A stretch of 44,925 nucleotides of DNA from a virus, in the IMG/VR virus record IMGVR_UViG_3300042691_023051, positions 1-44,925 of that record, one strand, 5' to 3'. The notes below the pieces were generated by a model. It made no database searches. It was given only the letters and a program-made list of their open reading frames with translations, and had not been told where the DNA came from. Below, piece by piece: positions 1-44,925 of the stretch. The translations under genes and the position numbers were made by a program. Numbering within the stretch: the first letter of the stretch is position 1; every line of letters starts with the position of its first letter.

Positions 1-1118
1 TAATTGATATTGGTGAAATATTCTTAGAACAAAATAGAAATATTGTACAAACTACTATATTTAATGAAATACCACCGAGAGCAGACTTTAGAGACTACGG
101 GGTTATAAATTATTTTAATAAGAATAGTGGTATTTATTATTTTGAAAGAGCAAAGAAACAAATCGTAGGTAACAAACAATATAATTTCTTGGTAGGTCCG
201 GAAGCAACATGGTCGTTTGGTACGATATATAACAAAAATGATGTAGTGGTACAATATGGTGGTAAAAATGAAGCCAAGTATGGTAATGGAAAATTGTATA
301 GATACGTTGCTATGAACGCACCGGTGGCATCGTATAATTATCCATCGGTTGATAAAAATAATTGGGTACCCATATACTATACAGGAAAAGCTATTCAAAA
401 ACCATATCGTGTTATTTTCGATACGTATAGAACTTCCACGATTGAAGATTTACGTGTATTACCATTAACTATTGTGGATATAGCTCGTCCGATAAACGAG
501 CCAAAACGATACAATACAACACTACGAATACAGTCAATATCACCAAACACGAGATTAATAGGATCAATACGTTTACAGATAATAGCTGAACTGTTTTCTA
601 TTAAATCCACGGCAAGTAATCTGAGATTGAGATTGTATAGTACTGCACAAAACAGAGAAGCGGATGCTGATAGACCGGTTGGAATTGAACCTGTTGGGGA
701 TCATGGAGTATTATTTGACATAACCATAACTCCGGACATTCAAAATATCAATTATGGATTGTTCCCCGAAGTTAGATTGGTTAATTCCGACGCTTCTCCA
801 AACGCATTAATATATTATATAATTGATGAAGTTGGTGGTAATTCCGTGAATGATTTGACTGTCGATTTTGGATATTATGCTATTGAAACGGAGTCAATAA
901 TTCCATCCGAGTATTTACAGAGACATTATAAGTTTTTCAGAGACAATTTGTTGTCAACAAAACGACGAAATTATATCGGATGTTTACAAACGGTAGCAAC
1001 AACAACTGATGGTAGAGATCCGGTTGAAGTCACAAACACGGCTGGTACAACTATTACGGTATCACCAAACATCTTGTTGGATGAAGAAAATTTGGGTGGA
1101 ACTAACCTAAATGTGTAA
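1..1118 (+). CDS. Virion structural protein, 5'-truncated by window edge
   Basis: The reading frame is open from base 3, so the true N-terminus lies outside the window and at least 371 residues are visible. A TTG at 189 is an internal codon, not the start. The protein is rich in Thr, Asn, Tyr and Ile, has no membrane segment and no catalytic motif that I recognise. The predicted character is mostly beta, and the final 60 residues (around NYIGCLQTVATTTDG) look like the C-terminal ends of structural proteins in marine T4-like phages. It precedes four more structural-type genes, so a baseplate or tail role is likely but is inference from context. Confidence 0.7.
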   Translation, partial: IDIGEIFLEQNRNIVQTTIFNEIPPRADFRDYGVINYFNKNSGIYYFERAKKQIVGNKQYNFLVGPEATWSFGTIYNKNDVVVQYGGKNEAKYGNGKLYRYVAMNAPVASYNYPSVDKNNWVPIYYTGKAIQKPYRVIFDTYRTSTIEDLRVLPLTIVDIARPINEPKRYNTTLRIQSISPNTRLIGSIRLQIIAELFSIKSTASNLRLRLYSTAQNREADADRPVGIEPVGDHGVLFDITITPDIQNINYGLFPEVRLVNSDASPNALIYYIIDEVGGNSVNDLTVDFGYYAIETESIIPSEYLQRHYKFFRDNLLSTKRRNYIGCLQTVATTTDGRDPVEVTNTAGTTITVSPNILLDEENLGGTNLNV

Positions 1119-1134
1119 TAAAAAGTATTTGTAA

Positions 1135-1147
1135 CATATTTATATTG
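1135..1147 (+). promoter_or_regulatory. Putative late promoter motif (CATATTTATATTG)
   Basis: One of about eight copies of an intergenic TTATA-centred motif. It lies 31 nt before the ATG at 1176, in the 57-nt gap between two structural genes. Promoter function is inferred from recurrence and position. Confidence 0.4.
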
Positions 1148-1175
1148 GACAATTTAAGTTTGAGGGGTACAAAAC

Positions 1176-1805
1176 ATGGGATATTTAAACAATTCTACAA
1201 TTACGGTCGATGCGATATTGACTAAAAAAGGTAGAGAATTATTATCAAAAGGTCAAAGTCAGTTCAACATCACTCAGTTCGCTGTAGCAGATGACGAGGT
1301 GGACTATACGTTATATACAACGTCCCATCCCCTTGGATCGTCTTATTACGGGGCTATAATCGAAAACATGCCAGTACTAGAAGCATCTCCTGACGAAACA
1401 CAATCTATGAGATATAAGTTGGTATCGTTAGATCGTGGAACAAAGGAAATTCCAACCATCTCGTTGGGTGTCACTGGTTACTCGTTGAATTATAACGATT
1501 CTATAACAGTTAATCCGACCACAACATCTGAACTAGCAACGGCTGGATATACGGCAATCATATACGATGGTACCATCGTAACATTGTCAACTGGTGCACC
1601 GCTTCCAACGGGTACAACCACACCGTTCTTCGCTGCAAATCAAGCAGTAAGTGCCAATGCGGTAGTTGTACAAGGATTTACGTTTAATTTAACTGCAAAA
1701 GAATTAACCGTAGATAGACAGACGCAACTTGTGATTGTCAATAATCTAACAGGTGCAACAAAGACTGTAACTGTTACAGTCAACGCTAAACCATTACTAG
1801 TATAA
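1176..1805 (+). CDS. Virion structural protein, tail-associated type
   Basis: This 209-residue protein starts at an ATG preceded by GAGGGG. The N-terminal 50 residues (MGYLNNSTITVDAILTKKG, then LLSKGQSQFNITQFAVADDE) are a pattern I associate with conserved uncharacterised structural proteins of T4-like marine phages. The second half is Thr/Val/Ala-rich and probably beta-sandwich: residues 110-209 read like an Ig-like domain (YTAIIYDGT, then TKTVTVTVNAKPLLV). No enzymatic motif is visible. It sits 15 nt before the next structural gene and is probably cotranscribed with it. Tail or baseplate decoration is the likely role; the exact function is unknown. Confidence 0.65.
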   Translation: MGYLNNSTITVDAILTKKGRELLSKGQSQFNITQFAVADDEVDYTLYTTSHPLGSSYYGAIIENMPVLEASPDETQSMRYKLVSLDRGTKEIPTISLGVTGYSLNYNDSITVNPTTTSELATAGYTAIIYDGTIVTLSTGAPLPTGTTTPFFAANQAVSANAVVVQGFTFNLTAKELTVDRQTQLVIVNNLTGATKTVTVTVNAKPLLV

Positions 1806-1819
1806 TAGGGGTTTGATAT

Positions 1820-2965
1820 ATGGCAATTCGTACATTTGTCCCGTTTAACACCGATGAAGATATCGTTGTGGCAAATCAAACCACAGTTACAACTGGTTTG
1901 TGGTCAGGTGATACTGGAAGTTTAGTTTCCTTCTTCTCATCCAGTACACAAATTTCATCTAGTGGTGAATATTATTTTGATATTTACGACAAGAACCCAT
2001 CATCAGCGCCAACAGCGGAAGTTCAATTTGCTGTAGCGTATGGACATTCTAATGGTGCTGGTACGCCAACACTATTACAAGACGATTTAGCAAATCTCTC
2101 AACGAAAGCAACATATCTACAATATAAGAATATATTGTTAGATCCTTCTGACGATTTGTTCACATTTGGCGAGTACAGTACGGATCACATATATGTGATT
2201 AACATTGCTCGTAGTCGATTAAGAGAACAACTAGACCCAGGTAACTGGTTATTGACATTATCTGGATCCAGTGGTAAGTTCACATTCATCGATGATAGTG
2301 GTCAGACGTTGAGTGCAAAATCAGCAACGGCAAAATCTGGACGAGTATTTAACGTTGTTTCTGGATCATTAACGGGTGTCAGTGGAAGTACGGTTGCGGC
2401 ATCACAATCAGTACAAGCTAAGGGATTTGGATTGGTATATCCTGATTTGGGTATCATCGTATTAAATCCAGATGCAATTGTTCCAACTGTTGGATTTTTG
2501 TCGGCATCTGTAGCAGGTGCAGCTGGTGGTACGGGATGCGGTGACACGGAAGATTTCTATTATTCTACCGCCGCCGGAAGTGCCGGAAGACCATTTGCAC
2601 CATACACAGGATCGTTAGCAGGAACAACAACAACTCCACGTGCACAATATAATCACGACGGATTGGTTCGTTCAATTGTATTGGGTGGAGATTTCCAGGC
2701 ACGTTCTGCAGAAACTATTTCATCAACGCATTATTTCGTCCGATTGAGAAATAAAGATTTCAATTATTCGAACAATCCAACATTCTATAACAATACGAAC
2801 GGACAAATCTTGAATGAAGATTTCGTACAAGACCCGCACGTATTTGCCACAACAGTTGGATTGTATAATAATGCAAAGGAATTGTTGGCGGTAGCCAAAA
2901 TGAGTCGTCCATTGGAAAAGACATTTGATAAGGAAGCTTTAATCCGAGTTCGTCTCGACTTCTAA
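1820..2965 (+). CDS. Virion structural protein (paralogue A of adjacent pair)
   Basis: A 381-residue protein starting at ATG after an AGGGG ribosome site. It is Ser/Thr/Gly-rich with short beta-like stretches and a central glycine-rich part (GAAGGTGCGDTEDFYYST, around residues 233-251). The C-terminal 40 residues contain TTVGLYNNAKELLAVAKMSRP and end in a basic VRLDF tail. The same arrangement ends the following gene (TTIGLYNDYELVAVAKLARP, ending VKFDT), so the two share a homologous C-terminal module. That module is probably an assembly or attachment domain. A tail or baseplate component is likely; nothing points to an enzyme. Confidence 0.65.
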   Translation: MAIRTFVPFNTDEDIVVANQTTVTTGLWSGDTGSLVSFFSSSTQISSSGEYYFDIYDKNPSSAPTAEVQFAVAYGHSNGAGTPTLLQDDLANLSTKATYLQYKNILLDPSDDLFTFGEYSTDHIYVINIARSRLREQLDPGNWLLTLSGSSGKFTFIDDSGQTLSAKSATAKSGRVFNVVSGSLTGVSGSTVAASQSVQAKGFGLVYPDLGIIVLNPDAIVPTVGFLSASVAGAAGGTGCGDTEDFYYSTAAGSAGRPFAPYTGSLAGTTTTPRAQYNHDGLVRSIVLGGDFQARSAETISSTHYFVRLRNKDFNYSNNPTFYNNTNGQILNEDFVQDPHVFATTVGLYNNAKELLAVAKMSRPLEKTFDKEALIRVRLDF

Positions 2966-2982
2966 TGAACTAGGGAGGTTCT

Positions 2983-3921
2983 ATGAGAGTTCTCAAACCT
3001 CTCGATCGTGATGGATATTCAAGAGAACCATTTCTTGCATACGCATCGCAAAGTTATACAATAATATCTGGAGCGGTAGATAATCCGCTCCAGGTATCTA
3101 TTGATATAGCAAATCAACCGCCTGAGGGATGGACAAGTTTTCAACAAAACGATTTTGATGTTGGTTATATAAACGAGTCGGGTGTATACGCATATCAACT
3201 ATTTAATTTTTTAAATACAAGTTTTTATTCGTCCCACTCGTTTATAGGATATGGTACCGAATCGGTTGCGATAACTAAATTTACCCCGTCTGCATCTTTG
3301 TTTGTGTTTAATTTAGCAAACGATGCTATTGGTGAGGGAGTAAAAGAATCTACGTTTAGTGTACAAACATCTGGATCTTCTGTAAAAATATTGGATGATG
3401 GTTATGGAAGATTGTATGTGAACAATATAAATAATGTAGTAGGAAATATTTTTTATAAGCACGGAATTGCGGTAGTAAAAGCAAATCTATCAGCAACAAC
3501 ACAATCTATATCAACGAATGGATTGCAAATAAAAGAATATGTTCCATTGGTGGTAGCGTTTTCATCATCAACTACAATTTTTGAACACAACGTTGTTTGT
3601 AAACTAGAACCATTTGAATTTAATAAAAGTTACTATAATCCAAGTTTAAGATTTTTTAATTCAGTAACAGGGTCTTATACTAGTGGGTCTAAAACAATAA
3701 CATACACGGATTACGTATTTAATTACAATCCATCTGCATCGGCAACGGTATTGTCTGGGGAATCTTTGTATGATTTGTTTGAATCACAATCTTTGACTCC
3801 GTATATTACAACGATTGGATTGTATAATGATTATGAATTGGTTGCTGTCGCAAAATTAGCAAGACCTATACCGAGAACACTAAATGTTCCGCAAACGTTC
3901 ATTGTAAAATTTGACACATAA
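2983..3921 (+). CDS. Virion structural protein (paralogue B of adjacent pair)
   Basis: A 312-residue protein with a very strong ribosome site (GGGAGG, 7 nt before ATG). Residues 1-60 are unlike the preceding gene. The last about 45 residues are clearly homologous to its C-terminus (TTIGLYNDYELVAVAKLARP). A segment around GSKTITYTDYVFNYNPSAS also parallels the RNKDFNYSNNPTF region of the neighbour. The two genes probably arose by duplication with divergence of the N-terminal part. It is likely a structural component of tail or baseplate. Its distinct N-terminal domain may contact a different partner (inference). Confidence 0.65.
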   Translation: MRVLKPLDRDGYSREPFLAYASQSYTIISGAVDNPLQVSIDIANQPPEGWTSFQQNDFDVGYINESGVYAYQLFNFLNTSFYSSHSFIGYGTESVAITKFTPSASLFVFNLANDAIGEGVKESTFSVQTSGSSVKILDDGYGRLYVNNINNVVGNIFYKHGIAVVKANLSATTQSISTNGLQIKEYVPLVVAFSSSTTIFEHNVVCKLEPFEFNKSYYNPSLRFFNSVTGSYTSGSKTITYTDYVFNYNPSASATVLSGESLYDLFESQSLTPYITTIGLYNDYELVAVAKLARPIPRTLNVPQTFIVKFDT

Positions 3922-3934
3922 TGTGGAGAATAAT

Positions 3935-4348
3935 ATGTCAAAATTAGTTGAGTTGTTAGAAAGTAAAACAAAGTACGACCGATTGAATTCAATACCTGGT
4001 GGTACACAAAACTTTAGTGTTCGTTTACAATCGGACGTAGAAGACGCCAATCGACAAAAGAATGCTACAAACTTTATAGATACAGATAATAAATTTCAAG
4101 AGGAATTTACTGTAAATGAAGCAAAAAACGCATTGGCTGTGGATGGTATATCTAAGGCGGATGAAGCAGACTATACGAAATACACGGCAGAAGCTTTGGC
4201 AAATTACGAAAAACGATCTGTGGATCCTAAGTTGGCAAGATACGGATCAAAATTAATACAAAAGTACTTAGCAACCAAAGCAGATACCCAATTCAAAACA
4301 TTGAATGCGGCAACGGAAGGAATTAAATTGGTATATAATCCAGCATAA
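3935..4348 (+). CDS. Small hypothetical protein
   Basis: I start this 137-residue protein at the ATG at 3935, which has GGAG 7 nt upstream; an in-frame TTG at 3911 overlapping the previous gene is less likely. It begins MSKLVELLESKTKYDRL and is predicted largely helical and charged, with alternating acidic and basic patches. A GGTQNFSVRLQSDVEDANRQ segment follows at about residues 20-40. No family is recognised. It closes the first structural cluster, before the nuclease/primase genes. Confidence 0.55.
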   Translation: MSKLVELLESKTKYDRLNSIPGGTQNFSVRLQSDVEDANRQKNATNFIDTDNKFQEEFTVNEAKNALAVDGISKADEADYTKYTAEALANYEKRSVDPKLARYGSKLIQKYLATKADTQFKTLNAATEGIKLVYNPA

Positions 4349-4366
4349 TTAAAATAAAGAGGTTAT

Positions 4367-4708
4367 ATGAAAAGCAGGTCAGCAAAAAATAAAGGAAAAC
4401 GATTGCAGAATGCAATTCGTGATCTTATACTTGAACACTTTCCGACACTAGAACCTGATGATGTTGTATCAACATTGATGGGTGATTCTGGGGCAGATAT
4501 TAAATTATCTCCATTAGCTCGGAAAGTGTTTCCGTATTCTCCTGAGTGTAAGAACCAAGAAAAAATTAATATATGGTCGGCGTTAGAACAGGCAGAAAAA
4601 AATACCAAAGAAAACACTCATCCTGTTGTATTCTTCAAACGAAATAATACAAAAACGTATGCTATAATAGAAGTAGACCATTTTTTTGAGTTAACAAAAA
4701 ATAAATAA
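4367..4708 (+). CDS. PD-(D/E)XK nuclease-like protein
   Basis: A 113-residue protein with the spacing of a restriction-endonuclease-like fold. A basic N-terminus and helix (residues 1-24) is followed by GDSGADIKLS with Asp44. ECKNQE at 60-65 supplies the E-x-K pair (Glu60, Lys62). A helix SALEQAEKN and a strand PVVFFKRN come next. This order (D, then E-x-K, then helix and strand) is characteristic of Holliday-junction-resolvase or VRR-NUC-like small nucleases. It lies upstream of primase and the Mre11-Rad50 fusion, fitting a recombination or DNA-processing role. The fold is inferred from motif order only; substrate is unknown. Confidence 0.55.
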   Translation: MKSRSAKNKGKRLQNAIRDLILEHFPTLEPDDVVSTLMGDSGADIKLSPLARKVFPYSPECKNQEKINIWSALEQAEKNTKENTHPVVFFKRNNTKTYAIIEVDHFFELTKNK

Positions 4709-4736
4709 TAATAAATTGACACTTGTTTTTTTGATG

Positions 4737-4778
4737 AAGAGAGATTAGATTTACATTGATATGAATCTAATCTCTCTT
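4737..4778 (+). promoter_or_regulatory. 15-bp perfect inverted repeat enclosing the primase start codon
   Basis: The left arm AAGAGAGATTAGATT (4737-4751) is exactly complementary to AATCTAATCTCTCTT (4764-4778). The 12-nt loop (4752-4763) ends with the primase ATG (4761-4763). The right arm is followed by TTATC, giving a terminator-like appearance, but it lies inside the coding sequence. The only purine-rich ribosome-site candidate (GAAGAGAG) is within the left arm. A role in translational control or attenuation of primase is inferred. Confidence 0.65.
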
Positions 4779-5672
4779 TTATCACAAATACTCGGTGACT
4801 ATAAGCATCATGGGAAAGGAGAACACTATTTCTCTTGTCCATTCTGCCATCACCACAACAAGAAATTTGCCGTTAATTTATTAAATAATAAATGGCATTG
4901 TTGGGTATGCGGTTCAAAGGGAAATCATCTGATTGGACTGTTTAAAAAACTGGATGTATCCAAGTCACAGATAAAAGAATTAAAAAAATTATTATCTGAA
5001 GATGACGTTAAGTCATTTGTAGAAACAAATGATGAACATGTAGAGTTACGACTTCCTAATGAATTTAAACCATTGTGGGTACCGGTAAATACATTTGAGT
5101 ATAAGCATGCGATTCGGTATTTGAAAAATCGTAATATTTCTGGATATGATATTATTCGATATCGTATGGGTTACTGTGAAACTGGACATTATGGTGGTCG
5201 TATTATTGTTCCATCTTATGGGTTGGATGGAAAATTGAATTACTTTGTCGCACGAAGTTATCACGATGGGGGAATGAAGTATAAGAATCCTCCAGTATCT
5301 AAGAATGTTATTGTATTCGAAGACCAGATTAATTGGGAAGAACCGATTATATTGTGTGAGGGTGTATTCGACGCGATAGCGGTACGACGAAATGCTATCC
5401 CGATGCTTGGTAAATTTCTTCCAAAAAAATTAGAAACCAAATTACTTGAAAAGCAAGTAAAGAAAGTGTATATTTTACTTGATGATGACGCACGTAATGA
5501 GGCGTTAGAACTTGAACAGAAATTGAAATCAAATGGGCTACAAGTAGCACAAGTGTTTGTTACTGGTGGGGATGCTGCTGACTTGGGATTTCAAAAAACT
5601 TGGGAGTTCATAGATAACTCCAAAACAACTACCTTTAAGGACTTTATACAAAATAGGTTACAAAATATATGA
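4761..5672 (+). CDS. DNA primase, DnaG/T4 gp61-type
   Basis: A 303-residue protein that synthesises RNA primers for lagging-strand replication, normally with a gp41-type helicase. The N-terminal zinc-binding domain has Cys26/Cys29 (CPFC) and Cys47/Cys50 (CWVC). A central catalytic region follows. A Toprim motif lies at about 195-245, with Glu200-Gly and Asp204 (CEGVFD) and a DDD at 241-243 (YILLDDDAR). The length is slightly below T4 gp61 (342 by memory). The start lies in the loop of a 15-bp hairpin with no free ribosome site, suggesting controlled translation. The stop overlaps the next ATG (ATGA at 5669-5672), implying translational coupling to the Mre11-Rad50 fusion. Confidence 0.88.
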   Translation: MNLISLLSQILGDYKHHGKGEHYFSCPFCHHHNKKFAVNLLNNKWHCWVCGSKGNHLIGLFKKLDVSKSQIKELKKLLSEDDVKSFVETNDEHVELRLPNEFKPLWVPVNTFEYKHAIRYLKNRNISGYDIIRYRMGYCETGHYGGRIIVPSYGLDGKLNYFVARSYHDGGMKYKNPPVSKNVIVFEDQINWEEPIILCEGVFDAIAVRRNAIPMLGKFLPKKLETKLLEKQVKKVYILLDDDARNEALELEQKLKSNGLQVAQVFVTGGDAADLGFQKTWEFIDNSKTTTFKDFIQNRLQNI

Positions 5673-8600
5673 CATATATTCCTGTATTTACTGGTATTGA
5701 AAAACTTAACAAAATTGTACATCTGGCGGATATTCATATACGTTTGTTTAAACGACATGACGAATATCGTGAATGTTTTGAAACACTGTATAACCAATTA
5801 CGTCAAGAAGATTTGACCGATTCGGTTATTGTTGTTGCGGGTGATATCCTCCATGCAAAGACAGACATGAGTCCTGAGATGGTAATGTTAGCTACTGAGT
5901 TTTTGAAGAAACTTGCTGATATTGCCCCAACGCTTGTTATTGCGGGTAATCATGATTTGAACTTATCCAACATGAATCGATTGGATAGTTTGACTCCACT
6001 GATTAAGAGTATCAACCACGAACGGTTATTTTATTTGAAACACTCAGGTGTGTATCGTGTTGGTGATACAGACTTTGCTGTGTTTTCTATTTTGGATGAT
6101 AAGGAGAAGTGGCCGTCTGTTAAGGACTGTGAGATGTACCGTAAGATTGCGTTGTACCACGGACCAGTACACGGTGCACAGACCGATGCACGATATACGA
6201 TTACCAATAGACATGTTGAAACCTCACTATTTAATGGGTTTGATATGGTCTTGTTAGGTGATATCCACAAGTATCAAGTACTACAAGAACGAGATGATAA
6301 AACGAAGAAACCCATCGTAGTGTATGCCTCGTCATTAATCCAACAGAACCACGGTGAATCTATATCAAATCATGGTTGGTGTATGTGGGATGTAAAAAAC
6401 TGTAAGCATCAGTTCCGAGAATTACCAAACAATTATGGATACTACACGGTAGACGTTAAGAATGGAAAGGTTCCTGTATTATCGGACGTTCCAAAAAATG
6501 TGCGTATGCGTATTTTTACGGGTACGTTGGATACTACAGGTGTAAAAAAATTAGTATCTGTGTTAAGAAAACAACACAATATTATTGAGTTGAGCATCAA
6601 TAAATCCAGACACGACAGTACTGATAGAGAGAAGTTGAAAAGTGGAATGGAAATGGTGGACGTACAAAATGTTAATGTACAGAACGCACTTATCCAAGAT
6701 TGGCTGGAACGAACGTATGATAATACCATTAGTTCAAATTTAATGACGCAAATATTGGATGTGAATAAAACTCTTAACTCCAATATCAATCATGATGATC
6801 ATTCTCGTAATATACATTGGCGTCCCATCCAATTAAAATTTTCCAACATGTTTTCCTACGGGGAAGATAATATTATTAACTTTGGAAAGATGAAGGGAAT
6901 CTATGGGGTATTCGCTCCGAATGCCACGGGAAAGAGTTCATCTATGGACGCACTTATATTCTGCCTGTACGATAAGACACCACGTGCGTTCCGTGGTGAC
7001 CACATTATGAATAATCGTAGAAATGAATTTACTTGTCAATTGAAATTTGAAATTAACAACGAAATATTTTATATCCGCCGTACGGGAACGCGTAAGAAAA
7101 ACGGGGATGTAAAAGTTGATGTGTCATTCTGGAAAGAAAACGACGATGGTACGCATACCTCATTAAATGGTGAAGACCGTCGTGATACCAATTCCAATAT
7201 CCGTAATTATGTTGGTAGTTACGAAGACTTTGTGTTAACCACATTAAGTGGTCAAACAAGTAACGCATTATTTATCGATAAGTCTCACAGCGAACGTAAA
7301 GATTTACTGATTCAATTTATGGGATTGAGTATCTTTGATAAGTTGTGTGATACAGCGAATGACGAGATGAAGGAAATCTCAGGAGCATTACGTAAGTTCA
7401 AGAAAATAGACTTTACACAGACGTTATCAGATACTCAGAATAAGTTAGACACTTCTCGTGAGGAACAAGAACGAGTAGAAGGTTTATTTACTAAGATAAA
7501 GGATGAACGGGAACTTTTATATACCAAGTTGAAGGATTTGCAAGATCAAAAGAAACCAGTTCCTAATATCGAACTGGATATTCATAAATTACGTGCTGAT
7601 TTGGACCGAGTAAAACGTAATCATACCAACCAAGCGGAAGAAAAAATACAACAAGAAACCAAACTATCAAACATACAGTCGGTACTTGATAGTAAAATGG
7701 ACATCTTGTCATCTGTAAATTTGGACGAGTTGAAGCACGATGTGACCGAATATAATCGTTTGTCTGAACTTATAAAGAAGGGTAATAATGCGCTTAAAGT
7801 AACCGTATCAAAAATACAAGAAAAAGAAAAGTTTAAGGAAAAGTTGGAGAGTTACACGTATAATCCAAATTGTGATGTATGCGTCACCAATAATCAATCC
7901 GTTATTACTGACTTGGGACAAGTTAAAATTGAATTGGAAGGATTATATGAATTACAAACTAAGCAAACGGAAGCTATCAGTGGAATCGATATTCAGAAGC
8001 AACCATTGGAAGAAAGAGTAATTGAATACGAACGTTATGTTGAATTGCAACGAGAAATTCAAATCTCGCAAAAATCTGTACATGAAGCGGAATTAAATAT
8101 TCAGAAGTTAATTACGACGATTGAAAAGTATGACCGCCAAATTGAACAAATTGAAAAAGATATCGAACTTCATCGTGCTAATGAAGAAAATATTAAACAT
8201 AATTTAAATATCGATTCACATATCGATTATATACAACATGACATAGGAAGCAATAAAAAACAGAGTGATCATCTAGAAAAGGTACTTCGTGACCTTCACG
8301 GGGAAATTCGTGTATTGGAAGCTAGTAAGACCGACATTATGAATCAGATTAAGGAAGCTGAACAGTTGGAGAATACTTATGAAGCGTATAAGTATTATAT
8401 GGAAGCTGTCGGGAGAGATGGTATCCCCTATGAACTAATGAGTAAGGTAATACCAAATATCGAATCGGAAATTAATAATATTCTGTCACAGATAGTAGAT
8501 TTTACTATTTCTCTTGAGGTGGATGGTAAGAATATCGTTGGTAAACTTAACTATGATTATGACCGTATCTGGCCATTGGAAAACAGTTCGGGAATGGAAC

Positions 8601-8857
8601 GATTTGTCAGTAGTCTGGCAATCCGTGTTGCTTTAATGAACGCCTCAAATCTCCCGAAATCCAATTTTTTAATCATTGATGAGGGGTTGGGTACGTTAGA
8701 TGCTGAAAATTTATCGTCTATGCATACGTTATTTAGTATTCTCAAAGCACAATTTGACTTCCTTGTCGTGATTAGTCATCTGGATGCCGCCAGAGATATG
8801 GTAGATAATTTAATTGAAATTAAAAGAGAGGACGGATTCTCGTATATCCAATCCTGA
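5669..8857 (+). CDS. Fused Mre11-Rad50 (T4 gp47-gp46 / SbcD-SbcC) nuclease-ATPase
   Basis: One uninterrupted 1062-residue frame carries both subunits of the recombination nuclease. Residues 1-230 are a calcineurin-like phosphoesterase with the metal motifs Asp21-x-His23, Gly-Asp59, GNHD at 93-96, YHGPVHG at 163-169 and GDIH at 197-200. A linker/capping region runs to about 380. The Rad50/SbcC ATPase half follows: Walker A around 416-424 (APNATGKSS), long coiled coils, a zinc-hook CDVC (Cys735, Cys738), an ABC signature SSGME near 973, Walker B LIIDE near 1001-1005 and an H-loop His near 1037. All key residues are present, so it looks active. T4 encodes these as separate genes 46 and 47, for end resection and host DNA breakdown. 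Read-through sequencing would exclude an assembly artefact, but the frame is clean. Confidence 0.92.
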   Translation: MTYIPVFTGIEKLNKIVHLADIHIRLFKRHDEYRECFETLYNQLRQEDLTDSVIVVAGDILHAKTDMSPEMVMLATEFLKKLADIAPTLVIAGNHDLNLSNMNRLDSLTPLIKSINHERLFYLKHSGVYRVGDTDFAVFSILDDKEKWPSVKDCEMYRKIALYHGPVHGAQTDARYTITNRHVETSLFNGFDMVLLGDIHKYQVLQERDDKTKKPIVVYASSLIQQNHGESISNHGWCMWDVKNCKHQFRELPNNYGYYTVDVKNGKVPVLSDVPKNVRMRIFTGTLDTTGVKKLVSVLRKQHNIIELSINKSRHDSTDREKLKSGMEMVDVQNVNVQNALIQDWLERTYDNTISSNLMTQILDVNKTLNSNINHDDHSRNIHWRPIQLKFSNMFSYGEDNIINFGKMKGIYGVFAPNATGKSSSMDALIFCLYDKTPRAFRGDHIMNNRRNEFTCQLKFEINNEIFYIRRTGTRKKNGDVKVDVSFWKENDDGTHTSLNGEDRRDTNSNIRNYVGSYEDFVLTTLSGQTSNALFIDKSHSERKDLLIQFMGLSIFDKLCDTANDEMKEISGALRKFKKIDFTQTLSDTQNKLDTSREEQERVEGLFTKIKDERELLYTKLKDLQDQKKPVPNIELDIHKLRADLDRVKRNHTNQAEEKIQQETKLSNIQSVLDSKMDILSSVNLDELKHDVTEYNRLSELIKKGNNALKVTVSKIQEKEKFKEKLESYTYNPNCDVCVTNNQSVITDLGQVKIELEGLYELQTKQTEAISGIDIQKQPLEERVIEYERYVELQREIQISQKSVHEAELNIQKLITTIEKYDRQIEQIEKDIELHRANEENIKHNLNIDSHIDYIQHDIGSNKKQSDHLEKVLRDLHGEIRVLEASKTDIMNQIKEAEQLENTYEAYKYYMEAVGRDGIPYELMSKVIPNIESEINNILSQIVDFTISLEVDGKNIVGKLNYDYDRIWPLENSSGMERFVSSLAIRVALMNASNLPKSNFLIIDEGLGTLDAENLSSMHTLFSILKAQFDFLVVISHLDAARDMVDNLIEIKREDGFSYIQS

Positions 8858-8859
8858 TA

Positions 8860-8873
8860 ACTATTTATATTGA
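8860..8873 (+). promoter_or_regulatory. Putative late promoter motif (ACTATTTATATTGA)
   Basis: An exact ACTATTTATA core, identical to those at 30620 and 35859. It lies immediately after the Mre11-Rad50 stop, 26 nt before the next ATG. It plausibly starts a late transcript for the structural gene at 8896. Confidence 0.5.
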
Positions 8874-8895
8874 GTAGTTATCACTAAGGAACATT

Positions 8896-11283
8896 ATGGC
8901 TAGAACACAAAAAACCTTATCAAAGCAAAATTTATCGAAGATGCCGGTTCTGATAACAGATACAGGACCGGAATCTTCCTATTTTAATATAAAACAATTA
9001 TCCGGTGTTTTTGCGGGTGGCAAAAATGCGTTTTTAATAACAGGTACCCCACTGTTAAAACCGAATACAGAAGTGTTTGTGGAAATGCTAGACACCAACG
9101 GTAATAGTTTGTACGTAGAAGCTATCAAGGGATTTGTTGAAGCAAAATCCAGATTGGTGGTAATCGAAGTATACGAAGATACACCGGCCGGTACCGCTAT
9201 ATTGAGTGTGGTAGGTACGGCGGTAAAAACCAGAGAAGGCCGACTGTTATCTGCAAAAGAAACATCATCTCCGAATGTTCGTTGGGAAAAAAAGATAATT
9301 ATTGAACCACGTAACAAAAATATTACACCGCTTAGACTAAAAACGACACCCGAACTATTCGTAGAAGAATCCAGAACAAATGTAGTGAATGTAGTACAGG
9401 TAAATAATACTCAAACTAATACATACACACTAACACCACAAATTAAAAATGCTAAGCAACGTGGTTATACTATCGCGTCGTCATTTTCTGCACTATACTT
9501 AAATCCAAAAATAACAGGAAGTTTTACTATAGAAAAACGAAAATATACGTACACTATACCGGCAACAACACCATCGTATGAAGTATTACAAACTGATACC
9601 GCGTCGGTGGATTTACCACTATCCATGTTGAATTCTAGAAAAGCAATGACGGATACTAATATTGTTGGTAATTTATCAAATTCTATAATAAACATAAAAA
9701 CTTTGAAATCGGGTGCGTATACACTAGACGAAGCAATACAAACAGGATCTAATGGAAATACCGCAACGCAGATACAATCTATTATTACAAGTTCTGTGGT
9801 ATTTAATTATGATCAAGTATCTATCTATGAATCATTACCTGAAATAGAATCTTATTTTAAAGTAAAATTGGTAAATCTTGGTACGGTTAGTGGACAGATA
9901 TCTAGAATTAAAACTTCATTTAAACTATCGAATGCCACAAATGAAGATGAATATACATTCGTAGCAGATTCACCACTAATAGTTGCTGAAATGTTGGTAA
10001 CGGGATCAACAATAGTGTACTCCTCAATACGAGATAGATGGATTGGGGAATTTTCGGACACGGTATTTACATTAAGAGATAATTGGTATGGACACGTACT
10101 GACAGGTTCATCAACACCAAACCCAGCATATTACACCTCATCGGTATCAACTTCTACCCAGTTAACATTATTTCCTAGATCTAATCTAATACTAGCCGGT
10201 GCCTTTGTTAGTGGGTCACCAAATAATTGTTTTTTCGGATCAAAAGACAGTTTTCAAGTATTTCCAACATCCGAATATACATTAAAATTTACAGCGGTCG
10301 CAACGGCATCATCACAACCTGACGTATTTTCTGACATGGTACTTGATGTATATGCGGTAGGAACTGCGGTGGTATATTCGGACCCATTAGGACAAAAAAT
10401 AGGAACCGTAACTGCAAAAAACGCAAATATTGCATACTTTCCCGACGTACAATTTAATTTTACTGTTCCAATTGAAGGTGAAATTGGACTACGATTTATA
10501 CCTCGTAGTGGATATTGGCAATACTCATATATTTCTATGAAGGTTGCGGAAGAAACGGGATTTAGTCCAGATGAAACTGTATTTTATATACCAAATAAAA
10601 TTGTAGAAGATTCTATTATTGTTGCACGTGCTGAACTATACGATATCAACAATAATGCGTTCGATTCACTAATATTATCAGCACCAACATATTTTACCGG
10701 TTCACGTAGATATGTACTACGGTCTGGTGACACTATGTCTGGTCGATTGGATGCGCAAGCAGGAATAACCGTAACAGGGTCTACCTACATAGCGAGTGGT
10801 TCGGACGTTTATAGATGGGGACATAAATTATTTAATTACGGACAGTGGTATAGCACCGCGTCGCAGGCATTTACTGTTGCAAATACTCCGTATTCCGCAT
10901 CGGTAACAAGTACGGCATTTGCAAGGGGAATTGATGTAGTTAATGGATCACGATTTGTTGTCGAAAATGATGGACATTATAATTTACAATTTTCCGCACA
11001 ATTAGATAATACAGTAAACAATACAATTGTTTTTGACATCTGGTTTGCGAAAGATCAACAAAATATAACAAATTCCGCAACAAAAGTAGAAGTCACCAAA
11101 CAATCAGGAACCACCGGTAAAACCGTCGCTGCATGGAATTTTATGGAATATTTGACAGCGGGGTCATACATGGAAATACGAATAGCTGCAAATCAAACAA
11201 GTGGACAGTTACTATATGAACCAGCAAATGGGGTACATCCAGGTGTACCTTCGCTAATTGTTACAATGGACCAAATTGCATAG
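8896..11283 (+). CDS. Large virion structural protein with C1q/TNF-like C-terminal head
   Basis: A 795-residue protein starting at ATG after AAGGA. Residues 1-140 form a beta-rich N-terminal domain (TDTGPESSYFNIKQLSGVF onward). The middle 140-590 is Thr/Ser/Tyr-rich. Near residues 610-630 it has YVLRSGDTMSGRLDAQAGI, a phrase common in phage tail-fibre proteins where a shaft repeat begins. The last 140 residues (GRFVVE-like NGSRFVVENDGHYNLQFSAQ, then a WNFMEYLTAGSYMEIRIA) match the jelly-roll pattern of C1q/TNF-like trimeric heads. A fibre, fibre-tip or baseplate-attached adhesin is the best reading, not proven. It has its own promoter-like motif and is followed by the nucleotidyltransferase fusion 9 nt downstream. 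Confidence 0.65.
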   Translation: MARTQKTLSKQNLSKMPVLITDTGPESSYFNIKQLSGVFAGGKNAFLITGTPLLKPNTEVFVEMLDTNGNSLYVEAIKGFVEAKSRLVVIEVYEDTPAGTAILSVVGTAVKTREGRLLSAKETSSPNVRWEKKIIIEPRNKNITPLRLKTTPELFVEESRTNVVNVVQVNNTQTNTYTLTPQIKNAKQRGYTIASSFSALYLNPKITGSFTIEKRKYTYTIPATTPSYEVLQTDTASVDLPLSMLNSRKAMTDTNIVGNLSNSIINIKTLKSGAYTLDEAIQTGSNGNTATQIQSIITSSVVFNYDQVSIYESLPEIESYFKVKLVNLGTVSGQISRIKTSFKLSNATNEDEYTFVADSPLIVAEMLVTGSTIVYSSIRDRWIGEFSDTVFTLRDNWYGHVLTGSSTPNPAYYTSSVSTSTQLTLFPRSNLILAGAFVSGSPNNCFFGSKDSFQVFPTSEYTLKFTAVATASSQPDVFSDMVLDVYAVGTAVVYSDPLGQKIGTVTAKNANIAYFPDVQFNFTVPIEGEIGLRFIPRSGYWQYSYISMKVAEETGFSPDETVFYIPNKIVEDSIIVARAELYDINNNAFDSLILSAPTYFTGSRRYVLRSGDTMSGRLDAQAGITVTGSTYIASGSDVYRWGHKLFNYGQWYSTASQAFTVANTPYSASVTSTAFARGIDVVNGSRFVVENDGHYNLQFSAQLDNTVNNTIVFDIWFAKDQQNITNSATKVEVTKQSGTTGKTVAAWNFMEYLTAGSYMEIRIAANQTSGQLLYEPANGVHPGVPSLIVTMDQIA

Positions 11284-11292
11284 AGATAATGT

Positions 11293-14103
11293 ATGGACAT
11301 AAATGAAAAATTTGAAAAGTTAATAACAGAAAATGAATATGTCGATCAACATAATTTTTTGGTGTCAAAGGTGGCACCTATGTTGGTAATACATCATACG
11401 GATTCATTGGACGAAATTAAAAAGAAAAAACGACTGGCAAAAAAATATATTCGTCATTATGGATATTTCATGCCATTGTATCCACACATTATGAAAACAG
11501 GAACTCCACCAGAAGAACCAGCGACGGACACCTCGGCAGAACCTGCGGTGGCAGAACCATCACCATCCGAAGTGTCGTTCTTTTATCCAGATTCAATTGG
11601 TCCAGAACAAGACGATGAGTTTTTAAATAACGAAGCAATGTCAAGTACAGAACGTATGCGTCGTTATAATCGCCGTCATCCAGAAAAAGTTCGTAGCTAT
11701 TTAAAGAAAACTCAAAAAGATAGAGTTGCTCGTAATCGTGATCGTGCAAAAGCCGTAAAAAAACACGGAAAGGCTAAAATGAAAAATCATGATGTACACC
11801 ATCCAAATGGTGCACAGAATGGAAACTGGAAACTTGCACGTAAAGATCATGGTAGAGATAAAAAGAATGAAAATATAGAATACGTATATTTGTCTGAATT
11901 AATGGAAGGTATGGTACCAAATGGTCCGTGGCAGTTAATATCCGAAGGTGGTGCTGCCGGACACTTAGCACATCCATACGAAGATGATGAATTGACATTT
12001 GCCGACGTTAAAGAAATGATTAAACGTGGTCTTGTCGGAGGACTAGACGCAGAAGCACCGGTCACGGAAAAACTTGATGGACAAAATATTATGTTCACTG
12101 TACGTGATGGACAAGTGGTATTTGCACGTAATAAAAGTCAAGTTAAACAGCAAGGTAAAAACGCATTAGACGCCACAGGATTACGTCAAATGTTTGCTGG
12201 TCGTGGTAACATTGAAAAAGCATTTGGTGGAGCTGCTGACGATTTACAACGAGCTGTTAATGCATTGCCTGAAGAAGAACGTCAGAAGATGTTTGCTGGC
12301 GGATCAAAATTTATGAATGTAGAAATCATCTTTCCAGACACTAAAAATGTTATACCATATGATAAGAGTGTGTTGGTATTCCACGGTACAGTTTCATATG
12401 ACGCCGATGGAAATGAAACTGGTCGTGATATAGAAGATAGTAAACGATTATCTGATGCTATTACTAAAGTAAATGCACAGCAACAACAAACATTTGGAAT
12501 ATCAGGTCCACGAAGTATAAGTTTTAACGATGCGGATACTGCACAAAATATTAATAAACTTAAGATGTATGGTTCGCAAGTTGCGCGATTACAATCCGAA
12601 TTTGACTTAGATGACAAAAATACTATCGAAGATTACAAACGCGCCTGGTGGTCACGAGAAATTGATACTATGGGAGTTGATTGGACGCCGGAAGAAAAGG
12701 AAGGATTAATTTCCAGATGGGCATTGGGTGATAAAAAATTTGGAGTTAAACATATAGAACATCCAGATAAAAAGAAATTTTTTAGAGAATTCGAAGCCAA
12801 CGAATTACCAAAACTCCAGAAAACCGCAACCCGTCCGTTGGAAAGTATTTTTTTACGTGTTGGGGCCGATACATTAAAACGAGTAACAAACTTCTTATCA
12901 GCAAACAATCCACAACTCGCTTCCTCGTTGAAGCAAGAACTTGTTGATACTATAAAGACTATACAAGCAACGGATGATGAAAATAAATTAGCTAAACTAC
13001 AAATACAAATAGAACGATTGGATGATATTGGTATAGAAAATATTATTCCATCCGAAGGTTTGGTGTTCATGTACAATGGAAATCCATATAAGTTTACGGG
13101 TACATTTGCTCCTGTAAATCAAATTTTGGGTACATTGAAGTTTGCTAAAGGAAAAGCAGAAGAAACACCACCGGAACCTGAAAAGTCAAGTCCCGAACCC
13201 GAAACCCCTCCTGTAGAAAAACCAACACAAACGACCGGACAACCTGAAGAACCATTGATTGGTGCTCCAAAAACGGTGGGTATTTTTGCAGGACGATTCC
13301 AACCATTTCACGCCGGGCATTATAGTATCTATCAAGCAATGGTGAAAAAGTTTGGTAAGGATAACGTATACATTGCATCAAGTAATAAGACGGATGCAAC
13401 AAAATCACCATTTGATTTTGCAGATAAAAAACAAATCATGACTAGAATGTTTGACATGCCAGAGGACAAGATAGTACAGGTACAAAATCCATATGCTCCT
13501 AAAGAGATATTGGAAAAACTACCTCCAAATACAATATATGTTACTGCTGTCAGTCAAAAAGATTCAGAACGACTATCCAAAGGAAAATATTTTAAACCTT
13601 ACGAAGAAACTCCAGAAACGGAGAGAAAATCTTTTGGGGATGCTGGATATTACATGATTGCCCCGGAAATGCAACTACAATTACAGGGTAAAAATGTCAG
13701 TGGTACACAAATTCGTTCTATTATGGGAAATCCAAATATAACGGATAGAGCAAAGCAAGAAATATTTACTATGATATATGGTAAATTTGATCAAGATATT
13801 TTCAAAAAAATCACCACCACAGCCACGGAGTCGGAAGAGGCGTTGAAACTAACACAACAACATGGTGGTGAAAAAGCTGCAAAAGCAAAAATAAAACCAA
13901 CAGCAAAAATTACTGCAACGTCACAAGAACCAAAAAAACCAAGAAAACAAGCAAAATCGCAAGAACCAGAGAAGGGTCCAGATAATTATAAACCTGGTGA
14001 AACGTGGACGACCGATGGTGGAAATTTTGGTGGTAAGAATAGTAAAAATTTATTTAAGTATTTTGACACAATAGACAAAGCAAAGAAATTTGCAAAAACA
14101 TAA
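11293..14103 (+). CDS. Ligase-type nucleotidyltransferase fused to NMN-adenylyltransferase-like domain
   Basis: A 936-residue, apparently three-part protein. Residues 1-200 are charged, with a Pro/Glu linker (70-95), a basic RMRRYNRRHPEK stretch and an HHPNG...NGNWKLARKDHGRD segment of unknown role. Residues 220-620 carry ordered covalent nucleotidyltransferase motifs: KLDG (260-263, Lys260 the likely AMP-accepting lysine), FMNVEIIF (motif III-like), VLVFHG (IIIa-like), EGLVF near 589 (IV) and PYKFTG near 600 (V). After a Pro/Glu linker, residues 660-840 form an HxGH-type adenylyl/cytidylyltransferase (GRFQPFHAGH at about 668, VSGTQIRS at about 802). The C-terminal 90 residues are Lys/Pro-rich. 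Both domains appear intact. The reaction is not determinable here; NMN adenylylation or another nucleotide transfer are options. Confidence 0.75.
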   Translation: MDINEKFEKLITENEYVDQHNFLVSKVAPMLVIHHTDSLDEIKKKKRLAKKYIRHYGYFMPLYPHIMKTGTPPEEPATDTSAEPAVAEPSPSEVSFFYPDSIGPEQDDEFLNNEAMSSTERMRRYNRRHPEKVRSYLKKTQKDRVARNRDRAKAVKKHGKAKMKNHDVHHPNGAQNGNWKLARKDHGRDKKNENIEYVYLSELMEGMVPNGPWQLISEGGAAGHLAHPYEDDELTFADVKEMIKRGLVGGLDAEAPVTEKLDGQNIMFTVRDGQVVFARNKSQVKQQGKNALDATGLRQMFAGRGNIEKAFGGAADDLQRAVNALPEEERQKMFAGGSKFMNVEIIFPDTKNVIPYDKSVLVFHGTVSYDADGNETGRDIEDSKRLSDAITKVNAQQQQTFGISGPRSISFNDADTAQNINKLKMYGSQVARLQSEFDLDDKNTIEDYKRAWWSREIDTMGVDWTPEEKEGLISRWALGDKKFGVKHIEHPDKKKFFREFEANELPKLQKTATRPLESIFLRVGADTLKRVTNFLSANNPQLASSLKQELVDTIKTIQATDDENKLAKLQIQIERLDDIGIENIIPSEGLVFMYNGNPYKFTGTFAPVNQILGTLKFAKGKAEETPPEPEKSSPEPETPPVEKPTQTTGQPEEPLIGAPKTVGIFAGRFQPFHAGHYSIYQAMVKKFGKDNVYIASSNKTDATKSPFDFADKKQIMTRMFDMPEDKIVQVQNPYAPKEILEKLPPNTIYVTAVSQKDSERLSKGKYFKPYEETPETERKSFGDAGYYMIAPEMQLQLQGKNVSGTQIRSIMGNPNITDRAKQEIFTMIYGKFDQDIFKKITTTATESEEALKLTQQHGGEKAAKAKIKPTAKITATSQEPKKPRKQAKSQEPEKGPDNYKPGETWTTDGGNFGGKNSKNLFKYFDTIDKAKKFAKT

Positions 14104-14112
14104 GAGGTTTCT

Positions 14113-14700
14113 ATGAGTAGAAATGATGAAGCAGTAAATGATGTTAGAAGAAAAATTGGCGAGGTCATGAAAAAAGATGACAATCGACTTGTGTTCGGTT
14201 GGCGTCCAGAAGAAGTGCAACGTAAGGAAGGTGATGTGTGGGTGGATGCTTACGGAAAAACATGGACGGTTAAGAAGGGTATCAAGCAAACGGTAACTAA
14301 GTTAGATAGTGCGAAGATGCCGTTTTGGTGTCCTAAGTGTAATAGTCCATTGAACCATGCAATACACACCAGAGCATTTAATAAATTTGGATACTGTTAC
14401 AACTGTATTGTAAAAAAGGAATCGGAGTTGAAACAAACCGGTGAATACAAAGATGTATTGCGTGAAAAACATAAACAAAATACAATCGCGTATTTAAAGG
14501 ATAAAATACAAGAATACAAAGATTATCACGAAAATATAACACAACCAGAATTTATTCATGCTGATAACGAAAAAATTCTGATGATAGAAAAGTGGAACGT
14601 GGATTTGACCACAGTAAAGCAAGATTTGTTGGATGAGATACAACGTATGGAAGAACATTTATTAAAAATTGAATCTGGAGAATTCGATGAAACTTCTTGA
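14113..14700 (+). CDS. Zinc-ribbon hypothetical protein
   Basis: A 195-residue protein with AAGAGG 7 nt before the ATG. Residues 25-60 contain GDVWVDAYGKTWTVKKGIKQ. A four-cysteine zinc ribbon follows (Cys73-x-x-Cys76, WCPKCNSPLNH, and Cys95-x-x-Cys98, GYCYNCIVKK). The C-terminal half is helical and highly charged. I recall similar zinc-ribbon proteins next to terminase in T4-like phages, but no function is assigned. A nucleic-acid-binding or packaging accessory role is possible. It overlaps the following gene, whose ATG lies inside its last codons. Confidence 0.6.
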   Translation: MSRNDEAVNDVRRKIGEVMKKDDNRLVFGWRPEEVQRKEGDVWVDAYGKTWTVKKGIKQTVTKLDSAKMPFWCPKCNSPLNHAIHTRAFNKFGYCYNCIVKKESELKQTGEYKDVLREKHKQNTIAYLKDKIQEYKDYHENITQPEFIHADNEKILMIEKWNVDLTTVKQDLLDEIQRMEEHLLKIESGEFDETS

Positions 14701-15346
14701 CAAAGTACTAGAAAAAGTAGCAAATATATTTGCTATTATAGAACGATTGGATGTGATTGGAAAACTGATTATATTGGTTCTACTTGTACTATCGATGTAT
14801 TATTTGAAAAATTGTGGTGGGCAAGAATTGGAAAAAATGAAAGTAGAAGTACAACAAACGAAACAAGAAGCAAATGATTTGAAAGATTCCGTTGTCGCGT
14901 TAACTGATACGGTTAATACGAAGGAAGTTATGATAACAAAACTAACTTTTGAAGTATCGTTAAAAGAAAAGTCACGACTTAATTTAGTAAATCGTCAAAA
15001 ATATCTAGAGTCACGTAGAATAGTAGAAACGGACACCGTTACCATCGTGGCATTACAGGATAGTACGATTGATAATTTAAAAGGACAAATTGCGATAGCG
15101 GATACAATCATCATTGGTAAGGATTCTGTAATCAGCGAACGCGAGAAACAAGTAAACTTATTACGAACGGCTGTACAGGTGCAAGATAGTAGAGCAAACT
15201 TACTGGAATCTCAGTTAGATAAAGTTATGAAGCAACGTGAAAAAGAAACAAAAATTCTTGGATTTATTCCAAAACCAACAAGAAAAGCTGCATTTATTGT
15301 TGGAGCAACAGCTGGAGTAATAACAGGAATTGTCATAGCAAAATGA
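14687..15346 (+). CDS. Membrane-anchored coiled-coil protein, spanin-like
   Basis: I start this 219-residue protein at ATG 14687 (GGAG 6 nt upstream), overlapping the previous gene by 14 nt. A hydrophobic segment at about 25-44 (LIILVLLVLSMYYL) is followed by about 140 residues of coiled coil rich in Lys, Glu, Gln, Asp and Thr. After a KPTRKA basic patch, a second hydrophobic Gly/Ala segment forms the last 18 residues (FIVGATAGVITGIVIAK). An inner-membrane anchor plus periplasmic coiled coil resembles i-spanins (Rz) that fuse membranes at lysis. It is longer than usual, and I see no partner o-spanin or endolysin nearby. Spanin is therefore a tentative call. It abuts terminase with 1 nt between stop and start. 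Confidence 0.5.
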   Translation: MKLLDKVLEKVANIFAIIERLDVIGKLIILVLLVLSMYYLKNCGGQELEKMKVEVQQTKQEANDLKDSVVALTDTVNTKEVMITKLTFEVSLKEKSRLNLVNRQKYLESRRIVETDTVTIVALQDSTIDNLKGQIAIADTIIIGKDSVISEREKQVNLLRTAVQVQDSRANLLESQLDKVMKQREKETKILGFIPKPTRKAAFIVGATAGVITGIVIAK

Positions 15347-15347
15347 T

Positions 15348-16934
15348 ATGAATACAACGGCAGAACAGTTACGAGAAAGAATAAAACAAGAATATAAGAA
15401 GTGTGCAATATCACCTGATTATTTCTTATCAAAATATTGCTTTATCCAACATCCTATTCGGGGTAGAGTATTATTCGACTTATACAAATATCAAAAAGAT
15501 GCATTGTCTGATTTCCAAAACCACGATTACAACATCGTATTGAAAGGACGACAAATTGGTATTTCCACGTTGGTCGCTGGATATTCAATGTGGTTGATGT
15601 TATTTCATAGAGATAAAAATATTCTCGTTATTGCAACGAAACAAGAAACCGCTAAAAACCTCGTAACCAAAGTAAGGTTCATGCATCAGAATCTTCCCGT
15701 GTGGTTACGAGGAGAAATCATAACAGATAATAAATTATCATTACAATTCGTCAATGGGTCACAAATTAAGGCTGTGGCGAGTAGTAAAGATGCTGGTCGT
15801 TCCGAAGCATTGTCATTATTAATTCTGGACGAAGCTGCATTTATTGACGATGCAGACATTATCTGGACCGCTGCATCAAGTACGTTGTCTACTGGTGGTT
15901 GTGCTATATTATTATCAACACCCAACGGTGTTGGTAACTTTTTCCATAAAATGTGGCAACAGGCAGAAACAAAAACTAATAATTTCAATCCTATCCTATT
16001 GGATTGGAGAGTACATCCTGAACGTGACCAAGCTTGGCGTGACCGACAGACTGAACTCATGGGTGAATTACAAGCATCGCAAGAACACGACGCATCATTT
16101 ATTTTTTCCGGTAACACAGTAGTTCCACCGGAAATTATAGAATTTTACAAAACTACGTTTGTACAAGAACCGATTACAAAAGGTGGGTTTGACGGAAATT
16201 TGTGGATATGGGAATACCCACAACCAGGAAAATCATATATCGTGTCCGCCGACGTTTCGAGAGGTGATGGTGAGGACTATTCCGCATTTCACGTAATCGA
16301 TGTAGAACGGTCGGTCCAAGTGGCAGAATATAAGGGTAAGGTAGAAACGAAACAGTTTGGAAATATGCTGGTATCCATTGCTACAGAATATAACGATGCA
16401 TTACTCATTCCCGAAAACAGTTCGATTGGGTGGAACGCAATCCAGCAAGTTATTGACCGGGGATATAAAAATCTATTTTATATGTCCAAAGATTTACAGT
16501 ATGTAGATGTGGAACACCAAATAACTAATAGATACTATCGGGAAGAACGAAACATGGTTCCTGGATTCACCACATCCCAGAGAACCCGTCCATTAGTAAT
16601 CGCACGATTAAAAGAATACATGCTCGATAACAGTTTTACCATTCGGTCGAGTAGAATGTGTGCAGAATTGGAAACGTTTATTTGGAAGAATGGGAAACCA
16701 GAAGCCTTACAGGGATACAATGATGACTTGGTAATGGCGTTGTGTATAGGGTTGTGGGTTAGAGATACCGCTCTTCGGTTGCGCCAGGAGGGTATAGAAT
16801 TGACCAAAATGGCATTGGATAAGACGAAATATAATGTTGAGGGTATGGTATTCACCAACAATGCACCGCTGGTAAATCCATATCAAATGCAAGTTGGACA
16901 AACAACAGAAGATATTAGATGGTTAATAGGATAG
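15348..16934 (+). CDS. terL: Terminase large subunit (T4 gp17-like)
   Basis: A 528-residue packaging motor ATPase-nuclease that docks on the portal and drives DNA into the prohead. The ATPase part has a variant Walker A (LKGRQIGIST, residues 65-74; RQ-x-G-I-S-T rather than GKT, as in many terminases) and Walker B LLILDEAAF at about 157-165. The C-terminal RNase H-like nuclease has Asp in IVSADVSRGDGEDY (about 296-309), an IPENSS strand, and the final acidic pair in YNDDLVMA (about 456). It is shorter than T4 gp17 (610 by memory). No separate small terminase (gp16) is recognisable in the window; a neighbouring small gene could supply it. Confidence 0.93.
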   Translation: MNTTAEQLRERIKQEYKKCAISPDYFLSKYCFIQHPIRGRVLFDLYKYQKDALSDFQNHDYNIVLKGRQIGISTLVAGYSMWLMLFHRDKNILVIATKQETAKNLVTKVRFMHQNLPVWLRGEIITDNKLSLQFVNGSQIKAVASSKDAGRSEALSLLILDEAAFIDDADIIWTAASSTLSTGGCAILLSTPNGVGNFFHKMWQQAETKTNNFNPILLDWRVHPERDQAWRDRQTELMGELQASQEHDASFIFSGNTVVPPEIIEFYKTTFVQEPITKGGFDGNLWIWEYPQPGKSYIVSADVSRGDGEDYSAFHVIDVERSVQVAEYKGKVETKQFGNMLVSIATEYNDALLIPENSSIGWNAIQQVIDRGYKNLFYMSKDLQYVDVEHQITNRYYREERNMVPGFTTSQRTRPLVIARLKEYMLDNSFTIRSSRMCAELETFIWKNGKPEALQGYNDDLVMALCIGLWVRDTALRLRQEGIELTKMALDKTKYNVEGMVFTNNAPLVNPYQMQVGQTTEDIRWLIG

Positions 16935-16937
16935 TAT

Positions 16938-16951
16938 ACTACTTATAATAT
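16938..16951 (+). promoter_or_regulatory. Putative late promoter motif (ACTACTTATAATAT)
   Basis: A variant of the ACTATTTATA motif, located just after terminase and about 25 nt before the first ATG (16973) of the small head-accessory gene run. Confidence 0.4.
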
Positions 16952-16972
16952 AGTGTCGTTGTTGGATTTAAC

Positions 16973-17284
16973 ATGGGTTTAAATATGACTAAACAAGAGC
17001 TTGTCCAGATAATCCGTGAAGAATTAAAATCTGTTCTTCATGAAATTTTAGGTTCAGAAGCAACCGTACAAACACCAGATGCGGAATTGGATGAACGAAC
17101 CGTATCTCGTCGTGAACCACCTCGTAAGATGACCAAGCCACAAATTAAGGGTCGTGATGGTATTGGTAAAAAACTATTAAAAAATAAGAGAGCTGTGTCT
17201 TACTTCAAAAAGAAGTTTGGGGCAGATTGGAAATCATATTTGTACGCATCTGCTACCAATAAAGCAATAGATAAAAATAATTGA
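16973..17284 (+). CDS. Small basic hypothetical head-region protein
   Basis: A 103-residue protein; the ATG at 16973 or the in-frame ATG at 16985 (MTKQELVQIIREELKSVLHE) could start it. From 16985 the first 20 residues form an amphipathic helix ending L-H-E, reminiscent of a prohead-protease site. The remainder is strongly basic (RREPPRKMTKPQIKGRDG, KKLLKNKRAVSYFKKKFG), so DNA binding or internal head location is possible. No family is recognised. It lies between terminase and other small proteins preceding portal. Confidence 0.55.
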   Translation: MGLNMTKQELVQIIREELKSVLHEILGSEATVQTPDAELDERTVSRREPPRKMTKPQIKGRDGIGKKLLKNKRAVSYFKKKFGADWKSYLYASATNKAIDKNN

Positions 17285-17285
17285 T

Positions 17286-17573
17286 ATGAAGTATAGAGAT
17301 TTTTTTCCCGAATTGTTTTGTGAGGGGTGTGGATGTGACCAAAAAACGGAAGAATATCCGTATGGTGGTTACAAAGTTACCCAACGTGATGTGGACGCAG
17401 ACGAACAGTCTGAAACACATTATCCGCACAAACGAAGAGATGCTATGGGTCAGGAAGACGCTGACATTAACAACGACGGAAAGATAGATTTGACGGATAA
17501 GATGTTAAAAGCTAAACGAGACATATATAAGAAATATTTGTTAGCTAAAAAGAAAGGTCAAAAAACATTGTAA
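17286..17573 (+). CDS. Small protein with dockerin/EF-hand-like calcium loop
   Basis: A 95-residue protein starting one base after the previous stop. The N-terminus [17 protein letters not shown] resembles a short capsid-targeting peptide followed by a Cys cluster. Residues 54-80 contain [18 protein letters not shown], with the loop D60-x-N62-x-D64-G-x-I-D68-x-x-D71. This is the dockerin/EF-hand calcium-binding pattern, followed by a helix KMLKAKRD. The same block recurs in the next gene ([11 protein letters not shown]), so the pair shares a duplicated module. Calcium binding is predicted from the pattern; function is unknown. Confidence 0.6.
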
Positions 17574-17590
17574 TTTTTGGAGATGTTCGG

Positions 17591-18181
17591 ATGATTAGAT
17601 TAATGGGATTAGTAACAACACCGGCCATTGGTTCGAAACCAGTGGGATCTGTACATGAAGTTACTACAGATACAGATGGTAAATTGGACCAACGTGCACG
17701 TTTAGCTACTACACTTCGTAAAATAAAAGAACGTGGTGGTTTGACGGACGAAGAAAAGAGACATCTCGCTGAAATATTAGAAAAGTTGGACATGGTTGGA
17801 CAAGAAGATTCTGATATTGATAATGACGGTGATGTTGATTCGTCCGACAAATATTTAAAAGCTCGTCGTGATGCTATTGGTAAAAATATAGACGAAGCGT
17901 TACCACAACCTGGTACCGAACAAGATTCTGGTGAAGAAGTTGATGATCATGAAGGTCATATGGCAAAGTCAGACTTATTAGCTATTCACAAACACGCCGC
18001 TGAAATTTACAATATGTTGGGTGAAGATGAAGAGTTGGAGGGTTGGGTTCAAGCAAAAATCACCAAGGCTGCAGAATATATGAACGCGGTATACCACAGC
18101 TTGTCATACAATAAGACGAAACCCGCATCAATTGGAACGGGTATGGGAGCACCGGCGGATAAGTCTGGTGGTAATATATAA
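17591..18181 (+). CDS. Hypothetical protein with dockerin/EF-hand-like loop
   Basis: A 196-residue acidic protein; ATG 17591 has GGAG 9 nt upstream. Residues 70-94 contain [19 protein letters not shown] followed by LKARRD. The loop is D75-x-D77-x-D79-G-x-V-D83-x-x-D86, closely matching the block in the preceding gene. The C-terminal region is helical ([20 protein letters not shown], then [14 protein letters not shown]) and ends in a Gly-rich tail. I recall this [16 protein letters not shown] phrase from head-region proteins of marine T4-like phages; no function is known. The stop overlaps the next start (TAATG). Confidence 0.6.
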
Positions 18182-18549
18182 TGAATCCCACTGTCGCTAA
18201 ATTCGTATCTACATTATTTCATGCACGTGACCAAGCACATGTTTTTCATTTACAAACCACTTCATTTGCTGCTCACAAAGCATTAAACGAATTTTACGAT
18301 GGTATCGTTGATTTGGTTGACTCATATGTAGAAACTTTTCAAGGAAGATATGGTATTTTAACTGGATATCCTCCGATGGGACGATTTTTGGAAGGTGACG
18401 GTGAAGTGTTAAAATATTTCACTGCTCTACAAAAATTTGTAGATACCACACGATCAACACTCCCCGAAAATAGTGATTTGAATAACATCGTTGATGAAAT
18501 TTCTGCACTAGTAAGTTCTACCATTTACAAGTTAAAATTTTTAAAGTAA
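18181..18549 (+). CDS. All-helical protein, DUF5856-like
   Basis: A 122-residue protein, translation-coupled to the previous gene (TAATG, one-base overlap). It is predicted to be four helices: residues 1-20, 22-55 (HLQTTSFAAHKALNEFYDGI), 75-100 and 105-120. The pattern AHVFHLQTTSFAAHKAL...FYDGIVDLVDSYVE recalls ferritin-like/Dps bundles and the phage family I know as DUF5856. The metal ligands of a true Dps are not clearly all present. The role is unknown. Alternative readings are a head-internal helical protein or a small regulatory protein. Confidence 0.55.
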   Translation: MNPTVAKFVSTLFHARDQAHVFHLQTTSFAAHKALNEFYDGIVDLVDSYVETFQGRYGILTGYPPMGRFLEGDGEVLKYFTALQKFVDTTRSTLPENSDLNNIVDEISALVSSTIYKLKFLK

Positions 18550-18570
18550 CTATTGACTCTGAGAATCACT

Positions 18571-19419
18571 ATGCTTAGATTAACAGATATTCTGTGTGAA
18601 GACCAATCACTTTCGGAAAAACAAGGGCCGTGTTGGAAAGGATATGAAATGGTCGGTATGAAAATGAAAGACGGTCGTGAAGTTCCTAATTGTGTTCCTA
18701 TAAAAGAATTAAATGGAACTATGGAAGAGGAATCGTCACGCGACCAAATCATGGCAACTGTTGTTAAGTGGAAGGGACAAGATGGTAAAGATCACGAAGC
18801 AACGTTAAAAAGTATATACGGTAGTACTTCTACATATCCGAAGGGGTCGCCTGCGAGAGTCGCTGCGGACAGAGTGTACGCGAGATTTAAAAATCCAAAA
18901 CCAGCAAGTGCACCTAAAAAAACATTTACCCCAAAACGAACAGGTAATTTTAAAAAACAATCTGAACCTGAATTTAGAGGTGATTGGGATGATTATGTAG
19001 GTTCTGAATTTGATAGAGAACGACGACTCTACGCAAAAAAGTACGGTAGTAATTCCAGATCAATGTGGGAAGGTGAAGCAACACCATCTGCGCATGATGA
19101 CGAATTACACGAAGGTGAATATTGTATGGAGTGTTTAATTGAAGTACTTAAAGGTGAACACCCAGAACAGATTGGAGAAGCGGAATACCAAGGCCGTAAA
19201 GTTCCTGTTGGTAAACCAATGCGTGGTGATGTTAAGAAATTTAAGGTCTTTGTTAAAGACCCATCAACCGGAAACATCAAAAAGGTAAACTTTGGTGACA
19301 AAAAGATGAGAATTAAGAAGTCCAATCCGGCTCGTCGTAAATCTTTCCGTGCTCGTCACAACTGTGATAATCCTGGACCAAGAACCAAAGCAAGATATTG
19401 GTCGTGTAGAAAGTGGTAA
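18571..19419 (+). CDS. Head-region protein with conserved basic Cys-rich C-terminus
   Basis: I start at ATG 18571 (282 residues); a TTG at 18553 is less likely. The first ten residues MLRLTDILCE fit a short targeting peptide ending L-C-E. Residues 16-45 hold a CWKGYEMVGMKMKDGREVPN module, common in several marine T4-like head proteins. The middle is Lys/Pro-rich. The last 75 residues are highly conserved-looking and very basic (KVPVGKPMRGDVKKFKVFVK, then RRKSFRARHNCDNPGPRTK and YWSCRKW). Packaged, DNA-contacting internal protein is an inference. It overlaps the next possible GTG start at 19413. Confidence 0.6.
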   Translation: MLRLTDILCEDQSLSEKQGPCWKGYEMVGMKMKDGREVPNCVPIKELNGTMEEESSRDQIMATVVKWKGQDGKDHEATLKSIYGSTSTYPKGSPARVAADRVYARFKNPKPASAPKKTFTPKRTGNFKKQSEPEFRGDWDDYVGSEFDRERRLYAKKYGSNSRSMWEGEATPSAHDDELHEGEYCMECLIEVLKGEHPEQIGEAEYQGRKVPVGKPMRGDVKKFKVFVKDPSTGNIKKVNFGDKKMRIKKSNPARRKSFRARHNCDNPGPRTKARYWSCRKW

Positions 19420-19421
19420 TT

Positions 19422-19733
19422 ATGAAAAAGAAAATTTCACGGGAACATTCCGATAAAATTTTAAAAAAACTAGGTCATAATTTTAATCCAACTGAATTTT
19501 TTTTGGGAATGAATACTGAGTTAGAACATCAAGATGTTACGCATGGAAGTATTTTACAAACTGCTAAAATTGCGTCGGCACATCTAAAAGAAAATCCAAA
19601 ATATTATAGTATATTGTTGAAAAACGTTGAAAAGAAAACAGAACAATTGGTAGGAGCGGGTGGAGTTATAAACGCAGCACCGAAACCAAAAGATGTAATG
19701 AAGATGCGTACGCATCTTAATAAGGAGAAATAA
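19422..19733 (+). CDS. Small hypothetical protein, DUF5661-like
   Basis: A 103-residue protein started at ATG 19422, with GTG 19413 overlapping the previous stop as an alternative. The central motif FFLGMNTELEHQDVTHG, followed by TAKIASAHLKENPKYYSILL, matches the small family I know as DUF5661, found in phages and bacteria. It is helical and basic. The function of the family is unknown. It lies in the accessory run between terminase and portal, followed 1 nt later by the next gene. Confidence 0.6.
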   Translation: MKKKISREHSDKILKKLGHNFNPTEFFLGMNTELEHQDVTHGSILQTAKIASAHLKENPKYYSILLKNVEKKTEQLVGAGGVINAAPKPKDVMKMRTHLNKEK

Positions 19734-19734
19734 G

Positions 19735-20088
19735 ATGATTAGATTGTCCGATATTTTACTAAATGAGGCTGGAAAAGAAAATCGAATTGTTCCAACTCGT
19801 TTGGTTGCAATTTTGGAAAAGTGTATGGGTGAATTGAAAGATTCCGACGAAAAACAAATTACGGAACTTCTTGCTCGTGTACTAGAAGGAATTACTAAAG
19901 TAAATGAAATGCCATATAATTATAATACGTTGACCGCGTGGCAATTAACTCATTTAGCAGAAGTTGAAGTTCCTGTTAAAACTTTACGTGAAAAGCTAAA
20001 TAGTTTACTTGGCAAATCGACAAAGGGATTAAACACAGAAACGGTAAGTCAAGCAGTCAAAGCTCTGGATGAGTTGTACATATATTAA
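19735..20088 (+). CDS. Small helical protein with prohead-protease-like N-terminal site
   Basis: A 117-residue protein with AAGGAG just upstream, inside the previous gene. Its N-terminus, MIRLSDILLNEAGKENR, carries LLNE followed by Ala at residues 8-12. The same five residues occur near the start of the major capsid protein and of the prohead protease. The rest is helical (ILEKCMGELKDSDEKQITEL; SKGLNT-like hinge; AVKALDELYIY). It is a candidate internal head protein processed by the gp21-type protease. It is immediately upstream of portal. No known family is recognised. Confidence 0.6.
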   Translation: MIRLSDILLNEAGKENRIVPTRLVAILEKCMGELKDSDEKQITELLARVLEGITKVNEMPYNYNTLTAWQLTHLAEVEVPVKTLREKLNSLLGKSTKGLNTETVSQAVKALDELYIY

Positions 20089-20101
20089 AAATTGAGGAGT
20101 T

Positions 20102-21979
20102 ATGGCTGAATATTCATTGTTTAATAGATTAAAGAAACTTTTTTCTTCCAACACTATCGTACGAAATGTTGGTGGGAAAAAATTAAAAATTGCGGACACA
20201 GACAATATCCAGGCATTTGTAAATCGTCGTGGTATTGACAGATATCACCGTGTATATTCATCTGGAACTGGTGGATATGGTTCCTCACATGGTAGATACG
20301 AAGCCGCTGCTGCGTTCCAAGGTTCAAGACTTCAGTTATTCCGTGACTATGATATGATGGATAACGACCCTATCATAGCATCGGTTCTTGATATATACGC
20401 AGACGAAAGTACTATTAAAGATGAATTTGGACAAATTATTAGTATTAAATCAAAAAATGAAGCTGTTCAAGAAATTCTCGATAATTTATTCTATGATATT
20501 TTAAACATAGAATTTAACTTATGGCCGTGGGTTCGTAACATGGCAAAGTATGGGGATTTCTTTTTGTATTTGGATCTTGATGAAGAGTACGGAGTCGTTA
20601 ATGCAATCCCATTGTCGGTGTATGAAACCATTCGTATCGAAGGTGAACAACCCGATCAACCATTCAGTGTTCGATTCAAAATAGAAAATGATTTCTTACG
20701 ATTGGGTAAGACTGATTTTGAAAATTTTGAAATCGCACACTTCCGACTATTATCCGATACGAATTTCCTTCCGTATGGTAAAGCAATGATTGAAGGTGGT
20801 CGTCGTGTATGGAAACAACTCCAACTCATGGAAGATGCGATGTTAATTCATCGTATCATGCGAGCACCAGATAAACGTAAAATTCTCGTAGATATTGGAA
20901 ATATCCCGCCAGGAGAAATTGACACGTTTATGAATCGAATTATGGATCGTATGAAAAAAACTCCATTGGTTGACCCACAAACCGGAGACTATAATCTTCG
21001 ATATAATATGATGAATATTACAGAAGATTTTTATCTACCTGTTCGTGGTAAGGATAGTGGAACGGACATACAAAATCTACCAGGACTCCAGTTTAATGCC
21101 ATCGAAGATATTGAGTATTTACGAAATAAGTTATTAGCAGCTTTCAAAGTCCCTAAATCATTTATTGGATATGAAGAAGATATTAATGGAAAAGCTACGT
21201 TGGCTGCACAAGATGTTCGATTCGCTCGTACAATCGAACGCATCCAGCGCATTATGGTATCGGAATTAACGAAGATTGCTATAATTCATTTGTATATACA
21301 AGGATTCCGTGACGAAGAACTTATTGATTTTGAATTGAGTTTAACATCTCCGTCAATTGTTTATGAACAAGAAAAAATAAACATGTGGAAGGAAAAAGTA
21401 CAACTTGCATCGGATATGGTAGCAACAAAACTTATATCGCAAGATTGGATATATCATAATATATTCGAAATGCCAGACGATGTTGTGTCAGAAGAACGAC
21501 AGAAAATTGTTGAAGATATACAACGTATGGCGGAGTTGACTAGAATCGAACAAGAAGGTTCACAACCACAACAAGAACCACCCGTGGAAGAACCCCCACC
21601 AGAAGAACAACCCGCCGAAGAAGAACCTGAGCAAATTGATGACGTAGATACTATCTTAGCTTCATTGGATGGAAATGATGAACCTGATAGTGAACTTGAA
21701 TCAGACGCTGAACTGGAAGAAGTCAAAATAGGACGACCAAAAACAGGTATGTCGTTTGGACAGGATAGTCATCCCAGAGGACGTGATCCATTGGGTAGTA
21801 GAGAAAATCATGATGCATTGTCTATACGTAAAAAACGGAATGATAAGAGAAAATCACCTCTGGCGTTGGAAATGCAACGATGGTTGGAAGTAAAAAACTC
21901 CAAACGAGTAATACTGGAAACCAAGGAAGTAACAGGTTCGTTGTTGGATGAAAGTAATATTTTGGACCTAGAAAACTAA
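20102..21979 (+). CDS. Portal vertex protein (T4 gp20-like)
   Basis: A 625-residue portal that forms the dodecameric ring at one capsid vertex, through which the terminase pumps DNA. Recognisable gp20 features include ADESTIKDEFGQIISI (about 98-113), the NLWPWVRNMAKYGDFFLYLD region, VWKQLQLMEDAMLIHRIMRA, and the PKSFIGYEEDINGKATLAAQD motif with following helix. The start follows GAGGAG. It is longer than T4 gp20 (524 by memory) because of a C-terminal extension: a Pro/Glu-rich stretch at about 480-510, an acidic patch, then a basic tail (KKRNDKRKSPLAL). A scaffold or terminase contact for that tail is possible but inferred. Confidence 0.93.
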   Translation: MAEYSLFNRLKKLFSSNTIVRNVGGKKLKIADTDNIQAFVNRRGIDRYHRVYSSGTGGYGSSHGRYEAAAAFQGSRLQLFRDYDMMDNDPIIASVLDIYADESTIKDEFGQIISIKSKNEAVQEILDNLFYDILNIEFNLWPWVRNMAKYGDFFLYLDLDEEYGVVNAIPLSVYETIRIEGEQPDQPFSVRFKIENDFLRLGKTDFENFEIAHFRLLSDTNFLPYGKAMIEGGRRVWKQLQLMEDAMLIHRIMRAPDKRKILVDIGNIPPGEIDTFMNRIMDRMKKTPLVDPQTGDYNLRYNMMNITEDFYLPVRGKDSGTDIQNLPGLQFNAIEDIEYLRNKLLAAFKVPKSFIGYEEDINGKATLAAQDVRFARTIERIQRIMVSELTKIAIIHLYIQGFRDEELIDFELSLTSPSIVYEQEKINMWKEKVQLASDMVATKLISQDWIYHNIFEMPDDVVSEERQKIVEDIQRMAELTRIEQEGSQPQQEPPVEEPPPEEQPAEEEPEQIDDVDTILASLDGNDEPDSELESDAELEEVKIGRPKTGMSFGQDSHPRGRDPLGSRENHDALSIRKKRNDKRKSPLALEMQRWLEVKNSKRVILETKEVTGSLLDESNILDLEN

Positions 21980-22042
21980 AGTATTGTAAATATTCGTTAT
22001 ATTTAATATATGACGGTATAATATGTCAAAAATGGAAAGCAT

Positions 22043-22921
22043 ATGAAATCAAACGTCAAGCACAACAAAATTCGTAATACGGGCATTCTCTTTGAATTAC
22101 TAGTCCGTAAAATCACATCCGACGCGTTGGAAAATCGTAAAAACGATACCGCCGTTAAATTGATGCGTGAATATTTCAATTCTAAAACCGAACTTGGTAA
22201 AGAATTGATTTTATACCGTTCGTTTTTTAATGTAAGTAAATTGAGTGAAGAAAAAGCATTTCAATTACTTAACATTATAACAGAACAACGTAAGAAATTG
22301 AACGAACGCGTGTTGAGTACACAGAAATATAATTTGATAAAAGAAATCAAACATCACTATGATTTAAAAGAATTTCTAAATGCAAGAGTTCCATCCTATA
22401 AGGTATACGCATCGGTATATAAAGTTTTTGATGGAACCATAAACGAAATTACAGATTTTGTTGAAATTGATAGTTTAGTTTCTGCTAAATTTACTATAGT
22501 AGAGCATCTTACGGGTAATCTTATTAATAAAGAAATTAAAAACGATACAAATTTATTTGAAACATTGAAAGGTCAAGAAGAAGATTTAAGACTATTATCA
22601 TATCGAATTTTAATTGAAAAATTTAATGAGAAATACGCAGGATTAAACGATAGACAAAAAAATCTATTACGAGAATATATTTACAATGTGTCAAACGGTG
22701 AACAATTAAGAAAGTACGCCATTAATGAAGCAGAACAACTTATTAAAGATTTGAAAATAAAAACTAATTTAATAGAAAATAAGATTACCCGTATTAAATT
22801 AGGAGAAGTTATTACTCAATTGGAAAAAATACGTACTGTTCAATTGGTTAAAGAAAATCACATGACCGCTTTATTGATAGCTTTGGAAATTACCAAAGCC
22901 GTAGACACTTTGAAGAGTTAA
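22043..22921 (+). CDS. Helical hypothetical protein between portal and prohead protease
   Basis: A 292-residue, strongly helical, Lys/Glu-rich protein started at ATG 22043 with GGAAAG upstream. The N-terminus contains RNTGILFELLVRKITSDALE. The rest is a succession of charged helices with possible coiled coil, for example near residues 235-270. There is no enzymatic motif. Similar-looking proteins occur at this position (after gp20, before gp21) in marine T4-like phages. This is recalled, not searched. It could be a prohead core component, but that is inference from position. A 63-nt gap before it has a TTATA-type sequence near 21997. Confidence 0.55.
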   Translation: MKSNVKHNKIRNTGILFELLVRKITSDALENRKNDTAVKLMREYFNSKTELGKELILYRSFFNVSKLSEEKAFQLLNIITEQRKKLNERVLSTQKYNLIKEIKHHYDLKEFLNARVPSYKVYASVYKVFDGTINEITDFVEIDSLVSAKFTIVEHLTGNLINKEIKNDTNLFETLKGQEEDLRLLSYRILIEKFNEKYAGLNDRQKNLLREYIYNVSNGEQLRKYAINEAEQLIKDLKIKTNLIENKITRIKLGEVITQLEKIRTVQLVKENHMTALLIALEITKAVDTLKS

Positions 22922-22924
22922 TTT

Positions 22925-23401
22925 ATGGAACAAAACGATAGAATCAGAGCTATGGTACGTAAGCTAATTGAACGAGAATTACACGAAATGACAACAACGG
23001 GGATGGTTGGTGGATATCTAACACCTGGTGCATTTCGTGGAAATTCCGATAAAAATGTAGATAAAGTTAAACACACTGCAACAGATTCTACGGGATTTAA
23101 ATTAACTCCACAAGGTGAAAAGGATGCAAAAACACCAGCGGATAAGTTGCAAGAAAATAAATATTATGCATATAAAAATGACACAACCAAGTCAGCACAT
23201 AGAAAAATAGCTGAAGCAATTTCTCAGTTAAATAAAAATTTGTATGAGGTCGAACGTACATTGAAAATGAATTCTCGTTTAAAAGTAGAGTCTGGAATTA
23301 CCAGCGAACAGTTGTGGAAACGTACGCAAGAAGGTTTAATTAAATTAGAATCACGATTGCTAAATATCGCAACTCGTATTCGTGAAATTCGTGGACAATA
23401 A
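22925..23401 (+). CDS. Small hypothetical head-region protein
   Basis: A 158-residue protein 3 nt after the previous stop. The N-terminal amphipathic helix DRIRAMVRKLIERELHEM (ending L-H-E-M) is followed by TTTGMVGGYLTPGAFRGN, a Gly/Thr phrase I have seen in several marine phage head proteins. A polar middle and two C-terminal helices follow (HRKIAEAISQLNKNLYEVER and LESRLLNIATRIREIRGQ). Function is unknown. Position suggests a prohead core or accessory role. The stop lies 1 nt before the prohead protease ATG. Confidence 0.55.
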   Translation: MEQNDRIRAMVRKLIERELHEMTTTGMVGGYLTPGAFRGNSDKNVDKVKHTATDSTGFKLTPQGEKDAKTPADKLQENKYYAYKNDTTKSAHRKIAEAISQLNKNLYEVERTLKMNSRLKVESGITSEQLWKRTQEGLIKLESRLLNIATRIREIRGQ

Positions 23402-23402
23402 T

Positions 23403-23990
23403 ATGCAAACATTACTAGTAGAATATAATGTTATCTCGTACGATGTTGGTTTGTTAAATGAAGCATCCGATATTTCAAAACCTCTTGTTTTGAAAGATGT
23501 AATATTACAACGAGCTGATTTTAAAAATCAAAATGGTCGTGTGTATCCGAAAGAAATTTTAGCGCGTGAAGCAGTTACGTATAAAAATAATTTCGTATCG
23601 CAACGCCGTGCATTAGGTGAACTTGACCACCCAGAAAGTCCTGTGGTCAATTTGAAAAATGTATGTTGTAATGTTACAGACCTTTGGTTCGAAGGTGCTG
23701 ATGTTAAGGGTAATATAGAAATTCTATCAACCCCTTCTGGAAATATTGTTCGTGAACTTATCAAGAATAATATTCGATTGGGAGTGTCATCACGAGGGAT
23801 GGGATCAGTAAAACAAATTGGTGAAAATTCTGTAGAAGTTCAAGAAGACTTTTCATTAATCTGTTTTGATATAGTTAGTAACCCATCTACACACGGGGCA
23901 TTCATCAACGAGAATACGCAGAATCAAATTATAACTCCTTATTCTCGTATAGATACTTTGATTTATGACTTTTTGGGTGAACTTAAATAA
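23403..23990 (+). CDS. Prohead core protease (T4 gp21-like)
   Basis: A serine-type maturation protease that trims capsid and scaffold proteins before packaging. I start at ATG 23403 (195 residues); a GTG at 23382 inside the upstream gene is possible. Catalytic candidates are His76 in GELDHPESP and Ser129/Ser130 in GVSSRGMGS, the classic gp21 pattern. FDIVSNPSTHGAFI follows near residues 158-172. Near the N-terminus LLNE-Ala (17-21) matches the likely cleavage site in the capsid protein, suggesting self-processing. Length is close to T4 gp21 (212 by memory). Confidence 0.9.
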   Translation: MQTLLVEYNVISYDVGLLNEASDISKPLVLKDVILQRADFKNQNGRVYPKEILAREAVTYKNNFVSQRRALGELDHPESPVVNLKNVCCNVTDLWFEGADVKGNIEILSTPSGNIVRELIKNNIRLGVSSRGMGSVKQIGENSVEVQEDFSLICFDIVSNPSTHGAFINENTQNQIITPYSRIDTLIYDFLGELK

Positions 23991-24005
23991 TTAAAAGGAG
24001 CGTTT

Positions 24006-24269
24006 ATGTTAACAGCATTAGGATTATTAGTAATAGGTGCATTGATTGTTTTGTGGGTACATAAACAAAATGATCAAACTTTCACAAAACCTATCAAGAA
24101 GATAGAAACTGTTACAAAGAATTTAGTAGATGTCAATAATGACGGTAAAGTAAGTCTTGCGGATGCGAAAGACGCTACTAAGCAAGTTGCTAAGAAAGCT
24201 GGTAAGGCTGCAAAGATAACAGCCGAAAAAGTAAAGAAAACCGTAGGTAGAAAAAAGAAGAGTGAATAA
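24006..24269 (+). CDS. Small membrane protein with EF-hand/dockerin-like loop
   Basis: An 87-residue protein with a strong AAGGAG ribosome site. Residues 2-19 are a hydrophobic membrane segment (LTALGLLVIGALIVLWV). A DVNNDGKVSLAD loop follows, with Asp42, Asn44, Asp46, Gly47, Asp53. The last 35 residues are a Lys/Ala-rich basic tail (KKAGKAAKITAEKVKK). One membrane helix plus a basic tail suggests an inner-membrane or DNA-contacting protein. The calcium-loop pattern is shared with two genes near 17.3-18.2 kb. Function is unknown. Confidence 0.55.
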   Translation: MLTALGLLVIGALIVLWVHKQNDQTFTKPIKKIETVTKNLVDVNNDGKVSLADAKDATKQVAKKAGKAAKITAEKVKKTVGRKKKSE

Positions 24270-24272
24270 TTT

Positions 24273-24644
24273 ATGAAATTGATGGATTTATTATGCGAAG
24301 TTTATAATAAAGCCACTATTCATGACTTTGTAAAGTTTGTTGCTCGTGAGTTGCAATTGCAACGATTACCGAAAAAAATTAGTTTGACCAACAAATCACT
24401 TGGTCAAACTTTTGGTACATACGCACCAGATTTAGACGAATTGGTGATATACGCGGGCAATAGACACACTGTCGATATTTTAAGAACTTTAGCACACGAA
24501 TTAGTTCATCACAAACAAATGGAAACTGGAGTTTCATTGGATGGGTCCGATGGTTCTCCTATAGAAAATGAAGCAAATTCAATAGCTGGGGAATTGTTGA
24601 GAAAGTATCGATATAAAAATCCAGAAATTTATACGGAGAAGTAG
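24273..24644 (+). CDS. Minimal HExxH zinc metallopeptidase-like protein
   Basis: A 123-residue protein. The zinc motif H75-E-L-V-H79 is in LAHELVHHKQ, and a downstream acidic ligand candidate is in ENEANSIAGELL (Glu98 or Glu100), the usual gluzincin-like spacing. The first nine residues MKLMDLLCE resemble a capsid-targeting peptide with an L-C-E cleavage site; removal would leave a catalytic core of about 114 residues. There is no signal peptide and no membrane segment. It sits directly after the prohead protease group. Possible roles are head-internal peptidase, injected host-targeting peptidase, or cell-wall-related activity. The fold and activity are inferred from the motif. Confidence 0.6.
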   Translation: MKLMDLLCEVYNKATIHDFVKFVARELQLQRLPKKISLTNKSLGQTFGTYAPDLDELVIYAGNRHTVDILRTLAHELVHHKQMETGVSLDGSDGSPIENEANSIAGELLRKYRYKNPEIYTEK

Positions 24645-24645
24645 G

Positions 24646-25146
24646 ATGCCAGCAGTCAGTAAAGCACAACAAAAATTGTTTGGTATAGTTCACGCAATTC
24701 AAAAAGGTGGAGCAGATCCCTCAAAGTTTAGTCCGACTACTCGTAAATTGGCAGCCAAGATGTCTCATGCCGATGTTAAGAAGTATGCGACGACAAAAAT
24801 TAAAGATTTACCAAAAAAGATTCGTGAAATTTTGGCATCCGACGAGACTGCAATAGGTGGAACTCCTGTAACGGATACACCACCGGCCTCTACTGAACAA
24901 CCACACATTTCAAATGATCCAAAGTTGATAACATTCGATGAAGATTATAGTGAAAAACAAAATAAAATTTTAAGTGTTGTGAAAGATAAGCGACCAATTG
25001 AAATTGATGGAACAACAGTTGATTTATATACCGCGGCATTACTAACAAAAGTATTGCATAAATTATCTCCGGATAATCGTAAAAAAATGTTATCGTTACC
25101 AATTGAAAAAATGGTGGCAACCGCTTATAAATTAGTTACTAGGTAG
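24646..25146 (+). CDS. Hypothetical protein with DUF3008-like N-terminus
   Basis: A 166-residue basic protein with GGAG 7 nt before ATG. The first 60 residues (MPAVSKAQQKLFGIVHAIQK, then AAKMSHADVKKYATTK) match the short family I know as DUF3008, found in phages and bacteria with no known function. The C-terminal half is helical and hydrophilic (LYTAALLTKVLHKLSPDNRK). An unstructured Thr/Pro stretch (about 75-90) links the halves. It lies in the head-accessory run, before the HAD/Mom-like fusion. Confidence 0.6.
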   Translation: MPAVSKAQQKLFGIVHAIQKGGADPSKFSPTTRKLAAKMSHADVKKYATTKIKDLPKKIREILASDETAIGGTPVTDTPPASTEQPHISNDPKLITFDEDYSEKQNKILSVVKDKRPIEIDGTTVDLYTAALLTKVLHKLSPDNRKKMLSLPIEKMVATAYKLVTR

Positions 25147-25151
25147 TCAAT

Positions 25152-26633
25152 ATGCCAAAAACTTTATTTGTAAGCGATTTCGATGATACGTTGGCACAAA
25201 CGGATGCAAAAATTATTATCACAAAGGCGTCGGGTGAGGTCGTAGAAATGGACCCACCCGATTACGCGGTATATACCCCAGAACCAGGTGATAAATTTGA
25301 TTTTTCTGAATTTGAACAGTTGAAAAATCCTAGACCCATCCAAAGATTTGTCAAACTATTAAAAAACGCAGCAAATAATAAAAACGTTGATAAAGTTTCT
25401 ATATTAACCGCACGAGGACATACTCGTCCCGTCGCACAATTCTTAAAAATGATGGGAGTTACTTCCGGCGTGAGTATTGCTGCTATCGGAAGTTCTGATC
25501 CACAAAAGAAAGCAGATTATATAGAAAAACATATAAAAGATGGATATGACCGTATAGCGTTTATTGATGACTCACCAAAGAATGTTCAAGCAGTAAAAAA
25601 ATTACGTGATACATATCCAGAAGTAAAAATACTAATTCACCAAGCAAAAGAACATCCTGAAGAAAGTGAACCGAAAAAGGATACTAAACAAGATGTCGAT
25701 GTTCGTCCATTAGAAACTCAAAATGAATTGAGTCAAGCAAAAGAATGGATAATGAAACAACATTACATAGGACGCTGGCCCAGTGCGGTGCAGGCTAAGT
25801 TAGGTGTATATATTGGTGGTAAACTCAAAGGTGTTTTGTTATATGGTGCAACAATTCGTCCGCAAAGTGGAACCGAGTTATTTAAAAATGACCAAGGACA
25901 ACCCATAATGCAAAACAATCAAATGTGGGAACTTTTACGAGCATATACTACCGAAGATGCAAAGAAAGAAGTTGCCAATCTTGGTAGTATGGTCATTGCA
26001 AAAGGTAATGACTACATACGTACCAAAGCAAAGACAAAAGACGGTAAGCAGGTAAAAGCTATCTTAACGTATGCTGACGCAGACGTAGGACACACAGGTG
26101 GTGTGTACAAAGCAACCAACGCAACATATCTCGGTAAACAAAAACCATTACCGGTGTTCATAGTTCGTGATCCAAAAACAGACAATGAATATGAATTGCG
26201 AACATTAACTTCACTCGGTAAGAAAAAATTAGAAGATCGAGGTTTGGAAGTAACAAAACGCATGGGTGCGGGTAAACACAAATATGTATATCCATTGGGT
26301 AAAGACCAGAAAGAACGTGATGAGTTGATGTCGCAATTGTCTGTACCTATGTACGATTATCCAACAGGTGCTGATAACGAACAACCAAAACAAATACCCA
26401 ATCAGGCAAAAGAACGAGTTGCTAAAAAACAAAAACAGCCACAACAAACATCAAAGTCTGCGGGTACCACGATGCGGGATTTCTTCCAGACGGCAACGGT
26501 AAAAAATCCAGATACCGGTGAAGATATATTGGTTAGAAGTGCATTGAAGTATGATAAACAAAGTAAAGCATACATGGCAGCAAAACACGCTTCTGATGAA
26601 TTTGCTAAAAAGAATGGTATATCTTTAGGATGA
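25152..26633 (+). CDS. HAD phosphatase fused to Mom-like GNAT domain
   Basis: A 493-residue protein in two parts. Residues 1-175 are a HAD-superfamily hydrolase. Motif I is DFDDT (Asp9, Asp11), motif II SILTARG (about 83-89), a candidate motif III Lys lies in KKADYIEKH, and motif IV is FIDDS (about 137-141). Residues about 185-370 resemble the Mom family of phage DNA-modification GNAT proteins: KEWIMKQHYIGRWP, an LGVYIGG strand, an LLRAYTTEDAKKE region, and the hallmark YADADVGHTGGVYKATN followed by YLG. The 100-residue C-terminus is polar and Gln-rich, then ends in a helical, charged segment. Mu Mom modifies adenine; target and cofactor here are unknown. The stop overlaps the next ATG by four bases (ATGA), coupling it to a methyltransferase. 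Confidence 0.72.
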   Translation: MPKTLFVSDFDDTLAQTDAKIIITKASGEVVEMDPPDYAVYTPEPGDKFDFSEFEQLKNPRPIQRFVKLLKNAANNKNVDKVSILTARGHTRPVAQFLKMMGVTSGVSIAAIGSSDPQKKADYIEKHIKDGYDRIAFIDDSPKNVQAVKKLRDTYPEVKILIHQAKEHPEESEPKKDTKQDVDVRPLETQNELSQAKEWIMKQHYIGRWPSAVQAKLGVYIGGKLKGVLLYGATIRPQSGTELFKNDQGQPIMQNNQMWELLRAYTTEDAKKEVANLGSMVIAKGNDYIRTKAKTKDGKQVKAILTYADADVGHTGGVYKATNATYLGKQKPLPVFIVRDPKTDNEYELRTLTSLGKKKLEDRGLEVTKRMGAGKHKYVYPLGKDQKERDELMSQLSVPMYDYPTGADNEQPKQIPNQAKERVAKKQKQPQQTSKSAGTTMRDFFQTATVKNPDTGEDILVRSALKYDKQSKAYMAAKHASDEFAKKNGISLG

Positions 26634-27352
26634 TGACTGATATAAAATCAATTATACTCAATTCCATTGAAGGTGCGTGTTTAAATAAACACGATTATCT
26701 ATTAAATAATATTGATTTCATAGCACAACATATAAAAGATATACCTGGTGATATAGTCGAATGTGGCGTTTGGAAGGGTGCAACGTTTTCGTATATGGGA
26801 ACTGTGTTTGCCGATAGAACTATGTGGGCGTATGATTCATTCGAAGGAGTTCCCTTTGAAAAGGAACAGATAAAGTATAAAGATACGTACTCCGTACATG
26901 GTGTGGATTGGTCAAACTGCTGTCCAGAGTTAGTAGCTAATGAATCATTTTTATATGAAAGTTTGGAAAAATACAAAGTACAAAATTTGGATAGAATTAA
27001 CGTAGTAAAAGGTTGGTTTAAAGATACACTACCAAACGCAACACAGCAAATTGCAGTATTACGAGTTGATGGAGATTTGTATTCTTCTACATATGAAGTT
27101 TTAGAATATTTGTATCCGTTGGTAGTTAAGGGTGGATTTGTTATATTTGATGATTATTGTATAGATGAATCAAGAGGGGCTGTTCACGATTATTTTTCAC
27201 AGTTGGGTGAACTACCAACATTTTATAATCCAAGAGATAATCCACCAACAATCGTAAGTAATTTATCCATTCGGTGGGATAACACAATCGATAAGTATCG
27301 ACATAATTTGTCAGATATTTTACATTTTCAAGGAACATTTGTTCAAAAGTGA
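26630..27352 (+). CDS. TylF/macrocin-type O-methyltransferase
   Basis: A 240-residue SAM-dependent methyltransferase. Motif I GDIVECGVWKG (40-50) binds SAM. WAYDSFEGVP (67-75), VKGWFKDTLP, LRVDGDLYSST (about 144-154) and FVIFDDY (about 168-174) follow the TylF family order. The Asp pairs are the usual metal-binding positions. Family members methylate sugar hydroxyls, and phage relatives often have unknown substrates. The start overlaps the HAD/Mom-like stop (a second ATG at 26633 is also possible). Coupled expression hints at a shared pathway such as modification of DNA or virion glycans (inference). Confidence 0.82.
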   Translation: MMTDIKSIILNSIEGACLNKHDYLLNNIDFIAQHIKDIPGDIVECGVWKGATFSYMGTVFADRTMWAYDSFEGVPFEKEQIKYKDTYSVHGVDWSNCCPELVANESFLYESLEKYKVQNLDRINVVKGWFKDTLPNATQQIAVLRVDGDLYSSTYEVLEYLYPLVVKGGFVIFDDYCIDESRGAVHDYFSQLGELPTFYNPRDNPPTIVSNLSIRWDNTIDKYRHNLSDILHFQGTFVQK

Positions 27353-27361
27353 GGAGGTTTT

Positions 27362-27580
27362 ATGCACGTTGAGGTAAGAGGTGATGGAAAGGACGATTTA
27401 GAAAAAGCATTACGAATTTTTAGTAGAATGGTAAAAAAAGCAGAAATTGTTAATGAAGTTAAGAAACGTGAGTTTTACGTGAAACGTTCTAAGAAAAAAG
27501 TGTTAAAGCAACAAGAAGCATTACGTAAAAGAATTCGTGAAGAAAAGAAAATAGAGAAAAGAAAAAACTCGGATTGGTAA
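27362..27580 (+). CDS. Ribosomal protein bS21 homologue
   Basis: A 72-residue basic protein. The ribosome site GAGGAGG follows the preceding stop directly. The pattern MHVEVRGDGKDDLEKALRIF followed by SRMVKKAEIVNEVKKREFYV and KRSKKK is that of small-subunit protein bS21, which sits near the 3' end of 16S rRNA and affects initiation. Cellular bS21 is about 70 residues, so it is full length. Phage-encoded bS21 is known in pelagiphages and huge phages. It could replace host bS21 to favour phage mRNA (inference). Location just before the scaffold and capsid genes suggests late expression. Confidence 0.8.
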   Translation: MHVEVRGDGKDDLEKALRIFSRMVKKAEIVNEVKKREFYVKRSKKKVLKQQEALRKRIREEKKIEKRKNSDW

Positions 27581-27621
27581 AAATATCATTTTTTGAATTA
27601 ATAACACTATATATTACTAGT

Positions 27622-27693
27622 ACACCTTTATTTGAGGTGTTTTGTAGTATTTGATTGTTTATAACCCAATAATGACTCTGAATAGTCGTTTTT
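27622..27693 (+). terminator. Two short hairpins before the scaffold gene
   Basis: ACACCT (27622-27627) pairs with AGGTGT (27635-27640), then TTTG. AATGACT (27671-27677) pairs with AGTCGTT (27684-27690, one G-U), followed by TTT before ATGG. The first may be a weak terminator of the bS21 transcript, the second a translational or processing element. The 128-nt gap otherwise shows no gene; ATATATTACTAG near 27610 may be a promoter variant. Confidence 0.4.
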
Positions 27694-27708
27694 ATGGAGA
27701 AAGTTAAA

Positions 27709-28944
27709 ATGGCACAAATCACAAATCAACTTCTAAAGGATGCAATCGCAGATGCAGAAGCAGTTCGTCAAACTGCTATCGCTAATGCGAAAATTGCTTT
27801 GGAAGAAACATTCACACCTCAAATTAAGTCGATGCTAGCTCGTCGTCTTCGTGCAGAATCATACGAAGAAGGTGAGGAAGAAGAAGGCAAAGAAGTAAAA
27901 GGTGAAAACGCAATCACAGCACAATCGGGTCCAACAGAAGAAACTGCGAAGGAACAACCGTTCCAAGACGCAACACACGTATCGGGTGGTGGACCAGAAG
28001 ATACATCGGGAATCGGCAGTACTGATAACAAAGAACCGTCCGCTGCATCATGGGACTCGTCTGGTATTGATCAAGGAGGTGAAGGTGAGTCTGATTCCAG
28101 TACAGATTGGTATGACGATTGGTCAGAATCAGATTTTGACCTTGACGAAATTATCAAGGAATTGGAAGAAGATGTAGCAAGTCTCTCCGAAGAAAAGGAA
28201 GAGGAAGAAGGTGAAGAAGAAATGAGTGAAGGTTGGAACGAAGGTGAAGAAAAGGAAGTAGAAAAACTTCCAACAGCGGCACCAGCAGGAGTTCACACTG
28301 CGACAGTTCCAGCAAATTCATCGGGTATTGGTAAAGAAGTTGCTATGGACGGACAAGCATCCCCATCGGATGTTAATAAGTTCGTAACAGATCCTTCTGT
28401 ACCAAAACATGAAACAAACGGAGCACCAGCAATGGGTGCAGCTCCGATGGGTCATGGTGAAGAAGGTGGAGAAGAATTAGATCTTGAAGCAATTCTCCGT
28501 GAATTGGAAGCCGAAGACGATGCTGAAAAGCATGGTTCCGAAGAAATGGCTCATAAGGTAGATGCGCTTCAAAAAGAACTTGCAGAATATCGTACGGTTG
28601 TAAATGTCCTACGAGGCAAGCTACAAGAAGTAAATCTTCTTAACGCAAAACTTTTATTCACAAACAAGTTATTCAATAACAAGGCATTGACCAGTGAACA
28701 AAAGGTCGCTATTGTGGAAAACTTTGATAGAGCAACCACAGTACGTGAAGTTAAGATTGTCTACACAACACTTGTTGAAACACTCAATACAACAGCTCGT
28801 GCAATGAAGCGTCCAGCTAAGTCAACGAAGATTGTAACAGAGGGTTTAGCAAGTAAGGCAACACCAAGTACAGCTCCAAAGGCTGAAATCTTGGAAGAAA
28901 ATACTCTTGCAAAGAGATTACAACAACTCGCAGGCATTTTATAA
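27709..28944 (+). CDS. Prohead core scaffold protein (T4 gp22-like)
   Basis: A 411-residue very acidic protein. GGAG 9 nt upstream favours ATG 27709 over 27694. The N-terminus MAQITNQLLKDAIADAEAVR is helical. A long Glu/Gly/Ser-rich acidic middle (about 45-180) and a second acidic block (about 250-280) follow. The C-terminal helical region (KVDALQKELAEYRTVVNVLR, NKALTSEQKVAIVENF) ends in KRLQQLAGIL. Position immediately before capsid, composition and C-terminal helices fit gp22, the internal scaffold that the prohead protease digests. Several L/I-x-E sites are present. It is longer than T4 gp22 (269 by memory) and may absorb gp67/gp68 functions, which are not otherwise seen. Confidence 0.82.
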   Translation: MAQITNQLLKDAIADAEAVRQTAIANAKIALEETFTPQIKSMLARRLRAESYEEGEEEEGKEVKGENAITAQSGPTEETAKEQPFQDATHVSGGGPEDTSGIGSTDNKEPSAASWDSSGIDQGGEGESDSSTDWYDDWSESDFDLDEIIKELEEDVASLSEEKEEEEGEEEMSEGWNEGEEKEVEKLPTAAPAGVHTATVPANSSGIGKEVAMDGQASPSDVNKFVTDPSVPKHETNGAPAMGAAPMGHGEEGGEELDLEAILRELEAEDDAEKHGSEEMAHKVDALQKELAEYRTVVNVLRGKLQEVNLLNAKLLFTNKLFNNKALTSEQKVAIVENFDRATTVREVKIVYTTLVETLNTTARAMKRPAKSTKIVTEGLASKATPSTAPKAEILEENTLAKRLQQLAGIL

Positions 28945-28965
28945 TCTAATAAGGAGAAACACAAT

Positions 28966-30546
28966 ATGTCAGGTGTACAAGATTTTTTAAGTGACGCAGG
29001 CTCGGCACATCGCATTGTAGTTGAGAAGACTCGTCAATTAGCAGGTAAGTGGGAAAAGTCAGGTCTTTTGGAAGGATTAGCTGGTCATGAAAAGCAAGGC
29101 ATGGCTGTCATGCTCGAAAACCAAGCTTCACAACTTCTTAACGAAGCAACAGTAACAAACCCAGGTGGTTCAGGTACGGCTGGTGAAAACTGGGCAGGTG
29201 TAGCACTTCCATTAGTACGTAAGGTTTTCGGTTCAATCGCATCGAAGAACTTCGTATCAGTACAACCAATGAACCTCCCAGCAGGCTTGGTATTCTTCAT
29301 GGATTTCAAGTATGCAAACACTGGTGGTGGTAGAGAAAAGTCAGCAGGTGAATCACTCTACGGTACAACATCTGGATCAGGTGTATTACCACGCGGTGGT
29401 TTCTATGGTGCTGGTGAATTTGGTTATTCAATCAATAACCAAACGGCAGCAGTAACAGTAGCAGCAACCGGAACGGCATCATATGCAGATGTAAACTTCA
29501 ATGATTTATACTCAGCATCAGTTGCAACAAACGGTTTCCGTTATTATGACGTTGCACTTTCAAGTTTGACAAATGCAGACGTAAATGCAGTTCGTGGATT
29601 CCGTGTATCAGGATCTGTAGTAGACTTTGACGCAACATTGTTGCCAGAATTTACTAAGGTAGTTGGTACAAATGTTCGTTTCATTGTATCATCATCTGCA
29701 ACAGGTACAATCTCAGCTGTTGACTTCTTCAAGCAACCAACTGACACAACTCGTGGTGACTTCGAAGATCGTACAAACTCAGTAGATAACTTGAACATTC
29801 CACAAATTGATTTGGAACTTCGTTCAGAAACCATCGTTGCTAAGACACGTAAGTTGAAGGCAGTATGGTCACCAGAACTTGCACAAGACTTGAATGCATA
29901 CCACAGTGTTGATGCAGAAGCAGAACTCACAGCAATGTTGAGTGACTACATCGCAACAGAAATTGACCTTGAAATTCTCGACATGTTAATTTCCAATGCA
30001 ACAACAACCGAATACTGGAATGCAGAAGTCGGTAAGGTATGGAATGGTTCAGCATTCGTTTCAAGTGCAACATTAGCTGGACAAGCATGGACAAACATGA
30101 CCTGGTTCCAAACACTTGGTCAGAAGATGCAGAAGGTTTCAAACCGTATCCACCAACTCACAATGCGTGGTGGTGCTAACTTCGCAGTAGTATCACCAAC
30201 AGTTGCAACAATCATCGAAACCATCCCTGGTTTCATGGCAGCAACAGACGGTGACAAGATGGAATTCTCAGGTGGTGTAACTAAGGTTGGATCATTCCAA
30301 AACCGTTACACAATCTACAAGAACCCATATATGTTAGAAAATACCATGTTAATGGGCTTCCGTGGAAGTAACTTCCTAGAAACTGGTGCAGTATATGCTC
30401 CATATATCCCACTTATCATGACTCCGTTGGTATACGATCCAAACAACTTCACACCACGTAGAGGCGTAATGACCCGCTACGCGAAGAAGATCGTACGTCC
30501 GGAATTCTTCGGCAAGATTTACATCGACGGATTGTCAACAATCTAA
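28966..30546 (+). CDS. Major capsid protein (T4 gp23-like)
   Basis: A 526-residue HK97-fold major capsid protein with an AAGGAG ribosome site. The N-terminal propeptide (about 60 residues: MSGVQDFLSDAG through ENQASQLLNE) ends at LLNE60-Ala61, matching the (L/I)-x-E rule of T4 prohead processing, close to the T4 site after residue 65. The mature region includes VRKVFGSIASKNFVSVQPMN, typical of gp23. The TKVGSFQNRYTIYKNPYM and RYAKKIVRPEFFGKIYIDGL segments are conserved near the C-terminus. Length equals T4 gp23 (521 by memory). No gp24-type vertex paralogue is in the window. A strong terminator follows. Confidence 0.95.
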   Translation: MSGVQDFLSDAGSAHRIVVEKTRQLAGKWEKSGLLEGLAGHEKQGMAVMLENQASQLLNEATVTNPGGSGTAGENWAGVALPLVRKVFGSIASKNFVSVQPMNLPAGLVFFMDFKYANTGGGREKSAGESLYGTTSGSGVLPRGGFYGAGEFGYSINNQTAAVTVAATGTASYADVNFNDLYSASVATNGFRYYDVALSSLTNADVNAVRGFRVSGSVVDFDATLLPEFTKVVGTNVRFIVSSSATGTISAVDFFKQPTDTTRGDFEDRTNSVDNLNIPQIDLELRSETIVAKTRKLKAVWSPELAQDLNAYHSVDAEAELTAMLSDYIATEIDLEILDMLISNATTTEYWNAEVGKVWNGSAFVSSATLAGQAWTNMTWFQTLGQKMQKVSNRIHQLTMRGGANFAVVSPTVATIIETIPGFMAATDGDKMEFSGGVTKVGSFQNRYTIYKNPYMLENTMLMGFRGSNFLETGAVYAPYIPLIMTPLVYDPNNFTPRRGVMTRYAKKIVRPEFFGKIYIDGLSTI

Positions 30547-30572
30547 TCGTTGTAAAAATAGTGGTGAAAACT

Positions 30573-30600
30573 GGGGTGGCCGAAAGGTCACCCCTTTTTT
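30573..30600 (+). terminator. Intrinsic terminator after major capsid gene
   Basis: GGGGTGGCC (30573-30581), loop GAAA (30582-30585), GGTCACCCC (30586-30594, one G-U pair), then T6 and CTTTTA. This is a nine-bp GC-rich stem with a GNRA-like tetraloop and a T tract, the strongest terminator in the window. Confidence 0.9.
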
Positions 30601-30619
30601 CTTTTATAGGATGATATCT

Positions 30620-30633
30620 ACTATTTATATCTT
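30620..30633 (+). promoter_or_regulatory. Putative late promoter motif (ACTATTTATATCTT)
   Basis: An exact ACTATTTATA core, 20 nt after the capsid terminator and 30 nt before the next ATG. A terminator directly followed by this motif argues strongly that the motif is a promoter. Confidence 0.6.
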
Positions 30634-30659
30634 AGAGTCTTTCTATTTACGAGATTATT

Positions 30660-31841
30660 ATGGCAATATTAAGTGATGATCCCATCGTATACGACGGTAG
30701 TCCTGTCAATCCAAGTGGAATAACACCCTTTGGTATATTTGACGTTGAACCGGAGTTTCAATACGACGCACCTCGTGCAGCAGAATATGTTGCTAGACGT
30801 TTGGGATATTCTATAGTTGATGTTGAATTGATTGATAAAATTTTTTATACTTGTTTTGAAGAAGCTATTATAACATATGGTTCGCAAGTAAATCAATTTA
30901 ATGCTCGTGAACATATGTTATCGTTACAAGGAATTTCTACAACAAATACGATAACACAAAAAAATGTGGTTGGTTCTCCAATACCACAACTAATACGATT
31001 GTCTGCACATTATGGTACCGAAGCACAGTCGGGTGGTGACACGGATATCAAACGTGGTTGGATAACACCTACGAAAGATGCAAATGGAAGATATATCCAA
31101 GAATATGATTTACAATCGGTATGGGCGGATGTTAGTGAAAGTGGAAAACGATTGGAAATTCGTCGTGTATATCATTACATGCCACCTGCAGTTGCACGAT
31201 ACTATGACCCATTCGCAACGACAGGTCTTGGATTAACAAACTTGATGAGTGAATTTGGATTCGATGGATACTCACCACCGGTAACATTCGTTATGATGCC
31301 AGCATACGAAGACCTTCTTCGTATTCAAGCTATCGAAGTCAATGATATGATTCGTAAGAGTCAATACTCATTTGAAATTTATAATAATAAAATACGATTC
31401 AGTCCAATATTTAAAAATGATTTGAAAGTGTATTTTGATTATATGTTAGTTGATGACAAATATGGTGGAGATAATACGGTCAATCCATCAAGTAGTATTG
31501 CTGCGGACTATTCCAATATACCATACAGTCATATACCATATACCACGATAAATTCAATTGGAAGAACGTGGATATTCAAGTATACTCTGGCATTGGCTAA
31601 AGAAACACTTGGATTGATACGTTCTAAATATGAAAATGTACCAATTCCCGATGCAATTATTAAATTGGATGGTGAATTACTTCGTCGTGAATCGAAAGAA
31701 GAAAAAGATGAATTAATCAAAGAGATACGAGAAACATTAGAACAAACTGGATTACAAGCACAGATGAAAAAACAAGCAGAGAATGCTAAATATATGAATG
31801 AAGTATTTTCTCTTATACCAAATTTAATTTACGTAGGATAA
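30660..31841 (+). CDS. Neck/head completion protein (T4 gp13-like)
   Basis: A 393-residue protein, longer than T4 gp13 (309 by memory). Distinctive pieces are YDAPRAAEYVARRLGYSIVD (about 35-55), IQAIEVNDMIRKSQYSFEI, and IFKYTLALAKETLGLIRSKY with VPIPDAIIKLDGELLRRE following (about 303-343), a pattern I recall from gp13. A Lys/Glu helix and a hydrophobic end (VFSLIPNLIYVG) follow. gp13 with gp14 caps the filled head and lets the tail attach. Downstream gp14- and gp15-type genes support the call. Confidence 0.78.
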   Translation: MAILSDDPIVYDGSPVNPSGITPFGIFDVEPEFQYDAPRAAEYVARRLGYSIVDVELIDKIFYTCFEEAIITYGSQVNQFNAREHMLSLQGISTTNTITQKNVVGSPIPQLIRLSAHYGTEAQSGGDTDIKRGWITPTKDANGRYIQEYDLQSVWADVSESGKRLEIRRVYHYMPPAVARYYDPFATTGLGLTNLMSEFGFDGYSPPVTFVMMPAYEDLLRIQAIEVNDMIRKSQYSFEIYNNKIRFSPIFKNDLKVYFDYMLVDDKYGGDNTVNPSSSIAADYSNIPYSHIPYTTINSIGRTWIFKYTLALAKETLGLIRSKYENVPIPDAIIKLDGELLRRESKEEKDELIKEIRETLEQTGLQAQMKKQAENAKYMNEVFSLIPNLIYVG

Positions 31842-31842
31842 T

Positions 31843-32301
31843 ATGCCACGTTTTGTTAGTAGTAGAGATTTTAATTTATTTCAACACTTCAATCGTGAAT
31901 TGGTAAGTGATGTAGTCGATGTGGATATAATCTTATATAAGATTGTACTAGAAACTACAGCAATTAACATTTACGGTGAAGCAACAGAAAAAGCAAGATA
32001 TACACCTGTTGAATTAAAAGCAATAGTTAAATATGACAAAAGTCAAGCAGATGCCTCATCGGGATTTGGTGTTGATGTAATGCAGAATGTCGAATTTAGA
32101 TTTGTGAGAGCATTGTTACAGCAAGTAAGTACCTATCCTGAGGTGGGTGATATTATCAAGTATAACGATTCTTACTTTGAAATAGATAATATCAACGACA
32201 CACAGTATGTAGCGGGACAACCACAATATACCACATCCATATTGTGTAATGCACATCTAACGCGTCTAAGCGGTCTTCAAATTGAGGAGGCGAACACTTA
32301 A
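31843..32301 (+). CDS. Neck protein (T4 gp14-like), short
   Basis: A 152-residue protein starting 1 nt after the previous stop. It begins FVSSRDFNLFQHFNRELVSD, and the central EVGDIIKYNDSYFEIDNIND followed by TQYVAGQPQYT matches the GDLIYF...LFEINWVEPYD...Q region I recall from T4 gp14. It is clearly shorter than T4 gp14 (256 by memory), lacking the C-terminal extension. It overlaps the next gene by one base (TAATG). Neck assembly between head and tail is the expected role. Confidence 0.7.
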   Translation: MPRFVSSRDFNLFQHFNRELVSDVVDVDIILYKIVLETTAINIYGEATEKARYTPVELKAIVKYDKSQADASSGFGVDVMQNVEFRFVRALLQQVSTYPEVGDIIKYNDSYFEIDNINDTQYVAGQPQYTTSILCNAHLTRLSGLQIEEANT

Positions 32302-33113
32302 TGGCAGATTACAGTAATCAACAGCATGACGAACTACCAGTAAGAAATACTGGGGTAGACGTACCGGAAGAGTTTCAAAATCGTGGATTGGACACAAAGT
32401 CGGATTCGGATAACCAAACGCCAATAACTGTAACCTTACATAATATTGATGATACGTTATTAACATATTTAAATGACAGAATTCGTCCGTTGGTATCGCA
32501 AGACGGAAAACCAGTTAAAGTACCTATCATCTACGGTAATCCAGAACGTTGGAAAAGTGTACAAAAAGATGGTGTATTTCGTGATACGAAAGGTAAGATT
32601 CAATTACCATTGATAATGATAAAACGAAGTAGTATGAAAAAAAATACAAAACTTAATTCACCTATTAACAAATATTTGGAACGAGAATTTGAAACGGGGT
32701 GGAATAAGTACAATCCATACGATAGATTTGCGGCGGTCAATGGTATAAAACCCGTAAAACAACGAATCGCAACCATAACACCGGATTACTTTGATTTGGT
32801 TTATGAATGTATTGTTTGGACAGAATACGTAGAACAAATGAATAAACTCATAGAACAAATTTCATTTGAAGACGACGAATTCTGGGGTGAGAGAAATCGA
32901 TATAAATTCAGAACGAAGATTGATGAATATAAAATAGATAATACATTACCAACTAACCAAGATAGATTGGTAAAAACATCATTTAGTTTAAACGTTGCGG
33001 CATACCTCTTACCAGAACGAATGGTCGATAAATACGGAAAACTAATGCAAACTTCACAACAGAGATTTACTGTTAAAAAAGTCGTTACTTTTACAGAGGT
33101 CGAAACCGACTAA
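32301..33113 (+). CDS. Tail completion / sheath terminator protein (T4 gp15-like)
   Basis: A 270-residue protein, like T4 gp15 (272 by memory). After a polar 45-residue start come LNDRIRPLVSQDGKPVKVPI and YGNPERWKSVQKDGVF (about 53-90), an LPLIMIKRSS strand, and DYFDLVYECIVWTEYVEQMN with KLIEQI following (about 157-183), all typical of gp15. It terminates the tail tube and sheath and joins the tail to the neck. It is translation-coupled to gp14. Confidence 0.8.
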   Translation: MADYSNQQHDELPVRNTGVDVPEEFQNRGLDTKSDSDNQTPITVTLHNIDDTLLTYLNDRIRPLVSQDGKPVKVPIIYGNPERWKSVQKDGVFRDTKGKIQLPLIMIKRSSMKKNTKLNSPINKYLEREFETGWNKYNPYDRFAAVNGIKPVKQRIATITPDYFDLVYECIVWTEYVEQMNKLIEQISFEDDEFWGERNRYKFRTKIDEYKIDNTLPTNQDRLVKTSFSLNVAAYLLPERMVDKYGKLMQTSQQRFTVKKVVTFTEVETD

Positions 33114-33136
33114 AACTGACGTTTGGCAAAAATAAT

Positions 33137-33150
33137 CTATATTTATGATA
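33137..33150 (+). promoter_or_regulatory. Putative late promoter motif, weaker (CTATATTTATGATA)
   Basis: A variant of the CTATTTATA motif in the 68-nt gap after gp15, about 35 nt before the next ATG. Weaker because TTATA is interrupted. Confidence 0.3.
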
Positions 33151-33181
33151 CGAGTAGTAATATAAACTGTAAGGAGGTTTT

Positions 33182-33460
33182 ATGAGTGAAACTGTTAAAT
33201 TAACAGACGAAGAAATTTCTTCGGTGAAAGATTTAAGAGAACAAGTTATAGCTGTAATTTCCAGTGTAGGACAAACAAAATTGACAGTTGATCTCTTAAA
33301 AGACGAAATAACAGAATTAGAAAATAAGTTTGTAGAACAAACAGCTGTATATAAAAGTTTGTTAGAGCAAGAAAAGACGCTTATTAATGGGTTATTGGAA
33401 AAGTATGGTGTAGGTTCATTAGACATCGATACCGGTGTTTTTACCCCTGAGAAAAAATAA
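33182..33460 (+). CDS. Small coiled-coil protein upstream of tail sheath
   Basis: A 92-residue acidic protein with an AAGGAGG ribosome site, the best match in the window. Residues 5-75 form one or two long helices (EEISSVKDLREQVIAVIS; LKDEITELENKFVEQTAVYK), a likely coiled coil. A short C-terminus GVGSLDIDTGVFTPEKK follows. No family is recognised. Strong translation and position before sheath and tube suggest an assembly chaperone or virion component (inference). Confidence 0.55.
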   Translation: MSETVKLTDEEISSVKDLREQVIAVISSVGQTKLTVDLLKDEITELENKFVEQTAVYKSLLEQEKTLINGLLEKYGVGSLDIDTGVFTPEKK

Positions 33461-33479
33461 GTAATATTGGAGATTCCGT

Positions 33480-35834
33480 ATGGCAGAACGCATTGTTAGT
33501 CCTGGCGTTTTCACACAAGAACGTGACCTTAGTTTCTTAGAACAAGGTATTTCTGAAATCGGTGGGGCATTTATTGGACCAACACCAAAAGGTCCGGCAT
33601 TTATCCCAACGATTGTTGAAAGTCAGCAGCAATATGAAAATATATTTGGTACCCCTGATAATAAATCGTTCCTTGGCCTTACGGTAAAAAACTACCTCCG
33701 TGAATCAGGACGAGCAACTGTTGTTCGTGTACTCGGATTGGATGGGTATGACGCAGCAATTAACACTTCTGCATTACTATATGCAACGGGGTCGAGTGGT
33801 TCATATTTGTATGCAGTAATTCACCCAACAACATCGGGTAGTACACTCACAAATATAACAGCAACAGGTCCGGCATCAAACTTCGCATTGACACTTGGTT
33901 CGGGATCAATTTTAGTAAGTTCCAGTGGATTGAGTACAACAACTACCGCTGCATCATTCGTTGGTAGATATCTTGGATTTGGACCAGACGGTACACGTAG
34001 AGGATATATCTATTCAATATTCCCAGAAGCAGTCACTGCGGCTGGTGCACAAGTTAGTATGTCAGCTGCAACAAGTTCAGCAGCATTAAATCTTTCTGGT
34101 AGTACTTTCGGATCTTATAACAATGCAAGTACACCATACATCCAATCACAAACATTGGGTGGACAAAAAATTAATTTGTTTAAGATACACACATTGTCTG
34201 ATGGAAACGCTGCAAATAAAGATGTCAAGGTTTCTATCATCGGTCCAAAGAAAGGACAGTTTGATGGTGATTGGGGTACATTCACATTAGTGGTAAGACA
34301 ATTCACCGATACAGATCAACGTCCTGTTGTTTTAGAACAATACGATAACTTGACAATGGACCCAGATAGTCCAAACTATATCGCTCGTAGAATTGGCAAC
34401 AGTGCTCCATACGACGATACCGTTACTGGTGAACGTTACTTCCAAGGTGAATTTAAGAACGCTTCTACCTACATTCGTGTAGAAATGGCACCTGGCGCAA
34501 ACGATGTTCCTACGGACGCTGTACCATTTGGATTTGCTCCGTTGAGTACACCAGTTGGTACTAATATTAGTGCATTGATTGGACCGTCATTCTTAACATC
34601 ATCGTGGATATCAGGAAGTACTCGTGGATATAGTACACAGGCAATTCGTAATAATTATGAATTCTACGGATTTGTATATTCCGATGCATTGAATACAAAC
34701 ATGTCATACTTGGCACCATTACCAAGTGGTTCTACTACACTAGGTGATACATACGCATTTAGTTTGGAAAATCTCCCATCAAATGAATTGTATGATGAAA
34801 GTGGAAATGCGGTAACATCGAATTTCTTAGATTACCCATCGGTAACAGACGAATTGAAGTTTACAATTCCGTTCCAAGGTGGATTTGACGGCGACAACCC
34901 AGCTCGTTACATCAATATGTACGAAGGTATTACTGCCGCAAATACACAAGGATTCAATTGTCAAACGGGCATTAGTGATGGTTCGAAGGCTTATAAGAAA
35001 GCTTTAGATAATATCGCAAACCCAGATGTATATGACATCAATTTGTTGGTATTACCTGGTATCGTATATGAACTCCACCCATATGTTGCAAACTACGCAT
35101 TGAATATTTGTGAATCCCGTGGTGATTGTTTCTATATCATGGACATTGCACAAGCAAGTTCAACAATTACAAGTGCAGTTAACTTGGCAGCATTGTTAGA
35201 TACTAACTACGCTGCAGCATACTTCCCGTGGATTCGTGTACTTGACGATAATATCAATCGTTTAGTATTCGTACCACCTTCGGTATCGTTGCCAGAAGTA
35301 TACGCATACAATGATAACGTAGCAGCGGAATGGTTCGCACCAGCAGGTTTGAATCGTGGTGGTATTCCAGGTGCAGCAGGTGTTCGTACACGTTTGGCAC
35401 AACCACAACGTGATATCCTTTATGAAGGAAAGGTCAACCCAATCGCACAGTTCCCAGGACAAGGTATCTGTGTATGGGGTCAAAAGACCTTACAACGCCG
35501 TAAGTCAGCACTTGACCGTGTAAACGTCCGTCGTTTGTTAATTGCGGTTAAGAAGTTCATCGCAAGTGCATCACGATTCCTCGTATTCGAACAGAACGTC
35601 GAATCAACCCGTCGTCGTTTCTTGAACATCGTCAATCCATATTTGGCAAATGTCCAAGAACGTTCAGGTCTGTACGCATTCCGTGTCATTATGGATGAAA
35701 CCAATAATACACCTGATGTAATTGACCGCAACATTTTGGTTGGTCAACTGTATCTCCAACCAACAAAGACTGCTGAATTCATCAAACTTGAATTCAACAT
35801 TCTCCCAACAGGTGCTACATTCCCTGGGGCATAA
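33480..35834 (+). CDS. Tail sheath protein (T4 gp18-like)
   Basis: A 784-residue contractile sheath subunit. The N-terminus MAERIVSPGVFTQERDLSFL and the GISEIGGAFIGPTPKGPAFI region are hallmark sheath sequences. The conserved C-terminal core contains RLAQPQRDILYEGKVNPIAQ, KTLQRRKSALDRVNVRRLLI and FLNIVNPYLANVQERSGLYA, ending LEFNILPTGATFP. It is longer than T4 gp18 (659 by memory). The insertion at about 90-240 is Ser/Gly/Thr-rich and probably an exposed domain. It forms the contractile cylinder around the gp19 tube. Confidence 0.95.
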   Translation: MAERIVSPGVFTQERDLSFLEQGISEIGGAFIGPTPKGPAFIPTIVESQQQYENIFGTPDNKSFLGLTVKNYLRESGRATVVRVLGLDGYDAAINTSALLYATGSSGSYLYAVIHPTTSGSTLTNITATGPASNFALTLGSGSILVSSSGLSTTTTAASFVGRYLGFGPDGTRRGYIYSIFPEAVTAAGAQVSMSAATSSAALNLSGSTFGSYNNASTPYIQSQTLGGQKINLFKIHTLSDGNAANKDVKVSIIGPKKGQFDGDWGTFTLVVRQFTDTDQRPVVLEQYDNLTMDPDSPNYIARRIGNSAPYDDTVTGERYFQGEFKNASTYIRVEMAPGANDVPTDAVPFGFAPLSTPVGTNISALIGPSFLTSSWISGSTRGYSTQAIRNNYEFYGFVYSDALNTNMSYLAPLPSGSTTLGDTYAFSLENLPSNELYDESGNAVTSNFLDYPSVTDELKFTIPFQGGFDGDNPARYINMYEGITAANTQGFNCQTGISDGSKAYKKALDNIANPDVYDINLLVLPGIVYELHPYVANYALNICESRGDCFYIMDIAQASSTITSAVNLAALLDTNYAAAYFPWIRVLDDNINRLVFVPPSVSLPEVYAYNDNVAAEWFAPAGLNRGGIPGAAGVRTRLAQPQRDILYEGKVNPIAQFPGQGICVWGQKTLQRRKSALDRVNVRRLLIAVKKFIASASRFLVFEQNVESTRRRFLNIVNPYLANVQERSGLYAFRVIMDETNNTPDVIDRNILVGQLYLQPTKTAEFIKLEFNILPTGATFPGA

Positions 35835-35858
35835 TTAAGTTATATTTTTACCTTATCG

Positions 35859-35872
35859 ACTATTTATAGTTA
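35859..35872 (+). promoter_or_regulatory. Putative late promoter motif (ACTATTTATAGTTA)
   Basis: An exact ACTATTTATA core in the 57-nt gap between sheath and tube, 23 nt before the tube ATG. It could boost tube transcription, as tube and sheath are needed in many copies. Confidence 0.5.
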
Positions 35873-35891
35873 AATCTGTTAGGAGATACAA

Positions 35892-36386
35892 ATGGCAAAC
35901 AACATAGTAGCCGAAAATGAAATTTTCTTTACAGCGTTTGAACCAAAAGTCAAAAATAGATTTTTATTGTTGATTGAAGGTGTTCCGGCGTATCTTGTTA
36001 AGAAAGTAGCTCGTCCGGTATTACAACAAGAAGCAATCAAGTTACCACACATTAACACCGTTCGTTTCGTCAAGGGTGTTAGTGTGTGGCAGACGATGGA
36101 AATGACCCTCTATGACCCAATTGTACCATCAGGTGCACAAGCAGTTATGGAATGGGTACGTCTCCACCACGAATCGGTAACGGGTCGTGATGGTTACGCA
36201 GAATTCTATAAGAAAGATTTGACACTCCAAGTTCTTGGACCTGTTGGTGATAAGGTTGAAGAATGGATTATCAAGGGTGCACAAATCACCAAAGCTGATT
36301 TTATGGGATTGGAGTGGACTGATAGTGGTGAAGTTGCAGAAATCACGTTGACAATTCAACCAGATTACTGTGTATTGAACTACTAA
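35892..36386 (+). CDS. Tail tube protein (T4 gp19-like)
   Basis: A 164-residue tube subunit, equal in length to T4 gp19 (163 by memory). AGGAG lies 7 nt upstream of the ATG. Diagnostic segments are FEPKVKNRFLLLIEGVPAYL (15-34), VWQTMEMTLYDPIVPSGAQA (58-77), VMEWVRLHHESVTGRDGYAE (78-97) and the C-terminal EITLTIQPDYCVLNY. It forms the inner tube for DNA passage. A long inverted repeat follows the gene. Confidence 0.95.
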   Translation: MANNIVAENEIFFTAFEPKVKNRFLLLIEGVPAYLVKKVARPVLQQEAIKLPHINTVRFVKGVSVWQTMEMTLYDPIVPSGAQAVMEWVRLHHESVTGRDGYAEFYKKDLTLQVLGPVGDKVEEWIIKGAQITKADFMGLEWTDSGEVAEITLTIQPDYCVLNY

Positions 36387-36393
36387 TAGTAGT

Positions 36394-36464
36394 AAAATAG
36401 AAGATGTTGTCCCACTGTCTTATACTTATATAGAGTATATTTGGCAGTGGGACACTTCTATTTT
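36394..36464 (+). terminator. Long bipartite inverted repeat between tube and fibre genes
   Basis: The outer stem AAAATAGAAG (36394-36403) pairs perfectly with CTTCTATTTT (36455-36464). The inner stem GTCCCACTGTC (36409-36419) pairs with GGCAGTGGGAC (36443-36453, one G-U). The loop 36420-36442 contains a CTTATA-type promoter motif flanked by ATACT/AGTAT. The right side is T-rich, so it can act as a terminator; the loop motif suggests a coupled terminator-promoter. Confidence 0.7.
36422..36435 (+). promoter_or_regulatory. Putative late promoter motif in hairpin loop (ATACTTATATAGAG)
   Basis: A CTTATATA variant of the recurrent motif, located inside the loop of the inverted repeat at 36394-36464. 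It is 45 nt before the ATG at 36476. Confidence 0.4.
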
Positions 36465-36475
36465 GGGTATATTAT

Positions 36476-36823
36476 ATGGCAGAACTTACTGAGTTTAATG
36501 TAGGTCAAGGTGAAACATTTCGTGTAGCGGCCACCATAATAAGTGATAGTGGGAGTATCCCATTTAATATAACAGATTACTCATTTGAAGGTCAGGTACG
36601 AGAAAATTATACTACCGATGAAATCGCAGCCACATTTAGTGTAACAAAACTTACACCGTACAATTCAGGTAGTATTATAATTGAATTATCACCCGATCAA
36701 ACTATTAATTTAACACAAAGAAAATATGTGTATGATGTCAATATGACTAGTGGATCGATTGCGCCAATTAAAAGAAGAATACTGGAGGGGCAGTTTACAA
36801 TCCGTCCTACTGCTACGAGATAA
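36476..36823 (+). CDS. Small beta-rich tail/fibre-associated protein
   Basis: A 115-residue protein, no good ribosome site. The beta pattern GETFRVAATIISDSGSIPFN (12-31), YSFEGQVREN, SIIIELSPDQTINLTQRKYV and YDVNMTSG ending RRILEGQFTIRP resembles an Ig-like or baseplate-upper-protein N-terminal fold seen in phage fibre loci. It has no catalytic residues. It begins the fibre cluster and ends 3 nt before the next gene. A fibre-attachment role is inferred. Confidence 0.55.
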   Translation: MAELTEFNVGQGETFRVAATIISDSGSIPFNITDYSFEGQVRENYTTDEIAATFSVTKLTPYNSGSIIIELSPDQTINLTQRKYVYDVNMTSGSIAPIKRRILEGQFTIRPTATR

Positions 36824-36826
36824 TGG

Positions 36827-37597
36827 ATGAGTGGTTCGATTAACATTGGTATACCAGATATAACTGTTGTAATCAGAGAAAATACGGATGCGAATAAAGT
36901 TTTATTAGATACACCGAATATTAGTGTTACTGTCCAAAAAGGACCTGATTACAATGTAAACATACAACCCAGTTCTTTAGTTGTTCAAAGAACGGGGTCT
37001 TTGCCGTTAATAGCGGTTTCTGCATATAGCTCCGCATTCGCACAAACGGCATCATTCGCATTAAACGCGGGAGAAGGAACTGGATTCCCATTCAGTGGTT
37101 CGGCAGTTATTACAGGGTCACTACGTGTATTAAATGCAGCCAATATTGGAGGAATTACTGGTTCTTTACAAGGTACTGCCAGTGTCGCAAGTGGAATCGA
37201 CATAATATTTGCGGGTAATTATCGAACAGGAAGTGAACCACCCGTCATCATAACACCCAGTGGAACATTTTCGTATGTAACTTACGCAGAAACGGCATCA
37301 TATTTCGCGTCCGATGCTGTTATAGAATCCGCAAGTTACGCTGGATTTGCACAAACAGCCTCATATTTTTCTGGTGAGTTGGTTGTATCCAGTGCGAGTT
37401 ACGCTACTACCGCATTATTTGTTCTACAAAATCAATTCACAGGATCATTTACCGGATCATTTTACGGGACACTCTCAGGATCGGTAGAAATTCCCGAAGA
37501 CGGACTCTTAATATTAAAACCGAGAAATATCCCAGCAGAAGTGATAGTAGGTGCAGTATTTCTTTCTACATCAGGTGAACTGTATTTAGGAACATAA
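36827..37597 (+). CDS. Tail fibre-type protein with ASYA repeats
   Basis: A 256-residue Ser/Ala/Thr-rich protein. Residues 1-60 are a beta-rich N-terminus (NIGIPDITVVIRENTD, then ISVTVQKGPDYNVNIQPSS). The middle repeats AQTASFA, AETASYFAS, ASYAGFAQTASYFSG and ASYATTA. QFTGSFTGSFYGTLSGSVEI follows, the GSFTGSF repeat shared with both downstream fibre genes. The last 30 residues form a short C-terminal domain (VGAVFLSTSGELYLGT). It is a likely shaft or adaptor fibre protein. Shared repeats suggest co-assembly with the other fibres (inference). Confidence 0.65.
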   Translation: MSGSINIGIPDITVVIRENTDANKVLLDTPNISVTVQKGPDYNVNIQPSSLVVQRTGSLPLIAVSAYSSAFAQTASFALNAGEGTGFPFSGSAVITGSLRVLNAANIGGITGSLQGTASVASGIDIIFAGNYRTGSEPPVIITPSGTFSYVTYAETASYFASDAVIESASYAGFAQTASYFSGELVVSSASYATTALFVLQNQFTGSFTGSFYGTLSGSVEIPEDGLLILKPRNIPAEVIVGAVFLSTSGELYLGT

Positions 37598-37602
37598 TTA
37601 TA

Positions 37603-37616
37603 ATACTTATATATTG
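37603..37616 (+). promoter_or_regulatory. Putative late promoter motif (ATACTTATATATTG)
   Basis: A CTTATATATTG variant 25-35 nt before the fibre ATG at 37642, in a 44-nt gap. Confidence 0.4.
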
Positions 37617-37641
37617 ATAGTTGTATCTATTGGAGATTGCT

Positions 37642-40305
37642 ATGGCATCGTGGCGCAAACTGTTAGTATCTGGATCCGACGCAGAACTAAATTCATTGAA
37701 TGTATCAACAGGAGGTATATCTGTTGGTGGAAATCAGATTATATCATCAAGTCAAGTTGGAACTAAACTAACGGGTTCGTTTAGTGGATCATTCACAGGT
37801 GACGGAACAAATTTAACAGGTGTTGCAACGTCACTTAATATTGCGGGTACATCTGGTACCGATGCCGTAAATCTCAAAACAGATACACTGACGTTTAGTG
37901 GTAATAACGGTGTGACTACTGCGGTCACCAATAATCAAGTTACCATATCCATTCCCAGTGGTGTTGTTTCCTCATCCGCACAGTATCCTGGTTGGGTCAC
38001 TTCATCATCCCAAATAGATTATAACAATATACAAAACAAACTATCTGGAGTAGTCTCTAGTTCTACCCAAGTTGCGACATTACTTCCAGCAAATACTGTA
38101 TCGTCATCCACTCAAGTTAAAGCGTTTTTACCGGATGGAACAGTATCTAGTTCTGCACAATATCCTGGGTTGGTCACAGCGTCAAGTCAGATTAATTTTA
38201 CTCAAATACAAAATACTGCGAACATAGTTTCAAGTTCTACGCAAGTTGCAAATCTATTACCTGCAAATACAGTATCGTCATCTGCACAAGTAGTTAGTTT
38301 TATTAATGGGCAAACAATTACACCATCGGTAATTAGTGCAACAACAATTTCAGGATCAACTATCAGTGGTTCATTTGTTGGTGATGGTTCCCAACTCACT
38401 GGTGTTTCTGCAACAAACGTAGAATATGTAAACGTATTAAATAAACCAACATTAGTATCCTCATCTACACAAATTGTTTGGTCGCAAGTAAACTATAACA
38501 CAGGAATTGTCAGTAGTTCTACACAAACTGTTGCGAATATTTCAGGACAAGCAATTGCACCGTCCACAATTAATGCATCTGGACCAATTACCGGCGCATC
38601 ATTACAAATAATTGGAAATGGTACGGTTGGTGGTAACTTAAATGTTACTGGAACAATCACCGCAACATCGCAGTCTATTCAATATGTAAGTTCATCTCAG
38701 TTTAATGTCGCAACAAATAGAATTATTGTTAACACAGATAATTCATTACGATTTGGTGGATTAACCGTTATCGATTCTGGATCACTTGGTAAATCAGGAT
38801 CACTTTATTGGGATAGTGTTAATGACCGTTGGTTGTACGAAGATGTCTCCGGAGGAACATACACCAGTGCAATCCTCATTGCGGGTCCAAAGAATACAGG
38901 AGCAACTGGTGATGAACGGGGATTACTAACAGGACGAATTCCCGTAGCAAGTGGTGATGACCACATTGATACGGCAGCAGCATCTAGTTCATTACGTGTT
39001 GATTTCCCATCACGACTAACACACGTTGAAGCCGGATTATTCATCACGGGTAACTTGACAGCAAATGGTACAGTAACACTACAAGATATTCCATCAAGTA
39101 GTGCACAAATTAAAACGTTACTACCAATTGGTACAGTTACCAGTTCGGCACAATATCCGGGATGGGTAACGTCATCAGCACAAATTGTGTGGTCACAAGT
39201 AAACTATAATACAGGTATAGTTTCTTCATCAACACAAGTGCAAACATTGTTACCAGTGGGTACAGTATCCGCATCATCACAAGTTAATTTTACGCAGATA
39301 CAAAATACGGCAAATATTGTTTCTTCCTCAACACAATTTAATTCGTTAACCGCACCATTCACGGGATCGTTTACAGGATCGTTTAGCGGTGATGGTAGTG
39401 GATTGGTAAATATCGGCGCAGCATCATTACCACCTGGCGTAATATCATCGTCCACGCAGGTAATCAACAGTATACAAAACCAAACAATAGCACCATCGGT
39501 AGTAAACGCAACCACGATTACCGCAACAACAATTTCTGGTTCAACTATCAGTGGTTCGTTTGTTGGTGATGGTTCACAACTTACTGGTATCGCAACTACA
39601 CTAGCAATTAGTGGTTCAACGGGTAATGATGTTGTTAATCTCAAAACCGATGCGTTGAGTTTTGCTGGAACCAACGGTATTACAGCAACGGTTACCAATA
39701 ATACGGTAACAATTAATTTACCGGTTGGAACGGTATCCAGTTCAGCACAAGTTGTCAATTCACTACCGGCTGATACGGTATCTAGTAGTACACAAGTTAA
39801 GACATTCTTACCGGTTGGTACAGTATCTAGTTCGGCACAATATCCTGGATGGGTCACTGCATCAAGTCAAGTACAATTAACAAGTATCACAGGAACAACC
39901 TTTGCAGCTGCAAACTTCACATTCCCACAAAATCTAACGGTTAGTGGTGATCTCTTTGTTGATGGTACAACCACAACCATTAATACAACAAATTTAAATA
40001 TTGAAGATAGATATATACTAGTTAACAGTGGGTCTATCCTCGGCGCACCTGCACAGGGTGGTATCGTAGTACAAGATGGTGCAGGATTTTCTGGATCGGC
40101 AATGTTGTATAGTACTGACAATAGTAAGAACCGTTGGGGTGTTGCTGAAAACGTGGCAGGAAACGCCGCGTCCGCAATACAGACTGCATATGTTGCAACG
40201 GTATCTGACATGAGTATTACCGCACAAGCAACGGCAGTAGCAACATACGAGAAACCAGGAAATATCAAAGTTGATACCAACGGTGATATCTATATATGGG
40301 CATAA
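37642..40305 (+). CDS. Large repetitive tail fibre protein
   Basis: An 887-residue protein. ATG 37642 (GGAG 6 nt upstream) is preferred over the in-frame TTG 37621. The N-terminus MASWRKLLVSGSDAELNSL is nearly the same as that of the giant fibre downstream, so it is a shared attachment module. The shaft is built from about 20 variants of VSSSTQV/VSSSAQYPGWVT and LLPxxTV, with NLKTDTLTFSG and GDGSQLTG units occurring twice. The C-terminal 120 residues (LTVSGDLFVDGTTTTINTTN, ILGAPAQGGIVVQDG, GNIKVDTNGDIYIWA) are non-repetitive and may form the tip. No receptor is inferred. Confidence 0.8.
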   Translation: MASWRKLLVSGSDAELNSLNVSTGGISVGGNQIISSSQVGTKLTGSFSGSFTGDGTNLTGVATSLNIAGTSGTDAVNLKTDTLTFSGNNGVTTAVTNNQVTISIPSGVVSSSAQYPGWVTSSSQIDYNNIQNKLSGVVSSSTQVATLLPANTVSSSTQVKAFLPDGTVSSSAQYPGLVTASSQINFTQIQNTANIVSSSTQVANLLPANTVSSSAQVVSFINGQTITPSVISATTISGSTISGSFVGDGSQLTGVSATNVEYVNVLNKPTLVSSSTQIVWSQVNYNTGIVSSSTQTVANISGQAIAPSTINASGPITGASLQIIGNGTVGGNLNVTGTITATSQSIQYVSSSQFNVATNRIIVNTDNSLRFGGLTVIDSGSLGKSGSLYWDSVNDRWLYEDVSGGTYTSAILIAGPKNTGATGDERGLLTGRIPVASGDDHIDTAAASSSLRVDFPSRLTHVEAGLFITGNLTANGTVTLQDIPSSSAQIKTLLPIGTVTSSAQYPGWVTSSAQIVWSQVNYNTGIVSSSTQVQTLLPVGTVSASSQVNFTQIQNTANIVSSSTQFNSLTAPFTGSFTGSFSGDGSGLVNIGAASLPPGVISSSTQVINSIQNQTIAPSVVNATTITATTISGSTISGSFVGDGSQLTGIATTLAISGSTGNDVVNLKTDALSFAGTNGITATVTNNTVTINLPVGTVSSSAQVVNSLPADTVSSSTQVKTFLPVGTVSSSAQYPGWVTASSQVQLTSITGTTFAAANFTFPQNLTVSGDLFVDGTTTTINTTNLNIEDRYILVNSGSILGAPAQGGIVVQDGAGFSGSAMLYSTDNSKNRWGVAENVAGNAASAIQTAYVATVSDMSITAQATAVATYEKPGNIKVDTNGDIYIWA
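38341..39588 (+). repeat. Internal DNA repeats in the tail fibre gene
   Basis: Copies at 38341-38403 and 39526-39588 (63 nt each) differ at about five positions and encode TTISGSTISGSFVGDGSQLT. Further imperfect pairs lie around 37830-37980 with 39590-39740, and 38200-38240 with 39295-39335. They arise from duplicated shaft units and could recombine. Confidence 0.75.
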
Positions 40306-40323
40306 TAATATAACGAGGTAAAT

Positions 40324-40506
40324 ATGGGTCTTATGGAAAAGATTGTGTCTAAGTCTACGAGTAGTACTGCTAACAAACTCACAGCAGAAGAATACGAATT
40401 TTTATTTGTCTTAATAAGAAATTCAACATTCAAAGGTGAAAATTTAGAATTGATATATAATCTTACTTTGAAATTACAAGAAGAATATATTCAATTAAAA
40501 AAATAA
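40324..40506 (+). CDS. Small helical protein between fibre genes
   Basis: A 60-residue protein with GAGG 8 nt upstream. The LTAEEYEFLFVLIRNSTFKG motif and ELIYNLTLKLQEEY helix are a recurrent small phage protein pattern I recall. It is helical throughout. Function is unknown; a fibre chaperone is possible because it sits between two fibre genes, but this is inference. Confidence 0.55.
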   Translation: MGLMEKIVSKSTSSTANKLTAEEYEFLFVLIRNSTFKGENLELIYNLTLKLQEEYIQLKK

Positions 40507-40512
40507 AATTTA

Positions 40513-40552
40513 GAATTTTTTAAAAATTCATTTGTCGGCCTCTATTAAGAGG
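40513..40552 (+). other. Two small palindromes before the giant fibre gene
   Basis: GAATTTTT-T-AAAAATTC (40513-40529) is a palindrome. CCTCT-ATTA-AGAGG (40539-40552) is a short hairpin. The 89-nt gap 40507-40595 has no gene, and neither palindrome has a convincing T tract. Possible weak termination or RNA processing site. Confidence 0.35.
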
Positions 40553-40595
40553 AAGTGGGCAATCATATTGTTACCAACCACAAAGGAATGTATAA

Positions 40596-43500
40596 ATGCC
40601 GAATTGGAAGAAACTGGTAGTATCGGGTTCCGATGCTAATTTAAATTCATTAATTGTAAGCGGTGCTATATCCGCATCTAGTATAACCGCATCCGCATTT
40701 AAGGGTGATGGTAGTCAACTCACAAATATTAATTCGGCGTCATACGCGTCTACCGCATCTAATATCAATGGTGGGGTAGTAGATTATATTCCTTTGTGGA
40801 AAACAGAAACATCATTATCATCTAGCTTATTATATCAAACGGCATCAAGTGTCCTCTTAGGAGCAACCACACAACATACTCCAGAAGCTCCAGATCGATT
40901 TGGGGTATTTGCTGGAGTTACCGACTCATATAATTTAATTTCGGCGCATGGGGAAATTGATAGTTATCTTCAACTAAATGTCAAAAATTTCAGTGCGGGA
41001 AATACCGCATCATCCGATATTGTGGCAACCGCGGATACAGGAACAGAACTCGCGGGATTCATCGACTTGGGAATTAATAGTAGTACATATTCGGTGGATG
41101 GTGGAATTGGTGGACCGTTGGATGCATATTTGTATACAACTGGTAGTGATTTACTAATTGGTAATTTGTCACCGGATAAAAAAATTATATTATTCACTGG
41201 TCCTGGAAACGCTACAAATAACGCTAGAGTATTTATAGATCCCACGGGTAGTGTTAATATAAACACTAACGAAATAACACCAGGCGCACCTGATGCCCTC
41301 CGTGTACGCGCTGTACCGTTTACAACTACATACAATGTTATTACTGCTATTGGTGAAGTAAACGGTTACGCACAAATTAATATGAAAAATACAGGGTCAG
41401 GTGATTCTGTATCCAGTGATATCGTTGCTACGGCAAATAATGGGGATGAAACTACCAATTACGTAAACATGGGAATCAATGGTGACAGTTATGCGGGAAC
41501 TATTGGTGGACCAAATGATTCTTATGTGTATTCTACGGGTGGTCACTTACATTTAGGTGCAATTGATGCCGGTGAAGAAGTGATGATATTCGTGGGTAGT
41601 GATAATGTTGCCGCTTCTACGAAATTAACGTTACGTGATAGTAATCAACATACATTATCGGGTTCATTAGACATCACCGGAAGTGTAAAAATTACGCAAG
41701 ATTTAACGGTTGGTGGAACCATTGTTGCGGAAAAATTTATTGCGGAATATGTAACCTCATCGGTCATTTACGAAAGTGGGTCTACAAAGTTCGGTGATAC
41801 GGTGGATGATACACACCAATTTACAGGATCATTAAGTGTACAAGGAACCATCAGTGGAAGTCTTATTCTTCCAGCCGGAGTAGTTTCCAGTAGTGTACAA
41901 ATTAATACTGGATCATTTACTGGATCATTTACGGGTTCGTTACTGGGAACGAGTAGTCTTGCGTTAACTGCACTTACTGCATCATACTTTGATGGGTTCA
42001 TTACGTTCCCAAGTGGATTGGATGTTACAGGATCATTGGTTGTCACAGGTTCGCAACGAACAATAGGAAATCAAATCATAACAGGTTCATTAACACTATC
42101 TAGTAGTGCACTTGTTGAATTACAAGTTATCGGTGATACGGAAATAACGGGTTCGTTGAGACTGGCATCAGGGGGAATTACAGGAAGTTTGTTGGGAACC
42201 AGTAGTTGGGCAAATAATGCAATTAGTGCAAGTGCTGCAACCACGGCGTCATATGCACAGACTTCATCGGTTGCTATTTCATCATCGTTTGCAACATCGG
42301 CAAGTTGGGCGCCAAGTGTTGGTGGTGGAAACTCATTCGGGACTATATCAGTTGCAGGACAAAGTGATGTAGTAGCAGACCAATCAAATGATACGTTAAC
42401 ATTGATTGCTGGTACGAATGTAACCATTACAACCGATGCATTAACTGATACCATAACAATTAACGCCGTTGCGAACTCTGCATTCCCGTTTAGTGGAAGT
42501 GCAATAATTACTGGTTCATTGTTAGTGTCTGGATCTGGTGGGGTATCAGCAAGTTCAGCAAATATTGCTAGTATCACTGGTTCCTTATTGGGTAGTAGTT
42601 CATTTGCTACAACCGCGTCATATGCAACAACTGCTTCATACGCACCAATATCTTTTATAGATAATTTAGTAACGGTGGGTTTACCTGGAAGTGACACACA
42701 GTATAATTCAATTAAGTCTGCTGTAGACAGTATTACCGATGCAACGGCAGCAAATACGTACACGGTACGTGTATATCCCGGTGTGTTCATCGAAGATACT
42801 ATTACGTTAAAGCCGTATATTGCAATCAAGGGTGATTCTTCAACTTCTACGATTGTTTCTGCATCAAATCCTGCAAATACCATTTTCGTCATGGCCGACC
42901 AAACAATGGTCATCGATATGCAGATACAAGGGTCTACCGCAGCAAATACATCGGCGGTAGTATACTCTTCACCAACGACACCGCAAACAAATGCAATTGC
43001 GTATGTAGAAAACGTTCGATTTGGCACCAACTATACCAACGCAAAAGTTGTGGGTAGTGGAAGTAGTGGAAATTGTATCCTTCAATGTTCTAATGTTAAA
43101 TATGGCGGATTTACATCGGGAAGTAAATCATTTGATGTAGGATTCTACGTTACATCTGGTTCTGACGGCGGTATTGGACGTATGCAATTACGTAATGTTA
43201 CCTCTACAAACGGTGGCGTTGCAGGAACCGATAATGACCAAATATTTGCACTAGCCGACGCTCCGGGATGTACCTTCATTGTCAATGGATGTCTGTTAAC
43301 CCGTGCAACAGGTGCAGCACGAGGAACAGGATTCAAAGTATATAACGGTGGACAACTCCGATTAACTGGTGTCAACTTCCAACGTTGGATTCGTGGTATT
43401 TGGGCACCACAAACAGGATCAGCACCAAGTATTGATGCCATTGCTCTAAACTTTGAAAACTGTACGACGGACGTATTAATTGAACATACTGGATCGTTGG

Positions 43501-44925
43501 GTAAAGTACAAGGTACTGACAATTTCTTAAAAACACAAATTGCTTTAAATGCTCCACTATACGAAGTGGGACAAGACCCACGAAAGATTGTAGTAGCAAA
43601 GAAAGGTGGAGATTTCACCTCTATCAGTGCATCGGTGGCATATATCACCGACTCATCTGAAAATAATAGATATATCATTGAAGTCGGACCTGGTCAATTT
43701 ACCGAAAGTGAAATTGATTTAACTAATAAACCATATGTCAGTATATTTGGTTCGGACATTCAAGCCACAGAAGTAATTGCCTCTGGAAGTAATCATAATA
43801 TCTTCAAACTCGGTAATACGAGTGAAGTATCATTTATGACACTGCGAGGTTCCGGTGTTGGGTGTGCGGCATTTGATGCAACTGATTTGGCGGGGTTTGC
43901 TCTCGTCCATAAGATATCCATTTATGATTGTGATTACGGTGTTAAAGTAATTGGTAATACAGCAGCAACATCATTCTTCGGTGAATATGTTGATATGAAT
44001 GGAACATTCAGTTATGGTACGTATGTATCATCAAGTAACGGTACCGTGGTTGATGCTAATATGGAAAACTACTACTTGTTTCCATCGGCAAGTGCTGTTA
44101 TTGGTAATTATGCAGCGGGACCAAGTGCAAGTTTAAGTTTATATGCGGCAAAGTTCCAAGGTGACGGTACAGCAAATTCCACGGCAATACGAATGGAAAA
44201 TGGGTCTGTATTAGAAGCCGCCGCAGTAGACATTCAAACCCCTGACTATGGACTAGTTATCCCAGCAGGAGGAATTGGGCCAGAATTTAGAATTGTCGGT
44301 GCCATGATTCACGACGCAGGTACCTATGATTTTGATATTCAAAATTCATCAACTCGTGGACGGTACCAAGGTGTATCTGACCATACAAAAATTAATAATA
44401 ATAGTCAAGATTTCTATTGGAATTTCTTGGACGATACAGACGGTGAAAATGACGTAACTCGTAAATTGTCCGTCACCTTTGCTGACGGTACGCATACGGA
44501 CGCAACAACCCTTATCTTTAAGGGTTCACCAATGGGTGTCATGCAAGGTGGGACTATTACTACTGGAAGTGGATTTGGTATTACTGCGGCAAGTGGATTC
44601 GGATACTTACAAGATACTATAGATACGGATGTATACAAGAGATTGGATTGGGTTGATGGTTCTCTTACATTAACGGCAAATTCCAATAATTACATTTACA
44701 TTACCGATACGGGAACATTAACATCGGGCGGCACAATTCCTGATAATGAAACAAATATTATCCTTGGAAGAGTTGTCACCAACGATACGACGGTAGAATT
44801 TATTGACCAAACGTTGTATAACGGTGAGCACATGGCTAATAAGCTTTCTACGTTTAATAGAAAAGCCTTGGGACCAGTATTTGCCGCAGGATCGACGGTA
44901 ACAGAAAACGTAACCCCATTCAAGT
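40596..44925 (+). CDS. Giant tail fibre/tailspike-type protein, 3'-truncated by window edge
   Basis: The frame from ATG 40596 (AAAGGA 9 nt upstream) has no stop to the window end, giving at least 1443 codons. The start MPNWKKLVVSGSDANLNSL is homologous to the previous fibre gene. Two related units follow (about residues 110-220 and 243-350; SSDIVATAD...LGINSSTYSVDGGIGGPLDAY and SSDIVATAN...MGINGDSYAGTIGGPNDSY). GSFTGSF and ASYA repeats occupy about 410-690. Two tandem pectin-lyase-like beta-helix modules start near 705 (RVYPGVFIEDTITLKPY) and near 990 (RKIVVAKKGGDFTSISASVA, IIEVGPGQFTESEID). The last visible part is a non-repetitive domain. It may bind or degrade a surface glycan; no catalytic residues were identified. 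Confidence 0.85.
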   Translation, partial: MPNWKKLVVSGSDANLNSLIVSGAISASSITASAFKGDGSQLTNINSASYASTASNINGGVVDYIPLWKTETSLSSSLLYQTASSVLLGATTQHTPEAPDRFGVFAGVTDSYNLISAHGEIDSYLQLNVKNFSAGNTASSDIVATADTGTELAGFIDLGINSSTYSVDGGIGGPLDAYLYTTGSDLLIGNLSPDKKIILFTGPGNATNNARVFIDPTGSVNINTNEITPGAPDALRVRAVPFTTTYNVITAIGEVNGYAQINMKNTGSGDSVSSDIVATANNGDETTNYVNMGINGDSYAGTIGGPNDSYVYSTGGHLHLGAIDAGEEVMIFVGSDNVAASTKLTLRDSNQHTLSGSLDITGSVKITQDLTVGGTIVAEKFIAEYVTSSVIYESGSTKFGDTVDDTHQFTGSLSVQGTISGSLILPAGVVSSSVQINTGSFTGSFTGSLLGTSSLALTALTASYFDGFITFPSGLDVTGSLVVTGSQRTIGNQIITGSLTLSSSALVELQVIGDTEITGSLRLASGGITGSLLGTSSWANNAISASAATTASYAQTSSVAISSSFATSASWAPSVGGGNSFGTISVAGQSDVVADQSNDTLTLIAGTNVTITTDALTDTITINAVANSAFPFSGSAIITGSLLVSGSGGVSASSANIASITGSLLGSSSFATTASYATTASYAPISFIDNLVTVGLPGSDTQYNSIKSAVDSITDATAANTYTVRVYPGVFIEDTITLKPYIAIKGDSSTSTIVSASNPANTIFVMADQTMVIDMQIQGSTAANTSAVVYSSPTTPQTNAIAYVENVRFGTNYTNAKVVGSGSSGNCILQCSNVKYGGFTSGSKSFDVGFYVTSGSDGGIGRMQLRNVTSTNGGVAGTDNDQIFALADAPGCTFIVNGCLLTRATGAARGTGFKVYNGGQLRLTGVNFQRWIRGIWAPQTGSAPSIDAIALNFENCTTDVLIEHTGSLGKVQGTDNFLKTQIALNAPLYEVGQDPRKIVVAKKGGDFTSISASVAYITDSSENNRYIIEVGPGQFTESEIDLTNKPYVSIFGSDIQATEVIASGSNHNIFKLGNTSEVSFMTLRGSGVGCAAFDATDLAGFALVHKISIYDCDYGVKVIGNTAATSFFGEYVDMNGTFSYGTYVSSSNGTVVDANMENYYLFPSASAVIGNYAAGPSASLSLYAAKFQGDGTANSTAIRMENGSVLEAAAVDIQTPDYGLVIPAGGIGPEFRIVGAMIHDAGTYDFDIQNSSTRGRYQGVSDHTKINNNSQDFYWNFLDDTDGENDVTRKLSVTFADGTHTDATTLIFKGSPMGVMQGGTITTGSGFGITAASGFGYLQDTIDTDVYKRLDWVDGSLTLTANSNNYIYITDTGTLTSGGTIPDNETNIILGRVVTNDTTVEFIDQTLYNGEHMANKLSTFNRKALGPVFAAGSTVTENVTPFK
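40921..41650 (+). repeat. Tandem duplicated domain in giant fibre gene
   Basis: The coding units near 40921-41262 and 41323-41650 share SSDIVATA, GIN, IGGP and DSY/DAY positions, diverged at DNA level. The copies are separated by a short linker, so a domain duplication within the fibre is likely. Confidence 0.6.

Follow-up and report, generated by a model that had tools for sequence, protein, structure and literature searches.

We identified short N-terminal leaders on several proteins encoded in the head module of a T4-like myovirus and interpret them, with a probability of roughly 0.83, as propeptides that target proteins to the prohead core and are cut by the S77 protease, a modular means of loading the capsid like that of the T4 capsid targeting sequence. 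The DNA analyzed, here called the window, is the whole 44,925-nucleotide stretch of IMG/VR record IMGVR_UViG_3300042691_023051 (positions 1 to 44,925). Related viruses carry the same tag, or one of two interchangeable alternatives, on considerably more than a hundred different proteins. This interpretation draws on the register of the leaders, their conservation, the presence of the protease, L-x-E sites in the capsid proteins and the exchange of leaders on homologous cargo.

The window contains a T4-type large terminase (at 15348; Terminase_6N, 1.8e-10) and, on the plus strand, a gp20-like portal protein without a leader (20102..21979), a prohead protease of the Peptidase_S77 (T4 gp21) family (23403..23990; PF03420, E 1.4e-27), a gp22-like scaffold recognized by its position and EAIADA-type start (27709..28944) and a major capsid protein of the Gp23 family (28966..30546; PF07068, E 3.6e-72). 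Terminase, portal, protease and capsid protein thus lie in one module, as expected of a Gp23-type T4-like head. Gene starts were taken from a simple tiling caller, and searches with Pfam, PHROGs and PADLOC left most window proteins without an assigned function. By portal, the nearest annotated isolates are Microcystis phage Mel-JY01 (54%) and Flavobacterium phage immuto (52%), and 80 IMG/VR contigs encode portals 68-85% identical to that of the window. The protease has an LVE of its own close to the N-terminus (LVE7), and the predicted cleavage of the major capsid protein, LNE60|A (DNA to 29145), falls in the alignment column of the T4 gp23 site LTE|A. Since the capsid proteins of the window clade and of immuto carry [LV]xE|[AN] in this column, the specificity of the window-clade protease is plausibly that of gp21.

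Leaders of the first class follow the pattern M-x(1-2)-Φ-x-D-Φ-Φ-x(1-2)-E and open four window ORFs (17286, 18571, 19735 and 24273), bearing out the initial annotation, which had described a shared leader on small proteins around the portal. Counted back from the final E, all four read [hydrophobic]-x-D-[hydrophobic]-[hydrophobic]-x-E, with one additional residue in MIRLSDILLNE. ORF 17286-17573 begins with MKYRDFFPE(LFCE) (17286..17324, plus strand; MKYRDFFPE or MRYKDFFSE in relatives), which holds two candidate cut sites, FFPE9 and LFCE13, ahead of cargo with a dockerin/EF-like Ca loop. ORF 18571-19419 (282 aa) begins with MLRLTDILCE (18571..18600, plus strand) at an internal ATG, the frame opening mechanically at TTG 18553, and comprises a CWxGY...VPNCVP module and a basic C-terminal module; an internal IGE|AEY (19171..19179, plus strand) is predicted to be a second cut site, releasing the basic module of ~80 aa. 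The pre-portal ORF 19735-20088 begins with MIRLSDILLNE (19735..19767, plus strand) and ORF 24273-24644 with MKLMDLLCE (24273..24299, plus strand; MKLMDLLYE and MRLKALLNE in relatives). The protein encoded by the latter is metallopeptidase-like (HELVH), the fold assignment being weak (DUF6782, E 9e-4). The pattern opens 4 of the 50 window genes, where shuffled N-termini give an expectation of 0.12 (Poisson P about 8e-6); because the regular expression was set post hoc from window data, the weight rests on relatives and on blind scans. Of the genes in the window and three related contigs, it opens 14 of the 88 that lie between terL and MCP and none of the 384 outside this interval, a count over related and hence not independent genomes, and across six genomes it is found at 2.8% of gene starts versus 0.56% of internal methionines. 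A looser pattern, any L-x-E near the N-terminus, was kept out of the statistics as too permissive. The small genes 17591, 18181, 19422, 24006 and 24646 of the same region have no leader; 18181-18549 encodes a DUF5856 protein (PHROG 858, named starvation-inducible regulator) that likewise stands without a leader in the head modules of many relatives.

The register of these starts is shared with T4 head propeptides. The T4 record confirms that IPII and IPIII start with MKTYQEFIAE, the ten-residue peptide named in the initial annotation, and T4 gp24 starts with MAKINELLRE; MLRLTDILCE equals both in length and, like them, has hydrophobic residues at positions 4, 7 and 8, an acid at 6 and E at 10. 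The agreement is exact for the 18571 protein and, counted from the E, extends to 24273 and 17286, with 19735 one residue longer. Exchanging the last E of the T4 IPIII peptide for D leaves packaging intact and blocks cutting. In T4, residues 4 and 7 of the peptide govern targeting and packaging and residues 8 and 10 govern processing, the cut falling after L/I-x-E (PMC9026906), and gp24, Alt and the internal proteins are N-terminally processed (PMC5694885). Like the gp21-cut T4 capsid targeting sequence of IPI, IPII, IPIII, gp24 and Alt, the leaders go with variable, often basic cargo and an S77 protease encoded in the genome; one leader type stands on unrelated proteins, and an L/I/F-x-E signature is present in capsid and core proteins. 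In Pfam and PHROG scans of the window proteins we detected no family annotated as an internal protein and no homology to IPI, IPII or IPIII. The system described here differs from that of T4 in its far greater number of cargo kinds, which have no Pfam or PHROG match to the T4 internal proteins, in having three leader classes that can replace one another, one of which copies the scaffold tail, and in the location of several leaders in the portal region itself.

The leaders of the second class are amphipathic helices ending in L-x-E, which open ORFs 16973 (MTKQELVQIIREELKSVLHE) and 22925 (RIRAMVRKLIERELHE); these are the two further proteins with helices ending in LHE that had been noted earlier, and both endings are present (VLHE and LHE, respectively). 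The leader of ORF 16973-17284 (16973..17095, plus strand) has one site at the end of the helix (VLHE, residue 24, DNA to 17044) and a second, conserved one (ELDE, residue 41, to 17095), beyond which the protein is strongly basic (+15 in 62 aa). That of ORF 22925-23401, which occupies the position of T4 gp67/gp68, ends in LHE|MTTT (22925..22987, plus strand).

Conservation of the leader in relatives, on which the initial annotation had staked its reading, held up. The pre-portal gene 19735 adjoins the portal in nearly all relatives, and 69 of its 70 orthologues begin with a class I leader, which takes 22 distinct forms (MIKLTDLITE, MAQLKDLLNE and MSTKLKDLLSE among them) in front of diverging cargo. 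L-x-E with a variable x is kept in three window families: LxE|[MAI][TS]T in the 22925 family; [LM]DE|[RK][TS]V at the second site of most 16973 orthologues, as LDE|RTV, MDE|RTV or LDE|KSV; and [LI]xE|A[EQ]Y, with x being G, E or Q, before the basic C-terminal module in about 60 members of the 18571 family. The same interval in relatives holds leader proteins that are absent from the window, namely a 51-residue basic protein (MIKLVDILLTE|KWTKKYKKSINCSNPKGFSQKAHCAGRKKR) and a KWVDISRKD...HPPCG protein. Some observations count against the propeptide reading: the L-x-E ending the class II helix is lost in some orthologues, in which the second site remains; the CWxGY family of a more distant clade has only [IL]xE, without the long leader; and in distant relatives leader clusters lie apart from the head genes (100 kb versus 117-127 kb in G024, and 127-129 kb versus 15-25 kb in G015), though the T4 ip genes too lie apart from genes 20-24. 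The leaders might instead serve as docking helices in the structure of ordinary head or neck components, staying uncut and undelivered, with L-x-E a part of the helix. This would suit 19735 and 22925, which are conserved syntenic head genes beside the portal and the protease. We regard it as improbable, given that L-x-E is kept while x varies and that the same leader also stands on kinases, Nudix proteins, a nucleotidase, ATP-grasp proteins and hydrolases.

That range of cargo emerged from a search of the 2.9 million viral contigs of IMG/VR with a degenerate DNA pattern encoding MIKLxDILxE, which yielded at least 151 matches in at least 120 contigs. Of the 151 matches listed, 148 start ORFs of at least 60 aa, with a median of 5 open codons upstream, and 25 of the 120 listed contigs carry two or three leader genes each. 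With the leader removed, the cargo behind the listed matches falls into at least 62 clusters (BLASTP). Among the matches listed are ATP-grasp, Zeta-toxin-like and other P-loop proteins, kinases, Nudix proteins, an exonuclease, a 5'-3' deoxyribonucleotidase, M23 and lysozyme-like hydrolases and many unknowns, the function hits in this set (Pfam, PHROGs, PADLOC) being mostly weak; the endolysin-like hydrolases are not obvious head cargo and count against the propeptide reading. Permuting the codon order of the pattern left 8 matches across the entire collection: seven with frames of at most 32 aa and one within a longer frame, none convincingly opening a gene. The reversed pattern gave 0 matches in the 16 genomes tested. 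An S77 protease is present in 18 of 33 contigs with leaders (6 of the 7 longer than 100 kb) and Gp23 in 15 of 33; most of these contigs are fragments, so a missing S77 or Gp23 says little, and 1 of 5 control contigs also carries both. Positions fixed by a search pattern are unusable as evidence of conservation, and the class I pattern fixes most positions.

The matches listed also show codon bias within the leader: Ile7 is ATA in 142 of 151 (94%) versus 46% in the same ORFs, and Asp6 is GAC in 63% versus 18%. Such bias would fit a start that is shared as nucleic acid and not as a peptide signal, be it a late promoter, a translation enhancer or a DNA cassette copied recently. We consider this very unlikely: among the matches listed, 130 distinct 30-mers encode the same residues; the orthologues of the window genes hold the pattern with other residues and other codons; unrelated peptides of classes I, II and III replace one another on one cargo; and the class III peptide sits a few residues inside the protein, off the start codon. 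On codon diversity and leader swaps, a reading of the leaders as DNA signals only was rejected. As a separate observation, the codon bias in contigs L108-L227 looks as if leader DNA had passed between genes by recombination. Upstream of the leader genes in the same contigs there is no Shine-Dalgarno signal, and the sequence is A-rich at -3 and -6, as expected for Bacteroidota hosts.

Exchange on homologous cargo is expected of leaders that act as equivalent tickets; it is otherwise hard to explain. A class I leader (MIKLIDILKE, contig L212) and a class III leader (KRMQELAGIIVEE, L335) precede cargo 58% identical over 164 aa, and a class I leader (MIKLLDILHE, L151) and a class II leader (MKISELRQLIKETVEE, L217) precede cargo 76% identical over 157 aa. 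Similarly, GKQVGTLYHFT proteins stand behind MIKLLDILKE and behind MKKSQLKQLIKEEILKALNE, and the basic RYWSCRKW module of the 18571 protein follows leaders of class I in L151, L164 and L141 and of class II in L217. Relatives of the Ca-loop/acidic region of 17591 carry a class I leader in L166 and one of LAGI type in L109. There may be a fourth leader, FDL+K[FY]L.EnKL(T), seen in L002, L133, L135, L156 and L159, for example in immuto gp076 and gp077; its cargo is class I-led elsewhere.

The third class, found in relatives, has the form KRMQxLAGI[IL]xE and copies the extreme C-terminus of the scaffold. In the window the corresponding scaffold peptide is KRLQQLAGIL (28912..28941, plus strand), with ILEE sites just before it (scaffold end EILEENTLAKRLQQLAGIL), and no class III cargo was seen within the window. 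A blind scan with KRMQxLAGI gave at least 128 matches in at least 120 contigs; among those listed, 44 lie at the extreme C-terminus of an ORF, mostly the scaffold, 81 near the N-terminus of other proteins (78 clear, 3 probable), and 3 elsewhere. The 81 listed N-terminal leaders belong to 63 cargo clusters. At offset 0-1 past LAG, [ILVM]xE is present in 59 of these 81 and in 2 of 81 for a control stretch, a difference that further argues against uncut docking helices. The scaffolds end in LAG[ILV] in 30 of 32 distinct N/C-terminal pairs, and in each of the 33 distinct scaffold C-tails an [ILV]xE ends 9-10 residues ahead of LAG (background 0.19). With the sites before LAG in scaffolds and after LAG in most cargo, the protease site is on the body side in both orientations. 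The cultured phage immuto encodes class I gp231 (MIKLIDLLTE) and class III gp230 (MKKQILSEQFKRMQFLAGIITE) near each other, with gp083, a gene of class III-like type, lying among its head genes. In this phage, whose host is Flavobacterium sp. LMO8, cuts are predicted at MIKLIDLLTE|S in gp231 (new start at S11), after LAGIITE in gp230 and gp083, after LLLE in gp087, at IISE|V in the scaffold gp067 and at VSE|A in the capsid protein.

The identity of the class III peptide with the tail of the scaffold, a prohead component, also bears on whether the leader addresses proteins to another phage structure, such as the tail, the baseplate or a replication compartment. Cell-wall hydrolases among the cargo and the distance of some leader genes from the head genes would accord with such an address. 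In the window clade the leader genes all lie between terL and MCP, however, and the register is common to T4 head propeptides, and we consider this alternative very unlikely. The propeptide reading accounts jointly for the register, position, protease, exchange and scaffold copy.

These observations provide the basis for a model of capsid loading. The first 9-20 residues of the leader would dock the protein on the scaffold core during prohead assembly, a class III leader taking the docking site, whichever it is, of the C-terminal tail of the scaffold itself. The S77 protease would then cut after [LIF]-x-E, and the mature protein would be freed inside the head before DNA packaging and retained there. 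In the window this mechanism would apply to at least four class I and two class II proteins; 19735 and 22925 are probably parts of the core, and 16973, 18571 and 24273 are probably loose basic or enzymatic cargo. Because KRMQxLAGI is copied from the scaffold with a body-side protease site in both, scaffold and cargo may compete for one dock and be released by the same protease. We think it more likely than not that a large group of aquatic T4-like phages uses an exchangeable loading code of at least three tags, in which KRMQxLAGI is the C-terminal docking peptide of the scaffold transferred to the cargo N-terminus. The class I leaders may also imitate the scaffold N-terminus, for example MSNKDLFKE|AIADA. 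The T4 internal proteins and Alt are ejected into the host. From the sequences we infer docking, cleavage and packaging, and the cargo here may be ejected in a similar way. The initial annotation had proposed that unrelated proteins share a capsid-targeting-like leader which a gp21-type protease can remove after L-x-E, and this part is strongly supported by the adjoining S77 protease, the T4 internal protein/gp24 register, orthologue conservation, the cargo clusters and class exchange. Its further suggestion of an arsenal injected with the DNA fits less well, as 19735 and 22925 look like core components and not variable cargo; no window protein matched an anti-host function.

Two other systems invite comparison. 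Ejection proteins of the giant phages phiKZ and SPN3US are likewise inner head proteins with propeptides, cut after x-x-E by a gp21-like protease, and differ from the present leaders in that these propeptides are mostly longer than 100 residues and cut at S-x-E or A-x-E (PMC5694885). The polyvalent proteins of phages and conjugative elements are enzymatic effectors predicted to travel with DNA, ARTs and metallopeptidases among them, in long multidomain chains with internal metallopeptidases (PMC5512222, in which the term 'capsid targeting' is absent), whereas here single, mostly small proteins each have a short tag and the head protease is used. We found no prior report of these leaders or of the LAGI motif in the open-access papers searched. 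The virion cargo of uncultured phages is mostly unrecognizable because the mature proteins share nothing. With a short readable tag, many 'hypothetical proteins' would become predicted packaged and possibly injected proteins, and repertoires could be listed straight from metagenomes; a putative cargo-loading code is now readable from sequence and testable. The scaffold-tail copy offers a concrete, testable answer to how a prohead draws in unrelated proteins, and MIKLxDILxE, the class II helix and MKKQLNEIKRMQQLAGIIKE would be candidate natural tags for loading proteins into phage heads.

Further genes of the window were noted in passing. Within the head module, 25152-26633 encodes a HAD-type phosphatase domain fused to a Mom-family domain (PF25680, 4.7e-27), which suggests a DNA-modification enzyme; in contig L129 the HAD part sits behind a MIKLLDILLE leader. 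Between protease and scaffold, 27362-27580 encodes a small basic protein resembling ribosomal protein bS21, and the Mel-JY01 gene at the corresponding place is annotated RpsU. Finally, 11293-14103 encodes a 936-aa protein with a cytidylyltransferase-like (NMNAT-type) domain (PF01467); its counterpart in G015 starts with an LLE-ending leader, and those of other relatives have a terminal domain similar to the 24273 metallopeptidase.
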